Positions 1-64,000 of a stretch of DNA of 64,000 nucleotides are shown piece after piece. This DNA is from Blastocatellia bacterium (lineage in GTDB: Bacteria; Acidobacteriota; Blastocatellia; Chloracidobacteriales; JADJPF01). The DNA is taken from positions 62,001 to 126,000 of the forward strand of contig JANWYG010000007.1 in assembly GCA_025057015.1 (NCBI GenBank), written 5' to 3'. Every line of letters starts with the position of its first letter. Within the stretch, counting starts at the first letter, position 1. The position numbers were made by a program, and so were the translations under genes. A model generated the notes under the pieces. That model was not told the origin of the DNA. It ran no database searches and saw only the letters and a list, made by a program, of their open reading frames with translations.

Positions 1-1139
1 GGTAATACCTCGGCAGTAGCACGCAGCGAACAAAGTTCGCGCGGGCCAGCAACCCCCAACGAAAGCCTGCTTAATATGCGCTCAAGATCCTGCACACGTT
101 CAAGATACTTGCGCACCGTGTCGCGCATCATAGGCAAGCAAAGAGCTTCGTTAACAGCCTCGAGCCTTTCTTCTATTTCAGATAAATTCAACGACGGCCT
201 CAATAGCCACTTGCGTAGTAGCCGTGCTCCCATAGCCGTACATGTCAGGTCAAGGCTAGCCAAAAGCGTATCCTTACGCGCACCTTCTGTACTCTCCACC
301 AATTCGAGATTCCTAACCGTAGCCGGATCAAGCAGCAGGTAGTCAGCAGGCTCGTAGTAGCTAATCCCGGTAAGGTGCTGTGCACTAGCACGCTGTGTTT
401 CACGTACATAAGCAACGACAGCTCCAGCCGCTGCAATAGCAGCCACTCTGCTAGATAAGCCATAGCCATCTAATGTCTTTACCCGAAATTGCTCTACCAG
501 CAAGCTGCTACAACGCTGCAGTTCAAAAAACCAGTCATCTTGTGGTGTAAGCAATGCCCCAACAGCCTTTGCCAAGACTTCCGCCTCTCCAAGCAGCGAT
601 CTTGGACAAAGTAACTCCCTCGGAGAGTAACGCTCTACCTCCGTCCGTAGCTTCTGCCAAGCTAGCTCGCCCTTGGCTTCCGTTACAACAAACTCGCCCG
701 TAGACACATCTGCAAAAGAAACAGCAAGCAAATTACCAACTTGCGCTATAGCAGCAAGATAGCAGCTCTCCGCTCCTTCAAGCAGCTGTGACTCTACAGC
801 CGTGCCAGGAGTGACGATCCGCGTCACCTCACGCCTGACCAGCTTAACTCCTTTACCAGGTTGCTCGAGTTGCTCGCATATAGCAACGCGATAACCTTTA
901 CGTACCAACTTGGCAATATAAGTCGATGCAGAATGATAAGGAACGCCACACATAGGCACAGGACTAGGGCTATCCTTGTGCCTTGCAGTCAGCGTTATTT
1001 CTAGTTCCCGCGAGCCTATTAGGGCATCTTCATAGAACATCTCATAAAAATCGCCTAGCCTGAAAAAGAGTATACTACCCGGATGCTGGCGCTTTATCTC
1101 ATGGTACTGCTTGAGCATAGGAGTACTTACATCGATCAC
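1..1139 (-). CDS. mutS: DNA mismatch repair protein MutS, N-terminal 379 residues (runs off window)
   Basis: MutS recognises mismatches and small loops and recruits the repair machinery. The visible part begins with the mismatch-binding domain, including the GDFYEMF segment that carries the Phe-x-Glu wedge and the PMCGVPYH segment, followed by connector and part of the core/lever domain. The ATPase domain lies beyond base 1. I place the start at the GTG at 1139 (protein begins M-I-D-V-S-T-P-M) because a GAGG Shine-Dalgarno sits 7 nt upstream and family members carry a few residues before the conserved Met. An ATG at 1118 is the alternative. It is the last gene of the minus-strand block entering from the right. 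Confidence 0.95.
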   Translation of the reverse strand, partial: MIDVSTPMLKQYHEIKRQHPGSILFFRLGDFYEMFYEDALIGSRELEITLTARHKDSPSPVPMCGVPYHSASTYIAKLVRKGYRVAICEQLEQPGKGVKLVRREVTRIVTPGTAVESQLLEGAESCYLAAIAQVGNLLAVSFADVSTGEFVVTEAKGELAWQKLRTEVERYSPRELLCPRSLLGEAEVLAKAVGALLTPQDDWFFELQRCSSLLVEQFRVKTLDGYGLSSRVAAIAAAGAVVAYVRETQRASAQHLTGISYYEPADYLLLDPATVRNLELVESTEGARKDTLLASLDLTCTAMGARLLRKWLLRPSLNLSEIEERLEAVNEALCLPMMRDTVRKYLERVQDLERILSRLSLGVAGPRELCSLRATAEVL

Positions 1140-1190
1140 TTGTATCCCTCAACTCCCTAAAGAAAAAAAAGGCGTGACACTAACGTGAGG

Positions 1191-1222
1191 ATCGTCTACG
1201 GCTAATAGTAACCGTAGACGAT
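1191..1222 (-). terminator. Hairpin between small membrane protein and mutS
   Basis: Perfect 11-bp inverted repeat (arms 1191-1201 and 1212-1222, 10-nt loop), 24 nt past the stop of the gene at 1247-1471. On the minus strand it is not followed directly by a T-run, although a T-rich stretch lies about 20 nt further on. It is therefore a plausible but atypical terminator, or an attenuating hairpin ahead of mutS. Confidence 0.5.
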
Positions 1223-1246
1223 TTTCGTTGAAACATCCTACCGCAA

Positions 1247-1471
1247 CTAGAACTTGGTTATGCTGATATCATCCATGCTCTCTTTCGGCCTTGTAAGAAC
1301 CCATCCTATTCCACATCCAACAGCACCTACTAGAGAAAGAATACTGCCCAAAATGTAGGGGAAGCCTTCACTTGCAGGATTAGCCATCGACTTAAACTTG
1401 GAAAACAACAGAAGCGCCACAGCAACCAACACTATCGCAGCAACTAAAAGAACTGCCCTAAGTGTCTTCAT
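1247..1471 (-). CDS. Small two-helix membrane protein, unknown function
   Basis: A 74-residue protein with two predicted membrane segments (about residues 5-25 and 38-60), the second rich in Gly, and a short polar C-terminal tail (RPKESMDD). A strong GGAGG Shine-Dalgarno lies just upstream of the ATG, which supports it as a real gene despite its size. I recognise no family. It stands alone between ligA and mutS, followed by the hairpin at 1191-1222. Confidence 0.7.
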   Translation of the reverse strand: MKTLRAVLLVAAIVLVAVALLLFSKFKSMANPASEGFPYILGSILSLVGAVGCGIGWVLTRPKESMDDISITKF

Positions 1472-1611
1472 GTCACTTCCTCCATTCTTAAATTAAGCTT
1501 CCAACAAAGTAGGAAGCACTCAAAGAGGTTACGCTGCCGGACTAAAACAGCTTTTGAAACTTCACCGAAGAGGACTAAAAACATATTACACGAACACAGG
1601 ATTAAAGCAAC

Positions 1612-3639
1612 TTAATTTTCTGAACTTTCAGATATCTCACTAGCCCTTAGCATCGCTAGAAAATCCTCCTCGTCAAGTACCTTAAGCAACAACTTGCGAG
1701 CCTCATCGAGCTTTGTTCCAGCATCAGCTCCCACAATTAGGTAGTCAGTCTTCTTGCTCACTGCCGAGCTCACTTTGCCACCACGAGACTCTACAGCTCG
1801 CTTTGCCTCCTCGCGAGACATACTTTTTAGCCTGCCCGTAAATACAAATACTTTGTCTGCAAATGCCTTCCCACGTCGGCTTACCTTGTACTCCATCTGC
1901 ACACCTGCAGCCTTGAGTCGCTCGATCAAATCAACATTCCGCCGGTTACGAAACCATTCATAAATATGCCTAGACGCAACGTCGCCTATTTCCTCTACCT
2001 CCGACAAAGCGGCAATGTCAGCCTGCATCAGAGCGTCCATCGAGCGAAAATGTTCAGCTAGTAGCCGTGCCTTCTGCTCACCTACATACGGAATACCTAG
2101 CGCATAAAGCAGCCTGTCTAACCCTTTACCTTTACTTTCAGATATCTGTTCGACAAGCTTTTCGGCAGATCTCCGACCTACACGATCCAGCATGACAAGC
2201 TGCCTCACGGTTAACCCATATAAATCAGCCACATCCTTAACAAGGGCCCTAGCAATCAACTGACTGACTAGCTCCTCACCTAAACCCTCTATCTGCATAC
2301 CGGAACGAGAGGCATACTGCAAAATGGCATTCTTGAGCTTCGCTGGACAACTGCTATTTACACACCTCGTTACCACCTCTTCAGGCAGTCGTACAACAGG
2401 CTGCCCGCATACAGGACAGCTAGCAGGCATAACGAAATCGCTCAGTTCAGAAGCCACCTCAGACCTTCGCTCAATAAGCACTCTCACTACCTGCGGTATG
2501 ATTTCTCCGCTTTTTTCTACCACTACCCAGTCGCCTACCTTCAGCCCTAAGCGCTCTATCCAATCTTTGTTATGCAGAGAAGCCCGCGTAATCGTAGTGC
2601 CAGCTAGTTCCACCGGATCAAGTCGAGCAACAGGCGTAAGTGCTCCTGTACGCCCCACCTGTACTGTTATAGCCCTGACTCTAGTTACAGCTTGTTCTGG
2701 AGGATATTTGTAAGCTATTGCCCAACGCGGTGACTTTGATGTCATTCCAAAGTCTTCCTGCAATAGCGTCTCATTTATCTTTATTACTACGCCATCAATT
2801 TCATAATCGAGCTTATGTCGACCTATCCGCCATAGCTCACAAAACTGTATCACCTGGGCTAAATCCTCACACCTACGGGAATGCTCATTCACAGCGAAAT
2901 TGGCCTCGCGTAACCATTCAAGCGCTTGCCAATGAGAGGCAAAAGGCTTCTTACCGTCAAAATAGAGATCATAAAAAAAACATCGTAGCCCGCGCTCAGC
3001 TACTAAACGCGGATTTAACACTTTGATTGTGCCAGCTGTAGTGTTGCGAGGATTTGCAAACCGTTTCTCTTCGTTCAAACGTGCGAACACACTGTTCGGC
3101 ATATATATCTCGCCGCGTACTTCAACTTCCCTCACCCCTGGCGGCATGACCAACAACCGCTGCGGAACCGTCTCTATAGCCTTTACATTTTCCGTAACTA
3201 CATCACCAACCGTCCCATCCCCTCGAGTGACAGCCCTGCTCAGCCAACCGTCTATATAGATTACCGCAATACTGACGCCATCTATCTTCAGCTCGGTCAC
3301 AAAAGTGTAAGGCTGCCCAGCAGCAAGCTTTGCACAACGTTCGTTCCATTCACGCAGCTGTTCATAAGAGTAGGTATTGTCCAGCGACAGCATAGGATGT
3401 CTATGCTCATACTTATCCAACCTTTCCGTAGGCCGATCGCCTAAGCGCTGAGTGGGACTGTCGGCAACTATCAGCTCAGGATTACGTGACTCCAACTCTT
3501 TGAGCCTAGCTACTAACTGATCATACTCATAGTCAGAAATTTCTGGACGGTTATGCACATAGTAAAGCTCATCATGATACTTGATCTGCTGTCGCAGCCT
3601 CTCAATCTCCTCACGCTCCATCAACTTAAGCAGATCCAT
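1612..3639 (-). CDS. ligA: NAD-dependent DNA ligase LigA
   Basis: Seals nicks in replication and repair using NAD+. At 675 residues it has the usual family length and order: Ia domain, adenylation domain with the KIDG motif (Lys118 is the adenylated residue), OB fold, a four-cysteine zinc finger (CPVC ... CVNSSC), helix-hairpin-helix repeats and a C-terminal BRCT domain starting near residue 590 (VFVFTGRL). It starts 5 nt after the propeller gene at 3645-4790, so the two are probably cotranscribed. Nothing appears damaged. Confidence 0.98.
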   Translation of the reverse strand: MDLLKLMEREEIERLRQQIKYHDELYYVHNRPEISDYEYDQLVARLKELESRNPELIVADSPTQRLGDRPTERLDKYEHRHPMLSLDNTYSYEQLREWNERCAKLAAGQPYTFVTELKIDGVSIAVIYIDGWLSRAVTRGDGTVGDVVTENVKAIETVPQRLLVMPPGVREVEVRGEIYMPNSVFARLNEEKRFANPRNTTAGTIKVLNPRLVAERGLRCFFYDLYFDGKKPFASHWQALEWLREANFAVNEHSRRCEDLAQVIQFCELWRIGRHKLDYEIDGVVIKINETLLQEDFGMTSKSPRWAIAYKYPPEQAVTRVRAITVQVGRTGALTPVARLDPVELAGTTITRASLHNKDWIERLGLKVGDWVVVEKSGEIIPQVVRVLIERRSEVASELSDFVMPASCPVCGQPVVRLPEEVVTRCVNSSCPAKLKNAILQYASRSGMQIEGLGEELVSQLIARALVKDVADLYGLTVRQLVMLDRVGRRSAEKLVEQISESKGKGLDRLLYALGIPYVGEQKARLLAEHFRSMDALMQADIAALSEVEEIGDVASRHIYEWFRNRRNVDLIERLKAAGVQMEYKVSRRGKAFADKVFVFTGRLKSMSREEAKRAVESRGGKVSSAVSKKTDYLIVGADAGTKLDEARKLLLKVLDEEDFLAMLRASEISESSEN

Positions 3640-3644
3640 AAGTC

Positions 3645-4790
3645 TTACTCCTTCCCAATAGGCACTGCCTCTGCTACTTGTAACCCTTCATCTGTCACTA
3701 ACAAAAGCCTTTCACCAAACCGACTAACAGGAGCTATCACGCAGCCTCTTTCTAAATCAAAACGCCCGCTCAGCCTGCCACGTAGCGAAACCTTATACAG
3801 CCTTTCGGAAGAGCGCGGGGCAACAATTAGCCCATCCGCTACTTGAACCAGATCATAGCTCAGCCTGCCTAGAGCATTGACCATCCACTTTCTATTACCT
3901 GAGTCAGCTTCTAAAGCATAGACAAAATTGTCATATGAAGCTATGTAGACAGTATTATCATAAAGCAATGGCCGAGCTTCTATAGCAGCCCCAGTGCGCA
4001 CCTGCCATAGCAACTTGCCATTAGTCCTTACTGCATAGACATAACCGCTCATGTCACCAAAGTAGACTCGTTCTCCGTCAACAGCCACAGCCGTCCGTAT
4101 AGAGTCCCTTGCTTGAAAAGTCCATTTCAGCTTTCCATCAGTAGATAAGCAATAAAGCAGGCCAGACTCACAACCGAAAAATAAGAACTCATCATACGCT
4201 ACGATTCCAGCCTTTACAGCAGACGCAACATCTATAGACCACAAATGTCGTCCCGTACCTAACTCCAGAGCTCTAAATTTAGCATCCCCAGTGTTAACAT
4301 ATATCCTGTCAGCTATGGCAGTCATAGAAGACAAGGCTTCATTAAACTCAGCAAGCCATGTCGTCAATCCAGTAGTAGCATCCACAGCACGCAGAATGCC
4401 TTTGCTGTCCCCACTTTCAGAAGCTACAAGCAGCAAACTTGAGGTAAGCTCGATCGGCAAAACTATCCTACCTGCAGGCAGTAACTCCCATTTAAGACTG
4501 CCCGTCTTCGCATCTAGAGCTACAACAGCTCCAGAAGCTAGCGGCAGGTAAACTGTTTCAGCATTAGCTACAGCTGGCAACCGTATAGTGTCACTGGTAA
4601 GGTACTGCCAAACTGTCCTGTAGACCAGCGGCAATGATGCTGGATTAAGTACCGCAAGCCGTTGTTTCTTCTGCTTACGAGCTCGTCCTGAGCGGCGCTC
4701 ACTGCGCCGTTCTGCGCGTCTACCCTGGGAAAATACAGCCTGTTCACAGACCAAACATAAGACTAGAAGCAGTAGAAAGAGCTTTGGCAT
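3645..4790 (-). CDS. Secreted PQQ-type beta-propeller protein (BamB-like)
   Basis: 381 residues with an N-terminal signal peptide (hydrophobic residues 3-20, likely cleavage near VFSQ-G), a short Arg/Lys-rich linker, then repeated propeller blades of the form LDAKTGSLKW, LELGTGRHLW and LEADSGNRKW. The W-rich blade ends are typical of PQQ-like/BamB propellers that act as protein-interaction scaffolds in the periplasm or outer membrane. No lipobox is evident, unlike classical BamB. A GAGGG Shine-Dalgarno precedes the ATG. It is divergent from guaA and directly upstream of ligA, with which it shares no obvious function. Confidence 0.8.
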   Translation of the reverse strand: MPKLFLLLLVLCLVCEQAVFSQGRRAERRSERRSGRARKQKKQRLAVLNPASLPLVYRTVWQYLTSDTIRLPAVANAETVYLPLASGAVVALDAKTGSLKWELLPAGRIVLPIELTSSLLLVASESGDSKGILRAVDATTGLTTWLAEFNEALSSMTAIADRIYVNTGDAKFRALELGTGRHLWSIDVASAVKAGIVAYDEFLFFGCESGLLYCLSTDGKLKWTFQARDSIRTAVAVDGERVYFGDMSGYVYAVRTNGKLLWQVRTGAAIEARPLLYDNTVYIASYDNFVYALEADSGNRKWMVNALGRLSYDLVQVADGLIVAPRSSERLYKVSLRGRLSGRFDLERGCVIAPVSRFGERLLLVTDEGLQVAEAVPIGKE

Positions 4791-4804
4791 TCTTCTACCC
4801 TCAT

Positions 4805-4834
4805 TTTACAGCTGAACCTTCTAGGCAGTATAAT
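4805..4834 (+). promoter_or_regulatory. Sigma-70-type promoter of guaA
   Basis: TTTACA (4805-4810), 18-nt spacer, TATAAT (4829-4834). Transcription would start near 4841, about 27 nt before the guaA ATG, which is preceded by an AAAGGAG Shine-Dalgarno. It lies in the 77-nt gap between the divergent guaA and propeller genes. Confidence 0.75.
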
Positions 4835-4867
4835 CGCTTTTTACCTTCCCAAAAGGAGTTTTGACTA

Positions 4868-6412
4868 ATGCGCAGCCACCAAACGGTGCTTATCCTAGAT
4901 TTCGGCTCGCAGTACACTCAACTAATAGCCCGGCGCATCCGCGAGTTACAAGTCTATTGCGAAATATTACCCTTCAATACTCCTGCAGATAGAGTTAAGG
5001 AGAGCAATCCCATAGGGATAGTGTTATCTGGAGGACCTTCGTCGGTCTATGAGCCTGACGCTCCGCGCTGTCCGGATGAGATCTTCCACTTAGGAGTACC
5101 CCTGCTAGGTATCTGCTATGGGTTTCAGCTATTGGTCGAGCAGTTCGGAGGCAAAGTCGTAGCATCCCCAAGACGCGAGTATGGTGCTGCCGAAGCAGAC
5201 ATCGTTTCTTCAAGCAAGCTTTTTGCCGGCCTCGATGGTAAACTGCAGGTCTGGATGAGCCACTCGGATCACATAAGCGAGCTGCCGCCAAAATTTACCA
5301 CTATTGCTAAGACACCAAACGCTATTGCTGCTGCTGAAGCCCCCTACCTTCGCATCTACGGACTACAGTTTCATCCGGAAGTCTCTCATACTCCTCAAGG
5401 CAAAAATATTATAGACAACTTCTTGAAAATCTGTGGCAGTCGACGTGATTGGACGATGAGCTCCTTCATAAATGACGCAGTAGAGTCTATACAAATGCAG
5501 ATAGGTCAATCTGGAAGAGCCATATGTGGACTATCTGGCGGCGTAGACTCCTCTGTAGCAGCCACGCTCGTCAGTCGAGCTATCGGTAGTCGCCTGAGCT
5601 GCGTCTTTGTTGACAATGGTCTGCTCAGAAAAAACGAATTTGAAGACGTCCTCTCCAAATATCGGCAGATGGGTCTAAACATAGTAAGTGTAGCAGCCGG
5701 CGAACGCTTCCTCACTAAACTCGCAGGCATAGAAGATCCTGAAGCAAAACGCAAAACCATAGGCCAGACATTTATAGAAATCTTCGAGGAACAAGCTGAG
5801 CGCCTCTCGTCTCACTACAGAATAGATTACCTGGTACAAGGCACTCTTTACCCAGATGTGATTGAGTCTAAATCTGTTAAAGGCCCGTCGTCAGTAATCA
5901 AGTCGCACCATAATGTCGGCGGATTGCCAGAAAAAATGCAGCTCAAACTCATTGAACCCTTGAGAGAGCTCTTTAAAGACGAAGTACGCTCGCTGGCCAA
6001 CGAGTTAGGCCTACCGCAAGAGATTATCTTACGACAGCCGTTTCCAGGCCCAGGCCTTGCCGTAAGAATTCTGGGTGAAGTAAATGCTGACCGAGTCAAG
6101 CTTTTGCAAGATGCAGATAAAATCGTCGAGCAGGAAATCACTGCTGCAGGATACTACGATAAGCTTTGGCAAGCCTTTGCCGTCTTGCTTCCTGTAAGGA
6201 CTGTTGGCGTAATGGGCGATTTACGCACATATGAATATGTGGTTGCCATTAGGGCTGTAACAAGCCAGGACGGAATGACGGCTGATTGGGCACGACTTCC
6301 CTATGAACTGCTCGACCGTATAGCTCGTAGGATAGTCTCAGAAGTGCGCGGCATCAATCGCGTGACTTATGATATTTCTTCTAAACCACCTAGCACTATT
6401 GAATGGGAATAA
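4868..6412 (+). CDS. guaA: GMP synthase (glutamine-hydrolysing)
   Basis: Converts XMP to GMP with ATP and glutamine. At 514 residues it is full length. The N-terminal class I glutamine amidotransferase carries the nucleophile-elbow Cys in GICYGFQLL and the His/Glu pair in LQFHPEVSHT. The ATP-pyrophosphatase domain has the SGGVDSS P-loop, and the C-terminal dimerisation domain ends in PPSTIEWE, the normal family terminus. It ends one base before the stop of the convergent kinase gene, leaving no room for a separate terminator. Confidence 0.98.
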   Translation: MRSHQTVLILDFGSQYTQLIARRIRELQVYCEILPFNTPADRVKESNPIGIVLSGGPSSVYEPDAPRCPDEIFHLGVPLLGICYGFQLLVEQFGGKVVASPRREYGAAEADIVSSSKLFAGLDGKLQVWMSHSDHISELPPKFTTIAKTPNAIAAAEAPYLRIYGLQFHPEVSHTPQGKNIIDNFLKICGSRRDWTMSSFINDAVESIQMQIGQSGRAICGLSGGVDSSVAATLVSRAIGSRLSCVFVDNGLLRKNEFEDVLSKYRQMGLNIVSVAAGERFLTKLAGIEDPEAKRKTIGQTFIEIFEEQAERLSSHYRIDYLVQGTLYPDVIESKSVKGPSSVIKSHHNVGGLPEKMQLKLIEPLRELFKDEVRSLANELGLPQEIILRQPFPGPGLAVRILGEVNADRVKLLQDADKIVEQEITAAGYYDKLWQAFAVLLPVRTVGVMGDLRTYEYVVAIRAVTSQDGMTADWARLPYELLDRIARRIVSEVRGINRVTYDISSKPPSTIEWE

Positions 6413-6413
6413 C

Positions 6414-7580
6414 TCACGCTACAGGTAACCAAACTTTAAAAGTGCTGCCTACATTAGGCTCACTCTCTACGGTTATTTGCCCACCATGTGCTTCAATTAT
6501 TCGCTTTGCTATCGCAAGACCTAATCCAACTCCACTACTCTTCTTACCTGCACCTTCAACTTGCCTGTAGGGATCGAATATAAACGGCAGAAACGACGCT
6601 GGTATTCCAACTCCAGTATCAGATATAGCAATTACCAGAAACACCAAATTATTATTCTCTTCTACAGCAGCTTTTATAGCTATCTGTCCGCCAGTAGGAG
6701 TAAACTTCAAAGCGTTCGACAACAAGTTTCCTAGGACCCGTTCAACTTGCTTACAGTCGGCTTTTATCATCGGCAATACAGGATCTATCTCGTCTACTAC
6801 AGTTATATTCATCCTTGCTCCAGCCAAGCGAAATTCTTCAAGAACTTCCCGCAGCATAGGCAAAGGGTTAATTAGTTGTTTCTCTAGCTGGACATCCTGA
6901 AGGTCTGATTTAAAAACCTCTAACACATCTTGTATCAGTCTGAATATCTTTTCTATGCTGCGCCGAGATACTTCTATGAGTTGCAACATCTGTTGCTCTT
7001 CAAGTACCTGCGCAACTTCTTTGGAAAGCTCGAACATCTCCAGTGAAGCTTTAACGACCGCAAGAGGCGATTTCAGGTCATGTACAAGCATAGCAGTAAA
7101 CTTAGCTTTGACAGCATCTAATTCGAGTAGCTTTTGATTCGCCTCAAGAAGCTGTTTTCTTTGCTCCTCTAGTTGAGCGTTCGTCCGCTGCAATTCCTTC
7201 TGCAATCGCGATATGCGTAGCTGAGTCTCCAGTCGAGCCAACACCTCTTCTGCTCGAAAAGGTTTTGTTACGTAATCAACACCGCCTACCTCAAAAGCCC
7301 GGACTTTATCTATAGTCTCATCCAAAGCACTGATAAAAATAACAGGTATATCCCGAGTCTTCTCATCGCTCTTAAGAATCTCACACACAGAGTATCCATC
7401 CATCTCTGGCATCGTCACATCCAGCATGACAAGGTCAGGTATACGAGCTTTTATAGCGTTCAAGCCCAGTTTACCGTTTGGTGCCATGCGAACTGTGTAA
7501 CCCCGCTCGCGAAGAATTCCTGCTAACAGATCTAAGTTGCTAGGATTATCATCTATAAGGAAAATGCTTCCCAAACTCAT
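6414..7580 (-). CDS. Response-regulator receiver / histidine kinase protein
   Basis: 388 residues, cytoplasmic. Order: receiver domain (residues 5-118, phosphoacceptor Asp54 in VMLDVTMPEMDG, conserved Lys in TKPF), coiled coil (about 122-158), HisKA with phospho-His167 in MLVHDLKSP, and HATPase with the N box (NLLSNALKF), G1 (DTGVGIP) and G2 (GVGLGLAI). Its ATG overlaps the stop of the upstream propeller kinase by 4 nt, so the two are translationally coupled. The likely logic is phosphotransfer from the sensor kinase to Asp54, which then sets this kinase's activity. No DNA-binding output domain is present in either protein. Confidence 0.93.
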   Translation of the reverse strand: MSLGSIFLIDDNPSNLDLLAGILRERGYTVRMAPNGKLGLNAIKARIPDLVMLDVTMPEMDGYSVCEILKSDEKTRDIPVIFISALDETIDKVRAFEVGGVDYVTKPFRAEEVLARLETQLRISRLQKELQRTNAQLEEQRKQLLEANQKLLELDAVKAKFTAMLVHDLKSPLAVVKASLEMFELSKEVAQVLEEQQMLQLIEVSRRSIEKIFRLIQDVLEVFKSDLQDVQLEKQLINPLPMLREVLEEFRLAGARMNITVVDEIDPVLPMIKADCKQVERVLGNLLSNALKFTPTGGQIAIKAAVEENNNLVFLVIAISDTGVGIPASFLPFIFDPYRQVEGAGKKSSGVGLGLAIAKRIIEAHGGQITVESEPNVGSTFKVWLPVA

Positions 7581-10500
7581 CTTTCCAATCTCCCGATTGC
7601 ATCGAGTATGACGTCGAACTGAAACTGTCTAATCATTAGTTCTAGGTCGCTAATCAGCTGTTTATCACAGCCTTCACTTTGCTTCAGCAACTCCAACGCC
7701 GCCATATCATCACCTATCAGCAGAGTGTCCCTGAGCTGCTGCAACCACAACCTATCTAGAGAGCAGAGCTTTTCCTCAAGCGAAATCGACGTGCTAGGGT
7801 CTGTAGTACCGATTTCCTCACATTGCTGTGGCAAATCGACTGCCTTTAGTACCACCTCGAAACTGAACTTGCTGCCTTTGGCCAACTCAGACTCCACAAC
7901 TAAGCTGCCACCCATTGCTTGCACATACCTTTGAGCAATGGCCAACCCAAGTCCTAGCCCATCAGCAGACTTCGGTCCTGAACGAGATTGCACAAAAGGT
8001 TCAAACAACACCTTCATATCCTGTGCTGATATACCCACTCCCGTATCCACTACCTCAAACTTGAACCGATTTCCCAGATACTCCACTTTTAGTTCAACAT
8101 AACCTACCTTAGTAAACTTCACCGCATTGTCCACAAGGCTGTAGAGCACCTGATAAAGTTTATCCTTGTCGCCATATACTTTTTTCGGCAAGTAATTGTT
8201 GATACTAAGCTTAAGCTCTAGTCCTTTGAGAGCTGCCTTTTGCGAAAAGGAAGACACTATTTCGTTTAAAAACCCAGCAAGTTCGAACTCAGTTTCGTCA
8301 AGGACTGCCTTGGCAGTCTCAAGGCGAGTTATAGAAATTATCTCGTTTATTAACTTGAGTAGGAGCTCACCACTTCTGACTATTGACTCTAAGTTCCTAA
8401 GATCTTCCGAAGCAAGTGATTTGCTCTTTTGCATCAACCTCGAATATCCAAGTATAGAGTTCAAAGGAGTACGCAGTTCGTGGCTGATATTAGAAATAAA
8501 GACCGTCTTTGCGTGGCTAGCTTCGAGAGCCGCTTGTTCAGAAAGCCTGGCCCGCCTTTCAGACTCGCTGAGTTCCTTTGTTCGTTCAGCCACTCTTTGC
8601 TCAAGCTCCTCGTTCATCCTAAATAGTTCCTGTGTCTTTCTTTCAAGTTCACTAGTACGCTCAACCACTTTTGCTTCCAACAGAGCATTCTGTTGCCGCA
8701 AAGCAGTTATTCTCATCCAGAAAAAGACAGAAATAAAACCAATAGCTCCTAAAACATATGCCGTATACGCCCACCAAGTACGCCACGGAGCCGGCTTTAT
8801 ACTGAAAATCACCTGCACCGGCCCGGTCACGTTACCTATATAGTCCTTCCCCCAAACCTTAAAGATGTAATCGCCTGCTGGCAAATTTGTATACGTGCTG
8901 TGACGAACGCTAGTCCAATCCGAAGCCTCAGCTTCATAACCTACTAATTGCCTTTTGTACCTGCTTTCAGATCCTTTGAAGAAACTTACTAGCGTATAGT
9001 CGAAGCTAACGTTATTCTGGTGATACTCTAGCTCTCCCAACGAGCGTACAGGCCGATCGTTCACATATACTTGGTCGATATTCAGAGGCTTAGCTGTCTT
9101 ATCCTCCAGCTCAAAGGTAGTGTCCAACATCCCAACACCATAGAGCGTACCCACCCAAAGCCTACCTGCTCTATCCATAATAGCCGCTCTAGGATTAACA
9201 CCGTTGCCTGGCAGCCCGTCCTCGGCAGTAAAAACATAAGTCGAATAGCCTTCATTAAGAAGGTCAAGCCGCAAGACACCTCTGAACGTGCAGACGTAAA
9301 ACCTACCACTTCGGTCACGCAGCACCTGACTTACAATGTTGTTTGGCAGTGACGGCTGAGTTTCATCAGTCAATACCCTCCAACTTCCACCGGGGTTCGA
9401 AGGATCTAGCACTGCTAAGCCACCATAAGTACCTACCCACAGCCCGCTGCTACTGCCATCTGACGACTCGACATATAGACTCACTACGGTGTCATTAGGA
9501 AGAGCAGAGTTACTTGCGTGGTACAGAAAAAGCTGTCCGTTGACAAGTCTTGCCAGACCTGAGTTGTAGAGACCAAACCAAAGTGTTGTATTCCGTTGCT
9601 TATCTATAGTTTCCGCAACCGACTCTACCCTAGCCTTCGCCAGATACTCATTAGGAAAAACCTTCAGTTTGCTACCATCAAAAACCATCAGGCCACTAGC
9701 CGTACCCACAAAGATAAGACCTGCTGCCTTAACCAAACAAGTTATCCTATCGTCAAGTAAACCAGAGTTGCTCTTATTAAACACCTGCCAATTAGAAAGC
9801 TTTTTACCAACGCAATCCGCTACTGCTAGTCCACTCCCCCAGCTACCTACGAGCAACTTCTTTCGGCCCTGAATACCAAACTCAACAACTAGCAAACTTG
9901 TGAGCGATGCAGTAGTGAATCCTATCTCCTGCGGCAAGTAAGTGACGGACTTGCCCTGATGATACTGTGTCAAACCACCCTGTGTACTAAACCAAAAGGT
10001 ACTTTCACCTCCTTCATTCGTTTCGGCTATCGAGCGGACATTGTCGCTACTGAGTATTCCAGAATTCTTATCAACTTTGACCCATTTACCATACTCGCAT
10101 CTGACTACTCCTCCGCCATTTAGACCAACCCAAAGCATGCGATCATTTGCAGTTCCATAAGTAGTCTCCAACAAACTACGCACAGCGTCTATAGGCAATG
10201 AAGAGTTGCGAGAGTTAAAAATAAACCAGCCAGAATCATCAAACTTCACCAAACCTCCACCATTGGTGCCTATCCATAAACAAAGCTTGCCCCGTAGATT
10301 AGTTGTCTCAAGCAATGTAGAGATCGGTTCGTAAGGAAGAGGAGTATTCTGACGAGTGTACGTCTGCCAGGTTTCGTCCTGCTGAAAATGAGCCAAACCT
10401 CCATCAGTACCTATCCAAACAGCATGTGAACCACTTTTGGAAGGAGCTATTACTGCTATTTCTGCGCTCGGCAGCGGCGAATTTCCCGGGGTGTATACCT

Positions 10501-11119
10501 TCCAGTTGTCCCCATCAACTCTCACTAGCCCATTGCTAGTACCTATCCAAATAACTACAGATCCATCTGCGGACTGGGTCTTCTCCAAAGTTCGCACTGA
10601 ATTTGACGGCAACTCAGAGTTTTCCGTCGTCAGATGCTGCCATTTGCTTCCTGTTAGGATAGCCAGCCCATTATCAGTACCTATCCAAACACTGCTGCTA
10701 TAACCTTTACCAACCTCCAATATCGACCAGACCTGGTTGCTAAGCAAAGCCCCATTGAGCTTGTTATAGACAGTCCATTTGCCGTCTTTCAGCTTACATA
10801 CTCCGTTCGCAAGGGTTCCAAACCAAATACTCTCATCGGAAAAGACTTTGATTGTCTGGACATAGTTTGAGCGGCGATGCTCAGGCATGTTTAGGGCTGA
10901 CCAAGAGTAGCCATCGTAATAAGCGGCGCCGTATTGTGTTCCGACCCAAAGCCTACCTCGAGAATCCATAGCCATAGACATAGCCGAATTTTGTGGCAAC
11001 CCGTCTCTATCGGTAAAGTTCTTGAAAGAGATCCTTCCGTAAGCGAATATGCCTTGCAAATCAGCAAAAGCACCAGCTGAAAGATTCAACAACACCAACA
11101 GCACCGCAACTATGCGCAC
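7577..11119 (-). CDS. Periplasmic two-component-propeller sensor histidine kinase
   Basis: 1180 residues. Signal peptide (1-19), then a long series of Reg_prop blades (repeated LWVGT.GGL and IWIGTDGGL patterns, about residues 35-690), a Y_Y_Y domain (about 715-790), one transmembrane helix (about 795-820), a coiled coil, HisKA with His880 in NISHELRTPL, and HATPase (DTGVGIS, GLGLGLAIAQ). About 85 residues follow the HATPase (around 1095-1180) and could be an Hpt-like or regulatory tail. This resembles the sensor half of the hybrid systems that detect carbohydrates in Bacteroidetes, but the receiver is on a separate downstream protein. The ligand cannot be told from sequence. Confidence 0.93.
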   Translation of the reverse strand: MRIVAVLLVLLNLSAGAFADLQGIFAYGRISFKNFTDRDGLPQNSAMSMAMDSRGRLWVGTQYGAAYYDGYSWSALNMPEHRRSNYVQTIKVFSDESIWFGTLANGVCKLKDGKWTVYNKLNGALLSNQVWSILEVGKGYSSSVWIGTDNGLAILTGSKWQHLTTENSELPSNSVRTLEKTQSADGSVVIWIGTSNGLVRVDGDNWKVYTPGNSPLPSAEIAVIAPSKSGSHAVWIGTDGGLAHFQQDETWQTYTRQNTPLPYEPISTLLETTNLRGKLCLWIGTNGGGLVKFDDSGWFIFNSRNSSLPIDAVRSLLETTYGTANDRMLWVGLNGGGVVRCEYGKWVKVDKNSGILSSDNVRSIAETNEGGESTFWFSTQGGLTQYHQGKSVTYLPQEIGFTTASLTSLLVVEFGIQGRKKLLVGSWGSGLAVADCVGKKLSNWQVFNKSNSGLLDDRITCLVKAAGLIFVGTASGLMVFDGSKLKVFPNEYLAKARVESVAETIDKQRNTTLWFGLYNSGLARLVNGQLFLYHASNSALPNDTVVSLYVESSDGSSSGLWVGTYGGLAVLDPSNPGGSWRVLTDETQPSLPNNIVSQVLRDRSGRFYVCTFRGVLRLDLLNEGYSTYVFTAEDGLPGNGVNPRAAIMDRAGRLWVGTLYGVGMLDTTFELEDKTAKPLNIDQVYVNDRPVRSLGELEYHQNNVSFDYTLVSFFKGSESRYKRQLVGYEAEASDWTSVRHSTYTNLPAGDYIFKVWGKDYIGNVTGPVQVIFSIKPAPWRTWWAYTAYVLGAIGFISVFFWMRITALRQQNALLEAKVVERTSELERKTQELFRMNEELEQRVAERTKELSESERRARLSEQAALEASHAKTVFISNISHELRTPLNSILGYSRLMQKSKSLASEDLRNLESIVRSGELLLKLINEIISITRLETAKAVLDETEFELAGFLNEIVSSFSQKAALKGLELKLSINNYLPKKVYGDKDKLYQVLYSLVDNAVKFTKVGYVELKVEYLGNRFKFEVVDTGVGISAQDMKVLFEPFVQSRSGPKSADGLGLGLAIAQRYVQAMGGSLVVESELAKGSKFSFEVVLKAVDLPQQCEEIGTTDPSTSISLEEKLCSLDRLWLQQLRDTLLIGDDMAALELLKQSEGCDKQLISDLELMIRQFQFDVILDAIGRLER

Positions 11120-11181
11120 GGCCAGTCTCCCTTAATTCATCCTAAAAATGATAGTTCTAGCCTGAGTAACCAAAACAACCT

Positions 11182-11853
11182 TCACACATACTCCAAAGGA
11201 TCAACATAGCCAGCTTCAGCAAACCCTCGTAGCCGTAATCGGCAGCTATCACAAAGTCCACAGGCTCGCCCTCGCGGATCAGGATCATAACAACTATGAG
11301 TTAGGCTGTAATCTACCCCAAGCTCATAACCAAGACGTATGATTTCTGCCTTGCTCATAGCTATCAACGGAGCACGTATGCGAAAGCGTACCCCCTCTAC
11401 ACCAGCACGAGTGGCAACCGCAGCAAGCCGCTCATATGCTTCTATATACTCCGGGCGGCAATCCGGATAGCCAGAGTAATCCAAGGCATTTACCCCTATA
11501 AAAATGTCTGTAGCTCCCAAAACCTCCGCCCATCCCAATGCGAAAGATAAGAACACTGTGTTGCGCGCTGGAACGTAAGTAACTGGAATACCCTCTATAA
11601 GGCCACCCTTGGGTACAGCTATCTCAGCTGATGTGAGTGCCGAGCCACCTATACGTCCAAGATCTATCCTTATTATTATGTGCTCAGCCACTCCCACAGC
11701 TGCTGCTACTCTTTTTGCTGCCTCTAGCTCGATTCGATGCCTTTGCCCATAATCAAAAGACATGGCAAAAAGCTCATAACCTTCGCGGCGAGCTACTGCC
11801 AAAACAGTAGCCGAATCAAGCCCTCCACTTACAAGCACTACCGCACGCGTCAT
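11182..11853 (-). CDS. queC: 7-cyano-7-deazaguanine synthase QueC
   Basis: Makes preQ0 from 7-carboxy-7-deazaguanine with ATP and ammonia, in the queuosine pathway. 223 residues, usual length. The N-terminal SGGLDSAT P-loop and the C-terminal zinc-binding cysteines (SCYDPD ... CGLCDSC) are intact. AAGGAG lies at good spacing before the ATG. It is upstream of the propeller kinase on the same strand with a 62-nt gap. No other queuosine genes lie in the window. I looked for a preQ1 riboswitch in the leader and did not find a convincing one. Confidence 0.97.
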
Positions 11854-11956
11854 AGCAGCTCCTTACTAAGACACCGGCCGTCAATGTCTTCTTTCTGCAT
11901 TCCTTGTGGTAGAATCTTTTTACTACAAAAGTACATAGAGATTCTAGCGACATTAA

Positions 11957-11977
11957 AATGTACATTGAATGTACATT
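11957..11977. promoter_or_regulatory. Tandem palindromic decamer, candidate operator
   Basis: AATGTACATT occurs twice, separated by a single G (11957-11966 and 11968-11977). Each decamer is its own reverse complement, so the block is both a direct and an inverted repeat. It lies in the queC/serine-hydrolase intergenic region, directly upstream of a TATAAT (11983-11988) that sits 2 nt before the hydrolase GTG. A regulator bound here could cover the -35 region of that promoter. Confidence 0.5.
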
Positions 11978-11990
11978 GATGGTATAATGT

Positions 11991-13073
11991 GTGAAAGAAT
12001 TGCAGGCATTTATAGAGCAAGCGATAGCAGAGGAAAAGTTTCCATCTGCAGCTTATCTGATTGCTGAAGGTGAATCTATAATAGCTAGTGGTGCTGCCGG
12101 CAAGAGTCTCCTACCCTGCAGCTTTGCACCTCAAGGCTACGACGCAAATATAGACACTATCTACGACCTAGCCTCGCTTACTAAACCACTTTTTACCGGT
12201 TACCTGCTGCTACAAGCTCTACAACAAGGAATGTTACAGCTTGACACCACTCTTGCCACCGTCCTAGAAGAGTTCGCAAACAGCAGCAAGGCTGATATTA
12301 CGCTCAAACAGCTTGCCACTCATAGCTCCGGACTAGCTGCTTGGTTACCACTATACGTACTAGCAGGTTGCAAAGAAAACATACTGGCAACGCTGGTAAA
12401 CACTAATCTCGCATATTCACCAGGTACTAAAGTAGTCTATAGCGATTTGGGATACATAATACTCGGTCTCTTATTAGAGCGAATTTACGGCTGCTCTCTT
12501 GAAACATTACTTGCCGAGATGAGGCTCCAACTAGGACTACAAAATACCTACTTCAACCCTCCATCAGAACTGCGTCCGAGAATAGCAGCTTCCGAATTTG
12601 GCAATTACTACGAACAACAGATGGCTGCGGTCTCACGCGAGGTCTACAATGGCTGGCGCACAGACCTCATCTGGGGAAGCGTACACGATCACAACTGCTT
12701 CTTCTTAGGTGGAGCAAGTGGACATGCAGGCCTGTTTGCAGATATCACAGACGTTTACAAAATGTCGCTAGAGTTTACAGCCTCGTCAAAGACGCTTTCA
12801 GAAGATTCACTGCGACTAGCTCAAACCGACCTGACAGAAGCACATCCTGAAGGCCGTTCCGTAGGCTGGTTGATGGCAAGAAATCAGCCACAAGCTGAAG
12901 CTCTAGAAAAAAATAGCTTCGGACATACTGGCTTTACTGGTACGAGCGTTTGGATAGAGCCTCGACGTAGCAGAATTTACATCTTGCTGACAAATCGCAT
13001 GCACCCAAGCAGAAAAGAGTTTAATATGAACGATCTCAGAAAACAGTTCCACGTATTAGCAGCAAAGCTATGA
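11991..13073 (+). CDS. Serine beta-lactamase-like hydrolase (class C / esterase family)
   Basis: 360 residues with the beta-lactamase/DD-peptidase fold signature: nucleophile SLTK in LASLTKPLF, second motif YSD in VVYSDLGY, and a FGHTGFTGT segment near residue 305 in the position of the third motif. It lacks an obvious signal peptide, so a cytoplasmic esterase or peptide hydrolase is possible. True beta-lactamase activity cannot be assumed. The start is uncertain: the GTG at 11991 lies only 2 nt after a TATAAT, implying a leaderless message or a slightly later TTG at 12000. It overlaps the next gene by 4 nt. Confidence 0.85.
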   Translation: MKELQAFIEQAIAEEKFPSAAYLIAEGESIIASGAAGKSLLPCSFAPQGYDANIDTIYDLASLTKPLFTGYLLLQALQQGMLQLDTTLATVLEEFANSSKADITLKQLATHSSGLAAWLPLYVLAGCKENILATLVNTNLAYSPGTKVVYSDLGYIILGLLLERIYGCSLETLLAEMRLQLGLQNTYFNPPSELRPRIAASEFGNYYEQQMAAVSREVYNGWRTDLIWGSVHDHNCFFLGGASGHAGLFADITDVYKMSLEFTASSKTLSEDSLRLAQTDLTEAHPEGRSVGWLMARNQPQAEALEKNSFGHTGFTGTSVWIEPRRSRIYILLTNRMHPSRKEFNMNDLRKQFHVLAAKL

Positions 13074-13636
13074 ATTACTTTATAGTAGTTCTGATATTAC
13101 TCTTCATAGCCGAAGAAGAGTTCCTACCAACTACACGACCGACACTAAACTACTGGCGAATAAACACAGAGCAGTTTAAATCCGAAACGAAAACAGAGAT
13201 AAAACTGCTGAAGCTACCGAACTTATTGCCTCAAGAGCTGCACTTGCTACCTGCCGCTACAGCTGCTAAAACCGGCAGTACTTTCAGGCAGGTTATAGAA
13301 AGCGTACCTATTGAAGGTCGTTTCGAGGTTTTAGAAAGTTACGTCCAGTTAAGCGATAACTATATTCGCTCTGTCGAACGCACTATACGCTCAAACATTT
13401 TTCCACCGATCATAGCAAGAACGATTCAACGCTCCTGTACAGTAAGCGTGTCTTTTCTAGTAGCCCGTGACGGAACTATAGAAGCAATTCAGAAGGAAAC
13501 CAGTACTGGTAGTGCAGCCCTAGACGCTACTGCTGTGAATGCCTGTCGTAGTTCAAGCCCACTGCCACCTGCTGAGATCAATACAAACGCAACTTACTTG
13601 ATGAAAATGCGGTTCACCCTAACGTTCAATCCATAA
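13070..13636 (+). CDS. TonB C-terminal-domain-like protein
   Basis: 188 residues. An N-terminal hydrophobic segment (about 3-15) acts as signal or anchor. The C-terminal ~90 residues resemble the TonB C-terminal fold: VSVSFLVARDGTIEAI, then a run of A/L leading to ACRSSSPLPP, then a final strand LMKMRFTLTF. No proline-rich spacer is present and no ExbB/ExbD genes are near, so energy transduction is doubtful. It may be a structural TonB-like envelope protein. Its ATG overlaps the hydrolase stop (ATGA), and the SpoIID gene follows after 6 nt. Confidence 0.65.
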   Translation: MNYFIVVLILLFIAEEEFLPTTRPTLNYWRINTEQFKSETKTEIKLLKLPNLLPQELHLLPAATAAKTGSTFRQVIESVPIEGRFEVLESYVQLSDNYIRSVERTIRSNIFPPIIARTIQRSCTVSVSFLVARDGTIEAIQKETSTGSAALDATAVNACRSSSPLPPAEINTNATYLMKMRFTLTFNP

Positions 13637-13642
13637 GAGATT

Positions 13643-15925
13643 ATGAAGACGTTGACAAAGATCTGTATACTGGTGCTGCTAATTGAATCTTCAGGTTTGT
13701 GTATAGACTTCGAGATATCAGCTCGTAAATATGTACGTCCGCCTTCGCAAGATTTCTTTGAAACGGTAAAACGCCCCCGCAGGATTTACAACCAACTGTC
13801 TGCAGAGCAGCTAGATCCCCAAAAAGGTCCTGAAATACGTATAGCGCTCGCTATAGATGCTAGCAGCGCAACGGTAACGTCTACCCAGCCGATGATCGCA
13901 TATGCAGCAGAAACGACGAACTTGGTCGGACTAGATACCCTCCAGGCAACAGTAAAACTCGAAGGCGAAAGTAAGAGATCGACGGCGACTTATCGGGTGC
14001 AGGTAAGTGGCTTGCGTAGCCGTAAGGAAGCAGAAGCTGCAGCTAAGAATATACTGCAACAATTTGACGAAAAAATTGAAAAAAATTATGACGACAAACA
14101 AGCAGTCTATAAACTCAAAGTTGGTGAGTACCGTTCTCAACGGGACGCTCAAATAATGCTGGTGCGACTAAAGGACGCTGGCTATAAAGCAGCATCACTG
14201 GTAAGAAGTGATAGCATGTCTTCCGTGTCAGCCATCGTCTTTAGCTCTCAGGGCGAGCGTCTGTTATCTAGTCAGAAGAGCATAACTTTCGTACCAGGTT
14301 CGCCAGGAGCAGTGCTACAGTTTAGCGCTAAAGCCTACCGCGGCAAGATCCAAGTAGTAATCAATCAACGTGGGCGGTTAAACGTGATCAATTTCGTGCA
14401 GATGGAAGACTATTTACGTGGCGTTGTACCTAACGAACTCTCTCCGAAGGCGTTTCCAGAACTAGAAGCACTCAAAGCACAAGCCGTCGCTGCGCGTACC
14501 TATGCTATACATAATCGAGGACAGTTCGCCTCCGAGGGATACGACCTGCTATCAACAGCACTCTCGCAAGTCTACGCCGGCATAGACAGCGAACACCCGC
14601 TGAGCAACAAGGCCGTAGAAGAAACCGAAGGCATAGTAGCTACCTACGGCAGCGAACCGATAAATGCCCTCTACACTTCTACTTGTGGTGGACACACAGA
14701 GTCTTCCGAGAATGTTTTCACGAAAGCCGTTCCTTACCTAGTAGGTGTACCTTGTGTAGTTCAGCGACGCAGCCGCCGAGCTACTGAGAATACCCTGCAA
14801 ACCAAGCGTGAAATGAAGGTCCTTTTAGGAGATTATGGCAGGCCAATGACTCGCGAAGCAGCAATACTTGCCGTACTCGGCTTGCCGCTGCCAGAAAGTA
14901 TAGACGATGAGTATTTGCGACAGCACCCAACACAACGTGAAGTCGCTCGATGGCTTATCCATATAAGCAAGCTACTACATCGCAAAAGTCCAGAACTACC
15001 TGACAATCTTGTCCTATTAGCCGGTTTTGCCGAAGGCCTAGAGCAAGCTGTCTATGGCAGCGAAAGTCCTTCACGACTACTTACCGACGCCGATGCTGAG
15101 TATATACTTGGTAGCGAAGCCGGCAAATTTTCGCCGTCAACGCGCAAAACTATAGCGGCACTAACGAGCGAAGGTATATTAACCGCTGCTCCTGACGGTA
15201 GCTTCAAGGATCGAATAAGCCGAGCCACAGCACTATCTGCAATTTTTCAGTCACTTGCACGGCTCAATTTACCGATGCTACAGACCGGTTCGCTAAGATC
15301 GATTGAAGCAAACCGCCTACGTCTCAAGCTAGCCGATAAAGAAACAGATGTTGAGCTTGGGCACAGGCTCTACCTCTTCCGAGTAATAAAAGAAAGTTAC
15401 TTACCAGCCAGCCTGGTTCGAATAGTGGGCGGTGAGAAGGTAGTCTTCCACAAAGACGACAGCGGACAGATAGACTACCTTGAAGTGCATCTGAACGCTA
15501 ATGGTGCAGCAAACGACCGGTTTTCTATCTATTCCCGGTGGCAGATGCGTTATACAGCCCAAGAGCTTCGTGCCAAGCTCTTAGAAGAGAAAGTAAATGT
15601 CGGTGAAATAATAGACCTTGTACCTGTAAGGTATGGTGTATCGAATCGGATCGTCGAGCTACGTGTCATAGGCTCACAAAAAGAGCAGACGCTCAGCAAG
15701 CTTCGTATCCGCTCAGCCTTGGGACTGCGCGAGAACTTGTTTATAATCGAACGTGAGTACTCGCAAACTGGACAAATTGTTGCATACCACTTCATCGGTC
15801 GCGGCTGGGGACATGGAGTGGGCCTATGTCAGGTAGGAGCTTACGGCCTAGCACGAAAAGGCTTTTCTTACGAAGAGATATTAAAGAGCTACTATAGCGG
15901 CATACAACTCTCGAAGGTATATTGA
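13643..15925 (+). CDS. SPOR-SpoIID/LytB envelope protein with an inserted S-layer-homology-like segment
   Basis: 760 residues, secreted (signal residues 1-20). A SPOR-type repeat (about residues 113-190, YRVQVSGL and YKLKVGEYRS) would bind denuded glycan strands. The SpoIID/LytB domain begins near residue 250 (MEDYLRGVVPNELSP, ALKAQAVAARTYA) and ends at the C-terminus (RGWGHGVGLCQVGAYG). SpoIID enzymes are lytic transglycosylases acting on peptidoglycan. Between the two SpoIID halves is a long insert, including an SLH-like stretch around residues 490-545 (GILTAAPDGSFKDRISRA). It is coupled to the TonB-like and glycosidase-like neighbours, suggesting a wall-remodelling unit. Confidence 0.88.
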   Translation: MKTLTKICILVLLIESSGLCIDFEISARKYVRPPSQDFFETVKRPRRIYNQLSAEQLDPQKGPEIRIALAIDASSATVTSTQPMIAYAAETTNLVGLDTLQATVKLEGESKRSTATYRVQVSGLRSRKEAEAAAKNILQQFDEKIEKNYDDKQAVYKLKVGEYRSQRDAQIMLVRLKDAGYKAASLVRSDSMSSVSAIVFSSQGERLLSSQKSITFVPGSPGAVLQFSAKAYRGKIQVVINQRGRLNVINFVQMEDYLRGVVPNELSPKAFPELEALKAQAVAARTYAIHNRGQFASEGYDLLSTALSQVYAGIDSEHPLSNKAVEETEGIVATYGSEPINALYTSTCGGHTESSENVFTKAVPYLVGVPCVVQRRSRRATENTLQTKREMKVLLGDYGRPMTREAAILAVLGLPLPESIDDEYLRQHPTQREVARWLIHISKLLHRKSPELPDNLVLLAGFAEGLEQAVYGSESPSRLLTDADAEYILGSEAGKFSPSTRKTIAALTSEGILTAAPDGSFKDRISRATALSAIFQSLARLNLPMLQTGSLRSIEANRLRLKLADKETDVELGHRLYLFRVIKESYLPASLVRIVGGEKVVFHKDDSGQIDYLEVHLNANGAANDRFSIYSRWQMRYTAQELRAKLLEEKVNVGEIIDLVPVRYGVSNRIVELRVIGSQKEQTLSKLRIRSALGLRENLFIIEREYSQTGQIVAYHFIGRGWGHGVGLCQVGAYGLARKGFSYEEILKSYYSGIQLSKVY

Positions 15926-17208
15926 TGAAACTTCTGGCAAGTCTACTAGTAGCAGTTGGTATATGCACGCCGTTTGCTTTTGCAAATGGGAAGGTAGAAC
16001 TACAGGCTAGCCGACCAAAACCTCGACCGATACTAGGCGTACACTTCAACTTCGCTGACGGCCCGAACGAAGTCATAAGGGAAATGCGTAGGCCTGACCT
16101 ACACGAGACGTTGTTTTCTATCCTGCGAGACTGTGGAGCCGAAGACCTTAGAATGAGTTTCCACGGCTATTACAGTCACCTTGGCCCAGAAGCCACAGAA
16201 AAACTCAAGCGCGAAACCCGCCTGCCAAATCAGTTTCGATGGTTTCCAATAGAAGACTACATAAGATTTATCAAAAGGTATCGCCTAACCACAGTACTTG
16301 GAATAAATGTAGAAGAAGGTCCGGACGTAGCAGTCGACTTACTTGAACGCTTCAAGCAAGCTGAGGCCTTGGATTTGATCACGTCTGTAGAATTTGGTAA
16401 CGAACCCTTTCTGAGCGAGCGGCCTTGGCCACCGGAAGAATATGCCGAGCGCAGCGCCGAGATAATACGCCGCATCCGCCCTTACGGTCGCAAATTGGCC
16501 ATAGCGCTTACGGTCGGAAAAGATCGGCGCAATCCGCTGCGCATTCCCGGCAATGAATATACCGAGCGAGTATTGAAGACGCTAGCAAAGCACATTGACC
16601 TTAACAGCGATGATCTTTATGGCGTAATTCACCTCTACAGCAAAGGTGTCTCTGCAAAAACCGTAGAGCAATTCAACAAGATAGTACGTAAGTACTCAAA
16701 GATGAAATATCAGGTCACAGAATACAATATCCGGCTCTGGATGAGTAAAAATCCCCATCTTACCGTGGAATATGCACTAGAATTTGCAAGAAAACTCAAC
16801 CAGCTAATAGTACATGAAGATATCACTGGACTATGGATACATTCTTTTCCTTACCACTCGCTTGTGTACTGGACTGATGGAGAGGTAGCCACTGTAGTGG
16901 GCTTTCGAGATCCGAAGCTAAAAGATCTTACTCCAGGTTGGCACCTAACGCCGGCCGGACAAGTTCATGGCTACTACCAGAAGTGGGCCTGGAACGGCAG
17001 CATACTGGCGTTCCTGGACAAAGACAAAGAGCAATACTGGGCAGTAGAGTCTCCGGAAGGTACGCTCATAAGCGTTCTGAACACCCGCAACTCAACTTTA
17101 CGTAAACAGTTGAAATTTCGCGGGCAAACATTACGAGTTGAAGTACCTGCAAGGTCTATAGTAACCTACCGTCTTGACGGCACCATAGCAGCAAAGCTAG
17201 TTCTTTAA
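15925..17208 (+). CDS. Secreted TIM-barrel glycoside-hydrolase-like protein
   Basis: 427 residues, with a signal peptide (1-20, cleavage near FAFANG). The pattern fits a clan GH-A retaining glycosidase: a putative acid/base Glu160 in EFGNEPF and a putative nucleophile Glu266 in QVTEYNI, with spacing and strand context as expected. A C-terminal beta domain follows (about 345-427). I cannot assign a GH number; GH39, GH51 and GH79-like families share this layout. The ATG at 15925 overlaps the SpoIID stop in TGATG, and GAAGG upstream supports it over a TTG at 15922. Confidence 0.7.
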   Translation: MKLLASLLVAVGICTPFAFANGKVELQASRPKPRPILGVHFNFADGPNEVIREMRRPDLHETLFSILRDCGAEDLRMSFHGYYSHLGPEATEKLKRETRLPNQFRWFPIEDYIRFIKRYRLTTVLGINVEEGPDVAVDLLERFKQAEALDLITSVEFGNEPFLSERPWPPEEYAERSAEIIRRIRPYGRKLAIALTVGKDRRNPLRIPGNEYTERVLKTLAKHIDLNSDDLYGVIHLYSKGVSAKTVEQFNKIVRKYSKMKYQVTEYNIRLWMSKNPHLTVEYALEFARKLNQLIVHEDITGLWIHSFPYHSLVYWTDGEVATVVGFRDPKLKDLTPGWHLTPAGQVHGYYQKWAWNGSILAFLDKDKEQYWAVESPEGTLISVLNTRNSTLRKQLKFRGQTLRVEVPARSIVTYRLDGTIAAKLVL

Positions 17209-17245
17209 GACTACGTTTTGCCTCTTTCCAAGACTTAAATTTTTT

Positions 17246-18181
17246 TCATGCGTCCATCAGCAAGTCAAAGATATGCAGCCGAAACCTGCGGGAGAGTTCT
17301 TCGCAGACCTTTATGCCACGCACACTATGGCCATGCTCGTCAAGTGGGGGTGAAAATACTCCTATGCCCATCCGGCGCGGCACTACGGCTAGAATACCGC
17401 CTCCTACACCGCTCTTGGCAGGCAGCCCTACATTACACGCCCACTCACCGGCAAAATCATATAGCCCGCAAGTGTACATTACGCTCAAAACATCTCGAAC
17501 GTAAGTTCTTTCGATAGCTCGTACTCCGGTTAAAGGATTTACGCCTGCATTTGCAAGTGTTGCCGCCATTATGGCCATCTGCGTGCAGTTCATCATAATG
17601 GCGCACTGCTGAAAATAGAGATCTAAAGTCGCCTCTATATCAGGACCTATCATATTGAAGTTGCGCATAAGATACGCTATAGCACGGTTCCTGTGGCCAG
17701 TGGCACGTTCCGATAAAAATACCGGCATATTGACATAGACTTCCGTACCAACGTACCGAGAAAACATATCCAGCACCCTATTGAGCCGCTCCGAGGCCTC
17801 CTCTCCTTTAATAATGCTAGTCAAAGCTATAGCTCCTGCATTAATCATAGGGTTATGCGGGCGCTTTGAACGTTCATCAAGCGTGATAGCGTTAAAAGCT
17901 TCACCTGAAGGTTCTACACCTACTTTGCTAGACACAAACTCACGGCCGTGATCTTCAAGTGCTAGACCGTAAACAAAAGGTTTTGAGATCGATTGGATAG
18001 TGAAATACTTATTTCGATCGCCTACACCGTAGACCTGCCCGTCAGTAGTAACTACTACTATGCCAAACCAGTTAGGATCTGCCTTCGACAGTTCTGGGAT
18101 ATAACTTGCTACCTTACCCTCGGTTAAACCAAGGTAACGTGCATGTAGTTCCTCAAGCGTTTTTTGAAGTTCCTCGTACAT
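17246..18181 (-). CDS. glsA: Glutaminase A
   Basis: Hydrolyses glutamine to glutamate and ammonia. 311 residues, normal for the family. The serine beta-lactamase-related active site is visible: QSISKPF (Ser-x-x-Lys), PMINAGAI, the [11 protein letters not shown] helix and AKSGVGGG near the C-terminus. It converges on the glycosidase gene with a 37-nt gap and is divergent from the PilZ gene. With the arginase and NAD synthetase further on, several nitrogen-metabolism genes lie in this part of the window, though not in one operon. Confidence 0.96.
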
Positions 18182-18355
18182 ACGATACCTTCATCACAAC
18201 CCTTCTTAATCATACTTCTACAGCAGAGCTGGCCTCTGGCAAGTCTAGTATACTGCTTTTTTCTACACTGCTAGCCATATCTACTCAGTGATGTGGATGT
18301 TTTTCCCACCAGCATATGCTATAAAGATATCTTCAACTAGAGGTCGGCAAAAGTT

Positions 18356-18679
18356 ATGATGACAGGCAATCAGCGTTCAGAAAGGCGATATGACAGGCGT
18401 ATTCCAGTACTAGTACAGGGTACTAATAACGAGGATTTGTTTTTTGCAGAGCTTGTTCTTACTAAAAACATAAGCTCTAGAGGAGCCTGCTTAGAGCTTG
18501 AAAACAAAGTTCCTTTAGGCCAAAAACTAAAGATATTCTTCCGCAACGGACGTTACCAGGCCATCGCCTCTGTAAGATGGCAGCGTAATGTCGGTGAGCG
18601 TTCGCATGTAGGCATACAGCTAGAGCATGAAGCAAAAAGCTGGAAGCTATTGATCGATCAGCTCGTCGACGGTGCTTAA
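18356..18679 (+). CDS. PilZ-domain protein
   Basis: 107 residues forming a single PilZ domain. The N-terminal ERRYDRRIPV supplies the RxxxR motif, and KNISSRGACLE supplies the (D/N)xSxxG motif, so it can be expected to bind cyclic di-GMP. As a stand-alone PilZ it would act by contacting a partner protein. Two ATG codons are in tandem (18356 and 18359). The next gene begins immediately after its stop. Confidence 0.87.
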   Translation: MMTGNQRSERRYDRRIPVLVQGTNNEDLFFAELVLTKNISSRGACLELENKVPLGQKLKIFFRNGRYQAIASVRWQRNVGERSHVGIQLEHEAKSWKLLIDQLVDGA

Positions 18680-18680
18680 G

Positions 18681-19535
18681 ATGAGCAAACTACCCATATT
18701 GGTACAAGGTTCAAGAGAAAAAGAATTGCTACTGCGATCGCTTCTACGCGAGATGCGTTCGGTGATAGTGGCGCTTTCCGGAGGAGTTGATAGCTCTTAC
18801 TTGAGCTATATTGCATCACAGGAGCTTGGAAACAACGCCCTAGCAGTTACTGCCGATAGCCCTAGTTATCCACATTCACTCAAAGAAGAAACTATAAAGT
18901 TCACTGCGCTTTACGGTATTCGACACGAAATCATTACGACAGACGAAATAAATGACGAGCGCTATCTAAGTAACGGCCCAGATAGATGCTACTACTGCAA
19001 GACAGAACTATTCGAAAAGCTAATCGAGATGGCCAGAAAGCGTGGCTTCAACGGTGTCTGCGACGGAAACAACTACGACGATAAGTCTGACTATCGGCCA
19101 GGCCTTGTTGCAGCTCGGCAGCTCGGCGTACGTTCTCCTCTTATGGAAGCAGGAATGACTAAATCTGATATAAGACAAATGTCACGCCTAGCTGGGCTAC
19201 CAGTATGGGACAAACCGGCACAAGCATGCTTATCGTCACGTGTGCCCCACGGACAGAGAATAACAATACAAAAACTAAGCGCAATAGAAAGAGGCGAGGA
19301 GCTACTCAAAAGTCTTGGTTTTCGAATCTATAGGTTACGCCACCACGGTGATATCGCCCGTATAGAGTTAGGCATAGATGAGCTAGAACGAGCCTTAGTT
19401 CCGACAACAGCGCAGGCCATAGTTAACGGCATCAAGTCTCTAGGGTTTAGATACGTCACGATCGACCTGGAAGGATACAGGACAGGTTCAGTTAGTGCCG
19501 CCAAAGTTGACATTACTGTGTCTACACGGCAATAA
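18681..19535 (+). CDS. larE: LarE-type ATP-dependent sulfur transferase
   Basis: LarE activates pyridinium dicarboxylate mononucleotide with ATP and donates sulfur to build the nickel-pincer nucleotide cofactor. About 284 residues. It has the SGGVDSS PP-loop, the [11 protein letters not shown] segment and Cys183 in [11 protein letters not shown], which matches the position of the sacrificial cysteine. No larB or larC lies in the window. I prefer the ATG at 18681; a GTG at 18672 overlapping the PilZ gene is possible. It runs in a same-strand series with coaD and the aminotransferase. Confidence 0.9.
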
Positions 19536-19567
19536 TACTCTTTCGCTTTCCTAGTTTGGAAGTATTT

Positions 19568-20059
19568 ATGCGCAGGGCCATCTTCCCAGGTAGCTTTGAT
19601 CCTATAACTAATGGACATCTAGACATCATCGGACGAGCACGACGCCTCTTCGACGAAGTCACTATAGCCGTTCTAGTCAATATAGATAAAAATCCTCTTT
19701 TTGACTTAGAGGAACGTATCGAACTAATCAAAGCATCAACAGCGCACATTGCCGGCATCAGGGTCGATACATTCGATGGACTTTTAGTAAACTATGCTGA
19801 TAGGCAAAAGATATATTGCATAATTCGCGGTATACGCGCCATATCAGACTATGAGTATGAACTACAAATGGCGTTGATGAACCGTCGCCTTGCCCCACAT
19901 ATAGAGACCGTATTCTTGATGGCAGCCGAGCCCTATAGCTACTTAAGCTCTAGACTCGTCAAAGAAGTTTGCAAGCTAGGTGGTTCGACAGCAGGGCTCG
20001 TGCCTGAAGTCGTAGAAAAGAAGCTTTTAGAAAAATTCAAATTTAGTCAAAAGGGCTAA
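19568..20059 (+). CDS. coaD: Phosphopantetheine adenylyltransferase
   Basis: Transfers AMP to 4'-phosphopantetheine in CoA synthesis. About 163 residues, the usual size. It has [15 protein letters not shown] (the T/HxGH nucleotidyltransferase signature), the [14 protein letters not shown] segment and the C-terminal [11 protein letters not shown]. The start is the ATG at 19568 with GGAAG 5 nt upstream, giving [16 protein letters not shown] 12 nt earlier lies within the ribosome binding site and is unlikely. It is followed 6 nt later by the aminotransferase. Confidence 0.97.
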
Positions 20060-20065
20060 AAGGAA

Positions 20066-21256
20066 ATGATTCAATTTACTCCCTCAAAAAGAATGACACA
20101 AATGCAAAGCTCTTCGACCTTAGAAGTTCTGCAAAAGGCCGAAGCTTTGCGGCGCACAGGTAAAGATGTTATTGATCTAGGCCCGGGCGAACCAGATTTC
20201 AACACCCCAGATAATGTCAAACAAGCAGCACACAGAGCTATAGACGAAAACTTCACGCGGTACACACCAGCAGCAGGCACAGCAGAGTTAAAGCAGGCCA
20301 TTTGCGAATATCTTTTCCGGCAAACAGGTACACGCTATAGCAGTAGCGAAGTAATAGCTTCTGCCGGCGGTAAGCAAACAATCTTCAATGCGATAGTCAC
20401 GTTGGTAGACATAGGCGATGAAGTGCTAATCCCTTCGCCTTATTGGGTGACTTTCCCCGAAGTAGTTATTTTTGCAGGTGCTACTCCTGTTTACATCGAC
20501 ACTGAACCAAACGCTTTTAAGCTCACTGCAGAAATGGTAGCCGAAAAGCTCACACCTAAGACACGGTTATTGATAATCAACTCTCCCAACAATCCTTCCG
20601 GCAGAATAATCGACAAAACCGAGTTCGAGCAGATAGTAAGATTAGCAGCTGGACGTGGCATCTACGTCCTCTCAGACGAATGCTACTACAAGTTCACTTA
20701 CCCACCGCATGAGCCTTTCTCGGCAGCGAGCCTTCCTGAAGAACTGCGTCGCTACGTGCTCATTTCAGGCTCACTTTCAAAGACTTACGCTATGACAGGC
20801 TGGAGAATAGGTTACGCTCTCGGTAGAAGTGAGTGGATAGCAGAGATGGTTAAGTTGCAAAGCCACTCGACGTCAAATCCAACGTCAATAGCACAAAAAG
20901 CCGCTATAGAAGCCTTAACAGGGCAACAGGACTCCATCGAGATGATGCTTGCCGAATACGGCCGTAGGCGAGAGTATCTCATCAGTGCTCTTAATCAAAT
21001 AGAAGGATTAGAATGTGTTCTTCCAGAAGGAGCATTTTATGCTTTCCCAAGCATAAAGAATTTGCTAAACGGTAAGATAAAGACTTCTGCAGATTTTGCG
21101 CAGTATCTGCTTGACGAAGCTTACGTGGCTGTCACACCTGGGTCTGCATTTGGTACAGAAGGCTACATCAGAATTTCCTATGCCACATCCCTGGAAACTC
21201 TAAAAAAGGGAGTCGAACGAATAGCAGAATGTTGCCACAAGTTGCTTTATCAATAG
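20066..21256 (+). CDS. Class I/II pyridoxal-phosphate aminotransferase (aspartate aminotransferase type)
   Basis: 396 residues, cytoplasmic. The PLP lysine is in SGSLSKTYAMTGWRIGY, the cofactor-binding Asn/Pro motif is NSPNNPSG, and the substrate-carboxylate Arg is in GYIRISYATS. It resembles the Ib subgroup of aspartate/prephenate aminotransferases, but the exact substrate cannot be fixed from sequence. It overlaps the VWFA gene start by 28 nt, indicating coupled translation. Confidence 0.92.
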   Translation: MIQFTPSKRMTQMQSSSTLEVLQKAEALRRTGKDVIDLGPGEPDFNTPDNVKQAAHRAIDENFTRYTPAAGTAELKQAICEYLFRQTGTRYSSSEVIASAGGKQTIFNAIVTLVDIGDEVLIPSPYWVTFPEVVIFAGATPVYIDTEPNAFKLTAEMVAEKLTPKTRLLIINSPNNPSGRIIDKTEFEQIVRLAAGRGIYVLSDECYYKFTYPPHEPFSAASLPEELRRYVLISGSLSKTYAMTGWRIGYALGRSEWIAEMVKLQSHSTSNPTSIAQKAAIEALTGQQDSIEMMLAEYGRRREYLISALNQIEGLECVLPEGAFYAFPSIKNLLNGKIKTSADFAQYLLDEAYVAVTPGSAFGTEGYIRISYATSLETLKKGVERIAECCHKLLYQ

Positions 21257-22161
21257 CCGTACTTGCTCTTGCCTCATCAGTTGTATCTGCTCAACAAGAC
21301 GGTGATTTGCTACTTGAATTCAGAACACAGCTTGTTGAAGTACCTTTTCGCGCTGCTGATCGAAACAATCATCCGATAAGCGATCTCAAAGCAGAAGAGA
21401 TAAAAGTCTACGAAAACGACACACCTGTCGAAATAGTCTCACTTCAACGCACCGAGACTCAGCCGTTGAGCTTTGCTTTGCTCATAGATAGATCTGGCAG
21501 CATGCAGACTCTCTACGATGAAGTAAGTAAAGCAGCCGTGGAGTTTTTTGATCGAGCCCTCAAGTCGCCCAAAGACACGGCCGCAGTAATAGCCTTTCAA
21601 CGCGAAGTACATCTCATACAACCCCCTACGCAAGACAAATCCCTACTAAAACAGGCAATTAACAAAAAGAATCTGATTATCAATGAAGCCAACATTCTAA
21701 ATCCGTTCCAAAACAATTTAAGATTCAACGGTACTGCTCTTATAGCGGCAATTCACATAGCAGTAGACGAAGTGCTACGAAGAAGTAAGTCTAGGCGCGT
21801 AGTGGTGCTACTATCTGACGGTTATGACTCAGAAAGCGGAATAGAGTTACGCGAAGTACTAGACTACGCCTGGCGTAACGAAGTAACTATCTACGCTATA
21901 GGCATCGGCGAGTTAAATAGTCTCAATCGCGAAGTACTTGAAAGGCTTTGCGCTTCTACCGGCGGCCGTACTTTTTACCTGACGGCAGGTGAAACTTTAA
22001 GCTCGGCGCTCAATAGCATAGACGATGATCTACGCAAACAGTATATAGTCTCTTTCTACCCTAGCGAACAGCAAGAAGGTTTCCGCTCGATTAGATTAGA
22101 ACTGCCAGGTAGACCACAGGCGAAGCTCAGGCATCGGCTGGGCTATTACAGCTTCCGGTAA
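21229..22161 (+). CDS. Secreted VWFA-domain protein of the acidobacterial type
   Basis: 310 residues. Signal peptide (1-21, cleavage near VVSAQQ), a short beta domain (RTQLVEVPFRAADRNNHPI, DLKAEEIKVYEND), then a von Willebrand factor A domain with an intact MIDAS motif (LLIDRSGSM), conserved Thr in FNGTALI and Asp in VVLLSDGYDS, and a C-terminal strand region ending in LRHRLGYYSF. This architecture matches the VWFA-related family that is greatly expanded in Acidobacteriota (TIGR03436 type). A role in metal-dependent protein binding outside the cytoplasm is likely. Its end overlaps the convergent nadE by 16 nt. Confidence 0.88.
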   Translation: MLPQVALSIAVLALASSVVSAQQDGDLLLEFRTQLVEVPFRAADRNNHPISDLKAEEIKVYENDTPVEIVSLQRTETQPLSFALLIDRSGSMQTLYDEVSKAAVEFFDRALKSPKDTAAVIAFQREVHLIQPPTQDKSLLKQAINKKNLIINEANILNPFQNNLRFNGTALIAAIHIAVDEVLRRSKSRRVVVLLSDGYDSESGIELREVLDYAWRNEVTIYAIGIGELNSLNREVLERLCASTGGRTFYLTAGETLSSALNSIDDDLRKQYIVSFYPSEQQEGFRSIRLELPGRPQAKLRHRLGYYSFR

Positions 22162-24092
22162 GTCTGATCCAAACAGTTAATCCAAGCATTTGGCAAGCCA
22201 TCGCTTGGCATTCTCAGATCTCCTCTAGGTGAAAGGCTGACCGAACCAACCTTTGGCCCGTCTGGTAAGCAGCTGCGTTTGAACTGTTGGGAGAAAAATT
22301 TAACATAGAAACTTCTGAGCCATTTGACCAATTCGTCCTTGCTATACTTATCGGCAAACGCCTGTTCTGCCAAAAACAGTATCTTATCAGCAGTATAGCC
22401 GTTTCTCAGGGCATGGAAGGTGAAAAAGTCCGTCAGCTCATAAGGACCTACGATCTGTTCTGTCTTTTGAGCTATCCGTCCTTCCTCATCTGGAGGGAGC
22501 AATTCTGGACTAATCGGCGTATCGAGAATATCTTGTAAGATTCGCCGTGTTTGCTCGTCAGCTTCTACGTCGGCCACCCAGCGCACCAGATGCCTAACTA
22601 ACGTCTTTGGCACTCCAGCATTCACGCCGTACATGCTCATGTGATCTCCGTTGTAAGTACACCAGCCAAGCGCAAGTTCAGACAGATCACCTGTACCTAT
22701 TACGAATCCTAGGTCCATAAGTATCATCGTGCGCATACGCGCCTGAGCATTCTCGTACGTAACATTTTTGACCTCCGGATCGTGACCTATGTCTGCAAAA
22801 TGGCGCAGCACGCTCTCTGTAATCGATATTTCCCTAATAGTCACTCCAAGAGCCTCACACAGCACTATAGCGTTCGATCGTGTCCGTCCAGTAGTACCAA
22901 AACCCGGCATAGTTATAGCTACGATCTGCTTGCGATTCATACCCAACATATCGAAAGCTTTAACCGTCACAAACAAGGCTAGCGTTGAGTCTAGCCCTCC
23001 GCTTATCCCTATTACTACCTCTTTGAGACCAGCCATTTGTTGTAGATGTTCGAGACGTTTTGCTAAACCTGCCGCCTGTATCGCAAAGATGGTTCGGCAA
23101 CGCTCATTACGAGTACTTATGTCTGAAGGAACGAAAGGATGAGGATCAACATAGCGACATAAACGACGTTTATTGAGGTCAAGGCCTACTCCTTCGTAAT
23201 CAACGAAGCGATAAGACGCTCGGTCATCTGGTATACACTCGCCGAAGCTGTTTGTCACTTCGCGCTCACGTACCAACCGCTCGACATCCGAATCGACAAC
23301 GATAAAATAGTTGTCCCGCCTAAAAAGTGCAGATTCAGCAAGCATCGAGGAGTTTTCAGCTATCATCGCATGCCCACTAAAGACGACGTCCGTAGTGGAC
23401 TCATGAACGCCACAACTGGAGTAGACATAAGTACATATGCAGCGGCCGGATTGCTGCAAGACTAGCTGACGGCGATAATCCGCTTTACCCACCAGCTCAT
23501 TACTGGCCGAGAGATTTACAATCACTGTAGCGCCATCTAGCACCATATGCGAAGACGGAGGGATCGGCATCCAGAGGTCTTCGCAGATCTCCACTCCGAC
23601 GATTAACTGCCGGTTATTCAGATCGCGAAACAAAAGGTCATTACCGAAAGGTACACGCTCACCAAATAGCAATACCTCCTTGCTAATAGCTCGTCGAGCA
23701 GGTGCAAACCAGCGTGGCTCATAAAACTCTTTGTAGCCCGGAAGTCGTGTTTTTGGCACTATCCCTAACAGCCTCCCACGAAAAAGAACTGCTGCACAGT
23801 TAAAAAGCTGACTGTCGACTGCTACAGGAAGCCCCACTATTATCAGCATCGGAAGAGCACTAGTTGCTGCAAGTAGCTCCTTTAGACCATCCAGAGCCAC
23901 ATGTTGTAGCTGCTTCTGATGAAAAAGATCAGCACATGTGTAACCGGTAATACATAGCTCAGGGAAAGCCAAAATCTGTACGCCTTCATCGCCAGCTTGT
24001 CTACATAACTCCAGGATTTGCGAGACATTGTAGCCTACATCAGCCACCCTAACACGCGGTACTGCTGCTGCTACTCTTACAAAACCATACAT
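22146..24092 (-). CDS. nadE: Glutamine-dependent NAD+ synthetase
   Basis: Amidates nicotinic acid adenine dinucleotide to NAD+ using glutamine. About 648 residues: an N-terminal nitrilase-type amidotransferase (Glu in FPELCITGY, Lys in VPKTRLPGY, Cys in GVEICEDLW) fused to the synthetase domain (SGGLDSTLA, GTGDLSELALGW, YGVNAGVPKT). I set the start at the ATG at 24092 because a strong GGAGG lies 7 nt upstream; a GTG at 24128 lies upstream of that site and is unlikely. The start is 4 nt after the stop of the kinase-fusion gene. Confidence 0.96.
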   Translation of the reverse strand: MYGFVRVAAAVPRVRVADVGYNVSQILELCRQAGDEGVQILAFPELCITGYTCADLFHQKQLQHVALDGLKELLAATSALPMLIIVGLPVAVDSQLFNCAAVLFRGRLLGIVPKTRLPGYKEFYEPRWFAPARRAISKEVLLFGERVPFGNDLLFRDLNNRQLIVGVEICEDLWMPIPPSSHMVLDGATVIVNLSASNELVGKADYRRQLVLQQSGRCICTYVYSSCGVHESTTDVVFSGHAMIAENSSMLAESALFRRDNYFIVVDSDVERLVREREVTNSFGECIPDDRASYRFVDYEGVGLDLNKRRLCRYVDPHPFVPSDISTRNERCRTIFAIQAAGLAKRLEHLQQMAGLKEVVIGISGGLDSTLALFVTVKAFDMLGMNRKQIVAITMPGFGTTGRTRSNAIVLCEALGVTIREISITESVLRHFADIGHDPEVKNVTYENAQARMRTMILMDLGFVIGTGDLSELALGWCTYNGDHMSMYGVNAGVPKTLVRHLVRWVADVEADEQTRRILQDILDTPISPELLPPDEEGRIAQKTEQIVGPYELTDFFTFHALRNGYTADKILFLAEQAFADKYSKDELVKWLRSFYVKFFSQQFKRSCLPDGPKVGSVSLSPRGDLRMPSDGLPNAWINCLDQTYRKL

Positions 24093-24096
24093 AAGC

Positions 24097-25341
24097 CTAC
24101 CTCCATGTCCAGCCCTCGAGCTCGTCACCTACCGCAGAGTTATCTACCCTCAAGACCTCATCCACCTCAAGCTCGTCAGGCTCCTGCAGTTTCTCGAAAC
24201 ACTCCTTTATATCGCTTTCAGGAACCTGCCTGCTGCGCTTTGCATTTCTTTCTATGGCAGCCTCCAGCGGCAAGTCAAAGTATACCACAGTCGTATGTGC
24301 TCCTACACTAGCCGCCAGCCTCAAGAAGTTAGCTCGGTGAGCTCTAAGTATATTAGTAGCATCTACAGCTACTTTGTTACCAGCCGAGAGAAAGCGTTCG
24401 ACATCAATTCTGCACTCGGTAAATACCTTTTCATTGTCGCCTTGGAAAGTCTCATCGCCGAAAAGCTCTAACCTCTTGTTGTCGGAAGATACTATTTGGA
24501 CGCCGTTCAAGTTTTGGCTCAGCCAAGTACTCTTTCCAGCACCTGGCACGCCGCAAGTCAGATAAAGGTGCGTAGAGCGTTCAAGTAGTAGTTCCTTATG
24601 CTTCGATAAATAATCGATAGCAGCTTCAGTAGTCTCTAGTCTGCCACCGAGCGTCTCAAGCAGCAGATGTCGCCGCAATCGTCGTACTTCCCTCTCGTTA
24701 AGTCCCACCAGCTTGCTTAACTTATCATCGCTTAGCAAACCTTTGAAACGTCCTTCCCAAAGGCCAAACCTCTGTGCTGTAGACTTGAATCTCTCTAAAA
24801 GTCCCAACACTTCGGCTCTCAAATGCTTCTTTTTCAGACAGCACCTAGCACGAACAAGCAGTTCAAGCAGGCGCAGGTCTACTCGTGCAGCAAGCTTTCT
24901 ATACAGCAACCTAGCCTCCTGCTCAGTCATGCCGCTTTCTGCTAACTTAACTAGCTTAAACGGTTGGCGCAGAGATTTAATTAAAGCAAGTACCTCAGCA
25001 CGAAGATCTAAAGGCGCACGCAGCTTATGCAGTGCTGAGCGCAGTAACCAATCGTTCGATCCGTTCAGCCATATTCTCCCAAGCAGTACGCTCAAAACGG
25101 CAGCGATATAGACAGAAAGCTTTGCCAACTGCCCTAGAAAAGCTTCTCTATCGAGCAGCCTTTTTGTCCAGTATGACACTCGATCAACATCCCTCAGGAT
25201 AACTTCTAGTTCGACACTAGTAAGGGTTTGACCTACAGTTTGTGTAAGTTGCAACAAGGTAGACTGTAAAAGATTTTTGCGATCTAGCTTCTCTTTGGTC
25301 GCTCCCGAATCCATATCTTTGTCAACGTTTACTACCGCCAT
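24097..25341 (-). CDS. P-loop kinase (PNKP/zeta-like AAA_33) with an N-terminal helical domain resembling a degenerate HD domain
   Basis: About 414 residues. The C-terminal ~160 residues form a nucleic-acid/small-molecule kinase: Walker A in CGVPGAGKST, a VDATN strand and an AIERNAKRSR lid, typical of polynucleotide-kinase-like proteins. The N-terminal ~230 residues are helical. A stretch of about 60 residues (LRAPLDLRAEVLALIKSL, VDLRLLELLVRAR) recalls the regulatory half of HD domains in nucleotidyltransferase-like proteins, but the metal-binding His/Asp residues are not visible. Substrate unknown. The start is uncertain: ATG at 25341 chosen, ATG at 25314 possible, neither with a good Shine-Dalgarno. 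Confidence 0.65.
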   Translation of the reverse strand: MAVVNVDKDMDSGATKEKLDRKNLLQSTLLQLTQTVGQTLTSVELEVILRDVDRVSYWTKRLLDREAFLGQLAKLSVYIAAVLSVLLGRIWLNGSNDWLLRSALHKLRAPLDLRAEVLALIKSLRQPFKLVKLAESGMTEQEARLLYRKLAARVDLRLLELLVRARCCLKKKHLRAEVLGLLERFKSTAQRFGLWEGRFKGLLSDDKLSKLVGLNEREVRRLRRHLLLETLGGRLETTEAAIDYLSKHKELLLERSTHLYLTCGVPGAGKSTWLSQNLNGVQIVSSDNKRLELFGDETFQGDNEKVFTECRIDVERFLSAGNKVAVDATNILRAHRANFLRLAASVGAHTTVVYFDLPLEAAIERNAKRSRQVPESDIKECFEKLQEPDELEVDEVLRVDNSAVGDELEGWTWR

Positions 25342-26221
25342 GCGTAGAGACAAAAAAACCAAGGAAGATCATCACTGCAGCTGCTGCCATCCTGAAGGTT
25401 ACAGCCTCGCCAAAGCACACCGTAGAGATAAGTGCCGCAAGCAAAGGTTGAATATAAATGAAAAATGCCACCTGAGATGATTCTACGCGTTTAAGAGCCC
25501 AGTAATTAAGAAAGTAAGTCAGCACTGTAGCAAAGACTACCACGAACACAGCCGCTGCCCAAGCTTTTAGGCTCACCGACGCAAAATTTAAGCTGGAAAG
25601 AGCACTTAAACCGTAAACATTCACCCCTACAGAACCGATGAGCATCAGCAGAGCAGTCGCCACTAGTGGATCAGTACTGCTTACATAGTCTTTGCTAAGA
25701 ACGAGAAATAGAGCAAAGGAACAGGAGTTAATAAAAGTCAGCAGATCGCCTATGACAGTAGTATCTTCCAACCGAAAGTCTTCTACTTTAAGCAAATAAA
25801 GTACGCCAGAAAACGACAATGCTATGCTAAGTATTTTAGACATAGACACAGTTTCGCGGCCGAGCAGGATAGCAAAAAGCAAGGTATTAACTGGTATACT
25901 GGAATTAATTATCGCAGAATGAGCTGCTGTAGTACGTGCTAGTCCTTCAGCAAAGCAGATCTGGTTTATAACAACGCCGAAGATAGAGTAAAAAGCAACT
26001 GAAAGAAGCTTTGTGCCGCGAGGCAAAGCAGTTGATTTCAGAGGCAGAATAGCAAAAGTCATAATTGCTGCTGCTGCTGTTACGCGCAGTGCTGCCCATG
26101 CAGCAGCTGGTACTTCAGACAGTACCAGCTTTGTAGCAAAATAGCTCAGACTAAAGAACAACTGTACGGCGAGAAGGGCACAGTAAACTTTGCAGCGAGC
26201 CCCTGTAAGTGAGTTTATCAC
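25322..26221 (-). CDS. EamA/DMT-family transporter
   Basis: 299 residues with about ten hydrophobic helices in two EamA repeats. The second repeat is marked by a [13 protein letters not shown] stretch and ends [16 protein letters not shown], the classical drug/metabolite-transporter pattern. Substrate unknown, but exporters of this family often handle amino acids or metabolites. The ATG overlaps the arginase stop by 4 nt (arginase is upstream), so arginine or ornithine-related efflux is a possible link. Confidence 0.88.
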
Positions 26222-27129
26222 ATTATCTTTTTTCCAAGAGCAGAGAGTATCAGTTCGGCACCCAGTTCGCCAGTCTTATTACCGGTGTCTAGCACGGCGT
26301 TGATCTCAGTTACTTCTATTGAGAGAGCTTTGCCGCTATCGAAGATCTTTTCCATAGCTAGATGGCTTTCACGATATGTTCCGCCACCAGGAACGGGCGT
26401 GCCTACGCCTGGTGCGTAAGTTGGATCGACAAAGTCGATGTCAAAAGTAGCATGAAATCCTATAGTGTTGCGCGTCGCTATCCTTATAGCTTCATCTACA
26501 GCGCGCGCTATACCTATCTCATCAAGATCACTCATGCTAAAAACTTTGACGCCTATCTTACGCGCCAACTCGCGTTCACCTGCATCAACGTCTCGCGCAC
26601 CGATAATTACACAGTCTTCTGGATAGACCTTCGGACAGAATCCTCCTATCTCGGTAAGTTCAGGAGGGCCATAGCCAAGCAGCACGGCAAGCGGCATACC
26701 GTGTATATTGCCGCTGGGACTTGTCTGCGGAGTATTCATATCAAGATGTGCATCTATCCAGATTATCCCTATACGATGTCCCAACTCTCGATAATATTTA
26801 GCTATACCAGAAACACTGCCTATCGCTATAGAATGATCTCCACCAAGTATGATTGGCATAGCCCCATCTTGCAGTATACCGTACGTCACTGCTGCAAGTT
26901 CTTCATTAGCCTCAGCCACCTCTTTGAGGTATTTTGCATTCTTGTCGCCCTTCGAAGCAGTTTCAGCAAGGGTCACTCTGACGTTGCCGAGATCCTCCAC
27001 CTCATACCCTAGGTCAGCTATCTTCCTATTAAGTCCAGCTATGCGGACTACCGAAGGTCCCATATCCACGCCTCGACGATCCGCTCCTAGGTCCATTGGC
27101 ACACCTATAATTTTTACCTTCCTTTTCAT
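26218..27129 (-). CDS. rocF: Arginase
   Basis: Hydrolyses arginine to ornithine and urea with a dinuclear manganese centre. 303 residues. Metal ligands are in [16 protein letters not shown] and DIDFVDP, with the arginase-type GNIHGMPL and [12 protein letters not shown] segments, distinguishing it from agmatinase. It starts the operon with the EamA transporter. A TATAAT on the minus strand sits 20 nt upstream. Confidence 0.95.
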
Positions 27130-27148
27130 AGCCCCACCCTTGCTCTAA

Positions 27149-27154
27149 ATTATA
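27149..27154 (-). promoter_or_regulatory. -10 element upstream of rocF
   Basis: TATAAT on the minus strand at 27149-27154, about 20 nt before the arginase ATG. No good -35 hexamer is seen at 16-18 nt. The rest of the 185-nt gap (27130-27314) holds nothing I can identify. Confidence 0.45.
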
Positions 27155-27314
27155 CTCGACACAAAACATCCCTGCTACTAGCATTAAAGAACATTCAACC
27201 TAAACTTCTTTTTCAGACATTAATTTAAGAGCAGGCTCAAAGACAGCAACTGCTCAGTTAATGCTTCGTGTTCGGAGCTACAGAGGGCTGAACGATTGGC
27301 TGAATCTAGTGACC

Positions 27315-28172
27315 TTAATCGGTCAATGCTTTGACGCGCTCTGCATCTATCTTCCATTCGCCTTCATATAAACGTATTTGGTAATCACTCTGAAAGGAAC
27401 GCTTCGAGCCACCTACAACAAGATAAGAATACTCAGCTCGTACGAGGGCACTATTTGGACCCTTTATCATTACCTTGAGAGAGTCAAGCTGCACCCCCAA
27501 CGAGTCTTTTATCCTGGCAGTTAATTCCTCGGGCGATTGTGTCAGTTGCATCCTCTGTGAATATGTATCATAAGCAGCCGTAATTTTGTCATCAAAACGC
27601 CTGCCTAAGACGGAACGCCGAGCAGCTAAGTCTAGATTTGCAAGCAGCTTAAGAGGCACTTCTGCCGGATGCTCCGATAAACCCTCGAAATCCTCTCCGT
27701 TCCACCTGTAAATGTGATAGCTTGCGAAACTAGCTGCAGGGTTAGTCTCAAGCACTATGACGTCTTGTAACTTATCAAAGTCGACATCCGTGGTAGTACA
27801 GATCTTCAGGCGTGCAGTTGTGGAATTACGAGAAAGCGCCTTACAGAGCATACCTCGACGCGGATTACCATACTCATCCAGAGTAATCAAAACCGTATAT
27901 TGCCCCGTAGACAGCGGTTTTGTCTTAACAGAGTCTACAACTACAATAGCTAGGAGGCTCTTTTTGCTCACATCAACAAAGTTTCCTTCTGTACGTGAGT
28001 AGACATAAGCTGTAGTGCCGGGAAGTTCTCCTATTTGATATCGCTGTCCGCTTTGCCCGTCGCTTGTCTCGCTAACTATCGGTTCATTAGGATAAATGGA
28101 GCGTAAGATCATAATGTCGCTCACGCGCTCAAGCATAGAAGAAGTCTGTAGTAACAGCAGCAGAAAAAGCAT
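27315..28172 (-). CDS. Secreted protein of unknown function
   Basis: 285 residues, Ser/Thr-rich, with a hydrophobic N-terminus (residues 2-9) that could be a short signal peptide. The middle holds several beta strands (YQIGELPGTTAYVYSR, YTVLITLDEYG). The last ~60 residues (VRAEYSYLVVGG, YQIRLYEGEWKID) resemble the final strands of NTF2-like folds, but this is weak. It lies 32 nt downstream of the M1-like gene on the same strand and may be cotranscribed with it. Confidence 0.6.
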   Translation of the reverse strand: MLFLLLLLQTSSMLERVSDIMILRSIYPNEPIVSETSDGQSGQRYQIGELPGTTAYVYSRTEGNFVDVSKKSLLAIVVVDSVKTKPLSTGQYTVLITLDEYGNPRRGMLCKALSRNSTTARLKICTTTDVDFDKLQDVIVLETNPAASFASYHIYRWNGEDFEGLSEHPAEVPLKLLANLDLAARRSVLGRRFDDKITAAYDTYSQRMQLTQSPEELTARIKDSLGVQLDSLKVMIKGPNSALVRAEYSYLVVGGSKRSFQSDYQIRLYEGEWKIDAERVKALTD

Positions 28173-28204
28173 GTCCTTTATACTCGCACTAGTAAAGTCG
28201 GATT

Positions 28205-30340
28205 TTAAGGCCTGTACGGAGCTGCAAGGTACTGAGCTATGACAGCCTGCGCACCATCATAGTCATCACCTGTTTGTGCCGCCTTATTGTATTCAGCTAC
28301 GGCACGGCTACGGTTGCCTAGCGCGTCATAACACTGACCACGTCGAATAAGCGACCAAACCTCCACCCAACGTGGTCGCAAGTCTAACTCTAACGCCTCG
28401 GCAAAAGTATCCAGTGCCTTCTGGTAATTTTTCTGCTCGAAGTAAAGAAGCCCTAAGTTGTACCAAGCCCAAGAGCTGTAGCGGTAGAGCTTTATCGCTT
28501 GCTGAAACTGCTCTTCAGCTTCAGGAAACTCTTCGCGTCGAAAATGTTCTATACCTCGCCTCACTATTGTTGAAACTCGTATCTCATCGGAAATCTTCAG
28601 CAGTTTATTGTCTGGATCGACTATGACATCCTTTGGAAAGCCATTGACCAGCACATTAAAATCAGCGCTTTCTCCATCCATATCTAAGGTGATACGTTCT
28701 GAACCACCTTCATATACCACCTCTAAATCCACCGGCATACGAAATGACTCACTTTGTTGACTAAGAGTACCACGTATTCGATAACCACCAGACCTCGTCT
28801 TAAGTATTTGATAATCAGCATTAAACTCCGGTACGCCCGTAGAATCTACCCACTGGCCAAAAAAATACCGTAGATCGCTACCGTACACCTTGGAAGCCAT
28901 AGCTTCAAAATCGGCTATAGTAGCATGTTTGTTCCGGTACTGCTCGTAAAAGCTTCTGAGTAGCTGCTGAAATTTCTCCTCACCTATTATTAACCGCAGC
29001 ATTCGATAGACAAAAGCGCCTTTATAGAAAACTATCGAGCGATACGCATCCGATTGATCATCTAAGGTTGCAGGAGCACGCTTAATAGAAGCTTGTTGTT
29101 CAAAACCAAGCGCTCGTTCCATATATCCACGCAATTGCTCCTTAAAGACCGCCTCCGGTAGCAAGGTCTCTAGCAGCATCATCGCTGAATACTGTGCCAA
29201 TCCTTGTGACAACCATGCTTCATCAAACGACTTGAGTATCACGGCCTGCCCCCACCACTGGTAGGCAACTTCGCGAGAGATCACTTCGCTTAGTTCAGGC
29301 TCACTCTTCAGCAAATATGTCTTCTCAGCTAGAAGCGTTATGCCAGCTGCAGTATAGAAATCTAACGATTCATTGTCTATTTCTACGAGATAAAGGCGGT
29401 CTCCAAAAGCATACTCACCGAAGCGCTCGACATAAAAACCAAGCGCTCGCGTAGCGACTTCCAAGATTTTGCCAACTATGGCATCATTGCCCGGCTTACG
29501 ATAGAACTCTACCATTACATTCCCAATGGTCGCTTTCTCTACTGTATAACGTCCGAAAGCAAACGTTCCGGGCAACACTGCCTTATCGCTCACAAACTTG
29601 CTTAGAATAAGCTTAGTACCTGGCTGACTTTCAGTAACTACCGTTGAAGTAAAAACTGGTTGTTCAGGAACAGAAAATAGATTTCTGGTTAAGCGCTTCG
29701 CCGATCCTTTGGTCGTTGACTTCTTCTTTGGTGTTTTAGCAGGTGTCTTTGCAGGTGGAGTCTCGGTAGGCACTGCAATAACAGGCGGGCTATACTCGCT
29801 TACTTGCAAGCTACCGAAGCCAATAGCCCTATAGCCTTCCGAGGTTATAAAGGCGATTTCATATGTAGCGGTATCAGAAGCATAGCCGTGGAAAGGAAAC
29901 CACCTGGCTGCATAAGTGAGATATCCGTTTTCAGGACCTATGTACGCTAAACGCTTGTTAGAAAGTACGCCTCCTTCAGGAGATGCAAGCTTGCCTTCAT
30001 AGCTAAATTCGAGGGAAAGTTCTTGTCCTGCTGTAACAAACTCTCCAAAATCTACCCGTACATTCAGAGCTTCAAGCGTGTCCTGTACAAACTGTAGCTC
30101 TCTATCTCCAAGCTTCACTTTAGAGATCTTGAGTGAACCGTTCATCTCAAATACAACTGATCGAGCCGCAGTGAGCATTCGGAAAGTGACTGTGGTAGTT
30201 GCAGACAGCAAGTTACTTTCAGGAGACAGTTCAGCTGTTATCCGGTAGTGCAAAACATCCAGCATATCCTGCTGCTCAGCAGGCACTCGCAAAACGCCAA
30301 AGCCTAGCAGCACGCAGAAAAATAAAGGCAAAAATCGCAT
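28205..30340 (-). CDS. M1-aminopeptidase-fold protein lacking zinc ligands, with C-terminal TPRs
   Basis: 711 residues: signal peptide (1-22), M1-like beta domain, a Pro/Lys/Thr-rich insert (about 192-216), a thermolysin-like catalytic domain and TPR repeats (about 600-700, YRYSSWAWYNLGLLYFEQ). In active M1 enzymes HExxH and a Glu 19 residues later bind zinc. Here the aligned residues are Arg356-Glu-Val-Ala-Tyr360 and Gln379 (AWLSQGLAQY), so all three ligands are replaced, while the flanking QWWGQ, the aligned Glu357 and the downstream FYKGAFV helix remain. The usual GxMEN exopeptidase motif is also absent. It is probably a non-catalytic binding protein. The reading frame is intact, so it is not a pseudogene. 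Confidence 0.87.
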   Translation of the reverse strand: MRFLPLFFCVLLGFGVLRVPAEQQDMLDVLHYRITAELSPESNLLSATTTVTFRMLTAARSVVFEMNGSLKISKVKLGDRELQFVQDTLEALNVRVDFGEFVTAGQELSLEFSYEGKLASPEGGVLSNKRLAYIGPENGYLTYAARWFPFHGYASDTATYEIAFITSEGYRAIGFGSLQVSEYSPPVIAVPTETPPAKTPAKTPKKKSTTKGSAKRLTRNLFSVPEQPVFTSTVVTESQPGTKLILSKFVSDKAVLPGTFAFGRYTVEKATIGNVMVEFYRKPGNDAIVGKILEVATRALGFYVERFGEYAFGDRLYLVEIDNESLDFYTAAGITLLAEKTYLLKSEPELSEVISREVAYQWWGQAVILKSFDEAWLSQGLAQYSAMMLLETLLPEAVFKEQLRGYMERALGFEQQASIKRAPATLDDQSDAYRSIVFYKGAFVYRMLRLIIGEEKFQQLLRSFYEQYRNKHATIADFEAMASKVYGSDLRYFFGQWVDSTGVPEFNADYQILKTRSGGYRIRGTLSQQSESFRMPVDLEVVYEGGSERITLDMDGESADFNVLVNGFPKDVIVDPDNKLLKISDEIRVSTIVRRGIEHFRREEFPEAEEQFQQAIKLYRYSSWAWYNLGLLYFEQKNYQKALDTFAEALELDLRPRWVEVWSLIRRGQCYDALGNRSRAVAEYNKAAQTGDDYDGAQAVIAQYLAAPYRP

Positions 30341-30397
30341 AAAAATCCCCTACATCCAGGTTAAGTCACTACAAAAATGACGACACAAAAAAGGAGA

Positions 30398-30778
30398 CTA
30401 TGCGGACAAGTTTAAGTGGTCACGAATGAGATTGTAAAGCTGCATCGGGCTAAAAGGCTTCGTCAGGTAGCCGCTCACACGCAGCTCGCGCTGCTGTTCA
30501 GGGCTCGGTAAATCACCTTTTGCGCTCAGCATAAATATCATAGTAGAGGCGAAACGGCTATCCTCGCGCAGCTTTTTTATCACGCTTATGCCGTCTAGAC
30601 GCGGCATTTCTATGTCTAAAAAGATAATGTCAGGTAATTGCTGCTGAGCTATTTGTAACGCTTCCTCTCCATTACAAGCAGTATACAGATCTACAGGCTC
30701 ATCTCTAAGAAGCTCGTCAAATATTCCCACTATGAACGGTTGATCATCTACTACAAGCAGCTTCGGCTTGCCAGACAT
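30398..30778 (-). CDS. Single-domain response regulator (receiver only)
   Basis: 126 residues from the ATG at 30778 (an in-frame TTG lies 12 nt upstream). A complete receiver domain: acidic pair in VVDDQPF, phosphoacceptor Asp55 in IIFLDIEMPRLDG, Ser in FMLSAKG and Lys in LTKPFSP. No output domain, so it acts by protein contact, as in CheY-like or PatA-type regulators. It is first in a minus-strand series with the M1-like gene (57-nt gap). Confidence 0.92.
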   Translation of the reverse strand: MSGKPKLLVVDDQPFIVGIFDELLRDEPVDLYTACNGEEALQIAQQQLPDIIFLDIEMPRLDGISVIKKLREDSRFASTMIFMLSAKGDLPSPEQQRELRVSGYLTKPFSPMQLYNLIRDHLNLSA

Positions 30779-30849
30779 ACTGCCTACCAAACAGAAGTAT
30801 CAGAAAAAGATGATAAATACTCACTCTAAACGGTGTCAAGAGTAACCAA

Positions 30850-30876
30850 CTCCAATAGCTGGAGTAGCTTAAGCTA
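30850..30876. promoter_or_regulatory. Adjacent inverted repeats in divergent intergenic region
   Basis: Two dyads lie side by side: CTCCA-5 nt-TGGAG (30850-30864) and the perfect 12-bp palindrome TAGCTTAAGCTA (30865-30876). They sit between the divergent response-regulator gene and the DUF1175/alpha-2-macroglobulin operon, about 35 nt upstream of that operon's proposed -35. They could be an operator. Confidence 0.35.
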
Positions 30877-30910
30877 GCAAGCTTAAAATTAAAGTTTGCC
30901 TAAAACTAAC

Positions 30911-30939
30911 TTAGACTTTATTCACCTGAGACATAAATT
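30911..30939 (+). promoter_or_regulatory. Candidate promoter of the alpha-2-macroglobulin operon
   Basis: TTAGAC (30911-30916), 17-nt spacer, TAAATT (30934-30939). Predicted transcription start is about 20 nt before the ATG at 30967. Confidence 0.45.
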
Positions 30940-30966
30940 AACCTAGAATTTACTAGGAACGAATCG

Positions 30967-31749
30967 ATGAAGCAACTTATTCTGTTGGTTACCTTTTGTA
31001 TGCTTATCCTTTGCTGCAAAACACAACAAGTTCCAGATACCAAAGTTCAAGCTAAAAGATTTTCTTGGGAAGACGTAGACAAAGATGGCTTACCAGACGG
31101 TCTACAGCTTCGAGGTAAGGACCGAGAGAACTTTCTCAAGTGGGTCTGCTTACTGGCAGAATATCAGTTTTATAAACTCAGTCCGCGATGGCAACCCGAG
31201 CAGCGCGATTGTGCAGGCCTCATTCGCTTCGCAATCCGCGAAGCACTAAGACGACATACTAAGAAGTGGCTATATGATATAGGTGCAGACCCATTGCTTG
31301 CTACAGCAGCACCCGATGACCCAGGTCTAGAACTAGAAAAATTGCCCTTAGGAGAAAAAATCTTCCGCACAAAACCTAACCACTTCCAAATGAAAGATCT
31401 ACATGACGGTACGCTGTGCGAATTTGCTGACGCTAGAACCTTACAAGCATATAACTGCGTATTTGTCGGACGCGACGCAACTAGTGCTCGATCCGGCGAC
31501 CTCATCTTTTACTACGACTCATCAGCTATTCCTTCTAGATACCACGTCATGCTGTTTTTAGGACGTCCACACTGGGAAGATGACGGGCACAGCGACTGGG
31601 TAGTTTACCACACAGGGGAAGGTAGCCGCGGTATGGTAAAGAAAGTTAGACTTGCCGAACTAGCACAACACCCAGATAGGCGCTGGCATCCTGTCAAAAA
31701 TAATCCTTGCTTCCTAGGCTTCTTTAGATTGAAAATCGCAAAAGGATAA
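30967..31749 (+). CDS. DUF1175-family lipoprotein, NlpC/P60-like cysteine hydrolase fold
   Basis: 260 residues. The N-terminus is a signal peptide ending LILCCK, a probable lipoprotein site. An acidic EF-hand-like loop follows (DVDKDGLPDG, about residues 36-45). The core resembles NlpC/P60 peptidases: Cys82 in DCAGLIRF, SGDLIFYY, and His193 in YHVMLFLGR. This suggests a peptidoglycan amidase or peptidase, though the family is formally of unknown function. In E. coli the DUF1175 protein YfaT is likewise encoded beside the alpha-2-macroglobulin YfaS, and the same pairing holds here with a 4-nt gap. Confidence 0.75.
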   Translation: MKQLILLVTFCMLILCCKTQQVPDTKVQAKRFSWEDVDKDGLPDGLQLRGKDRENFLKWVCLLAEYQFYKLSPRWQPEQRDCAGLIRFAIREALRRHTKKWLYDIGADPLLATAAPDDPGLELEKLPLGEKIFRTKPNHFQMKDLHDGTLCEFADARTLQAYNCVFVGRDATSARSGDLIFYYDSSAIPSRYHVMLFLGRPHWEDDGHSDWVVYHTGEGSRGMVKKVRLAELAQHPDRRWHPVKNNPCFLGFFRLKIAKG

Positions 31750-31753
31750 AACC

Positions 31754-34700
31754 ATGCGCTACTTACGTATACCTGCCTCCTTCTGCATTATGCTTCTAGC
31801 TGGCGCTCTGACAGTTCTGCTACTAGGTCGAGCACAAGATACCTCTCTTCCAGCACCAGAAACTACGCTGGTACCAGAAGGCGGAAAGATGTTTGCCCTT
31901 TTCTCCAGCCGAACATTCGCAAGCAACGAGTACCCGCGGTTCACCTTGAGTTATAGAGACGTAGATAAATTAGACTTTAGGGTATACAAGATCTCAGATC
32001 CAATCGAGTTCTTCACCAAGCTTCGCAATCTACATCAATCAGGTGAAGAAGATACTCAATCACTCTCACGTCCCCGCTCAGCTCTGGAACGTTTCTCTTA
32101 CTGGAAGTTTACAACGCTTAATACAATAAAGAATTTCATTCGTCGGCAAGTAAACAAAAAGGCGCGTAGCCTCGTAAACAAGACCTTCGGAGACGAGTAT
32201 GTGCTAGCGCGTAGACGTCCCCTAAACCATGCTGATCTACAGAAGATCCCTCTACTTAATGACTACGGCCTAGTAGAAAGCTGGCGAGAAATCCTGCAAG
32301 CAATCACACAAACTAACTATTTGACGATACCCCTTTCCAAAAAAGAACCTGGTGTCTACTTAGTAGAAGCTGCCTGCGATGACTTGCGAGCATACACCCT
32401 GGTATTTGTAACAGACCTGGTAGTTCTCAGCAAAAATTGGAATAGAAAGCTTATCATTTACGTAATCAATAGATACTCTGGTAAACCTATAGAAAATGCC
32501 ACGTTGCAACTGATAACTCCCAAGCGAGACTCGCCATTACGTAGCGTTTTGCTAAGTGGCACAAGCAGTGCCGACGGTAGCTGGCGTGTTGATCTACCTC
32601 AAGATTTTCAAGGCGAAGATTCACTACTACTTGTATCTTCAGGTAAAGATTTCGCCGCTGTAGATGTAGGACGCTCGCTTTACATTTGGGGTGTATCATC
32701 CTATCAACCTCAGTCAGCTTTCTACACCTACACCGATCGACCGGTATACCGTCCGGGACAAACCGTCTACTTCAAGTCAATACTAAGGCAACTGACCGAA
32801 AAAGGGCCTGCTTCAGTTACAGGTCTTGCTGACATAACAGTCACAGACGCTGATGGAAATACCTTCTACCAAACAAGCTTGCCGGTTAGCGATACTGGCA
32901 CGATAAGCGGCAGCTTCACACTAGCAAAGGATGCTGTGCTGGGCAGCTATAACATCAACGTCCAGCTCTCCGGAATGACCGGCTATTACTATTTTCAAGT
33001 CGAAGAGTACAAAAAACCCGAGTATACAGTATCTATATTCTTCCCACAGCGACGCGTCCTGGCCGGAGAAAAAGTAAATGCCGTCATACAAGCAAGGTAC
33101 TACTTTGGAGCACCCGTCGCTCAGGCAGCCGTAGAGTACCGCGTCTACCGCGAGCCATACTATGCCCCTTTTAGCTCAGATGACCCACTGTTACAGTTTA
33201 TACAAGAAGAGCCTCAAGAATATGACTTTCGCTACTACAGCGAACTTGTCACCGAAGGTAAGGGTACACTGGATAAAGAAGGCCAATTAAGAATCAATTT
33301 CGACACAAAACAGACAGTAACAAATCCTGAAGCGGAAGATTTCGGCCAAGAATACAAGTATCGTATCGAAGCAGTAGTGACAGATCTCGCACGCAGAGAC
33401 ATACGTAAAAGCGATTCAATTCCTGCTGTAAATGGCCGATTCGCTCTTCAAACTGCTACCGATAGGTATGTCTACAAACCCAACGAAGAAGCTGAGGTCG
33501 AAGTAACTGCCATAGACCACGACGGTAAGCCAGTAGCTGCTGACTTCAAGTTAATCGCACTACAAGTCAGTTGGCAGAAATCTGCAGACTCTGTCCTTAG
33601 ACAGGTTAAGCAGATAAGCGAGGTCTCCGGCAGAACGGACGCTCATGGAACTACCAAACGACGTATAAAATTACCTGCCGAAGGTGAGATAGAACTTGTA
33701 GCCATAGCCGAAGATTCAAATAGAAAGATCATATCAAATAGATCTCTCATCTGGACAACCTCTGATAACATCTACGACGAATATTACTTTTCCGAGATCA
33801 AGATACTTTCAGATAGAAAATTCTACCGACCTGGTGAAGAAGCAAACATATTACTGCTTCTTCCTGACTCAAAGGCGCATTTGTTTATCTCACTCGAAGG
33901 CCACCGACTGCTACGCGATTGGCAACTCTCTGCAGAAGGTCGCACGGCAAAGCTCAAGATACGTCTAGATAATACATTACTGCCAGAAGGCGTTCCGAAC
34001 GTTTGGCTCAATGTTGCTTATGTAAAAGAAGGCAGAATGATCAGCGGTATGAAGTCTCTAGACGCACCGCCGCTAGAAAAGCTACTCAAAGTAAACATAG
34101 AGACTGATAAGCCAGTATATCAACCCGGAGAAACAGCAGTCTATAAGATCACAACAACAGACCTAGTGGGCGAACCTGTTTCAGCAGAAGTAAGCTTTGG
34201 ATTAGTAGATGAAGCAATCTACGCTATTCAATCAGAGTACTTGCAAAACATAGCAAGCTTCTTCTATAGCCGTATAACTAGTAACGTGCACACTGGATTT
34301 TGCAATGAGTATGATTTTTCTGGTTACAGCAGCAAAGAAGCGTGGAAGCTGGCAGCAGAAAGAAACAACTTAAAACAACGCAAGCCTTTTGCAGCACTTA
34401 AAACACAGCCCAGAATAGATATCAGAAAAAACTTTAAAGACACCGCCTTTTGGTCAGCTAACGTGCAAACCGACGATCAGGGACGCGCAGAGATAAGTGT
34501 TGACCTGCCTGATAACTTGACTACCTGGCGTGCAACAGCTAGAGCCGTAACTTCGGATACCAAAGTAGGCTCCGCAGTTCAAAAAGTCATAGTGAGAAAA
34601 GATCTCTTAGTCAGACTGGCTACTCCTCGATTTTTGACCGAAGGTGACGAAGCTACTATCTCAGCCATAGTACATAACTACCTGAAAACACCTCAAAAAG

Positions 34701-36517
34701 TAACCCTTTCCATACAAACAAGCGGCGTAACGATGACTGAAAGCGCCCGCCTGCTTGAACATAACATAGAGCCTAATGGCCGACAGAGAGTTGATTGGAA
34801 AGTTAAGGCAGACAATGTCACTAACGCAACATTCAAGGTGATTGCCAGCTCTGCAGAAGCCTCGGATGGAGTTGAGCTAACGATACCAGTACTACCGCAT
34901 GGCATACGTATAGGGCATGCCGAATCAGCAGTACTTACTGAAGCAAACTCAACCGCAGAGCTAAAAACCAACATAGGGCAAAATGCTTCGCCTAGCACGA
35001 TACAAATTCGCGTTGACCTTGCTCCGTCAGTTACTGGAGTCGCTCTTGCTGCACTTGACTATCTAACAAGCTACCCTTACGGTTGTGTTGAACAGACTAT
35101 GTCAAGCTTTCTGCCTAACATAGTTGTAGCAAGAGCGCTACGCGCAAACGTCACAAAAGCTGATGAAGCTTCGCTAGACGATAAAGTGAAAAAAGGACTA
35201 GAAAGGCTCTATGATTTTCAACACAAAGACGGCAGTTGGGGTTGGTGGAAAACTGATCCAGCCGACCTTTACATGACAGCATACGTAGTAATAGGGCTCA
35301 CAGAGGCTTCCCGTGCAGGCTACTCAGTTGACCAAGCTGTAATTAAGCGCGCCAGGGACTACATTAAGTCAGAGTTAGACAGTAGCCGCAGCTGGACTGA
35401 TCCCAGAGGTCTAGACGAACGCGTTTATCTGCTGTACGCACTAGCCGTCTCAGGCAGTGAATCAGCTTCACGGCTGAGCCCTTTGCTCAAAGCTGAAAGT
35501 ATGTTACAGCCGTTTAGTAGAGCATTGCTAGCGTTGGCTCTTCTTGAAACTGGCGAACGCGAGAAAGCTATAGAACTTGCGCAAAAGATAGAAGCTACAG
35601 CAACAGGCAATAACCAAGAATCCTACTGGGAGACAATCTCAAAGTTTCCTATAGGCGAAGAGGACCTCTCAGTAGAAGCAACCGCTCTCTCTGTCAAGGT
35701 TCTGGCAAGGCTATTACCCCAAAGCCCAGTATTGGTAAAAGCAGCTCGATGGCTAGTTAACCACCGTCCGAACGGCTATTACTGGCACAGTACCCGCCAG
35801 ACAGCAGCTGCTATCGATGCGCTTGTTGACTATGCCCAAGTTAGCGGTGAGTTAGAAGCAGACTACGATTGGGAAGTGTATATAAATAATCAACAGGTAG
35901 GCACAGGTCACTTCTCCTCTACTGACGCTACCGCTGGCAAGATAATAAGGATAATGGCTGAAAAACCCGTTATAGGCACAAACACCGTCAGAGTAGTAAA
36001 AACAGGACCAGGCACACTAATTGCTTCGCTCAGCTCGGTCTATTTTACTAAGGAAACCGAAGCTAAGCCTACTGGTTCAACAACGCTATCAATTAACCGT
36101 GAATACTTCCTGCTTGACCTAACTACGGATGATCAAGGTCAACCGGTGTTACGCCCCAAGCCACTCAAAGGCGAGCTCAGCGGCGGAGAACTGATCCTAG
36201 TTAGGATAACACTGCAAGGCAAGCCAGCAAGATACTTGATTATAGAAGATCCATTCCCCGCTGGCATGGAACCGTTCACAGACAATGAACCGCCTCCAGG
36301 CGAACTACCACAGATAGAGAGTTTCTATGATCGTAGAGAGTTCAGAGATGACCGCGTCGTATGGTTCTTGACAACTTTTCGAGAAACAACTACCTGGCAA
36401 TACGTCCTTCGATCACAGATACCAGGCAAATTCATAGCTGCACCAGCTCGTGCTGAAAGGATGTACCAACCTCAAATACGCACAAACAGTGCCAGTGCTA
36501 GTTTCACAATAAAATAA
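31754..36517 (+). CDS. Bacterial alpha-2-macroglobulin with thioester
   Basis: 1587 residues, the size expected for the family. N-terminal hydrophobic export signal (about residues 7-26, ending GRAQD, no clear lipobox). A series of MG beta-sandwich domains follows: MG2-like TDRPVYRPGQTVYFKS, and later ETDKPVYQPGETAVYKI. Then comes the alpha-2-macroglobulin core (FWSANVQTDDQGRAEISVDLPD and TTWRATARAVTSDTKVGS) and the thioester domain with Cys1111 in YPYGCVEQT. After bait cleavage these proteins trap proteases covalently through the Cys-Gln thioester, protecting the periplasm. Its stop overlaps the next ATG by one base. It is the central gene of the operon 30967-39830. Confidence 0.95.
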   Translation: MRYLRIPASFCIMLLAGALTVLLLGRAQDTSLPAPETTLVPEGGKMFALFSSRTFASNEYPRFTLSYRDVDKLDFRVYKISDPIEFFTKLRNLHQSGEEDTQSLSRPRSALERFSYWKFTTLNTIKNFIRRQVNKKARSLVNKTFGDEYVLARRRPLNHADLQKIPLLNDYGLVESWREILQAITQTNYLTIPLSKKEPGVYLVEAACDDLRAYTLVFVTDLVVLSKNWNRKLIIYVINRYSGKPIENATLQLITPKRDSPLRSVLLSGTSSADGSWRVDLPQDFQGEDSLLLVSSGKDFAAVDVGRSLYIWGVSSYQPQSAFYTYTDRPVYRPGQTVYFKSILRQLTEKGPASVTGLADITVTDADGNTFYQTSLPVSDTGTISGSFTLAKDAVLGSYNINVQLSGMTGYYYFQVEEYKKPEYTVSIFFPQRRVLAGEKVNAVIQARYYFGAPVAQAAVEYRVYREPYYAPFSSDDPLLQFIQEEPQEYDFRYYSELVTEGKGTLDKEGQLRINFDTKQTVTNPEAEDFGQEYKYRIEAVVTDLARRDIRKSDSIPAVNGRFALQTATDRYVYKPNEEAEVEVTAIDHDGKPVAADFKLIALQVSWQKSADSVLRQVKQISEVSGRTDAHGTTKRRIKLPAEGEIELVAIAEDSNRKIISNRSLIWTTSDNIYDEYYFSEIKILSDRKFYRPGEEANILLLLPDSKAHLFISLEGHRLLRDWQLSAEGRTAKLKIRLDNTLLPEGVPNVWLNVAYVKEGRMISGMKSLDAPPLEKLLKVNIETDKPVYQPGETAVYKITTTDLVGEPVSAEVSFGLVDEAIYAIQSEYLQNIASFFYSRITSNVHTGFCNEYDFSGYSSKEAWKLAAERNNLKQRKPFAALKTQPRIDIRKNFKDTAFWSANVQTDDQGRAEISVDLPDNLTTWRATARAVTSDTKVGSAVQKVIVRKDLLVRLATPRFLTEGDEATISAIVHNYLKTPQKVTLSIQTSGVTMTESARLLEHNIEPNGRQRVDWKVKADNVTNATFKVIASSAEASDGVELTIPVLPHGIRIGHAESAVLTEANSTAELKTNIGQNASPSTIQIRVDLAPSVTGVALAALDYLTSYPYGCVEQTMSSFLPNIVVARALRANVTKADEASLDDKVKKGLERLYDFQHKDGSWGWWKTDPADLYMTAYVVIGLTEASRAGYSVDQAVIKRARDYIKSELDSSRSWTDPRGLDERVYLLYALAVSGSESASRLSPLLKAESMLQPFSRALLALALLETGEREKAIELAQKIEATATGNNQESYWETISKFPIGEEDLSVEATALSVKVLARLLPQSPVLVKAARWLVNHRPNGYYWHSTRQTAAAIDALVDYAQVSGELEADYDWEVYINNQQVGTGHFSSTDATAGKIIRIMAEKPVIGTNTVRVVKTGPGTLIASLSSVYFTKETEAKPTGSTTLSINREYFLLDLTTDDQGQPVLRPKPLKGELSGGELILVRITLQGKPARYLIIEDPFPAGMEPFTDNEPPPGELPQIESFYDRREFRDDRVVWFLTTFRETTTWQYVLRSQIPGKFIAAPARAERMYQPQIRTNSASASFTIK

Positions 36518-37317
36518 TGGTGAGATTTATGAAACAGCAGATAACAACTTTTCTACGAGGCCTGCCACTAATAGTCTTATACGGCATCTGGACAGCTATC
36601 TTTATCCCCTTATGCTACTGGCTACTTTCTATACCAGAAGCTGACTTCACTACGATAGTCATATCCGCCTTGATCTTTACTGCCTGCATGCTCTCCTTCT
36701 TCTCCTTGCAAGGTACAACGATCTACTGGCTAGGATGTGCAGCAGAAGGCCAGGCAAAGTTAAATAGTGTATTCCTAAAAGGAATGCTCAGAAGCCTCTT
36801 CGTCGATGGAGCGAAAGTAGCGTTGCTAGCTGTTCTAATGGCACCTACCTTTTGGCTAGCGATGACGCTCTTTCCGGTCACATCTCCAACACCTAACGCA
36901 GACGCTTTACTAAAGCAACCTTTGACAGGTCAAGTGAAAGTAGAAGAAAAGGCAAGTTCTCGAACACAGTATCCTATAGAGATTGTCCGCAGCGCTCTAT
37001 TGTGGTTCGCTTTGCCGCTTCTTCTTCTACGGTTATGGAGCGAAGCTGTATTAAACGGTCTAGACCGAGCCTTTAAATCTCTACTAGGTAGTGCTTGGAA
37101 TGCCTGGCACCCTAGCATGCTACTTTGGGCTATTCTGCCACTACTACTCGTGCTGGGAGCCCCCGTGCTTTTGTTTTCCATCGAGCTAAAGGTAGAAAAT
37201 GCCTATCTAGCATTGCTGCTATTTACGATTAAGCTGGCAACAGCATGGCTACTGCTAGTACTTGGATGGTTATTTGCGGTAACGCTTACTGTCACTTCAG
37301 TCAAAACCCAATTCTGA
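36517..37317 (+). CDS. Multi-pass membrane protein, unknown family
   Basis: 266 residues with about six hydrophobic helices (roughly 13-37, 45-67, 95-118, 153-175, 200-222 and 230-255) and a polar loop near 120-150. No recognised motif. The ATG at 36517 shares a base with the alpha-2-macroglobulin stop. An ATG at 36529 with GGTGAG upstream is an alternative. Its 3' end overlaps the following fusion gene by 73 nt, an unusually long overlap, so the four genes from 30967 are almost certainly expressed together. Confidence 0.75.
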   Translation: MVRFMKQQITTFLRGLPLIVLYGIWTAIFIPLCYWLLSIPEADFTTIVISALIFTACMLSFFSLQGTTIYWLGCAAEGQAKLNSVFLKGMLRSLFVDGAKVALLAVLMAPTFWLAMTLFPVTSPTPNADALLKQPLTGQVKVEEKASSRTQYPIEIVRSALLWFALPLLLLRLWSEAVLNGLDRAFKSLLGSAWNAWHPSMLLWAILPLLLVLGAPVLLFSIELKVENAYLALLLFTIKLATAWLLLVLGWLFAVTLTVTSVKTQF

Positions 37318-39830
37318 CGCTCCTTCTAGCGCTGCTGCTCGCGCTTTGCTGTAAGTTACCAGACGAACCGCCGGCTACCGCACATCAGAAAAACTCCGTT
37401 TCGCAAGATAACCTACAAGCTATCGTTGCTAAAGCTATGGATAACCGTAGCGGAGCCGTGGTAGTCATGGATGCCGACGGCAACATTCTGAGTCTTTATA
37501 ATAAAGACCTAGCTGACAGGGATTTTCCCCTTGGGTCTATAGTCAAGCCGTTCATCGCAAAATCCATAACTGAAAGAAAGTACCTTTGTCGGGGAAAGTA
37601 TGGTCGCATACTATGTACGCATCCTAAGCAAACCGCACCAATCAGCTTGGCGCAAGCAATAGCAATTTCTTGTAACGGCTATTTTGCATCGCTTGCTGAA
37701 GAACTTGACTTGCGATCAATTGAACAATCATTACGTAAATACGGCTTCGGTAACGGCCACCTGTTGCCAGGAAAACAAAAGGAAGATTTCTTCATCGGTG
37801 AAGGCGGAACCGTAACCCTGTCTCCAATTGCGTTGACTAGAGCAATGCTTACGCTGGCTTTAAATCATCCTCCAGCTACCTATACCAATCACGATCTAGA
37901 CCTGCCTCAAGAAATACTCGAAGGCCTGCGAGGTTGCATAGAATATGGCACTGCAGCAAACAACGATTGGAAGTCACTCCCGCAAGATTTAATGGTTATC
38001 GGTAAAACCGGCTCTCCTACTATCCCCGATGACGTAATCACACACGGCTGGTTTAGCGCAGTAGTATGCAGGAAAGGCACAGCAGACTTTGCCGTCACTG
38101 TCTTTCTGAAAGCTGGACGCGGTAGCGAAGCTGCTGCTATAGCCGCAGACGTAATTACTAAGTTCATTCAGTCAGCCTCTGTCACTGCAGAAAGCAACGA
38201 CGAAATCAGTGTGGCCGTCTTTTCCTCGCTCCAACCTAAGAGCGCAAACTTTAGTGCCAAGCAGCTAAAACTAAGAGACTTTCAAAACAGATGCTTAGCT
38301 ACGACAACTCAGGTTACCTTATCCGTAGTAGGAGCTGACAAGTTAGTTGCCCGCATTGCAGAAGGTGTAGAAATTCCAGCCGTACAGCTACACCTGGAAG
38401 CAGAGCATCTGCGGATAAGGATCGAAGGCGCTGCAGAACGTTTCTACTCTACAGGCATGTTTACTCTTCGGCTAGACAGAGAAAGCCGCTCGATACTCAT
38501 AATCGAGCACACCAAGTTGGAAAGCTATGTAGCAAGTGTCGTTTCGACTGAGATACCAGAAGAAACTGAACCAGAAGCGCTCAAGGCACAAGCCGTAGTG
38601 GCAAGAAGTTATGCTGTTGCCTCTCCACCCAGACACAAAGGATACCGTTTCTGTGACTCTACGCACTGCCAAAGATATGTAGGTCAAGCAGCTGTAGCAG
38701 CAATGAAAGCAGCAAAAGAGACCGCCGGTGAATACCTAATCGATCAAGGCAATAGACCTGTACAAGCTCTCTATCATGCCTGTTGTGGAGGAAAGCTTCT
38801 TACAGCTAACCGGGTATGGAAGGCAAGTAGTGAACCTTCTAAACTATGCGGCTACTGTAAAGGCCATCCTTGGCAACGCAAGATACCAAGAAGTCAGCTA
38901 CTGTCAATACTCGGCAGGCACCTAGGTATAGAAGTAAAAAACACGCAACTAGTGCTAGACGAAAACAATGCCTGTTTGCGTCTAGAACTCTCCACTTCGG
39001 AAGGGAAACGAATCTTGCCCTGCGGTATCTTACTAGAACTCTTAGCTGACTGCCCTTCTCTACCCACAGAACTACGTTTGATTAACGAAACGGTCTTAAT
39101 AGCCGGTAAAGGCCTTGGTCATTGCGTTGGACTGTGTCAACACGCTGCACACACCATGGCCAAACAAGGTCGAAGTTACAGCGAGATACTCAGCAACTTT
39201 CTGCCCGATCTACGCCTAAGTAGGGCTATTCTTACTAGACCTGTCGGTAACTTACAAGAAAAATCCACTGTATATGAAATAGAAAATCTGTCGATAAGTT
39301 TCTTTGCACCAAACACGATAGTAGAAGCAAAAGAAGTAGCTTCGATAGCGCTACGCGCAGCTGCACAATTAGGCAAGAATGCCCCAGGACTGCGCTTTGA
39401 GTTCGTGCTACACGGCAGTACAGCCAGCTTCTGCTCTGTTACAGGACAAGGTGGTGACGTAGCAGCAGTCACTGTAGGCACTAAGATTCATCTTCAGCCG
39501 CTACACCTCTGCCGACTAGGGTCACTGCGCGAACTGGTTCGGCACGAGATGGCTCATGTTGCTATAGACCATGTCGGCGGAAAATCCGTAGCACGCTGGC
39601 TCCATGAAGGTTATGCAACAATCTTTGCAGGCGAAAAGTATACCTCCGTCAGACCAACTGCCGATCTGGAATGCAGATTGGTACGCGCAAGAAGTAACGA
39701 AGAGCGAAGACAATTGTACGCTGAAGCAGCAACCAAAGTAGCTGAACTGCTTGCAAAAACAGGTGAAAGAGCTCTCTGGCAAGCTCTTGCTGCAGGACGC
39801 TTTCGTTCCCAAGGCTGCAACTCTAACTAA
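37245..39830 (+). CDS. PBP-like transpeptidase / SpoIID / HExxH zinc-peptidase fusion
   Basis: 861 residues. A hydrophobic signal ends LALCCK (residues 33-37), a likely lipoprotein site. Domain 1 (about 50-310) shows penicillin-binding-protein motifs in order: Ser98-I-V-Lys101 (SxxK), Ser142-C-Asn144 (SxN) and Lys254-Thr-Gly256 (KTG). Domain 2 (about 360-665) is SpoIID/LytB: YVASVVSTEIPEE, ALKAQAVVARSYAV and the closing GKGLGHCVGLCQHAAH. Domain 3 (about 675-861) is a gluzincin-type peptidase with His767-Glu-Met-Ala-His771 and probable third ligand Glu788 in LHEGYA. The protein could cross-link, cut glycan and cut protein. Start uncertain (ATG 37245, or ATG 37266), neither with a good Shine-Dalgarno. 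Confidence 0.82.
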   Translation: MATASTWMVICGNAYCHFSQNPILTLLLALLLALCCKLPDEPPATAHQKNSVSQDNLQAIVAKAMDNRSGAVVVMDADGNILSLYNKDLADRDFPLGSIVKPFIAKSITERKYLCRGKYGRILCTHPKQTAPISLAQAIAISCNGYFASLAEELDLRSIEQSLRKYGFGNGHLLPGKQKEDFFIGEGGTVTLSPIALTRAMLTLALNHPPATYTNHDLDLPQEILEGLRGCIEYGTAANNDWKSLPQDLMVIGKTGSPTIPDDVITHGWFSAVVCRKGTADFAVTVFLKAGRGSEAAAIAADVITKFIQSASVTAESNDEISVAVFSSLQPKSANFSAKQLKLRDFQNRCLATTTQVTLSVVGADKLVARIAEGVEIPAVQLHLEAEHLRIRIEGAAERFYSTGMFTLRLDRESRSILIIEHTKLESYVASVVSTEIPEETEPEALKAQAVVARSYAVASPPRHKGYRFCDSTHCQRYVGQAAVAAMKAAKETAGEYLIDQGNRPVQALYHACCGGKLLTANRVWKASSEPSKLCGYCKGHPWQRKIPRSQLLSILGRHLGIEVKNTQLVLDENNACLRLELSTSEGKRILPCGILLELLADCPSLPTELRLINETVLIAGKGLGHCVGLCQHAAHTMAKQGRSYSEILSNFLPDLRLSRAILTRPVGNLQEKSTVYEIENLSISFFAPNTIVEAKEVASIALRAAAQLGKNAPGLRFEFVLHGSTASFCSVTGQGGDVAAVTVGTKIHLQPLHLCRLGSLRELVRHEMAHVAIDHVGGKSVARWLHEGYATIFAGEKYTSVRPTADLECRLVRARSNEERRQLYAEAATKVAELLAKTGERALWQALAAGRFRSQGCNSN

Positions 39831-39838
39831 GTAGATCG

Positions 39839-39867
39839 TTGACAGACACATAATATTCGCTTATTTT
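39839..39867 (+). promoter_or_regulatory. Promoter of lexA
   Basis: TTGACA (39839-39844), 17-nt spacer, TATTTT (39862-39867). The predicted start is near 39874, followed by AAGGAG at 39884-39889, 9 nt before the ATG. I could not pick out a convincing LexA box overlapping it. Confidence 0.6.
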
Positions 39868-39898
39868 TCGCTTAACCGACAGTAAGGAGTAACCCAGG

Positions 39899-40504
39899 AT
39901 GTCTGTGCTATCAGAAAAGCAGCAACAAGTCTATGAGTTCATCGTCGAGTTTGTACGAACCAGAGGACATTCACCCAAGATAAAGGATATATCAAAGCGA
40001 TTTGGATTCTCCTCCCCGGCAACAGTACACAAGTACCTAGTAGCCTTAGAGAAAGCGGGCTACATCGTCAGAGGTAAGAGAAATGCCCTAGTCAAGCTGC
40101 TTTCTTCACCAACTACTTTTGCGGAGTCTGTAGAAGTACCTTTGCTCGGAAGGATAGCTGCCGGTAAACCTATTGATGAAAGCCTAAACGGCAAGTTCGT
40201 TGCTATTCCAAAAGAGCTACTTGGTTGCGGGCAGACTTACGCGCTAAAAGTAGTAGGTGACTCCATGATAGACGAGCATATTACTGACGGTGACCTCATA
40301 ATAGTTGAACATAAAGAAACCGCCAGCAACGGTGAAACAATAGTAGCCATCGTCGAAAATCTCGGAGCTACGGTTAAAAAATTCTATTTCGACAAAGGTA
40401 AGGTGAGACTACAACCGGCAAATCCAAACTACAAACCGCTCTTGCTAGAACCAGAAAAAGTCCAGGTGCAAGGAAGAGTAATAGGAGTAATAAGAAAGTA
40501 CTGA
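39899..40504 (+). CDS. lexA: LexA repressor
   Basis: SOS-response repressor with latent self-cleaving protease. 201 residues. The N-terminal winged helix covers residues 1-68 (IKDISKRFGFSSPATVHKYL). The cleavage site is Ala88-Gly89 in GRIAAGKP, the catalytic Ser122 is in GDSMID and the catalytic Lys160 is in ATVKKFY, all intact. The recognition helix differs from the E. coli type, so its operator should differ too. It is followed by the inverted repeat at 40511-40620. Confidence 0.96.
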   Translation: MSVLSEKQQQVYEFIVEFVRTRGHSPKIKDISKRFGFSSPATVHKYLVALEKAGYIVRGKRNALVKLLSSPTTFAESVEVPLLGRIAAGKPIDESLNGKFVAIPKELLGCGQTYALKVVGDSMIDEHITDGDLIIVEHKETASNGETIVAIVENLGATVKKFYFDKGKVRLQPANPNYKPLLLEPEKVQVQGRVIGVIRKY

Positions 40505-40510
40505 AAGCCA

Positions 40511-40620
40511 TACCCTCTGTGCTCTCTCTGTGTACTCTGTGTCTCTGTGGTGAAAAAATAAAATAAACCACAGAGACACAAAGAACACAGAGAACACAGA
40601 GACACAAAGAACACAAAGAA
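40511..40620. repeat. CTCTGTG/CACAGAG imperfect inverted repeat
   Basis: A purine/pyrimidine-biased low-complexity element in the convergent gap between lexA and the ROK kinase. Arms 40526-40550 and 40568-40592 are complementary at 23 of 25 positions around an A-rich 17-nt loop. The right arm continues with further CACAGAG/CACAAAG units to 40620. It can fold into a long hairpin and may serve as a bidirectional terminator. Similar CACAGAG-rich dyads occur in unrelated genomes as far as I recall; I cannot check this here. Confidence 0.75.
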
Positions 40621-40633
40621 TAAGGAGTCTAGC

Positions 40634-41527
40634 TTAGGTTGATATTTGCTCTTCGAGTAGAACAGCTGCGCCTAGAAGTGCAGCGTAGTTTTTAAGTTTG
40701 CATCGCAGCAACTGCAAGTTACGCATAGCTAAGGGAAATGTGCGCAACTTCATTTCTTCGAGTATATACGGCTCAAGTAGGTCATAAGCAGCCGAACCTC
40801 CACCACCAATCACTACTGCCTGGGGGTTAAGAATATTAACAAGACTAGAAATTAGTATACCAAGAGCCGTACCTGCACGCTTGAACGCCTTTAGAGCAGC
40901 TTGTTCGCCATTCTTAGCAAGTTCATACGCCTCACGAGCACTCGTTGCGTTTGAGCCATACTCTTTTGCAAGTCTCAGCATAGATGATGCCGAGCCGTAA
41001 GCTTCGGCACAGCCAGAAGCACCACAACCACAGCGTCGACCGTTTTCTTCTATACACACATGTCCTATTTCAGCAGCAACGCCATCAGCTCCACGCCAAA
41101 GCCGGCCTTCCAACACTATTCCACCACCTATTCCCGTACCAAGAGTGATTACTACCACACTTTTGTAACCAATAGCTGCTCCGTAGGTAACTTCGCCGAC
41201 AGCATAAGCGTTCGCATCGTTTTCAACCATACAATGCAAACCGGACAAACGTCGAATCTCCTCAGCCATAGGATAGCCGTCAAGTTCAGGCAGATTTGGA
41301 GCTTTCGACAGTCCTCCAAGTCCTCTAGAGACCGCTCCTGGGGCTGCTACAGCTACTCCCACAGCTGTACCGGCACTCAACTTCATCGCTTGCTCGGCAA
41401 TCAGCCCAACTATTGACTCAGCACCACGAGGGGTAGAAAAAATCTCGCGATGTTCTACGTTGTTGCCAACAACGCGAGCTATGCGCAGATTTGTACCACC
41501 TAAATCAACTACAATTACAGGCTTCAA
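40634..41527 (-). CDS. ROK-family sugar kinase (glucokinase-like)
   Basis: 297 residues. The N-terminal ATP-binding phosphate loop is VVDLGGTNLRIA. The sugar-binding and catalytic Asp lies in ENDANAYAVGE, and the ROK zinc site is formed by EIGH and CGCGASGCAEAY. No N-terminal helix-turn-helix is present, so it is a kinase and not a repressor of the NagC/Mlc type. Glucokinase is the most likely activity, but other hexoses cannot be excluded. It converges with lexA and is divergent from the cysC operon. Confidence 0.92.
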   Translation of the reverse strand: MKPVIVVDLGGTNLRIARVVGNNVEHREIFSTPRGAESIVGLIAEQAMKLSAGTAVGVAVAAPGAVSRGLGGLSKAPNLPELDGYPMAEEIRRLSGLHCMVENDANAYAVGEVTYGAAIGYKSVVVITLGTGIGGGIVLEGRLWRGADGVAAEIGHVCIEENGRRCGCGASGCAEAYGSASSMLRLAKEYGSNATSAREAYELAKNGEQAALKAFKRAGTALGILISSLVNILNPQAVVIGGGGSAAYDLLEPYILEEMKLRTFPLAMRNLQLLRCKLKNYAALLGAAVLLEEQIST

Positions 41528-41736
41528 TTAGCCTCCTTACTTCATCTCACAAGTTTTGCCTCTACCTTAGCAATCATTCCTAAGTTCGGCAAGTAAACAA
41601 TCCTTAATCTGTTCAATTTTGCCGCCTGCAAGGACTTCTTGTAATCTATAGTCTCGTAGTGTTGAGTTCACTTACGGACGTCTTTGTTGTACACTGACCA
41701 TTTTATCGGTTAAATCTTAAAATAAGAGGCATGTCA

Positions 41737-42339
41737 ATGCAGAAAGGATTCACGCTCTGGTTTACAGGTCTATCTGGCGCGGGAAAAACTACTTTAGCAC
41801 ACATGGTCGAGGCCGAGCTCCGTAGACGCGGCTGCAAAGTAGAGGTACTTGACGGAGATGTAATACGTACCAACTTGAGTAAAGGACTCGGTTTTTCAAA
41901 AGAGGACCGAGACACTAATATTCGCAGAATAGGCTTCGTATGTCACTTACTTTCACGCAACGGAGTAGTAGCTATTGCAGCAGCCATTTCCCCGTATCGT
42001 GCAGTAAGAGACGAAGTACGTGCCCAAATAGGCGATTTCGTAGAGGTCTATGTACGTTGCCCTCTTGAAGTTGCTGCCGCACGCGACGTAAAAGGTCTCT
42101 ATGCTAAAGCTATGGCCGGTGAGATACCAGCCTTCACAGGTGTATCTGATCCCTACGAAGAGCCGCTCAATCCAGAAATCCTTGTGGACACATCTGTACA
42201 GACCAAAGAAGAAAGTTTTAAGGTGATAATGTTGCGTCTAGAGGAACTGGGTTATGTCCCTAAAGCCGAAGCAGAAGTCTACTCTGAAGATGAGGAAGAG
42301 GAAGTCAAGCGCCGCCTCGAAGAACTAGGCTATCTGTAA
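41737..42339 (+). CDS. cysC: Adenylylsulfate kinase with acidic LGYL tail
   Basis: Phosphorylates APS to PAPS, the universal sulfuryl donor. About 200 residues. It has a Walker A in [33 protein letters not shown], the lid [18 protein letters not shown] and the DPYEEP motif. The conserved domain ends with LRLEELGYV. About 27 further residues then run through an acidic stretch (SEDEEEE) to a second RLEELGYL at the extreme C-terminus. I chose ATG 41737 because AGAGG sits 7 nt upstream; ATG 41731 is too close to it. It begins a six-gene operon with four phosphatase-like genes. No sulfate-assimilation genes accompany it, so PAPS may serve sulfation. Confidence 0.93.
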
Positions 42340-42355
42340 TACCGCCGGAGGATTT

Positions 42356-43711
42356 ATGGGGTTACTAGACTTTTTCAAAAAAGCGAAAACCGAACGCAAA
42401 GTCGTCTTGATAGGATTAGATGGCACACCGTACACGCTTTTAAAGCAATACATAGAAGATGGTACTATGCCCAATCTGGCACGGATTACAAACGATTGCC
42501 TGCTAAAACAGATGGATGTATCGATACCAGAAGTGTCATCCACCTCGTGGACATGCTTCTACACGGGCTGTAATCCGGCGCAGCACGGCATCTTCGGCTT
42601 TCTAGATCTTCAACCTAATTCGTACAAGATTTATTTTCCCAATTCACGCAATGTCAAGATGCCTGCGCTATGGGATATAGTAGGCAACAGCGGTAAGCGC
42701 TCTGTAGTTATCAACGTACCACAAACTTATCCTGCTAAGCAGACAAACGGTGTCCTAATTTCTGGATTCGTAGCTACGGATATAAAGAAAGCGACGTATC
42801 CAGCTGAATTGTTGCCAACACTTTCTGAACTAGGGTATCGCCTTGACCCAGACGCTGCACGTGCTCGTGAATCAAAAGAAGCCTTCATAGAGGACATACT
42901 AGACGTATTTGAGAAGCGTCGCCGTACAATACTGCACCTGTTTGAGCACGAAAAGTGGTCGTTGTTTATTGGTACTGTGACCGAAACTGATCGCCTGCAC
43001 CACTTCATGTGGGATGCGGCCGTCGATCCAAACCACAAATACCACGACGCTTTCAAAGAGTTCTACAGACGAGTCGACAAGCTGCTTGGCGAGGTTTATG
43101 AAAGGTTGGACACAAGCACTACATTTATGATGTGCTCAGATCATGGCTTCACAAAGATCGAGCAACAAGTCTATCTGAATTATTGGCTAAAGTCGAACGG
43201 TTATCTATCTTTCACTTCAGATACTCCGAAGAGCATAGAAGAGATAGGCAGTAACAGTCGCGCTTTTGCGCTAGACCCCACGCGCATATACATTAACCTC
43301 AAGGGAAAGTATCCACAAGGCACAGTAAGCACCGGAGAGTACGAGCGACTAAGAAGCGAGATTGCCGATGGATTACTATCTCTCGAACATAACGGCCAGC
43401 GGATACTGCAACGAGTCTTTATGAAAGAGGAAATCTTTCGAGGGCCGCTGCTAGAACAAGCACCTGATCTAGTAGTGCTATCGAATTATGGGTATGACAT
43501 GAAAGGTGCAACAAACAAACAAGTATTGATGGACACGGAATTGTTTACAGGTATGCACACGCAAGATGACGCACACTTACTCATAGGTCGGCGTGGCACT
43601 GCAAGACCAAGCATCGAGCGTAAGCCGCATATCTGTGATATAGCACCAACGATTCTTAAAGAACTCGACATTGCTGTTCCTCCGGATATGGTAGGTAGGG
43701 CGCTAGTATGA
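42356..43711 (+). CDS. Alkaline-phosphatase-superfamily phosphodiesterase, paralogue 1 (no LGY tail)
   Basis: 451 residues, apparently cytoplasmic (no signal peptide). Type I phosphodiesterase/nucleotide pyrophosphatase fold: first metal Asp in LIGLDGTPY, nucleophile region SSTSWTCFYTG with a Ser at the nucleophile position, TETDRLHH, and the metal-binding CSDHGF. A final His lies in TGMHTQDD. It has a shorter C-terminus than its three neighbours, ending DMVGRALV. GGAGG precedes the ATG. It overlaps the next gene by 4 nt. The substrate may be a phospho- or sulfo-ester; sequence alone does not decide. Confidence 0.88.
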   Translation: MGLLDFFKKAKTERKVVLIGLDGTPYTLLKQYIEDGTMPNLARITNDCLLKQMDVSIPEVSSTSWTCFYTGCNPAQHGIFGFLDLQPNSYKIYFPNSRNVKMPALWDIVGNSGKRSVVINVPQTYPAKQTNGVLISGFVATDIKKATYPAELLPTLSELGYRLDPDAARARESKEAFIEDILDVFEKRRRTILHLFEHEKWSLFIGTVTETDRLHHFMWDAAVDPNHKYHDAFKEFYRRVDKLLGEVYERLDTSTTFMMCSDHGFTKIEQQVYLNYWLKSNGYLSFTSDTPKSIEEIGSNSRAFALDPTRIYINLKGKYPQGTVSTGEYERLRSEIADGLLSLEHNGQRILQRVFMKEEIFRGPLLEQAPDLVVLSNYGYDMKGATNKQVLMDTELFTGMHTQDDAHLLIGRRGTARPSIERKPHICDIAPTILKELDIAVPPDMVGRALV

Positions 43712-45321
43712 AGGCAATAGTTATAGGGTTAGACGGCGCTACATTAGAAGTAATCAAGCAGCTAATCGAACAGGACAAAATGCCTGTATTTGCTAAACTT
43801 ATGCAAGAAGGTGCGCACGGATTGCTACGGTCATCAATTACGCCAAACAGCTTTCCTGGCTGGACGTCGGCAAGCACCGGTACGAGCGAAGGCCGCCATG
43901 GCATATTCACTCCCCTTGTCCGGCGCGAAGATAACTTTTTACTCAAAGCAATGAACAGCTCAGATATACGCACGAAGACGCTCTGGGAACTTTTGTCTGA
44001 GCGTGGTCGGCGCGTTTGTGTAATCAACGATCCTTGCTCGTATCCTCCTATTGCAGTAAACGGTTTGCTCGTCTGCGGGATGCTCTGGCCAGGTGGCGAT
44101 GCTAAGTACACCTATCCCGAATCGCTTGCCTTAGAGCTAGCCCGTATGGGCTATATAGTAGACGTCAATCTGAATGGCAAAGGAAACGAACAGATCGCAG
44201 CAGAATTGATGCACTCGATAGACCGCAGGTTAGAGGCGGTGCTGAAGCTGTCTCAGCAAGATGATTGGGATCTGGTTTGGGCAGTATTTACCGAATCTGA
44301 TAGAGCACAGCATCGACTTTGGGCAGCTTGGGACGATAAGCATCCAAACCACAGTGCTCAACCATCTACGCTGCGCAATGCCATACCCGAAATTTATAGT
44401 AAACTCGATGCTGCAGTAGGTGCCATTATCTCTATTGCGGACAAAGATACAGCCGTGTTCATAGTCTCTGACCACGGCTTCGGTCCCTTTTATGCTTCGT
44501 TCGATGTGCATGCTTGGTTGCTCGCCGAAGGGTACCTAGTCGAGAAAGGACACAAAGCAAAGCTTAAGTCACTACTTAGAAAAGCTGGTATACTTGAGGA
44601 AGCTATAGCTGCATACCGTAAGCTACGTCGTCCTTTCGAAAACCGGATAGAATACGGCACTAAAAAACTCAACTCTCAAGCAGCATTTACTGAAACTTAC
44701 CTCAATCAGGTTGACTGGCAACGTACTGTTGCCTACTACACCTTAGACGGTGGTATAAGGCTCAACCTGCGCGGACGTGAACCACATGGCTGGATAGAGG
44801 AACACCGAGCAGCAGAGCTCAAAGAAGAAATCCGAGCAAAATTACTTGCCCAGCGCTATCCTAATGGCACAGCAATCTTTCGCTACGTTCTCACTCAAGA
44901 AGAAGCTTATGATGGCCCGTACAGCCGATACGCTCCAGATCTCATTCTCTCGGCAGATCATGCCGGCTATAACGGCCCACTCAAAGGCAATCCATTTCTG
45001 AGACCCTGTAACCATAACTCTGGTGAGCACACTCCGTATGGAATACTTTTTGCTTACGGGGCAAAAATCCGCTGTAACACTGTAGTCGAAGGGGCAAAAC
45101 TCATAGATATCGCTCCGACAGTGCTCTACTATTTAGATGAACCGCTTACTATGGAAATGGACGGGCGAGTTCTTACCGAGCTGTTCACACCGGAGTTCAA
45201 TAGAAGCAGACAGATAAAACGCACGGGTAGCTCTTATAGAAATGCTTCAGAAGCTTCTACAGCTACGACTTTTGAAGACGACTCCGTAGCCGAAAAATTG
45301 CGCAGCTTAGGCTACATATAG
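43708..45321 (+). CDS. Alkaline-phosphatase-superfamily phosphodiesterase, paralogue 2
   Basis: 537 residues, no signal peptide. Motifs: VIGLDGATLE, NSFPGWTSASTGTSEGRHGI (Ser at the nucleophile position), FTESDRAQHRLW, VSDHGFGPF and a late His in SGEHTPYG. An internal Lys/Arg-rich helical insert follows the SDHGF motif (about residues 270-325). The C-terminus runs through a Ser/Thr/Asp linker to EKLRSLGYI. Its ATG overlaps the stop of paralogue 1 (ATGA). Confidence 0.88.
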   Translation: MKAIVIGLDGATLEVIKQLIEQDKMPVFAKLMQEGAHGLLRSSITPNSFPGWTSASTGTSEGRHGIFTPLVRREDNFLLKAMNSSDIRTKTLWELLSERGRRVCVINDPCSYPPIAVNGLLVCGMLWPGGDAKYTYPESLALELARMGYIVDVNLNGKGNEQIAAELMHSIDRRLEAVLKLSQQDDWDLVWAVFTESDRAQHRLWAAWDDKHPNHSAQPSTLRNAIPEIYSKLDAAVGAIISIADKDTAVFIVSDHGFGPFYASFDVHAWLLAEGYLVEKGHKAKLKSLLRKAGILEEAIAAYRKLRRPFENRIEYGTKKLNSQAAFTETYLNQVDWQRTVAYYTLDGGIRLNLRGREPHGWIEEHRAAELKEEIRAKLLAQRYPNGTAIFRYVLTQEEAYDGPYSRYAPDLILSADHAGYNGPLKGNPFLRPCNHNSGEHTPYGILFAYGAKIRCNTVVEGAKLIDIAPTVLYYLDEPLTMEMDGRVLTELFTPEFNRSRQIKRTGSSYRNASEASTATTFEDDSVAEKLRSLGYI

Positions 45322-45335
45322 TTGAGGGGGTGTAA

Positions 45336-46955
45336 TTGAAGGCAGCAATAATAGGCCTAGATGGTGCAACTTTTGATGTAATAGAACCACTGATTGCCGA
45401 AGGTCGGCTACCAGTACTTAGGGAGTTGATTCAGAATGGCACAAGTGGTCCGCTACGATCGACATTGCATCCGAACAGCTTTCCAGGTTGGGCAAGTTGC
45501 ACCACAGGTACTTCCGAAGGCATGCATGGCATATTCTCACCTTTTGTCAAACTACCAGGTAAATATGCCTTTCGTGCTATGACCGCCTTAGACATTCGTA
45601 CCAAAACGGTTTGGGAGTTGCTCTCAGAACGGTATCGCTCGCGCCGACAAGGAGCCGTAGGCGTAGTAAACGTGCCGACTACCTATCCACCTATACCGGT
45701 AGAAGGATTTCTCGTAACCGGAATGCTTACACCAACGATGCAGTCGCAGTTCACCTATCCTGCGGAGCTACAGAAAAAACTGCTTACCGCCGTATCAGAC
45801 TACCGAATAGAGCCACGACGCAATACCGACAAACAAAGCAAAGCAGTCGAGTTCCGTAACTGCATGTTGGCGCACTCCCGCGCCGTAGAATACTTGCTTA
45901 AGACTGCCTCCTCACTACCAGACTTCCTTATGGTAGTCTACTCAGTGCTCGATCGGACACAACATGACTTCTGGGAAGATTTCGATCCACAGCATCACAG
46001 ACACGATCCAAAGAGTGCTTTCAAGGATTTTATCCCTCAAATGTACGAACTAATAGACGCATCCGTAGGAAGGTTGCTACAACTACTACCACCAACTACT
46101 ACGGTGCTCATTTGTTCAGACCATGGCTTTTGCGCCTCGCTTTACGAAGTACGAGTAAATGAATGGCTGCGCGCAAACGGCTATCTACGTTACCACAGCG
46201 GCTATACCTTTAAGGTACGCAGTAAGATTTCCTCGCTACGAACTCGACTGCAGGGCAGCCTCTCAAGCCCTTCGAACGGTTGGGATAACGCTCTCGAAAA
46301 GAAGGCTGAGCGAGGTCGAGCTGTTTTTGAAGAGATTGACTGGAAGCATACTCGCGTCTTCTTTGGCCAGGATCGTGGGTTATGGCTAAACATAAAAGGC
46401 CGTGAAGCAGAAGGTATTTGCGAAGCCTCGGATATACCAAAACTGCTCGACGAGTTGCGTGATGGGTTGCTCAAGCTAACTTCACCGATAGATGGATTAC
46501 CAATCTTTGAACAAGTTCTTACCAGAGAAGAAGCCTTCAGCGGTCGCTATGCTTGCTTGCTGCCAGATCTGATACCGATAATCCGCGATCCAAGGTTCGT
46601 ACCACTTGAAGGTAGAAGCAGTAGTGGCGTCATAATTCCCAGCAGCACTACATCAGGAGCACACGCTCCTTATGGGATATTCATTGCCTACGGCGATAGC
46701 ATAAACAGGCGCAAGCGTATCGAAGGTGCGCACCTGCGCGATGTAGCGGCTACAGCTTTGTTTGCCATGAACGAACCTATCACCGAAGATATGGACGGCC
46801 GAGCCTTAATCGAGATCTTCACGTCGGAAGCACTTTCCGCAAGACAACTAGTACGTCAAGGAAGTTCTTATAAGGATAGCTGTGACGATGGCGATCATCA
46901 TGAAGATGATGAAGAGATCCGTGAACGAATGCGAGCATTGGGATATATAGGATAG
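45336..46955 (+). CDS. Alkaline-phosphatase-superfamily phosphodiesterase, paralogue 3
   Basis: 539 residues, TTG start with GAGGGGG upstream. Closest to paralogue 2: IIGLDGATFDV, NSFPGWASCTTGTSEGMHGI, VLDRTQHDFW, CSDHGFC and SGAHAPYG. The C-terminus has a strongly acidic/His stretch (CDDGDHHEDDEE) before RERMRALGYIG. No signal peptide or membrane helix. It probably arose with its neighbours by tandem duplication, though identity between copies is moderate, so the duplication is old. Confidence 0.87.
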   Translation: MKAAIIGLDGATFDVIEPLIAEGRLPVLRELIQNGTSGPLRSTLHPNSFPGWASCTTGTSEGMHGIFSPFVKLPGKYAFRAMTALDIRTKTVWELLSERYRSRRQGAVGVVNVPTTYPPIPVEGFLVTGMLTPTMQSQFTYPAELQKKLLTAVSDYRIEPRRNTDKQSKAVEFRNCMLAHSRAVEYLLKTASSLPDFLMVVYSVLDRTQHDFWEDFDPQHHRHDPKSAFKDFIPQMYELIDASVGRLLQLLPPTTTVLICSDHGFCASLYEVRVNEWLRANGYLRYHSGYTFKVRSKISSLRTRLQGSLSSPSNGWDNALEKKAERGRAVFEEIDWKHTRVFFGQDRGLWLNIKGREAEGICEASDIPKLLDELRDGLLKLTSPIDGLPIFEQVLTREEAFSGRYACLLPDLIPIIRDPRFVPLEGRSSSGVIIPSSTTSGAHAPYGIFIAYGDSINRRKRIEGAHLRDVAATALFAMNEPITEDMDGRALIEIFTSEALSARQLVRQGSSYKDSCDDGDHHEDDEEIRERMRALGYIG

Positions 46956-46970
46956 AAGGGAGAACAGGGC

Positions 46971-48632
46971 TTGAAACTCTTCTTCTTAGGGCTTGATGGA
47001 ACCACGTTTGATCTCTTAGATCCGCTGATGCAAGAAAAAAGGATGCCGAAACTGGAGGAGATAATATCTCGCGGTACACGGGCAGCACTTGAAACGACCA
47101 TACCACCGATCACACCGACGGCTTGGGTATCACTTGTCACCGGTAAAAACCCAGGTAAACACGGCATACTGGAGTTCTTGCTGCGGCGGAGCGGATCCAT
47201 GCAAGACATCCCGATAAATCAGTCGTTACGCGACGCTGCTGCGATATGGGACATACTCTCAGCTCAAGGCTACAAGGTAATAGTGACCAACATGCCGGTT
47301 ACCTATCCACCGACACCTATAAATGGAATAATGATCTCAGACTTTCTGACGCCTCGTGGAAAACATGATTTTGCTTACCCAGAAGGCATACTCAAAGAAA
47401 TAGAGGAGCGTTTCGGCCCATATAGGCTTTACATCACCGAGGTATACGCGCCAGGAAACGTAGATCGCGTACTTGACCAACTTTTTGACGAGTTGGAGTA
47501 CAAGACGCGAGTAACGGAGTACTTGCTTAGGAACCATCCTTGGGATGCATTTTTCACACACATTTGGTCTACGGACCGTTGCCAGCACGAGCTGTGGCAT
47601 CTTTGGGATAAGTCGCATCCTATGAGCAGTAACCGTGAGATAGAGCGACATTACGATCGCGTGATGCAGTTCTGGAAAGCAGTTGACGATGCTGTAAGCA
47701 GCATGTACCAAGCTGCTGGCGCAAGTGAAACGCTGCTGATGATAGCTTCAGATCATGGTTTTGGTCCTATACACAAGTTTTTATGTTTTAACGTCTGGTT
47801 ACTTGAAGAAGGCCTGCTAGTGCTTAAGCGCAACGCTCTAACTCGGTTAAAGAGGCTGATGTTTAAGCTTGGACTCACTCCAGAACTCGGTTATCGCCTA
47901 TCAATGAAACTGGGACTTGCAAAGATACGTCTTGCCGCAGGAGTCACCAACCGCTCTAGTCTGTTTAGAATAATAAACAAGCTGATGTTATCGCTTGAAG
48001 ATGTAGACTGGTCTCGTACGCTGGCTTACTCCAAGGGCAACTATGGTCAGCTCTTTATTAACCTCAAAGGTCGAGAGCCTTATGGTACGGTTGAGCCGGG
48101 CCTGCAGTATGAGCGTGTAGTTAGTAGCGTCATTGAGAAATTAAGGAAGCTAGTTGATCCAGCCACAGGACAAAAGCTAATTGGCGAGATCTGGCGTCGC
48201 GAGGAACTTTACACGGGGCCCCATACGGAAGAAGCGCCCGACATATCTTTCCTACCAGCCGACATGCGCTATAAACCTATGGGAACGCTCGACCTTAGCT
48301 CGAACAGATTCATCACGGATGTCTACGGTAACTCCGGAGATCACAGAATGAACGGATTATTTATAGCTGCAGGGCCGCGGATAAAAAGCGGTCTGAAACT
48401 CGAGCATGCAAGGATAATAGACCTAGCGCCATCGATGCTGTATCTATTAGATCAGCCTATACCAGAGGACATGGACGGCAAAGTCCTAACCGAGATGATA
48501 GAAGAGGAGTACCTACACTCAACAGCGATACGCTACTGCAATGTTAGTAGTAATGACCGGTACAGAGCAGATCTAGACGAACAAGACAGTCGCGAGGTGT
48601 GCGAACGACTAAAGAGTTTGGGATATCTCTAA
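46971..48632 (+). CDS. Alkaline-phosphatase-superfamily phosphodiesterase, paralogue 4
   Basis: 553 residues, TTG start with an AGGGAG-type Shine-Dalgarno. Motifs: FLGLDGTTFDL, TPTAWVSLVTGKNPGKHGI (Thr at the nucleophile position, unlike the Ser in the other three), STDRCQHELWH, ASDHGFGPI and SGDHRMNG. A basic amphipathic insert near residues 280-330 could touch a membrane. It ends with an acidic DLDEQD linker and CERLKSLGYL. The different nucleophile suggests a distinct substrate. Confidence 0.88.
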   Translation: MKLFFLGLDGTTFDLLDPLMQEKRMPKLEEIISRGTRAALETTIPPITPTAWVSLVTGKNPGKHGILEFLLRRSGSMQDIPINQSLRDAAAIWDILSAQGYKVIVTNMPVTYPPTPINGIMISDFLTPRGKHDFAYPEGILKEIEERFGPYRLYITEVYAPGNVDRVLDQLFDELEYKTRVTEYLLRNHPWDAFFTHIWSTDRCQHELWHLWDKSHPMSSNREIERHYDRVMQFWKAVDDAVSSMYQAAGASETLLMIASDHGFGPIHKFLCFNVWLLEEGLLVLKRNALTRLKRLMFKLGLTPELGYRLSMKLGLAKIRLAAGVTNRSSLFRIINKLMLSLEDVDWSRTLAYSKGNYGQLFINLKGREPYGTVEPGLQYERVVSSVIEKLRKLVDPATGQKLIGEIWRREELYTGPHTEEAPDISFLPADMRYKPMGTLDLSSNRFITDVYGNSGDHRMNGLFIAAGPRIKSGLKLEHARIIDLAPSMLYLLDQPIPEDMDGKVLTEMIEEEYLHSTAIRYCNVSSNDRYRADLDEQDSREVCERLKSLGYL

Positions 48633-48677
48633 AAAAGCAAAAACATCTCGCTCTGCTTCTTGCTGCGGAGGTTTCTT

Positions 48678-49388
48678 TTGAGCCAAAAATTCAAATCTAT
48701 TACCGGCGTACTACCTGCATATAATGAAGAAGAAAACATAGAAACAGCAGCACGCAACCTACTGGAAGTGCTGCGTAAATTACCTTTTGAAGAGCGCGAA
48801 GTTATCATAGTGAACGATGGAAGCACCGACAGGACAGGCGAGATCGCCGACCGGTTATCGACTGAGTTACCTGAGATACGAGTCATACATCATCCGAAAA
48901 ATCTCGGCTATGCCAAGGCCCTTAAATCAGGCTTCACTAACGCCCGCAGCGATCTTATCTTCTACACCGACTCCGACAACCAGTTTGATGTGCGGGAAAT
49001 AAAAAATTTCATAGCGCCGATAGAAGACTACGATATCGTCTGTGGATTTCGCATCTACCGCTACGATCCGCTTACTCGACTCTTCCTATCTTGGGGATTT
49101 AACCTACTAGTTAGAATAATTTTCCGCATTAGAGTCAGAGACATTGATTGTGCGTTCAAACTCTTCCGCAGAGAAGTCTTTGAAAAAGTAACGATCGAAT
49201 CAGAAAAATTCTTTGTAGATGCAGAGATACTGGCTAAGGCACGTTACCACAAATTCTCTATGACAGAGCTAGGTGTCCGCCACTATCCTCGCATGGCTGG
49301 CCGCTCGAGCGTACGTCCGAGTCACATCTTTTACACGTTAAAGGAACTCGCTAAGATATGGATAAACATCTACATCAAGCGACGCTAA
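48678..49388 (+). CDS. GT2 glycosyltransferase (polyprenyl-phosphate glycosyltransferase-like)
   Basis: About 236 residues. GT-A fold: VLPAYNEEENIE, IIVNDGSTDRTGEIAD and the metal-binding TDSDNQFDVREI, then the acceptor region DIDCAFKLFRREVF. It resembles dolichol/undecaprenyl-phosphate mannose or glucose transferases, but with no C-terminal membrane helices beyond a hydrophobic patch near residues 140-155. I start at TTG 48678, 6 nt after GGAGG, in preference to TTG 48660. It is the last gene of the cysC operon and overlaps the convergent Ku-like gene by 4 nt. Confidence 0.88.
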   Translation: MSQKFKSITGVLPAYNEEENIETAARNLLEVLRKLPFEEREVIIVNDGSTDRTGEIADRLSTELPEIRVIHHPKNLGYAKALKSGFTNARSDLIFYTDSDNQFDVREIKNFIAPIEDYDIVCGFRIYRYDPLTRLFLSWGFNLLVRIIFRIRVRDIDCAFKLFRREVFEKVTIESEKFFVDAEILAKARYHKFSMTELGVRHYPRMAGRSSVRPSHIFYTLKELAKIWINIYIKRR

Positions 49389-49834
49389 ACTCCTACCCGA
49401 TAGCTATGTTCAAGTCGCTTGCTTAGCTGTTGCACTTCCTCAGGAGTAATATCTCGCTCTATAGCAGAAAAGTCAGGCTCTTCGGGTTCCAGCAGCTCAT
49501 CTTTTGGACGCATCATCACCATCATCAAGTAATTCCTATAAGGGTGAAGCAAAGCTATAGGCTCTTCCTTGCCATCTTTTGCAAGCAAAGCAAATCCCTC
49601 GGCATGTTGTAGTGCCAGCAAAAATTTAACGTATGCTGCTTCTTGTCCCTCAGCAGGGAGTACAAAGCAAGGATAGTGATAGAGCGCTGGCTCGTACTGC
49701 CTGTCATCTACCATGCCAACTATACACAAGGCTTCGAGATCAGATATCTCAATTGAGCAGCCCCGCAACGCAGAAAATATCTTTATGCCAAGCTCTTGAT
49801 CCAAAAACTTTAGTCTACCCTCTACGTAGTTCAT
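49385..49834 (-). CDS. Half-size protein resembling the Ku core beta-barrel
   Basis: 149 residues. The order of segments matches the C-terminal part of the bacterial Ku core: an I-x-I strand (CSIEISDLEALCIV), VDDRQYEPALYHYPCFVLP in place of the eIDPiYfdkpYYL motif, an AYVKFLLALQ helix in place of AYalLreAL, GKEEPIALLHPYRNYLMM in place of REhLvaLrP..g.gLvL, then RPKDELLEPEEP and a terminal helix TPEEVQQLSKRL. Bacterial Ku is normally about 250-300 residues and has an extra N-terminal half, which is absent here. The resemblance is by eye. No LigD lies in the window. An upstream TTG at 49849 is an alternative start. Confidence 0.5.
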   Translation of the reverse strand: MNYVEGRLKFLDQELGIKIFSALRGCSIEISDLEALCIVGMVDDRQYEPALYHYPCFVLPAEGQEAAYVKFLLALQHAEGFALLAKDGKEEPIALLHPYRNYLMMVMMRPKDELLEPEEPDFSAIERDITPEEVQQLSKRLEHSYRVGV

Positions 49835-49913
49835 ACACTTCAAAGCCAAGTTAAAGATCTTTTGAGAGACGATATCGAACTTTTTTGCATCTGTGCAAGA
49901 GTTGAATTTAAAA

Positions 49914-50528
49914 TCAAGTTACCAGTAGCTCCAACGCGAGTAGTAATCCGAAGCTCATACTAAGTATGCCTATGGCAATCTTGAACCGATGCGCTAAAGA
50001 AGCAGCATGTTTTAGGCTAAAGATCATCGGTAAGCTCATCAAGATTGCCATCAATACCATTCCGCCGATGCTTCCTAGTCCGAAAACTATAACATAGATC
50101 AAGCCAGCAAGCGGCGAAGGTATTGCAGCAAGCACTATGAGCATCAGTGCAGCGCTGCCTGCAAGACCATGTATCATACCGACAAAAAAAGGGCGCTTTG
50201 AGGTAAATTGCCGTTGCTTTCTTTTACCATAGAGCACAAGTAGAAGATCTAATCCCAAGCCAACCAGCATGAGGGCCACAAGTAGCTCTAATAGCGTTGC
50301 AAGCAAATCGGATATGGCCAACTTGAATACTAGTACCAGTATCGCCATCAGAAAAAGTGAAGCCGTATGTCCTAGCCCCCAGATAGCCCCAACTAATCCA
50401 GCACGGTACCAATCCGTTTGTTCGCTCACTATAGTCGAGACAGCTACGACATGATCGGTATCTAACGCATGGCGCAAACCCAAGACAAAGCCAAGACCAA
50501 CAGCTGCGTAAAGTGATTCTTGCATCAT
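49914..50528 (-). CDS. High-affinity nickel-transporter-like (NiCoT/NicO-type) membrane protein
   Basis: 204 residues with about six transmembrane helices. The signature LRHALDTDHVVAV matches the HX4DH metal motif of nickel/cobalt permeases, and GLGHTASLF matches their second histidine motif. It is shorter than HoxN/NixA and resembles the compact urease-accessory-like group. A nickel link to the LarE cofactor pathway at 18681 is conceivable but speculative. It is translationally coupled (4-nt overlap) to the upstream membrane gene. Confidence 0.82.
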   Translation of the reverse strand: MMQESLYAAVGLGFVLGLRHALDTDHVVAVSTIVSEQTDWYRAGLVGAIWGLGHTASLFLMAILVLVFKLAISDLLATLLELLVALMLVGLGLDLLLVLYGKRKQRQFTSKRPFFVGMIHGLAGSAALMLIVLAAIPSPLAGLIYVIVFGLGSIGGMVLMAILMSLPMIFSLKHAASLAHRFKIAIGILSMSFGLLLALELLVT

Positions 50529-51055
50529 CCCTCACTCCAAGTTGCCTTTGCAGCAACCGTCAAGACTAGCGTACCGAGTAAAAAGAGCATCCCCCCGAAA
50601 TACAAGTTGTAACTTTTGACTTGAGTGAGCAAGTTATGTCCCAGAACTCCAGCCAACAAATGCCCTATTATGAAGGTAAAGGCTAGGGCTGGCCCTAAAA
50701 ATGGCACTCCCTGCGACGCTATCGTCAGAAAAGCTGCAATAGCAGATACTGGAGGCAGACCAGTAAAACTTATACAACCTGTTTCGCACACCTCCTTTTC
50801 AACCCAGATTCTCCGTAGCAACAGGTAAGCTCCAAACAGAAGCATCGCCGGGCCTGTAATCACGCCCAAAGTGATATACGACCTGAACAGGATAACACCT
50901 ACTGCAGATACTACACTGCCAAGTAGTGGCAAACCCATATGACAATAGCTTATTCTTCGCTCAGCAGAGTTTGATGAAACATCAACTGCAGAGATAGCGC
51001 CAAAGACAAACATCAGCAAAAATTCTGCTATAAGTAGCATCTTTTGCAGATCCAT
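50525..51055 (-). CDS. Membrane protein of unknown function, coupled to nickel-transporter-like gene
   Basis: 176 residues with about five hydrophobic helices. A two-cysteine loop (VCETGC) near residue 90 and a Gly/Pro-rich segment (TGLPPVSA) follow helix 3. I do not recognise the family. Its stop overlaps the next ATG by 4 nt, so it may be a partner subunit of that transporter. It starts 14 nt after the RND gene stop and could be transcribed with the efflux operon. Confidence 0.6.
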   Translation of the reverse strand: MDLQKMLLIAEFLLMFVFGAISAVDVSSNSAERRISYCHMGLPLLGSVVSAVGVILFRSYITLGVITGPAMLLFGAYLLLRRIWVEKEVCETGCISFTGLPPVSAIAAFLTIASQGVPFLGPALAFTFIIGHLLAGVLGHNLLTQVKSYNLYFGGMLFLLGTLVLTVAAKATWSEG

Positions 51056-51069
51056 TTACTGCTCCTTAA

Positions 51070-54000
51070 TCAGTCATGAGCATTCGACATATAGTAAAGC
51101 ACAGGCACAGCAAGCCGGGAAAGCAGCAGCGACGCTACCTCGCCAGCCATAAGCGACAATGCCAACCCTTGGAAGATAGGATCAAAAAGTATGACCGAGG
51201 CACCTACTATAACTGCCGCTGCCGTTAGTAACATTGGACGAAAACGTACCGCACCAGCATCTATCACAGCTTCTGCTAGCGGCATCCCTTGCCTAAGTCG
51301 AAGCTCTATAAAATCGACAAGTATGATCGAATTTCGCACAACTATACCAGCCCCAGCTATAAAGCCTATCATAGAAGTAGCAGTAAAGAACGCTCCCATA
51401 GCCCAATGTGCCGGTAAAATTCCTACTAGCGAAAACGGTATAGCTGCCATTATAACCAGCGGAGTCTTAAATGAATGGAACCAGCCTACTGTTAGAACAT
51501 AAATAAGTACCAGCACGAGGGCAAAAGCTATACCTAAATCGCGAAACACCTCGTAGGTGATGTGCCATTCTCCATCCCACTTAATGGCCAATTGGTCGGT
51601 ATCCTGTGGCTGCGTGGCTGTATATTGCGCAATTGAGTATCCTTCGGGTGTCTTTATCTGTGCGATCGCCTCTGTAAGCTTTAAAATAGCGTATACTGGG
51701 CTTTCGGCACGGCCTGCAACGTCGGCCGTAACATATACTACGTTCATTAAATTCTTACGATATATGTTTCTCTCACTGGCAGACTCACGAACCTTTACCA
51801 ACTCACGTAAAGCTATGCTGCCACTGGAACCCTCTACTCTCAGCCCCAGCAGGTCATCCAAACTAGAACGTTGTGACACATCTAAACGAACGATTATAGG
51901 CAAGTCCTCTTTCTCCGAAATCTGGTGTAGCAGCCCGATCTGTTCCCCACCAAGCGCAATCTTGAGCGCCATAACTACTGATTCTAGTTCTACACCTGAA
52001 AGTTGAGCTTTTTCGCGATCAACCTCTATAAAATATTTTCGTTGCTCATCTTCCACATACCAGTCTACGTCGACTACATCTTCGGTCTGCTCGAAAATCT
52101 GCTTGACCTTTTGAGCCAATTCCAGCCGCTCTGTAGCATCAGGCCCGTATATTTCAGCCACAAGAGTCTGTAGCACAGGCGGCCCGGGCGGCACTTCAGC
52201 CACCTTGACGTTGGCCGCATACCGCGCTGCTATCTGCTGAATCTGCGGCCGCAATTGCTTAGCTATATCGTGGCTTTGTAACTTACGTTCAGCCTTCGGT
52301 ATAAGATTCACCTGCAAGTCAGCAACGTTTGAACCGCTGCGCAGGAAGTAATGCCTCACCAAACCATTAAAATTGTATGGAGACGAAGTTCCAACATACA
52401 TCTGTATATTGGCCACCTCAGCCGAAGTAGCAATAAAGCGACTTATCTCATCCGCCACCGCAGCCGTCTCTTCAAGTGTAGAACCTTCAGGCAAGTCGAT
52501 GATCACTTGAAACTCACTCTTGTTATCAAAGGGGAGCATCTTTACCATTACAGCTTTAAATGCCAAAAGGGAAACTGTAGCTGCTAAAAGTACGACAACA
52601 GCAACTAAAAAGACACTGCGCCAAAAACGAGAAGCTATTAAAGGATGCATCAATTTCCGATAAAGCCTAGTCGAGGCACTTTCTTTATGCTCATGCCCAG
52701 CTTCGCGCTTAAGCAGCTTAAGCGAGGCCCAAGGCGTAACTATAAACGCAATAAGCAGAGAAAACACCATAGCCGCTGACGCACCTATCGGTATCGGCCG
52801 CATATAAGGCCCCATTAAGCCACGTACGAATGCCATGGGCAAAATTGCAGCTATGACAGCAAATGTAGCCAGTATGGTCGGGTTACCTACTTCATCTACA
52901 GCATCAACAGCTATATCGATGATGCTGCGGCCGGCATTTTCAGGTAGCCGATAATGTCGGACGATGTTTTCTACAACTACGATAGCATCATCGACCAAGA
53001 TACCTATTGCGAAAATCAGAGCAAACAGAGTAACACGATTGAGCGTGTAGCCATAGAGATAGAAAATAACAAGTGTCAAAGCAAGAGTTACAGGAATAGC
53101 TATAGCAACTATGCCTGATTCACGCAGTCCCAACGTCAGCCAGATGAGCACCGAAACCGAAACTATCGCTATGATCATATGCAGCAATAGCTCGTCTGAC
53201 TTCTCTTTAGCCGTGTGACCATAGTTTCTTGTCACTGCCAAATTGACGTTCGAAGGAATCACTCGACCACGCAGCAGCTCCACCTTATTTATAACTGCTT
53301 CAGCTAGATCCGTTGCATTAGTTCCCTTGCGCTTTGCTACCGAGATAGTAACTGCTGGAACGGTAACCTGTCTGCCTTCTGACATAAACGAATGAAAAAC
53401 ATAGCTGGAAGGCTCTTCAGGCCCATCCTCTATAGCTGCTACATCGCGTAGATAGACTGGAGAGCCATTGGAAGTAGAAATGACGAGCTGCCCGACAGCT
53501 TCGGCATCACTTAGAAAATTTCCCACTTCCACAAGCAACTCCTCATTGCTACGGGAAAAACTGCCTGCCGCTAGATTCAGATTACTTTTGCGCAGAAGCT
53601 CCGCCACGGTTACAGCAGAAAGCCCCCGCGAAGCCAGCTTACCACCGTCAAGCACTACCCTAAGTTGCCTGCGCAGCCCACCTATTATCTTGACCTCTGA
53701 AACATCAGGTATCTCTTTGATGTAATCATGTAGCTCTGCAGCTACGCGCCGAAGCGCAAAGTGATCTTCGTCATAGCTCCACAGTGTGAGAGCTAAGAAC
53801 GGAACATCATCTATCGAGCGAGGTTTAATAAGTGGTCGACTGGCTCCGGGCGGAATAAGATCAAAGTTTGCAAACATCTTCTGGTTAAGTCGCACTATAG
53901 CGTCCTCTTCGTTCTCGCCAACCCTGAAACGCACTACAGTCAGGTTTCGACCCGGACTTACAGTAGAGTAGATGTATTCCACGCCGGGAATCTCCCAGAT

Positions 54001-54225
54001 CAGCTTCTCCATAGGACGGGTAACACGATTCTCAACCTCGGCAGCCGTCGCTCCAGGCATCTCCACGAACACATCTATCATAGGTACCACTATCTGTGGT
54101 TCCTCTTCCCTAGGCAACACTAAGACAGCACCTATGCCAAGCCCTATCGAAGCTAGTACCAAAAGTAGAGTCAGCTTCGAGTCTATAAATGCAGCAGCAA
54201 GTCGGCCTGCAAACCCCTTGTTCAT
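51070..54225 (-). CDS. RND-family efflux permease (AcrB/HAE1-type)
   Basis: 1051 residues, full length. Inner-membrane proton antiporter: TM1 ([13 protein letters not shown]), porter domain, and the proton-relay Asp pair in TM4 ([16 protein letters not shown]). The first and second halves repeat, the second ending around [15 protein letters not shown]. The GxxxxG-type [14 protein letters not shown] segment near the end is conserved. Substrate is not evident; no metal-specific motif was found. It follows the adaptor by 14 nt in a TolC-adaptor-pump operon. Confidence 0.95.
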
Positions 54226-54239
54226 AAAAAGCCTCCTTT

Positions 54240-55412
54240 CTACCTGCTAACCTTGTCACCTTCTCTGAGTATCTGAGGTGGCTGTACAACTATCCTGTCG
54301 CCTTCATTTAAGCCCGAAAGCACCTCGAACTTCTCATTTTCCAGCTTGCGACCGAGCTTGACTAAACGAAAAGTCACGGTCCCGTCACTGCGGACAACTG
54401 CCACCATCGCAAGCTGTCCCCTTAGGACTATAGCCGAGCGTGGCACGGCTATCACGCTGTGTTTTCCATAGTGATCTAGGCGTAACCTAGCATACATACC
54501 AGGCTTAAGTAGCGGATCAGCAGGCAAATCGGCTTTGACTAAAAAGGTACGTGTGCGGGCGTCTGCCGCCGGGACTATTTCAGTAACGACAGCCTCGTAG
54601 ACCTTATCAAGAGCGTCTACATAGACCTTGACTTTATCCCGTAACTTTATCGCTTGAAATCTAGATTCCTCTAGCGCTGCTTCGACAGTTAGCCTAGCAG
54701 AACTTATCCTAAACAATATCGTCCCCGGCGTAACAAGACTACCCACATCAAGGGCTTTAAAGGTAATAAAGCCATCTTGCGGTGCTACTACTTTGGAGTA
54801 TGACTTCTGCACTAAGGCGAGCTGCATTTCAGCTTTAGCTTGTTCTAAGGCTGCTCGAGTACGCTCTATACGACTACGGGCAGCGGCACTACCAGCTTCG
54901 GCACGCTCAAGCTCAGCAGCTACCGCATTGTATTTAGCTTCAACTTCGTCAAACTCTTGCTTGCTAACCGAGCGTCGCTCAGCAAGCTGTCGATAACGTT
55001 GATAAGTAGCCTCGGCAAGCTTGAATGCTGCCCTAGTAGCCCGCTGCTGCGCTTCAGCATCCTCATAACCACGTTCAGCCTCCAAAGCAGCCTGCTTTGC
55101 CTGCTCTAGACCAGCTTCTGCACGCTTTACCATAGCAGTCAGATCCCTTGCATCCAATTCGGCCAGTATCTGTCCCGCATTAACCTTGTCTCCTTCACGC
55201 ACATGCACCGAAAGTAGCTCTCCCATAGTCCGTGCAGCAACCTCACTAACAGTCTTAGCTGCCACAGTAGCTGCAACTTCAACCGATGTAGGTATCTCCA
55301 GTGATGCCACTACCTCCGTTTGTAAATTATGAGACCGTGTCTCAGTTACTGACTGTTGCTTGGTAGTACAAGCTATAGCCATAACAAACACGAGTACTAT
55401 CGCTATTCGCAT
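54240..55412 (-). CDS. RND efflux periplasmic adaptor, lipoprotein
   Basis: About 390 residues. The lipoprotein signal ends in AIAC (lipidated Cys), anchoring it to a membrane. Then comes the lipoyl half-motif ([21 protein letters not shown]), an alpha-helical hairpin (about residues 95-200), the second lipoyl half ([10 protein letters not shown]), a beta barrel and a membrane-proximal domain. The start is the ATG at 55412 because AAGGAGGG lies just upstream of it. An ATG at 55427 lies ahead of that site. Confidence 0.94.
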
Positions 55413-55423
55413 ACTGCCCTCCT

Positions 55424-56752
55424 TCATCGGAAATCAGCCACATTAGATAGTGTTCCACTTGCTTGCCGAAGTCTTGCGTAACCAATATAGTAGTCATAGC
55501 GAGCATCAAGCACGCTGAGCTCTGCACGCAACAGCGCTGTCTGCGCTCGTAGTAGCTCAGTCATAGTCGTAAGGCCAGCCTCATATCTATCCCTGACTAC
55601 ACGCAATACCTCTCTAGCTTTTGCAAGACTTTCAGAAGCAACTCTCTGGCGTTGCTTAGCAGAAATATAGCTTTGATAGGCAGTAACTATTTCTAGGTTT
55701 ATCTGTTGCCATTTGTTTTTGAGCATTGCTGTTGATTGCTCATACAGTGCTTGCGCCTTAAGCTGCCTCGCTTTACGAGCAGGATCATATATGCTGAAGC
55801 TGATATTAACCCCTACGGTAAAGTCACTGCTTCCACCTACTAACTTCTCAGCACTATTGCCAAAAGTGCCGAAAAACTCTATTCTTGGCAAGTTTTGTGC
55901 CTGAGCTTCTCTAATACTCTGTTCGGCAATGCTTACTGAATACTCAGCTTGGCGATAATCGGCACGGTTCCTAGCCAGCTCTTCAAGTTGTTCTTGTGAT
56001 AATTCTGGAAATATCCTTTCAATAAGCCGCCCTCCTAGCACCTGCTTTGTTTGTAGCGGCAGGTCTAGCAGCATATTGAGCGCCGCTAAAGCAGAAATAT
56101 AGTTGCCTTCAGCTTCTATTCGCTGCTGCTCAAACTCTGCAAGCAGCGTTTGTGCGGCTAGTAGATCAGCTTCAACTACTAGACCACTATCAAACAGGTC
56201 CCTAGCACGCTGAACATCGGCGGCAGCACTTTCTACAGCTTCCTCAGAAACCTTTAACCTAGACTCCGCCAAAACAAGCCCGTAGTACGCTTTTAAAGTT
56301 TCAAATCGGAGCTTCTCAGCTACGCGCTCTAACTCAGCACCAGCTTGCTCGAGCCCTAAGCGCGAGCGTTTCAGTGCAGTCCTCGATTGCAGCTGATCAA
56401 AGAGTGGCATCCGCAGCGTCACAGCCGTTCTAAAGTTTACCAACGGATCGGGACTGTTAAGCGAGCGCAAGGAAAAATTAGCCATCGTAAAGCGCCTCTG
56501 CTCAAGCAACGATCCGAAGACAAAAACGGGATTGTTGCTGTAGGCAAAGCTTTCCGCTAGCTGCAGTTGCGGCAACCGCAAAGCACTCGCCAGCGACACT
56601 TCAGCACGCGCCGCAGACTGCGCTGCCAACACAGCGTTCATGGCAGGGCTGCGCTCTAGAACCCGTCGCACGGCTTCCTCTGGAGTCAACACCTGCTGTC
56701 CATAACTCCACGTAGCCAAACCAACTAGTACCAACAATACTCTCCTAACCAT
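55424..56752 (-). CDS. TolC-family outer-membrane efflux protein
   Basis: 442 residues with a signal peptide (1-18, cleavage near SYGQQ). Two similar halves of long amphipathic helices separated by beta strands (TMANFSLRSL, DFTVGVNISFSIYDPARKA) are characteristic of the TolC barrel-tunnel. It is the first gene of the efflux operon and starts 33 nt downstream of the AT-rich control region. Confidence 0.93.
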   Translation of the reverse strand: MVRRVLLVLVGLATWSYGQQVLTPEEAVRRVLERSPAMNAVLAAQSAARAEVSLASALRLPQLQLAESFAYSNNPVFVFGSLLEQRRFTMANFSLRSLNSPDPLVNFRTAVTLRMPLFDQLQSRTALKRSRLGLEQAGAELERVAEKLRFETLKAYYGLVLAESRLKVSEEAVESAAADVQRARDLFDSGLVVEADLLAAQTLLAEFEQQRIEAEGNYISALAALNMLLDLPLQTKQVLGGRLIERIFPELSQEQLEELARNRADYRQAEYSVSIAEQSIREAQAQNLPRIEFFGTFGNSAEKLVGGSSDFTVGVNISFSIYDPARKARQLKAQALYEQSTAMLKNKWQQINLEIVTAYQSYISAKQRQRVASESLAKAREVLRVVRDRYEAGLTTMTELLRAQTALLRAELSVLDARYDYYIGYARLRQASGTLSNVADFR

Positions 56753-56776
56753 CGCCGCTCCTATACCTTTTGTTTC

Positions 56777-56817
56777 ATACTTAAGATATATAATAATATA
56801 GTTATATAGTCAAGTAT
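56777..56817 (-). promoter_or_regulatory. AT-rich promoter/operator of the efflux operon
   Basis: On the minus strand: TTGACT (56808-56813), 17-nt spacer, TATATC (56785-56790). The block is almost pure A/T and is flanked by an inverted repeat ATACTT...AAGTAT (56777-56782 and 56812-56817), with overlapping TATATA dyads between. This is typical of a repressor target for a pump operon. No regulator gene lies adjacent. Confidence 0.5.
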
Positions 56818-56874
56818 AAAAATTATAACTTTGTGAAATTTTTCTTTTTTGTAACAACAGTCAGAAAAGGCTGT

Positions 56875-56904
56875 TTGTCAGTGTTTGGCAGTACGTGCTA
56901 GAAT
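56875..56904 (+). promoter_or_regulatory. Candidate promoter upstream of the dut block
   Basis: TTGTCA (56875-56880), 18-nt spacer, TAGAAT (56899-56904). The predicted start near 56911 lies only a few bases before the ATG at 56915, which has no clear Shine-Dalgarno, suggesting a leaderless message. Confidence 0.4.
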
Positions 56905-56914
56905 CTGGCTTTCT

Positions 56915-57292
56915 ATGGCGATAGACAGGTATTATTGGACGGGGTACGATCGCCTACATTTTGCTGCGAGAACGCTTTTAGAAAATATGGACACAGCAGC
57001 GTTGCGGGAACGCAACACATTTTGGCCGGCTGGTACAACGCTGGATTGGATAGAACAGCGGCTTGCAGCGTTATTAGATGAATTAAAAGACCAGATAGTG
57101 CTCCCACCGAAAGGTTCCTGTGGAGTGGGATTCATCACATACGACGTCTGCTTGCCCGAAGGCTTTCTTGTAAGGATAGGTATAGACAGTAACGGCAGGA
57201 TATCTCTTTTTCAGCCGCTGTCAGGTAAAAACATCTTAAGGATGAGTTGGCAAGACATACAAAAACTCTACACAAGACTAAAATCGGAGTAG
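56915..57292 (+). CDS. Conserved-looking protein of unknown function
   Basis: 125 residues from the ATG at 56915; a TTG at 56885 would overlap the promoter. No signal peptide or membrane helix. Its C-terminal half has beta-strand-like segments (GVGFITYDVCLPEGFLVRIG). I do not recognise a family. It is followed 3 nt later by another unknown gene, whose GGAG ribosome site lies inside its 3' end, so the two are coupled. Confidence 0.6.
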   Translation: MAIDRYYWTGYDRLHFAARTLLENMDTAALRERNTFWPAGTTLDWIEQRLAALLDELKDQIVLPPKGSCGVGFITYDVCLPEGFLVRIGIDSNGRISLFQPLSGKNILRMSWQDIQKLYTRLKSE

Positions 57293-57295
57293 TAT

Positions 57296-57868
57296 ATGAC
57301 AACCCAGTTGAAATTAGACCTAAGGCTGTGGAAGCCAGGCCAAGAGGCTAGATTTATAGACAGTAACGAGATGATTGCACGATATGATCAACTCAAAACT
57401 GATGCCGACTTCTTACGCGCGCTGATGATAGACAACTTAGGCATGCGATTACTGGTCAATGCTACTACCGTAGCGCGCTGCGTATTCATGTTCAACGGTG
57501 AAACCTCGCCCGACATGATGCAGCTATACGAACAACACCTTCTAGATTTGTATAGAGGAGCTGCTGTAGAGATAGAGTTTTACGAAGAGCAGTCCATTTG
57601 GCACATAGAACCTGACGGCAATTACAAGATCATAGATACCTCTCATGGTTATGACGAGCAGACTATCGAGCGAGAAGGCTCCCTTGATAGGATGGAGTTC
57701 ATCAGTTCGGCCTACGAGTGGATAGATTCTGCAATAGCTGTATTAGAACGCTACGCCAATCTAAGCAACAATAACATAGCAGAACAGGCAGCGTGGATGA
57801 AGCGTCTGCGAGACTTCTCTCTGAAAGCAATTTCTGATCTAGGATGGAATGCTGAAACTGTTAGTTAA
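57296..57868 (+). CDS. Protein of unknown function, coupled to dut
   Basis: 190 residues, cytoplasmic, acidic, with mixed helix and strand. Notable segments are LVNATTVARCVFMF, AVEIEFYEEQSIWHIEPDG and a C-terminal helix rich in Leu and Asn. No known motif. It overlaps dut by 20 nt and is preceded directly by the gene at 56915, suggesting a shared operon with dUTPase. Confidence 0.65.
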   Translation: MTTQLKLDLRLWKPGQEARFIDSNEMIARYDQLKTDADFLRALMIDNLGMRLLVNATTVARCVFMFNGETSPDMMQLYEQHLLDLYRGAAVEIEFYEEQSIWHIEPDGNYKIIDTSHGYDEQTIEREGSLDRMEFISSAYEWIDSAIAVLERYANLSNNNIAEQAAWMKRLRDFSLKAISDLGWNAETVS

Positions 57869-58301
57869 AAAGCTTATACCAACAGCCAAACTGCCTATGC
57901 GAATGACCAAAGGCAGTGCTGGCTATGATTTATATGCTGCGCAAGAGGCAATAGTTAAGCCGGCAAAGCTAACCGAAGATGGTAACGTGGAAATTGGCCG
58001 TGCGCTGATTAGAACTGGCCTAGCCATAGCAATTCCCCAAGGTTTTGTCGGACGCATCGCTTCTCGATCAGGACTTTCGGTCAATTACAACATAGAAGTT
58101 GGCGCAGGATGGATAGACTCAGACTACCGCGGCGAGTTACTAGTAGAACTCAAGAATCTATCAAGCAAGCCGTTCTATGTTGCCGTAGGCGATCGCATAG
58201 CTCAGCTTGTGCTGATAGAGCTTATTGACTTTGAGCTTGACGAAGTCGAGCAACTGGACTACACCGAGCGAGGGCCTTATGGTTTTGGCTCTACTGGCTA
58301 A
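57849..58301 (+). CDS. dut: Deoxyuridine triphosphatase (dUTPase)
   Basis: Hydrolyses dUTP to dUMP. 150 residues, trimeric all-beta family. The five motifs are all visible: GSAGYDLYA, SRSGLSVN, AGWIDSDYRGE, GDRIAQLV and the flexible C-terminal RGPYGFGSTG. Motif 2 has Ser where Pro is commonest. It starts inside the upstream gene (20-nt overlap) and is followed 8 nt later by the OmpA-like gene. Confidence 0.96.
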   Translation: MLKLLVKKLIPTAKLPMRMTKGSAGYDLYAAQEAIVKPAKLTEDGNVEIGRALIRTGLAIAIPQGFVGRIASRSGLSVNYNIEVGAGWIDSDYRGELLVELKNLSSKPFYVAVGDRIAQLVLIELIDFELDEVEQLDYTERGPYGFGSTG

Positions 58302-58309
58302 GGAGAGAG

Positions 58310-60283
58310 ATGTTTACACTGCTACTTTTCTTCATTATCTCAGACCTTGCTGCACAGCAAGGCCAAATACCTACAGATCCACGAGCTCGAGAGCTTGAAA
58401 GAGTAAGCATCACTAGTCGCGGCGTAATGATCTCTTATCTACAGCGAGAAGGAGCTACAAGTGTCGGATTTCGTTATCCCAATGATGAGCTCAACCCTAC
58501 GCAAAATCGCGGTTCGGTCAAAGTCGAGCGTAAAGGCGGATACATAGAAATAGACGTAGAGAAAAGGTTCGAGCTGCCCGGCCCGGCATCAGATCTGTAT
58601 CTTTACCTCACACAGACCGAAAACGGACGACAACTCTATCCCAAACTCGACGTGCTCGGACTGGGTCCAGAACGCTTCCGCAATAAGTTTTGCTACGTCT
58701 TTTGGGTAGTCACTACCAACGGTATTACCGAAAACCTCGGTGAGGTGCTATTTAAAGACGACCTAGGGATAAAATCCGATGCTCGCACTATAGATGTCAC
58801 TACACGACAACCTATCTTTGCGATGATGATCACTGCCGAACCGCATCCGTATGTCACTAGACCGTCTAGTGCTATAGTTTTAGTAAGCTACGGTCAGTAT
58901 GGCACTTTCACCACTTCCAAAGGCACGCCTGTAGGTGACGAATTAGTCTATATTCCACGCCCTGACATTCCAGACCTAAACTATGAGATTCCCTACCCAG
59001 ATAATTCAAACCTAGCCTATAGACACCGGCAAACCCGCCAATCACTTGGACACGCACGTATTGCGCTTGCTATGGCCGAATATGCCCTAGCTGAAGCACG
59101 TAGGCACAAGCAGATAGATCCTCGTACACCAGACACCCTAATTGACAAAGCACGTAGTAGAGCGCAGTTTTCCGTTTCTGATGAGCTTAAAGCTGAAGCC
59201 ATCATAGATGAAGCAAAGTACTATCTCAATCAAGCCGAAAACGAGTATGCCAGCCTCATTAACCAAGAAAAACCACCACAAGGTAAAGAGCCGCTAAGAC
59301 CGATAGTGCAAAAAGCCAACAACTGTTCACAGCTTGCGCAAGAGGCAGTGATCTACGCCGAGATAGCCGCAACTCAGATAGCGTTACGTCAGAAAAACAC
59401 GCTTATAGCGTTGCTCATCGAAGAAGATCTCGCGCTTAAAGCAGAAATCCGTCGGCTGGAAGCTGAAGCTGAGCGGATGCGTGCTCGCATAGCAGCACTT
59501 GAAAACGAGGTGCTGTCACTGCAGCGCCGCATAGAAGAGCTTGAAAACGAAATAACACAACTTAACCGTCAGTTAGCAGAATATCGTAACGAGCTTGATG
59601 CAGCACGTGCTCTAATAGCCAGGTTGGACGGTGAAATTAAACGCATCTGCTTAGAACTACAGCGCGTAATAGGCAACCTAGGTGAGATCGAACAGATCGG
59701 TTCTAGCGTAATTGTCAGGCTAAAGTCCGACATACTATTTCCTGAAGCAGTGTGGCTACTTACTATAGACCGCGACTTGGAAAAAGACGTGCGTCCTCGT
59801 CTTGCCCAACTGGCACTCCTACTTCAAATACTTTTCCGTGATGCAAGCTTTCAGTTCATAGGTCATACCGACACTGTAGACACAGATGAGTATAATCAAT
59901 GGCTTTCAGAGCAACGGGCACTTGAAGTAATGAGGTTTTTCTATATAGCTCGTCGCCAAGTAATGGCAGAAGACGATCCTTTAAGGAATGAATATGACCG
60001 GAAAATAGGGCTCGCTGATAGACTACTCAGCGGAGAGTTTCCTGAATGGAAACCCAAGAGTCGTCCTGGAGGTCTTGGAGATAATACGCCGAGGATGCTC
60101 GATGCAAGAAAGCGGCGTAGCATGCTTCTTGCTGAGCTATCTGCTGACGTAATCGGTATGGGCGAGCAAGCTCCACGTATCAGCCCCGAAGTAACCGAAC
60201 TAGACCGACAACTTAACCGAAGAGTAGAGATAAAAATAGAACTACCTGCGCAATCGAGCTTTGAGTATTGTCGGCAGAAATGA
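58310..60283 (+). CDS. Coiled-coil OmpA-like outer-membrane/peptidoglycan-linked protein
   Basis: 657 residues. Signal peptide (1-15, cleavage near LAAQ), an N-terminal beta-rich region (about 20-220) and helices, a long heptad coiled coil (about 365-460, repeated EIRRLEAEAERM and RIEELENEITQL), and a C-terminal OmpA-type peptidoglycan-binding domain from about residue 470 (DILFPEAVW, FQFIGHTDTVDTDEYNQWLSEQRALEV). That domain is split by an insert of about 85 residues before the closing strand LNRRVEIKIEL. It may space the outer membrane from the wall. GGAGAG precedes the ATG. Confidence 0.82.
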   Translation: MFTLLLFFIISDLAAQQGQIPTDPRARELERVSITSRGVMISYLQREGATSVGFRYPNDELNPTQNRGSVKVERKGGYIEIDVEKRFELPGPASDLYLYLTQTENGRQLYPKLDVLGLGPERFRNKFCYVFWVVTTNGITENLGEVLFKDDLGIKSDARTIDVTTRQPIFAMMITAEPHPYVTRPSSAIVLVSYGQYGTFTTSKGTPVGDELVYIPRPDIPDLNYEIPYPDNSNLAYRHRQTRQSLGHARIALAMAEYALAEARRHKQIDPRTPDTLIDKARSRAQFSVSDELKAEAIIDEAKYYLNQAENEYASLINQEKPPQGKEPLRPIVQKANNCSQLAQEAVIYAEIAATQIALRQKNTLIALLIEEDLALKAEIRRLEAEAERMRARIAALENEVLSLQRRIEELENEITQLNRQLAEYRNELDAARALIARLDGEIKRICLELQRVIGNLGEIEQIGSSVIVRLKSDILFPEAVWLLTIDRDLEKDVRPRLAQLALLLQILFRDASFQFIGHTDTVDTDEYNQWLSEQRALEVMRFFYIARRQVMAEDDPLRNEYDRKIGLADRLLSGEFPEWKPKSRPGGLGDNTPRMLDARKRRSMLLAELSADVIGMGEQAPRISPEVTELDRQLNRRVEIKIELPAQSSFEYCRQK

Positions 60284-60308
60284 TCTGGAAAATGCTAGAT
60301 AGTAACAC

Positions 60309-61724
60309 TTATCCTCGCCGTGCAAGGCTCAAATAACTTTGCCTATAAAGCTGAAGAAATTTCTGCTGCGTAAAGAGCTCAAGCACTCGTTGTCTTGCTG
60401 CTAGGCCTAGTTTCCGCCTCAAGTCTGGCCTATCGAGCAAGTAAGAAATTGCTTCAGCCATCTGATCTGCTCGACGTGGTTTTACCAGCATTCCACAGCC
60501 TTTTAGAGCTTCACTCACACCACCTACATCGGTGGCAACGCAAGCAGCACCACAGGACATAGCTTCTATCACCACGTATGGAAAACCTTCGGAGACGCTG
60601 GCAAAAGCCACTACTGCAGCTTCATTGTAGACTTTCCAAGGTTCAGTAGTCTTACCGGCAAACTTAACTACGTCCTCAAGCGAAAGCTCCTGGACTCGCC
60701 TTACACATCTCCTATAGTAATCCAGATCGCTCGGATAACCATAAAATCGGAACTTGACGTCGTTATGACGCTTTCTAACAATAGACGCTGCCTCTATTAG
60801 ATCTAGTTGACCCTTGAGAGGAAATATAAGCCCTACGTTAGCAACTATGGGTCTATCAGACTCAACTGAAGCAGGTTTAAACTTTTCGGGATCGACTCCG
60901 TTATAAATAACCTTAAGCTTAGCAACATCTGCGCCGTGCCACAGTTCCCAACGCTTGTTAAATCTGCAGACCGGAGAAATTTGATCGGCACAGTAATAGT
61001 TAACCTGCACTACGGCTTTTATCAACCTGCAAAGAAAAGCTCTTACCCAAACCGATTTTATGTGTTTACGAAGGTTAAGATATTGCTCGCGCAAATAAAC
61101 GCCATGTTCCGTAAGCAAATAAGGCGTGCCGCATTTAATACGTGCAATCACACAGGGTAGCCCGCAGAAAGCAGCAGCAGCCGAATGAGTAATGTCTGTC
61201 CTAGGCAATTCCACCAGCAGCACTATGAAAAAACGATAAAGTAGCCGCAGTGCCTCTACTAGCTCAGCTAGTGACACTGGCTGTTTACGAAAGAAGTTCT
61301 GAAAAGCTATCCATACAGCCTTTGACGAGAAAGTATCTTGGTAATCATAGACTCTGAAGTAGTCATACATCGCTACGATCAGTTTTGCTACTGACTTAGC
61401 ACAATCCTCTTTGCTGCATATCTCTTGTAGAAAGTGACTAAACAGCGGTACAAAATCGGACTTTATAACTTGCTCTGTAGCTCTATCGGCAAGATTTTCG
61501 CCAAACTCGCTCGGTGATTCTATTCCCCAAAGCGGTACTTTGATATGTGCTTTGACGTTATCCGGTAGCTGGTACTGTGTCTTGAGATAAGGGTGCATCA
61601 TTACAGAAAGCAGCACAAAGTCGTACTCTGACAAATTGCGTATTAAGGTATCGCACCAAGTACTTACGCCGCCACCGTGAAACGGATAAGTACCTTCTGT
61701 AGCAAGTAGTACCGAGAGATTCAC
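60309..61724 (-). CDS. PelF-like GT4 glycosyltransferase
   Basis: 471 residues, cytoplasmic GT-B fold. The N-terminal half, beginning LLATEGTYPFHGGGVSTWCD and containing LLTEHGVYLREQYL, matches the domain typical of PelF-like transferases. The C-terminal half carries the sugar-nucleotide site (VIEAMSCGAACVATDVGG, with the Glu of the EX7E motif in SEGFPYVVIEAMS). PelF takes part in Pel-type exopolysaccharide synthesis, but no other Pel gene lies in view. It overlaps the HlyD-like gene by 4 nt, suggesting a coupled export role. Confidence 0.88.
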   Translation of the reverse strand: MNLSVLLATEGTYPFHGGGVSTWCDTLIRNLSEYDFVLLSVMMHPYLKTQYQLPDNVKAHIKVPLWGIESPSEFGENLADRATEQVIKSDFVPLFSHFLQEICSKEDCAKSVAKLIVAMYDYFRVYDYQDTFSSKAVWIAFQNFFRKQPVSLAELVEALRLLYRFFIVLLVELPRTDITHSAAAAFCGLPCVIARIKCGTPYLLTEHGVYLREQYLNLRKHIKSVWVRAFLCRLIKAVVQVNYYCADQISPVCRFNKRWELWHGADVAKLKVIYNGVDPEKFKPASVESDRPIVANVGLIFPLKGQLDLIEAASIVRKRHNDVKFRFYGYPSDLDYYRRCVRRVQELSLEDVVKFAGKTTEPWKVYNEAAVVAFASVSEGFPYVVIEAMSCGAACVATDVGGVSEALKGCGMLVKPRRADQMAEAISYLLDRPDLRRKLGLAARQRVLELFTQQKFLQLYRQSYLSLARRG

Positions 61725-63031
61725 TTGTCAAAGCGCACTTTGGCTGGCTGCCCAACGAGCAGCTTACCCGTTGCATTCTCAAACACTATATCTACGGTGT
61801 GAGTAAGATTTTCTGAAGGTACAGGACTGATGCTACGGATCTTGCCGTCAACTTGTACATTCACGGGTAAGAGCACGCTTGCGCGCTGTCCTTCAGAAAG
61901 CATGTTGACCATACGGGCATCGACTTCCAGGCGAGCAATCAGTTTATCCATCTCCGCAAGGCGGATTAGCGGCATCCCAGCAGCAACAAGATCACCTACT
62001 CCTACAGGAATCTCCACCACTACTGCAGGCTTTTCGGCGCGTAGTTCCTTCTGAGCCAGACGAGCTTTAGCCTGTTTGACAGCTTCTTCTGCCCTTTGTA
62101 GCCGCAAACGTGCCTGTTCAAGCCGCGAACGCATCTGTACAAGCAACACTTGCTGTTGCCTAATCTCCAGCTCGGTCTGAATAAGTGCTTGCCGTTGTTG
62201 TGCCTCGAGAAGTTCCTGACCAGCAACGACAGCTTTTCTAGCAGCTTCCAGGTCCGCTTGCGCAAGCTTCAGCTCAGCCTGTGCTGCCTCGAATTCCTGC
62301 TCAGAGACAAGACCACTACTTCTTAGGCTTTCAGCACGACGATACCGCGCCAAGGCCTGCTCATACACCGCTTGCACACGTTCTAGTGAATCCTGCCGCT
62401 GTCTAAGCGGTACTTGCTCAGCTTTGCGCTCAGCTAAACTGACACTGCTGTTTATAGCAGCTAGCTCCTGCTTCAATGTAGCCAGTCGTCCGCTGTTAGC
62501 CGCAAATGCCGACTCTGCTTCAGCCAGCTCTACAGCAGCAGTTTGCCGCTCGAGCTCTGCTTCGGCCAATCCTGGCTGCGCTATGGTAGAATCTAGCGTA
62601 ATCAATAACTGCCCAGAAGTAACCCTATCCCCTACTTCAACATGCACCTGTCTAACCACAGACTGCTCTATAGCTGCCAGTTTTATCTCTGATGCAGGCC
62701 TTATAGTAGCCGTAAACACTGTAGCAGCTAGCTGTCCAGAAGTAACCGGATAGCTAGTAGTACGAGCTAGCTCCTTGAAATAATACACCGACGTAGCTAC
62801 CACAATAGCTACTAGAAATATCGCAAAGACTCTCTTCCAGCCTACTTCCTGTAAACGCTCGTCTGACAACTCAACCCGTTGCGGTAGCAACCCTCTGCGG
62901 ACAACTATAGCACCTCTGCGACGTATCACAGGTTCATAGACTGTACTTTTGGGACTAACTTTTATCACACGGTACTCTAAGTTCTTAGCCATGTCTACAT
63001 GGATAACAAGGAAAAACCCTACTGACAACAA
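61721..63031 (-). CDS. HlyD-type membrane-fusion/adaptor protein
   Basis: 436 residues. A cytoplasmic N-terminus (about 65 residues) is followed by one transmembrane helix (about 69-86), a lipoyl half (VVRQVHVEVGDRVTSGQLLITL), a very long alpha-helical hairpin (about 145-330) and the second lipoyl half and barrel (VVEIPVGVGDLVAAGMPLIRL). Such proteins link an inner-membrane exporter to the outer membrane. No ABC transporter or TolC is adjacent. The start is uncertain: TTG at 63031 or ATG at 62992, neither with a clear Shine-Dalgarno. Confidence 0.85.
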   Translation of the reverse strand: MLSVGFFLVIHVDMAKNLEYRVIKVSPKSTVYEPVIRRRGAIVVRRGLLPQRVELSDERLQEVGWKRVFAIFLVAIVVATSVYYFKELARTTSYPVTSGQLAATVFTATIRPASEIKLAAIEQSVVRQVHVEVGDRVTSGQLLITLDSTIAQPGLAEAELERQTAAVELAEAESAFAANSGRLATLKQELAAINSSVSLAERKAEQVPLRQRQDSLERVQAVYEQALARYRRAESLRSSGLVSEQEFEAAQAELKLAQADLEAARKAVVAGQELLEAQQRQALIQTELEIRQQQVLLVQMRSRLEQARLRLQRAEEAVKQAKARLAQKELRAEKPAVVVEIPVGVGDLVAAGMPLIRLAEMDKLIARLEVDARMVNMLSEGQRASVLLPVNVQVDGKIRSISPVPSENLTHTVDIVFENATGKLLVGQPAKVRFDK

Positions 63032-63036
63032 AAGTT

Positions 63037-63453
63037 TTAAGATGTAGTGTACTTAGCAACGATAGATGCTCGTAGCTCGGCCAACTCAATATCATCTCCA
63101 GCAAGAGCTTCTAGCTGCATCTTATACTTGTCATTATAAGCATCAATCTTAACGACTGCCTGGCGTATATGATAGAGATGGTTGTTTATCAGTAGCTGAG
63201 CAGTACAATTCTTCATCCTATGCAAATCTTGAAGAGTGAAAGTCTTACCGACAACGTGATTTATCGTCTCGACACCTATTAAAAAGATGCCGCTCAGAGT
63301 TAGCTGACAGCTATCACCCTGTCCACTCCTACCGTTTGCCCTCAGCCGCAATATAACTCCGATGTCATGAAGCTGATACAGCTCAAGCGAGCCTACAGCA
63401 AGGCGAAACTGCTTTTCGTTGAAGACTAAAGACTGAACTTCTTCTACCACCAT
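63037..63453 (-). CDS. Small protein of unknown function upstream of hlyD-like gene
   Basis: 138 residues, no signal peptide. It reads as mixed beta with strands such as IGVILRLRANG, CQLTLSGIFLIGVE and LINNHLYHIRQAVVKI. A PilZ-like fold is conceivable from strand order, but the RxxxR and DxSxxG motifs are missing, so I do not assign it. It is first in the operon with the HlyD-like and PelF-like genes (5-nt gap). Confidence 0.55.
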   Translation of the reverse strand: MVVEEVQSLVFNEKQFRLAVGSLELYQLHDIGVILRLRANGRSGQGDSCQLTLSGIFLIGVETINHVVGKTFTLQDLHRMKNCTAQLLINNHLYHIRQAVVKIDAYNDKYKMQLEALAGDDIELAELRASIVAKYTTS

Positions 63454-63463
63454 AGCACGAAAA

Positions 63464-63493
63464 TACTATACATTAGCTCGAGACTACTATACA
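63464..63493. repeat. Direct repeat TACTATACA spaced two helical turns
   Basis: TACTATACA occurs at 63464-63472 and 63485-63493, 21 nt apart start to start, in the divergent gap between the unknown minus-strand gene and argH. The spacing puts both copies on the same DNA face. It could be an operator pair for either gene. Confidence 0.35.
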
Positions 63494-63547
63494 AAGCTTT
63501 TCAGTGACGATGAAAGCCGCCTAATAGACTTACAGCGGAGTTAGAAG

Positions 63548-64000
63548 ATGAAAGTCCTGAGGGATGCTTTCTGCAAAGATCTAGACGAACTGGTAGCAGA
63601 GTTTGTCAGTTGTATAGAAGACGACAAATACCTGTTGGAATGCGATATTCGCGGTTCACTTGCACATGTCGCCATGTTGGAACACAAAGGGCTAATAACG
63701 CCACAACAAGCAGCAAACATTCGTTCAGGCTTGGAAACAATACTAACTGAGGGTCTTGAACTACGCCCGGAGTACGAAGATGTACACATGAACGTGGAAA
63801 AGCGGCTGGAAGAACTAATAGGTCAAGATGCTCTTTTGCTACACACTGCAAGGAGTCGTAACGATCAAGTAGCTCTTGATCTGCGACTTTATGTAGAAAG
63901 CCAGAGGCAAACGGTACGCCGTGGGCTCAAAGCTCTACAAGCAACTCTTCTAGCACAAGCTGAACGCTATGTAGATTGCCCAATGCCAGGCTATACACAT
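63548..64000 (+). CDS. argH: Argininosuccinate lyase, N-terminal 151 residues (runs off window)
   Basis: Splits argininosuccinate to arginine and fumarate. The visible N-terminal domain has the family segments DIRGSLAHVAML, EDVHMNVEKRLEELIG, HTARSRNDQVALDLRLY and the beginning of MPGYTH. The ATG at 63548 has GGAG at 63537-63540, 7 nt upstream. The catalytic C-terminal part, with the flexible Ser loop, lies beyond base 64000. No other arg biosynthesis gene is adjacent, though an arginase gene lies at 26218-27129. Confidence 0.96.
   Translation, partial: MKVLRDAFCKDLDELVAEFVSCIEDDKYLLECDIRGSLAHVAMLEHKGLITPQQAANIRSGLETILTEGLELRPEYEDVHMNVEKRLEELIGQDALLLHTARSRNDQVALDLRLYVESQRQTVRRGLKALQATLLAQAERYVDCPMPGYTH

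Follow-up and report, generated by a model that had tools for sequence, protein, structure and literature searches.

In the window, the 64,000-nucleotide stretch of Blastocatellia DNA analysed here, four consecutive genes very probably represent the Acidobacteriota form of the yfa/mag-type module (Table 1). At the sequence level the best explanation is that the DUF1175 protein corresponds to YfaT/MagC, the α2-macroglobulin (A2M) to YfaS/MagD and the terminal fusion to YfaQ. The module would likely serve in periplasmic protection of the cell wall against hostile effectors, a role in keeping with a published study of the mag operon (PMC12663445). This paper, PMC5764988, PMC10318531 and PMC12282094 are cited throughout for the parts of their text available to us.

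Table 1. Genes of the module in the window and domains of the fusion.
Feature	Position	Strand	Description
DUF1175 protein	30967..31749	+	MagC-like, NlpC/P60-fold protein with signal peptide; predicted YfaT/MagC counterpart
A2M	31754..36517	+	Thioester motif PYGCVEQTM; YfaS side of the A2M tree
Polytopic membrane protein	36517..37317	+	Six predicted transmembrane helices; nameless family; 266 aa
Fusion	37245..39830	+	Transpeptidase–SpoIID–HExxH; predicted YfaQ counterpart
Fusion, N-terminal domain	aa 60-307		PBP2-like D,D-transpeptidase
Fusion, middle domain	aa 419-658		SpoIID-type lytic transglycosylase
Fusion, C-terminal domain	aa 717-847		Gluzincin-like metallopeptidase (GZ)

All four genes are read from one strand. 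A 4-nt gap separates DUF1175 from A2M, the A2M and membrane protein genes overlap by 1 nt, and the latter overlaps the fusion by 73 nt, or by 52 nt if the fusion starts at the alternative in-frame ATG at 37266 rather than at 37245. The four-gene layout, coordinates, gap and overlaps given by the first-pass annotation proved exact on recheck; its thioester A2M was recovered in the protein together with bait- and TED-type Pfam domains, and its PBP/SpoIID/HExxH fusion with Pfam Transpeptidase and SpoIID matches and a HEMAH motif. Downstream of the fusion, after a gap of 68 nt, lies lexA (39899-40504), preceded by a promoter-like site at 39839-39867 that, by consensus match only, is lexA's own. 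Upstream of the module, the opposite strand encodes a protein that combines an M1-type peptidase domain with TPR repeats (28205-30340). Across the whole genome there are three A2M and two SpoIID matches, the second SpoIID-domain protein being 760 aa long (13643-15925).

The module recurs within the phylum, and its conservation is far above chance. DUF1175 is present in 37 of the 297 Acidobacteriota genomes drawn; we read the regions of 25 of them, the window's own included, plus 65 further loci, all from Acidobacteriota except one from Candidatus Zymogenus. Removal of seven loci that we judged to be duplicates, and of L128, which has no DUF1175 ORF of 90 aa, left 82 loci for the counts. An A2M lies immediately 3' of DUF1175 in 77 of the 78 loci that extend 1 kb or more downstream; in the remaining one, L115, an overlong A2M ORF runs across DUF1175. 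The CXEQ thioester motif is found in the A2M of 59 of the 60 loci with at least 5.5 kb downstream, L114 carrying an A2M ORF without it. Where 9 kb or more of downstream sequence is available (52 distinct DUF1175 loci), all three wall-enzyme domains are encoded in 48 (35 fused, 13 split); L042, L053 and L109 have none, and L116 has a partial set at the locus edge. In L042 and L053, the DUF1175-positive cases checked genome-wide, the wall enzyme is encoded elsewhere in the genome. The domains are co-retained despite fusion, splitting or reordering, and the wall-enzyme motifs are strongly conserved across the fusion family. One family (f27: L055, L056, L059-L062) shows a domain permutation in the order transpeptidase, metallopeptidase, SpoIID (TP-GZ-SP), fused in L056 and divided between two genes in the others. 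In Terriglobus albidus the wall-enzyme genes of the locus are read from the other strand. The neighbourhood survey proposed in the first-pass annotation thus finds the arrangement recurrent, its operon-like pairing of A2M with wall enzymes holds, and confinement of the module to one genome is ruled out by the adjacency and wall-domain counts.

The DUF1175 protein matches Pfam PF06672 (E=1.5e-56) and the MagC structure (PDB 7bk8, E=1.3e-19), in addition to an NlpC/P60 match below threshold (E=0.012). Of a putative NlpC/P60-type Cys-His-His site, Cys82 and His193 are invariant in 22 of 22 aligned sequences and His215 is kept in at least 90%. DUF1175/MagC has been described as inactive and peptidoglycan-binding (PMC10318531). 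The protein had been annotated as a DUF1175/NlpC-P60-like lipoprotein, of which the DUF1175 assignment stands and the lipoprotein label is weakened: its signal peptide, like that of one further module protein, ends in LCC and has no canonical lipobox, which does occur in some relatives.

The window A2M comprises the Pfam domains MG2, A2M_BRD, A2M, TED and bMG10. A2M_BRD matches occur in 163 of the 297 genomes, including all 37 with DUF1175. Twenty A2M loci free of DUF1175 were fetched from the phylum; 14 of them include a PBP1C-like neighbour, and SpoIID and GZ are absent from all 20. A quick tree of 31 A2Ms, with long branches, without L058 and with MagD not among them, is divided into two groups at 100% SH-aLRT. 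One group holds the PBP1C-linked A2Ms, E. coli YfhM and two unlinked A2Ms; the other, with the window A2M, holds the DUF1175-linked A2Ms, Citrobacter YfaS and two unlinked A2Ms, one of which belongs to the present genome (L057). A topology test rejected the placement of YfaS in the PBP1C group (p-AU 8e-74) but not that with the DUF1175 group (0.19). This genome encodes two more A2Ms with a thioester motif, L057 (6288-12092, GCTEQ) and L058 (5889-11090, GCFEQ); the 20 kb fetched for each show no neighbouring gene of the PBP1C-like or wall-enzyme kind.

By gene context as well, the window module differs from the type I A2Ms, which adjoin PBP1C: the PBP1C (TIGR02073) matches of this genome are all below the cut-off, and no A2M gene has one next to it. 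Its DUF1175 gene adjoins the A2M, as in the yfa and mag clusters. Counterparts of YfaA/DUF2138 and YfaP/DUF2135, which these clusters also contain, were found neither in the window nor in 24 other DUF1175 loci by phmmer with the E. coli proteins at E<=1e-3. A type II A2M has no CXEQ, whereas the window A2M has CVEQ. CXEQ is missing from YfaS of Citrobacter and from the fragment examined of the E. coli protein, so the thioester was either retained by Acidobacteriota and lost from Enterobacteria or regained; on the sequences compared we favour the former. That A2Ms of the mag/yfa lineage retain the thioester looks new and goes against the rule that mag-type A2Ms have none. A complete yfa cluster is also carried by a Citrobacter portucalensis plasmid typed as mobilizable (NZ_CP134684.1; L129 1028-10363).

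The fusion matches Pfam Transpeptidase (5.5e-8) and SpoIID (8.3e-22) and NCBIfam TIGR02669 (SpoIID, 3.3e-41). Its transpeptidase motifs are GSIVK, SCN and KTG, followed by STEIP and by HEMAHVAIDH...WLHEG of the metallopeptidase. The SxxK, SxN and KTG motifs on a PBP fold predict a class B PBP, and the 50 Foldseek matches listed for the full model (pLDDT 70.5, 27 sequences) are all PBPs, with the class B PBPs PBP2/PBP3 at the top. The family profile and a Glu at position 436, kept in at least 90% of 27 sequences and presumably the catalytic Glu of the SpoIID domain, make the middle domain a putative lytic transglycosylase. The Pfam scan detected no glycosyltransferase domain.

As judged from these motifs and their order, the fusion is the counterpart of YfaQ. 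In E. coli, yfaQ lies directly 3' of yfaS and its product matches SpoIID; the two proteins align around SxxK and the SpoIID Glu region, and by the motif HEYLH in YfaQ, so that the transpeptidase, SpoIID and C-terminal HExxH follow one plan. The Acidobacteriota SpoIID profile scores 67.8 bits against E. coli YfaQ, and the transpeptidase profile 16.3 bits against its N-terminal part and 21.0 against Citrobacter YfaQ, compared with 5.0 bits for the best reported shuffle of the E. coli N-terminal part. The metallopeptidase profile gave no significant score against the C-terminal parts (2.5 bits in E. coli and 4.7 in Citrobacter; shuffle maxima 2.9 and 5.7), the likeness here being one of motif and position. 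Whole-profile hhalign aligned the SpoIID part only. Cut into domains, the profiles gave weak like-to-like matches for transpeptidase (0.008) and metallopeptidase (0.012); SpoIID matched the C-terminal YfaQ piece at 0.00027, we think because the cut left a SpoIID tail in it. DUF2300 (PF10062), the Pfam model for YfaQ, gives no match in the fusion itself and, above the curated cut-off, none in the 297 genomes, where weak matches are scattered.

A further likeness is a pair of cysteines after SxxK, followed by SC[N/G], which is common to both YfaQ proteins and to 57 of 59 ORFs of the fusion family. These 59 remain from 63 transpeptidase ORFs, with six loci represented twice, after four unrelated PBPs far from A2M (L071, L085, L087, L098) were removed by hand; of the two exceptions, L101 lacks GS..K and in L078 the search pattern was anchored at the wrong place, and in three of the 57 the SCN is without the usual next aromatic residue. 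E. coli MrdA, a protein free of cysteine, does not have the signature, and inspection of four PBP1C stretches did not reveal it. YfaQ was already called transpeptidase-like and SpoIID-like in 2025, and was proposed to act on peptidoglycan (PMC12282094); the terms metallo, HExxH, zinc, peptidase and alpha-2 do not occur in the main text of that paper, as available. A YfaQ counterpart with complete catalytic motifs looks new.

The distribution of the C-terminal domain bears on how the fusion relates to the module. In a GZ profile of 30 aligned sequences of 59 found, the catalytic H, E, H and E (HExxH...E) are invariant in 30 of 30. At E<=1e-20, a cut-off picked after viewing the table, it matches 36 of 37 DUF1175-positive and 10 of 260 DUF1175-negative genomes, a contrast that is inflated because the profile was drawn from DUF1175-linked loci; at E<=0.001, weaker matches to general HExxH proteins extend to 214 of the 297 genomes. 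In all ten DUF1175-negative genomes (L150-L159) the match is a SpoIID-GZ protein without transpeptidase, and the 11-20 kb fetched per locus hold no A2M, DUF1175 or transpeptidase. This 10/10 absence points to a transpeptidase tied to the A2M/DUF1175 module, an association that looks new.

The 266-aa membrane protein has no Pfam or NCBIfam family match. Its six predicted transmembrane helices were modelled with a pLDDT of 78.5, and a search of PDB structures returned 0 matches at E<=0.001, which rules out a known fold at that threshold. In 41 of 57 loci the A2M is followed within 600 nt by an ORF predicted to have five or more transmembrane segments; a limit of 3.5 kb raises this to 43. The family, without known match, looks new. 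By analogy with Pseudomonas, where the Mag complex sits at the inner membrane with MagB as its anchor (PMC5764988), the protein may be the inner-membrane anchor.

The wall-protection reading draws on the mag-operon literature (PMC12663445, PMC5764988, PMC10318531) and on domain content, from which we infer the order of events. In P. aeruginosa, magD protects against VgrG3, to a limited extent against Tae1 and not against TseH; VgrG3 and Tae1 are peptidoglycan-targeting T6SS effectors, and the available text gives no mechanism for the protection (PMC12663445). We propose a complex at the inner membrane that the DUF1175 protein would tie to peptidoglycan. An incoming protein that cuts the A2M bait would be covalently bound by the intact thioester. 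The fusion would then repair the wall by "cut and patch", its SpoIID domain trimming damaged glycan and its transpeptidase re-crosslinking, while the metallopeptidase might clear or process proteins at the site. We give this trap-and-mend sequence an even chance.

The same genes could instead form a housekeeping envelope module, in which A2M and DUF1175 are a scaffold for a shape-setting wall-remodelling enzyme and defence is secondary. Consistently wider cells upon yfaQ deletion, with a profile like those of mepK, mepS and nlpI deletions (PMC12282094), speak for it, as does the strong conservation of the wall-enzyme motifs. However, the module is patchy, at 37 of 297 genomes, the near-universal thioester would be needless for a mere scaffold, and loss of mag leads to T6SS sensitivity (PMC12663445), so that we hold a primarily housekeeping role to be unlikely, at perhaps half the weight of trap and mend. 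A smaller chance falls to the fusion metallopeptidase acting on the A2M as its maturation or trigger protease, nicking the bait upon wall damage and so arming the thioester. The invariant HExxH...E would suit such a protease, and MagD is seen in 165- and 100-kDa forms that change upon deletion of magE, which has the operon position of yfaQ (PMC5764988). But the MagE–YfaQ equivalence rests on gene order and not on sequence, the 100-kDa form depends on MagB (PMC5764988), and SpoIID-GZ proteins occur with no A2M nearby. Against trap and mend, MagE itself is reported as a cytoplasmic protein and not a stable member of the complex (PMC5764988).

The origin suggested by the first-pass annotation, a merger of the PBP1C and DUF1175 contexts in which a DUF1175 cluster took in a PBP1C-type thioester A2M and the fusion came to stand in for PBP1C as wall partner, would explain why a thioester A2M has both DUF1175 and a transpeptidase-bearing protein as neighbours. 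The A2M tree and topology test place the window A2M opposite the PBP1C/YfhM group, and PBP1C pairs still exist separately in the phylum; nor is the wall enzyme a replacement, because the classical yfa cluster already holds the transpeptidase/SpoIID protein YfaQ on the same plan. Replacement of PBP1C is thereby largely refuted, and we regard this origin as highly improbable. Returning to the wall-protection reading, a bolder and rather speculative version, marginally less credible than the trigger protease, would be a covalent trap gated by wall damage: the fusion would sense and mend peptidoglycan damage, its own metallopeptidase nicking the bait at damaged sites only and the thioester seizing the wall-attacker around a six-helix membrane hub. 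Mag-type A2Ms would then trap wall-targeting effectors rather than proteases, and the Acidobacteriota thioester form would be ancestral.

The literature searched, mostly outside subscription journals, gave no description of a thioester-bearing mag operon in Acidobacteriota, and the protection by the mag operon (PMC12663445) and the peptidoglycan role of YfaQ (PMC12282094) are not linked in the available text of either paper. The Acidobacteriota loci join A2M, DUF1175 and a transpeptidase, lytic transglycosylase and metallopeptidase across fusions, splits and reorderings. With complete catalytic motifs and a kept thioester in these joined loci, the trap-and-mend idea becomes directly testable; this soil-bacterium version of a known "immune-like" operon offers a route to testing how the family protects the cell wall.

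Compared with known systems, the SpoIID-gluzincin proteins of DUF1175-free Acidobacteriota share strong SpoIID and GZ matches with the fusion but are without its transpeptidase, and without A2M or DUF1175 in the ten stretches. The yfhM-pbpC pair (ECAM/type I A2M and PBP1C) likewise places a thioester A2M beside a transpeptidase-domain protein; however, its A2M is of another clade, it has no DUF1175, and the glycosyltransferase domain is a further point of difference from the fusion. P. aeruginosa magABCDEF resembles the window in that DUF1175 (MagC) adjoins an A2M in a multi-gene operon, whereas MagD, a type II A2M, is without CXEQ (PMC5764988). Compared to the E. coli cluster yfaA-yfaT-yfaS-yfaQ-yfaP, the window has an extra six-helix membrane protein gene, the thioester that Citrobacter YfaS and the E. 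coli fragment lack, and SCN and KTG in place of SCG and KTW of YfaQ. Nevertheless, both run from DUF1175 through A2M to a transpeptidase/SpoIID protein with a C-terminal HExxH.

What the first reader, a model, noticed from the sequence alone, without database searches (positions are those of the whole stretch)
37245..39830. Three wall-active or proteolytic domains in one protein: PBP-like, SpoIID and HExxH peptidase
Visible in the frame: SxxK (Ser98/Lys101), SxN (Ser142/Asn144) and KTG (254-256) in the first 310 residues; SpoIID signatures between about 420 and 645; and HEMAH (767-771) with a downstream Glu788. Each set of catalytic residues looks intact. I know of no described protein with this order. 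It would unite a penicillin-binding fold, a glycan-strand lyase and a metallopeptidase in one lipoprotein-like polypeptide.
Basis: partly seen in the sequence, partly recalled or inferred. Interest (0 to 1): 0.82.

Follow-up and report, generated by a model that had tools for sequence, protein, structure and literature searches.

The report
Three-enzyme wall protein in macroglobulin operon
One bacterial protein carries a penicillin-binding enzyme, a wall-strand-cutting enzyme and a zinc protease, and it is made together with a bacterial relative of the human immune protein alpha-2-macroglobulin, so it is probably the wall-repair part of a bacterial self-defence set.

Summary
One intact 861-codon frame (37245-39830) holds a class-B-PBP-type transpeptidase domain (Z 28 to PBP2), a SpoIID/LytB domain with catalytic Glu and all four zinc ligands, and a gluzincin domain (model pLDDT 96; nearest solved folds M9/M1 peptidases). 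It is not an assembly join: ten other genomes of its class carry the whole protein, and in 16 aligned homologues (25-34% identity to the window) every catalytic residue of all three domains is invariant. The protein is the last gene of a conserved set: DUF1175 (NlpC/P60-like) - alpha-2-macroglobulin with intact CxEQ thioester - six-helix membrane protein - this protein. That matches E. coli yfaT-yfaS-yfaQ and, by gene order, the Pseudomonas mag operon, which protects against wall-cutting T6SS effectors. In the phylum sample all 19 DUF1175-positive genomes outside one family have the PBP and SpoIID domains, fused or as adjacent genes. No DUF1175-positive genome has PBP1c, which sits beside a macroglobulin in other genomes. 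E. coli YfaQ is probably a shorter, decayed relative with the same order, so the architecture is not without precedent. Best reading: the wall-remodelling enzyme of a macroglobulin defence/repair cassette; the mechanism is inferred.

The parts
30967..31749 (+). DUF1175 protein (YfaT family), NlpC/P60-like, first gene of the set
   Evidence: Pfam DUF1175 1.5e-56, weak NLPC_P60; C82 and H193 invariant in 19 of 19 including E. coli YfaT
31754..36517 (+). Bacterial alpha-2-macroglobulin, 1587 aa, 4 bp after the DUF1175 gene
   Evidence: Pfam MG2, A2M, TED, bMG10
35084..35095 (+). CVEQ thioester motif (residues 1111-1114) of the macroglobulin
   Evidence: motif scan; intact in the homologues' readable macroglobulins, absent in Citrobacter and E. 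coli YfaS
36517..37317 (+). Membrane protein, 266 aa, about six helices, no Pfam family
   Evidence: hydropathy of 14 homologues; homologue in the same slot of related loci
37245..39830 (+). The protein: PBP transpeptidase - SpoIID - gluzincin, 861 aa
37296..37352 (+). Single hydrophobic segment, residues 18-36 (signal or anchor)
   Evidence: hydropathy
37392..38174 (+). PBP transpeptidase domain, residues 50-310
   Evidence: Pfam 5.5e-8; family profile to PDB SpoVD/PBP2 3.9e-30; VIA Z 28.5
37536..37547 (+). SxxK (S98, K101)
   Evidence: invariant in 16 homologues
37668..37676 (+). SxN (S142, N144)
   Evidence: invariant
38004..38012 (+). KTG (254-256)
   Evidence: invariant
38457..39230 (+). 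SpoIID/LytB domain, residues 405-662
   Evidence: TIGR02669 3.3e-41; PDB SpoIID 4rwr 1.1e-8, 5i1t 2.1e-8
38550..38552 (+). E436, counterpart of the SpoIID catalytic Glu (C. difficile E101)
   Evidence: alignment to 4rwr/5i1t; invariant; role of E101 from PMC6934232
38634..38669 (+). Zinc-site residues H464, C470, H474, C475, as in C. difficile SpoIID
   Evidence: all invariant; ligands named in PMC6934232
39267..39827 (+). Gluzincin (Peptidase MA type) domain, residues 675-861
   Evidence: AlphaFold2 pLDDT 96; Foldseek and VIA; Peptidase_MA_2 in 8 of 16 homologues
39543..39557 (+). HEMAH zinc motif (767-771)
   Evidence: H767, E768, H771 invariant
39606..39608 (+). E788, third zinc ligand of gluzincins
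   Evidence: invariant

Best explanation
The protein is the exported wall enzyme of a bacterial macroglobulin cassette (DUF1175 - thioester alpha-2-macroglobulin - membrane protein - this protein), occupying the slot that YfaQ holds in E. coli and, by gene order, MagE holds in Pseudomonas. It is anchored to or released from the inner membrane into the periplasm. Proposed action: when the wall is attacked, the macroglobulin captures intruding proteases through its bait region and thioester. Meanwhile the SpoIID domain trims broken or stripped glycan strands as a lytic transglycosylase, the PBP domain re-crosslinks or trims stem peptides, and the gluzincin domain cuts a protein or peptide, either the intruder, the damaged wall proteins or the macroglobulin itself. 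Shown here: the three domains, strict conservation of all active-site residues, conserved gene neighbourhood, fusion and split forms, and mutual exclusion with the macroglobulin-PBP1c pair. Inferred: enzyme activity, substrates and the defence/repair role.
For: Domains and invariant active sites. Same-strand order DUF1175 - macroglobulin - membrane protein - triple protein in other class members; in four other families the triple gene is convergent next door. In family f15 and in G239 the PBP domain and the SpoIID-gluzincin part are adjacent, overlapping genes, a natural split of the same unit. In 297 sampled genomes of the phylum 37 have DUF1175; all 19 outside family f28 have the PBP and SpoIID domains, 13 fused and 6 split; all 13 genomes with a strong family-specific PBP match are DUF1175-positive. 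PBP1c occurs in 78 of 297 and in none of the 37 (Fisher 5e-6, not corrected for kinship; 0.0015 without f28); it lies beside a macroglobulin in 9 of 11 loci read, so two macroglobulin cassettes, each with a transpeptidase, replace each other. The HExxH motif is intact in 22 of 22 members from cassette loci or genomes and in 4 of 11 PBP-less SpoIID-gluzincin proteins from DUF1175-negative genomes. Published: the mag operon protects against wall-cutting T6SS effectors VgrG3 and Tae1 (PMC12663445); the macroglobulin-PBP1c pair has been proposed as defence plus wall repair (PMC5764988).
Against: No activity is shown for any domain. The published protection phenotype is for magD, in another phylum, whose macroglobulin lacks the thioester; MagE itself was suggested to be cytoplasmic and to affect MagD processing (PMC5764988). 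In the loci where the triple gene is convergent, co-transcription cannot hold. Exclusion with PBP1c may partly reflect kinship. The PBP domain lacks the pedestal domain of class B PBPs, so it may be a carboxypeptidase or a sensor instead.
Confidence: 0.58

Rival explanations
1. The protein mainly matures the macroglobulin: the gluzincin domain processes the macroglobulin or its bait region, and the PBP and SpoIID domains bind peptidoglycan to place the complex at the wall, with little catalysis.
For: Loss of magE lowers MagD and leaves larger MagD forms (PMC5764988). Enterobacterial YfaQ keeps HEYLH but has lost SxN (SCG) and KTG (KTW). HExxH conservation tracks the cassette.
Against: SxxK, SxN, KTG, the SpoIID Glu and the zinc site are all invariant in 16 divergent members, which argues for catalysis in all three domains.
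Confidence: 0.2
2. The PBP domain is a sensor of beta-lactams or wall fragments (BlaR1/OXA-like) that switches on the peptidase, rather than a transpeptidase.
For: Short SxxK-SxN and SxN-KTG spacings (44 and 112 residues); weak hits to OXA and BlaR1 models (0.006-0.03).
Against: The family profile matches SpoVD/PBP2 at 3.9e-30, and the fold aligns to PBP2 at Z 28.5. In f15 the PBP domain is a separate protein, so a direct covalent relay is not needed.
Confidence: 0.1
3. Ordinary growth or developmental wall remodelling, with no defence role; the macroglobulin is a neighbour that helps envelope homeostasis.
For: SpoIID and class B PBPs serve growth and sporulation elsewhere (established knowledge); no defence assay exists in this phylum.
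Against: Absent from most of the phylum (37 of 297 have DUF1175), tied to a macroglobulin and excluded from PBP1c genomes.
Confidence: 0.17
4. Assembly join of separate genes or chance motifs.
For: In f15 the parts really are separate genes.
Against: The whole frame is found intact in ten other genomes of the class and in further families.
Confidence: 0.01

Closest known systems
E. coli YfaQ (DUF2300) and, by gene order, Pseudomonas MagE
   Same: Same place after the macroglobulin in a DUF1175-macroglobulin operon; SpoIID region homologous (Pfam 7e-6; own profile 5e-11 and 2.4e-13; hhalign 89%); colinear GSxWK, two Cys and SCx in the PBP region (Citrobacter 9.1 bits against 3.5 for the best of the shuffles); C-terminal HExxH with a downstream Glu.
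   Different: 549 aa; SCG and KTW replace SxN and KTG, and the SpoIID zinc site is lost; no profile support for the gluzincin fold. The window protein does not match the DUF2300 model. The enterobacterial operon also has DUF2138 and DUF2135 genes and a macroglobulin without thioester.
Type I bacterial macroglobulin with PBP1c
   Same: Thioester macroglobulin beside an exported penicillin-binding enzyme; the same slot in the phylum as judged by mutual exclusion.
   Different: PBP1c is matched by its own BiPBP_C model; the partner here instead adds SpoIID and gluzincin domains, and the operon has DUF1175 and a membrane protein.
SpoIID of Clostridioides difficile
   Same: Catalytic Glu and the C..HC zinc site with a further His.
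   Different: Not a sporulation protein here; fused to two other enzymes.
Class B PBP transpeptidase domains (SpoVD, PBP2)
   Same: Fold and SxxK, SxN, KTG.
   Different: Bare domain of about 250 residues without the N-terminal pedestal.

Membership tests
PBP transpeptidase domain (PF00905, class B type) | Profile match above gathering score | tested here: met
   32.8 bits against 22.1; 16 of 16 homologues
PBP transpeptidase domain (PF00905, class B type) | SxxK, SxN and KTG conserved | tested here: met
   invariant in 16
PBP transpeptidase domain (PF00905, class B type) | N-terminal pedestal/dimerisation domain (a feature of full class B PBPs, not of the domain itself) | tested here: not met
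   domain begins near residue 50, directly after the hydrophobic segment; so it is filed as a transpeptidase-type domain, not as a class B PBP
PBP transpeptidase domain (PF00905, class B type) | Acylation by penicillin, transpeptidation | not testable with these tools
   needs purified protein
SpoIID/LytB lytic transglycosylase | Profile match above curated cut-off | tested here: met
   TIGR02669 142 bits against 83.3; PF08486 78.1 against 23
SpoIID/LytB lytic transglycosylase | Catalytic Glu and zinc ligands | tested here: met
   E436, H464, C470, H474, C475 invariant; roles from PMC6934232
SpoIID/LytB lytic transglycosylase | Cutting of glycan strands | not testable with these tools
   needs an assay
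Gluzincin, Peptidase MA superfamily | HExxH plus downstream Glu | tested here: met
   H767, E768, H771, E788 invariant
Gluzincin, Peptidase MA superfamily | Gluzincin fold | tested here: met
   pLDDT 96 model; best matches gluzincins, Z up to 13.7
Gluzincin, Peptidase MA superfamily | Pfam Peptidase_MA_2 match | tested here: inconclusive
   8 of 16 isolated domains, not the window's own
DUF2300 / YfaQ family | Match to PF10062 above cut-off | tested here: not met
   no hit in P0001; none over cut-off in 39 genomes of relatives
DUF2300 / YfaQ family | Place after the macroglobulin in a DUF1175-macroglobulin operon | tested here: met
   here with a membrane-protein gene in between
Type I bacterial macroglobulin (neighbour gene) | CxEQ thioester motif | tested here: met
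   CVEQ at 1111
Type II (mag/yfa) macroglobulin operon | Macroglobulin without CxEQ | tested here: not met
   thioester motif intact here, absent in YfaS of Citrobacter and E. coli
Type II (mag/yfa) macroglobulin operon | DUF1175 gene just before the macroglobulin | tested here: met

The most novel reading that the evidence does not exclude
A self-contained periplasmic immune and repair machine: a thioester macroglobulin that traps intruding proteases, operating with a single polypeptide that can cut glycan strands, re-crosslink peptides and digest protein, and standing in for the PBP1c-macroglobulin pair; YfaQ/MagE would be its decayed relative, so the unexplained protection of the mag operon against wall-cutting effectors would come from wall repair.
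Probability: 0.3. Interest if true: 0.82.

Novelty: new variant of a known kind. Interest (0 to 1): 0.64.

Why it matters
Bacterial macroglobulin operons are known to protect against wall-cutting T6SS effectors, but how is stated to be unknown (PMC12663445). Here the same operon slot is filled by a protein with three intact active sites, two of them for the cell wall, and the cassette excludes the macroglobulin-PBP1c pair. That gives a direct, testable proposal for what YfaQ/MagE-type partners do, and it links the two published classes of bacterial macroglobulins: a thioester protein (Type I) in a Type II-like gene order.

Tried and rejected
Assembly join: rejected, as the same fusion recurs. 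Filing the protein under DUF2300: rejected, as the model does not match. A profile proof that YfaQ's C-terminus is the same gluzincin domain failed, so only the motif is shared. The single genome-contig scan found only a Myxococcales Peptidase_MA_2 protein beside a TPR protein, and 141 genomes of that phylum had no DUF1175. A paper search found no description of this architecture. The whole-protein model is poor in the SpoIID loops (pTM 0.41), so domain contacts were not interpreted.

Full report
What is in the sequence. The frame 37245-39830 (+) encodes 861 residues without a stop. All motif positions in the finding are correct. Pfam and NCBIfam recover a transpeptidase domain (70-303) and a SpoIID/LytB domain (419-659, 3.3e-41), and PDB SpoIID structures align to residues 420-658. 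The C-terminal 187 residues are missed by Pfam in this protein. A model from 34 homologues has pLDDT 96 and pTM 0.91; its best structural matches are gluzincins, namely M9 collagenases, M1 aminopeptidases and M30 (Foldseek 3.2e-5; VIA Z 13.7, rmsd 3.4, 174 aligned). Eight of 16 homologous domains match Pfam Peptidase_MA_2. The PBP part of the whole-protein model aligns to PBP2 with Z 28.5 over 251 residues, rmsd 2.7; a family profile finds SpoVD at 3.9e-30 and PBP2 at 1.7e-28.

Is it real and constrained? Whole-frame homologues exist in ten other genomes of the class and in further families of the phylum. In 16 aligned proteins at 25-34% identity to the window protein, the invariant columns include S98, K101, S142, N144, K254-G256, E436, H464, C470, H474, C475, H767, E768, H771 and E788. 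E436 is the counterpart of the catalytic Glu of SpoIID, and H464/C470/H474/C475 match the zinc ligands described for the C. difficile enzyme (PMC6934232). The three active sites are therefore each under strict selection. Activity itself is not shown.

The gene set. Upstream, nearly touching, lie a DUF1175 gene (30967-31749), a macroglobulin gene (31754-36517) and a membrane-protein gene (36517-37317), which overlaps the start of our frame by 73 bp. The same order on one strand is found in the other class members that could be read. In families f50, f29, f65 and f62 the triple gene is convergent beside the set. In family f15 (loci L082, L083, L084, L086) the PBP domain and the SpoIID-gluzincin part are two adjacent overlapping genes; G195 and G239 show the same split on another contig than the macroglobulin. 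In family f28 only a SpoIID protein lies near the macroglobulin in the two loci where it was found. The cassette macroglobulins that could be read have CxEQ; the enterobacterial YfaS proteins do not.

Distribution. In 297 genomes sampled evenly from the phylum, DUF1175 occurs in 37. All 19 outside f28 carry the PBP and SpoIID domains, fused (13) or split (6). All 13 genomes with a family-specific PBP match above 180 bits are among the 37. PBP1c (BiPBP_C) occurs in 78 and never together with DUF1175 (0 of 37, Fisher 5e-6, uncorrected for kinship; 0.0015 without f28). PBP1c lies beside a macroglobulin in 9 of 11 loci read. SpoIID-gluzincin proteins without the PBP domain occur in 11 DUF1175-negative genomes and have lost HExxH in 7 of them, whereas 22 of 22 from cassette loci or genomes keep it (in two of the 22 the contig is too short to show DUF1175).

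Known relatives. E. coli has yfaA-yfaT(DUF1175)-yfaS(macroglobulin)-yfaQ(DUF2300)-yfaP, and a Citrobacter plasmid has the same order. YfaQ matches Pfam SpoIID (7.2e-6) and our SpoIID profile (5e-11; Citrobacter 2.4e-13). Its N-terminal part aligns colinearly with the PBP domain at GSLWK, two cysteines and SCG (E 0.0044 in a pairwise profile comparison); the Citrobacter copy scores 9.1 bits against 3.5 for the best of the shuffled decoys, while the E. coli copy (2.6) is not above them. The C-terminal HEYLH...E is shared only as a motif. So YfaQ is probably a shortened, partly decayed relative with the same order, but the DUF2300 model does not match our protein, and I do not file it there.

How it may work. 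The mag operon of Pseudomonas protects against the wall-cutting effectors VgrG3 and Tae1 by an unknown mechanism (PMC12663445), and MagD forms a membrane complex with partners (PMC5764988). That MagE is the YfaQ counterpart rests on gene order only. The best-supported proposal is that this protein is the wall-remodelling enzyme of the cassette: glycan trimming by SpoIID, peptide cross-link repair or trimming by the PBP domain, and proteolysis by the gluzincin domain, alongside a protease-trapping macroglobulin. The domains, their conservation, the neighbourhood and the mutual exclusion are shown; enzyme activity, substrates and role are inferred. The main rival is that it matures or places the macroglobulin, in line with the effect of magE loss on MagD.

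Taxonomy. The two-contig 3.7-Mb genomes in its order suggest Chloracidobacterium relatives, that is class Blastocatellia of Acidobacteriota (inference from genome layout).

Noticed in passing
L141-L150 (PBP1c loci), and 297-genome phylum sample: Two macroglobulin cassettes, one with PBP1c and one with DUF1175 plus PBP/SpoIID domains, never occur in the same genome of the sample (0 of 37 against 78 of 297).
   Followed up: partly
30967-31749 and homologues: DUF1175 keeps an NlpC/P60-like Cys (C82, motif DCAGL) and His (H193) in 19 of 19 proteins including E. coli YfaT, although a classification paper (PMC10318531) calls the family inactive.
   Followed up: partly
L082, L083, L084, L086: PBP domain and SpoIID-gluzincin part encoded as two overlapping adjacent genes, convergent to the macroglobulin set: a natural split of the fusion.
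   Followed up: partly
13643-15925: A second SpoIID protein in the window, with a SPOR domain.
   Followed up: no
42356-48632: Four type I phosphodiesterase/nucleotide pyrophosphatase paralogues in tandem behind an APS kinase gene.
   Followed up: no
39899-40504: A LexA-like repressor gene directly behind the set, with a promoter-like site of its own at 39839-39867.
   Followed up: no
own genome contig C15, near 180727 and 464815: Two further macroglobulin-like long frames (1761 and 1938 codons) in the same genome.
   Followed up: no
Thermotoga maritima control genome: It rings for both DUF1175 and the A2M family, so the set may reach beyond this phylum and Enterobacteria.
   Followed up: no
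28205-30340: A peptidase M1 - TPR protein lies just upstream on the other strand; another gluzincin near the set.
   Followed up: no
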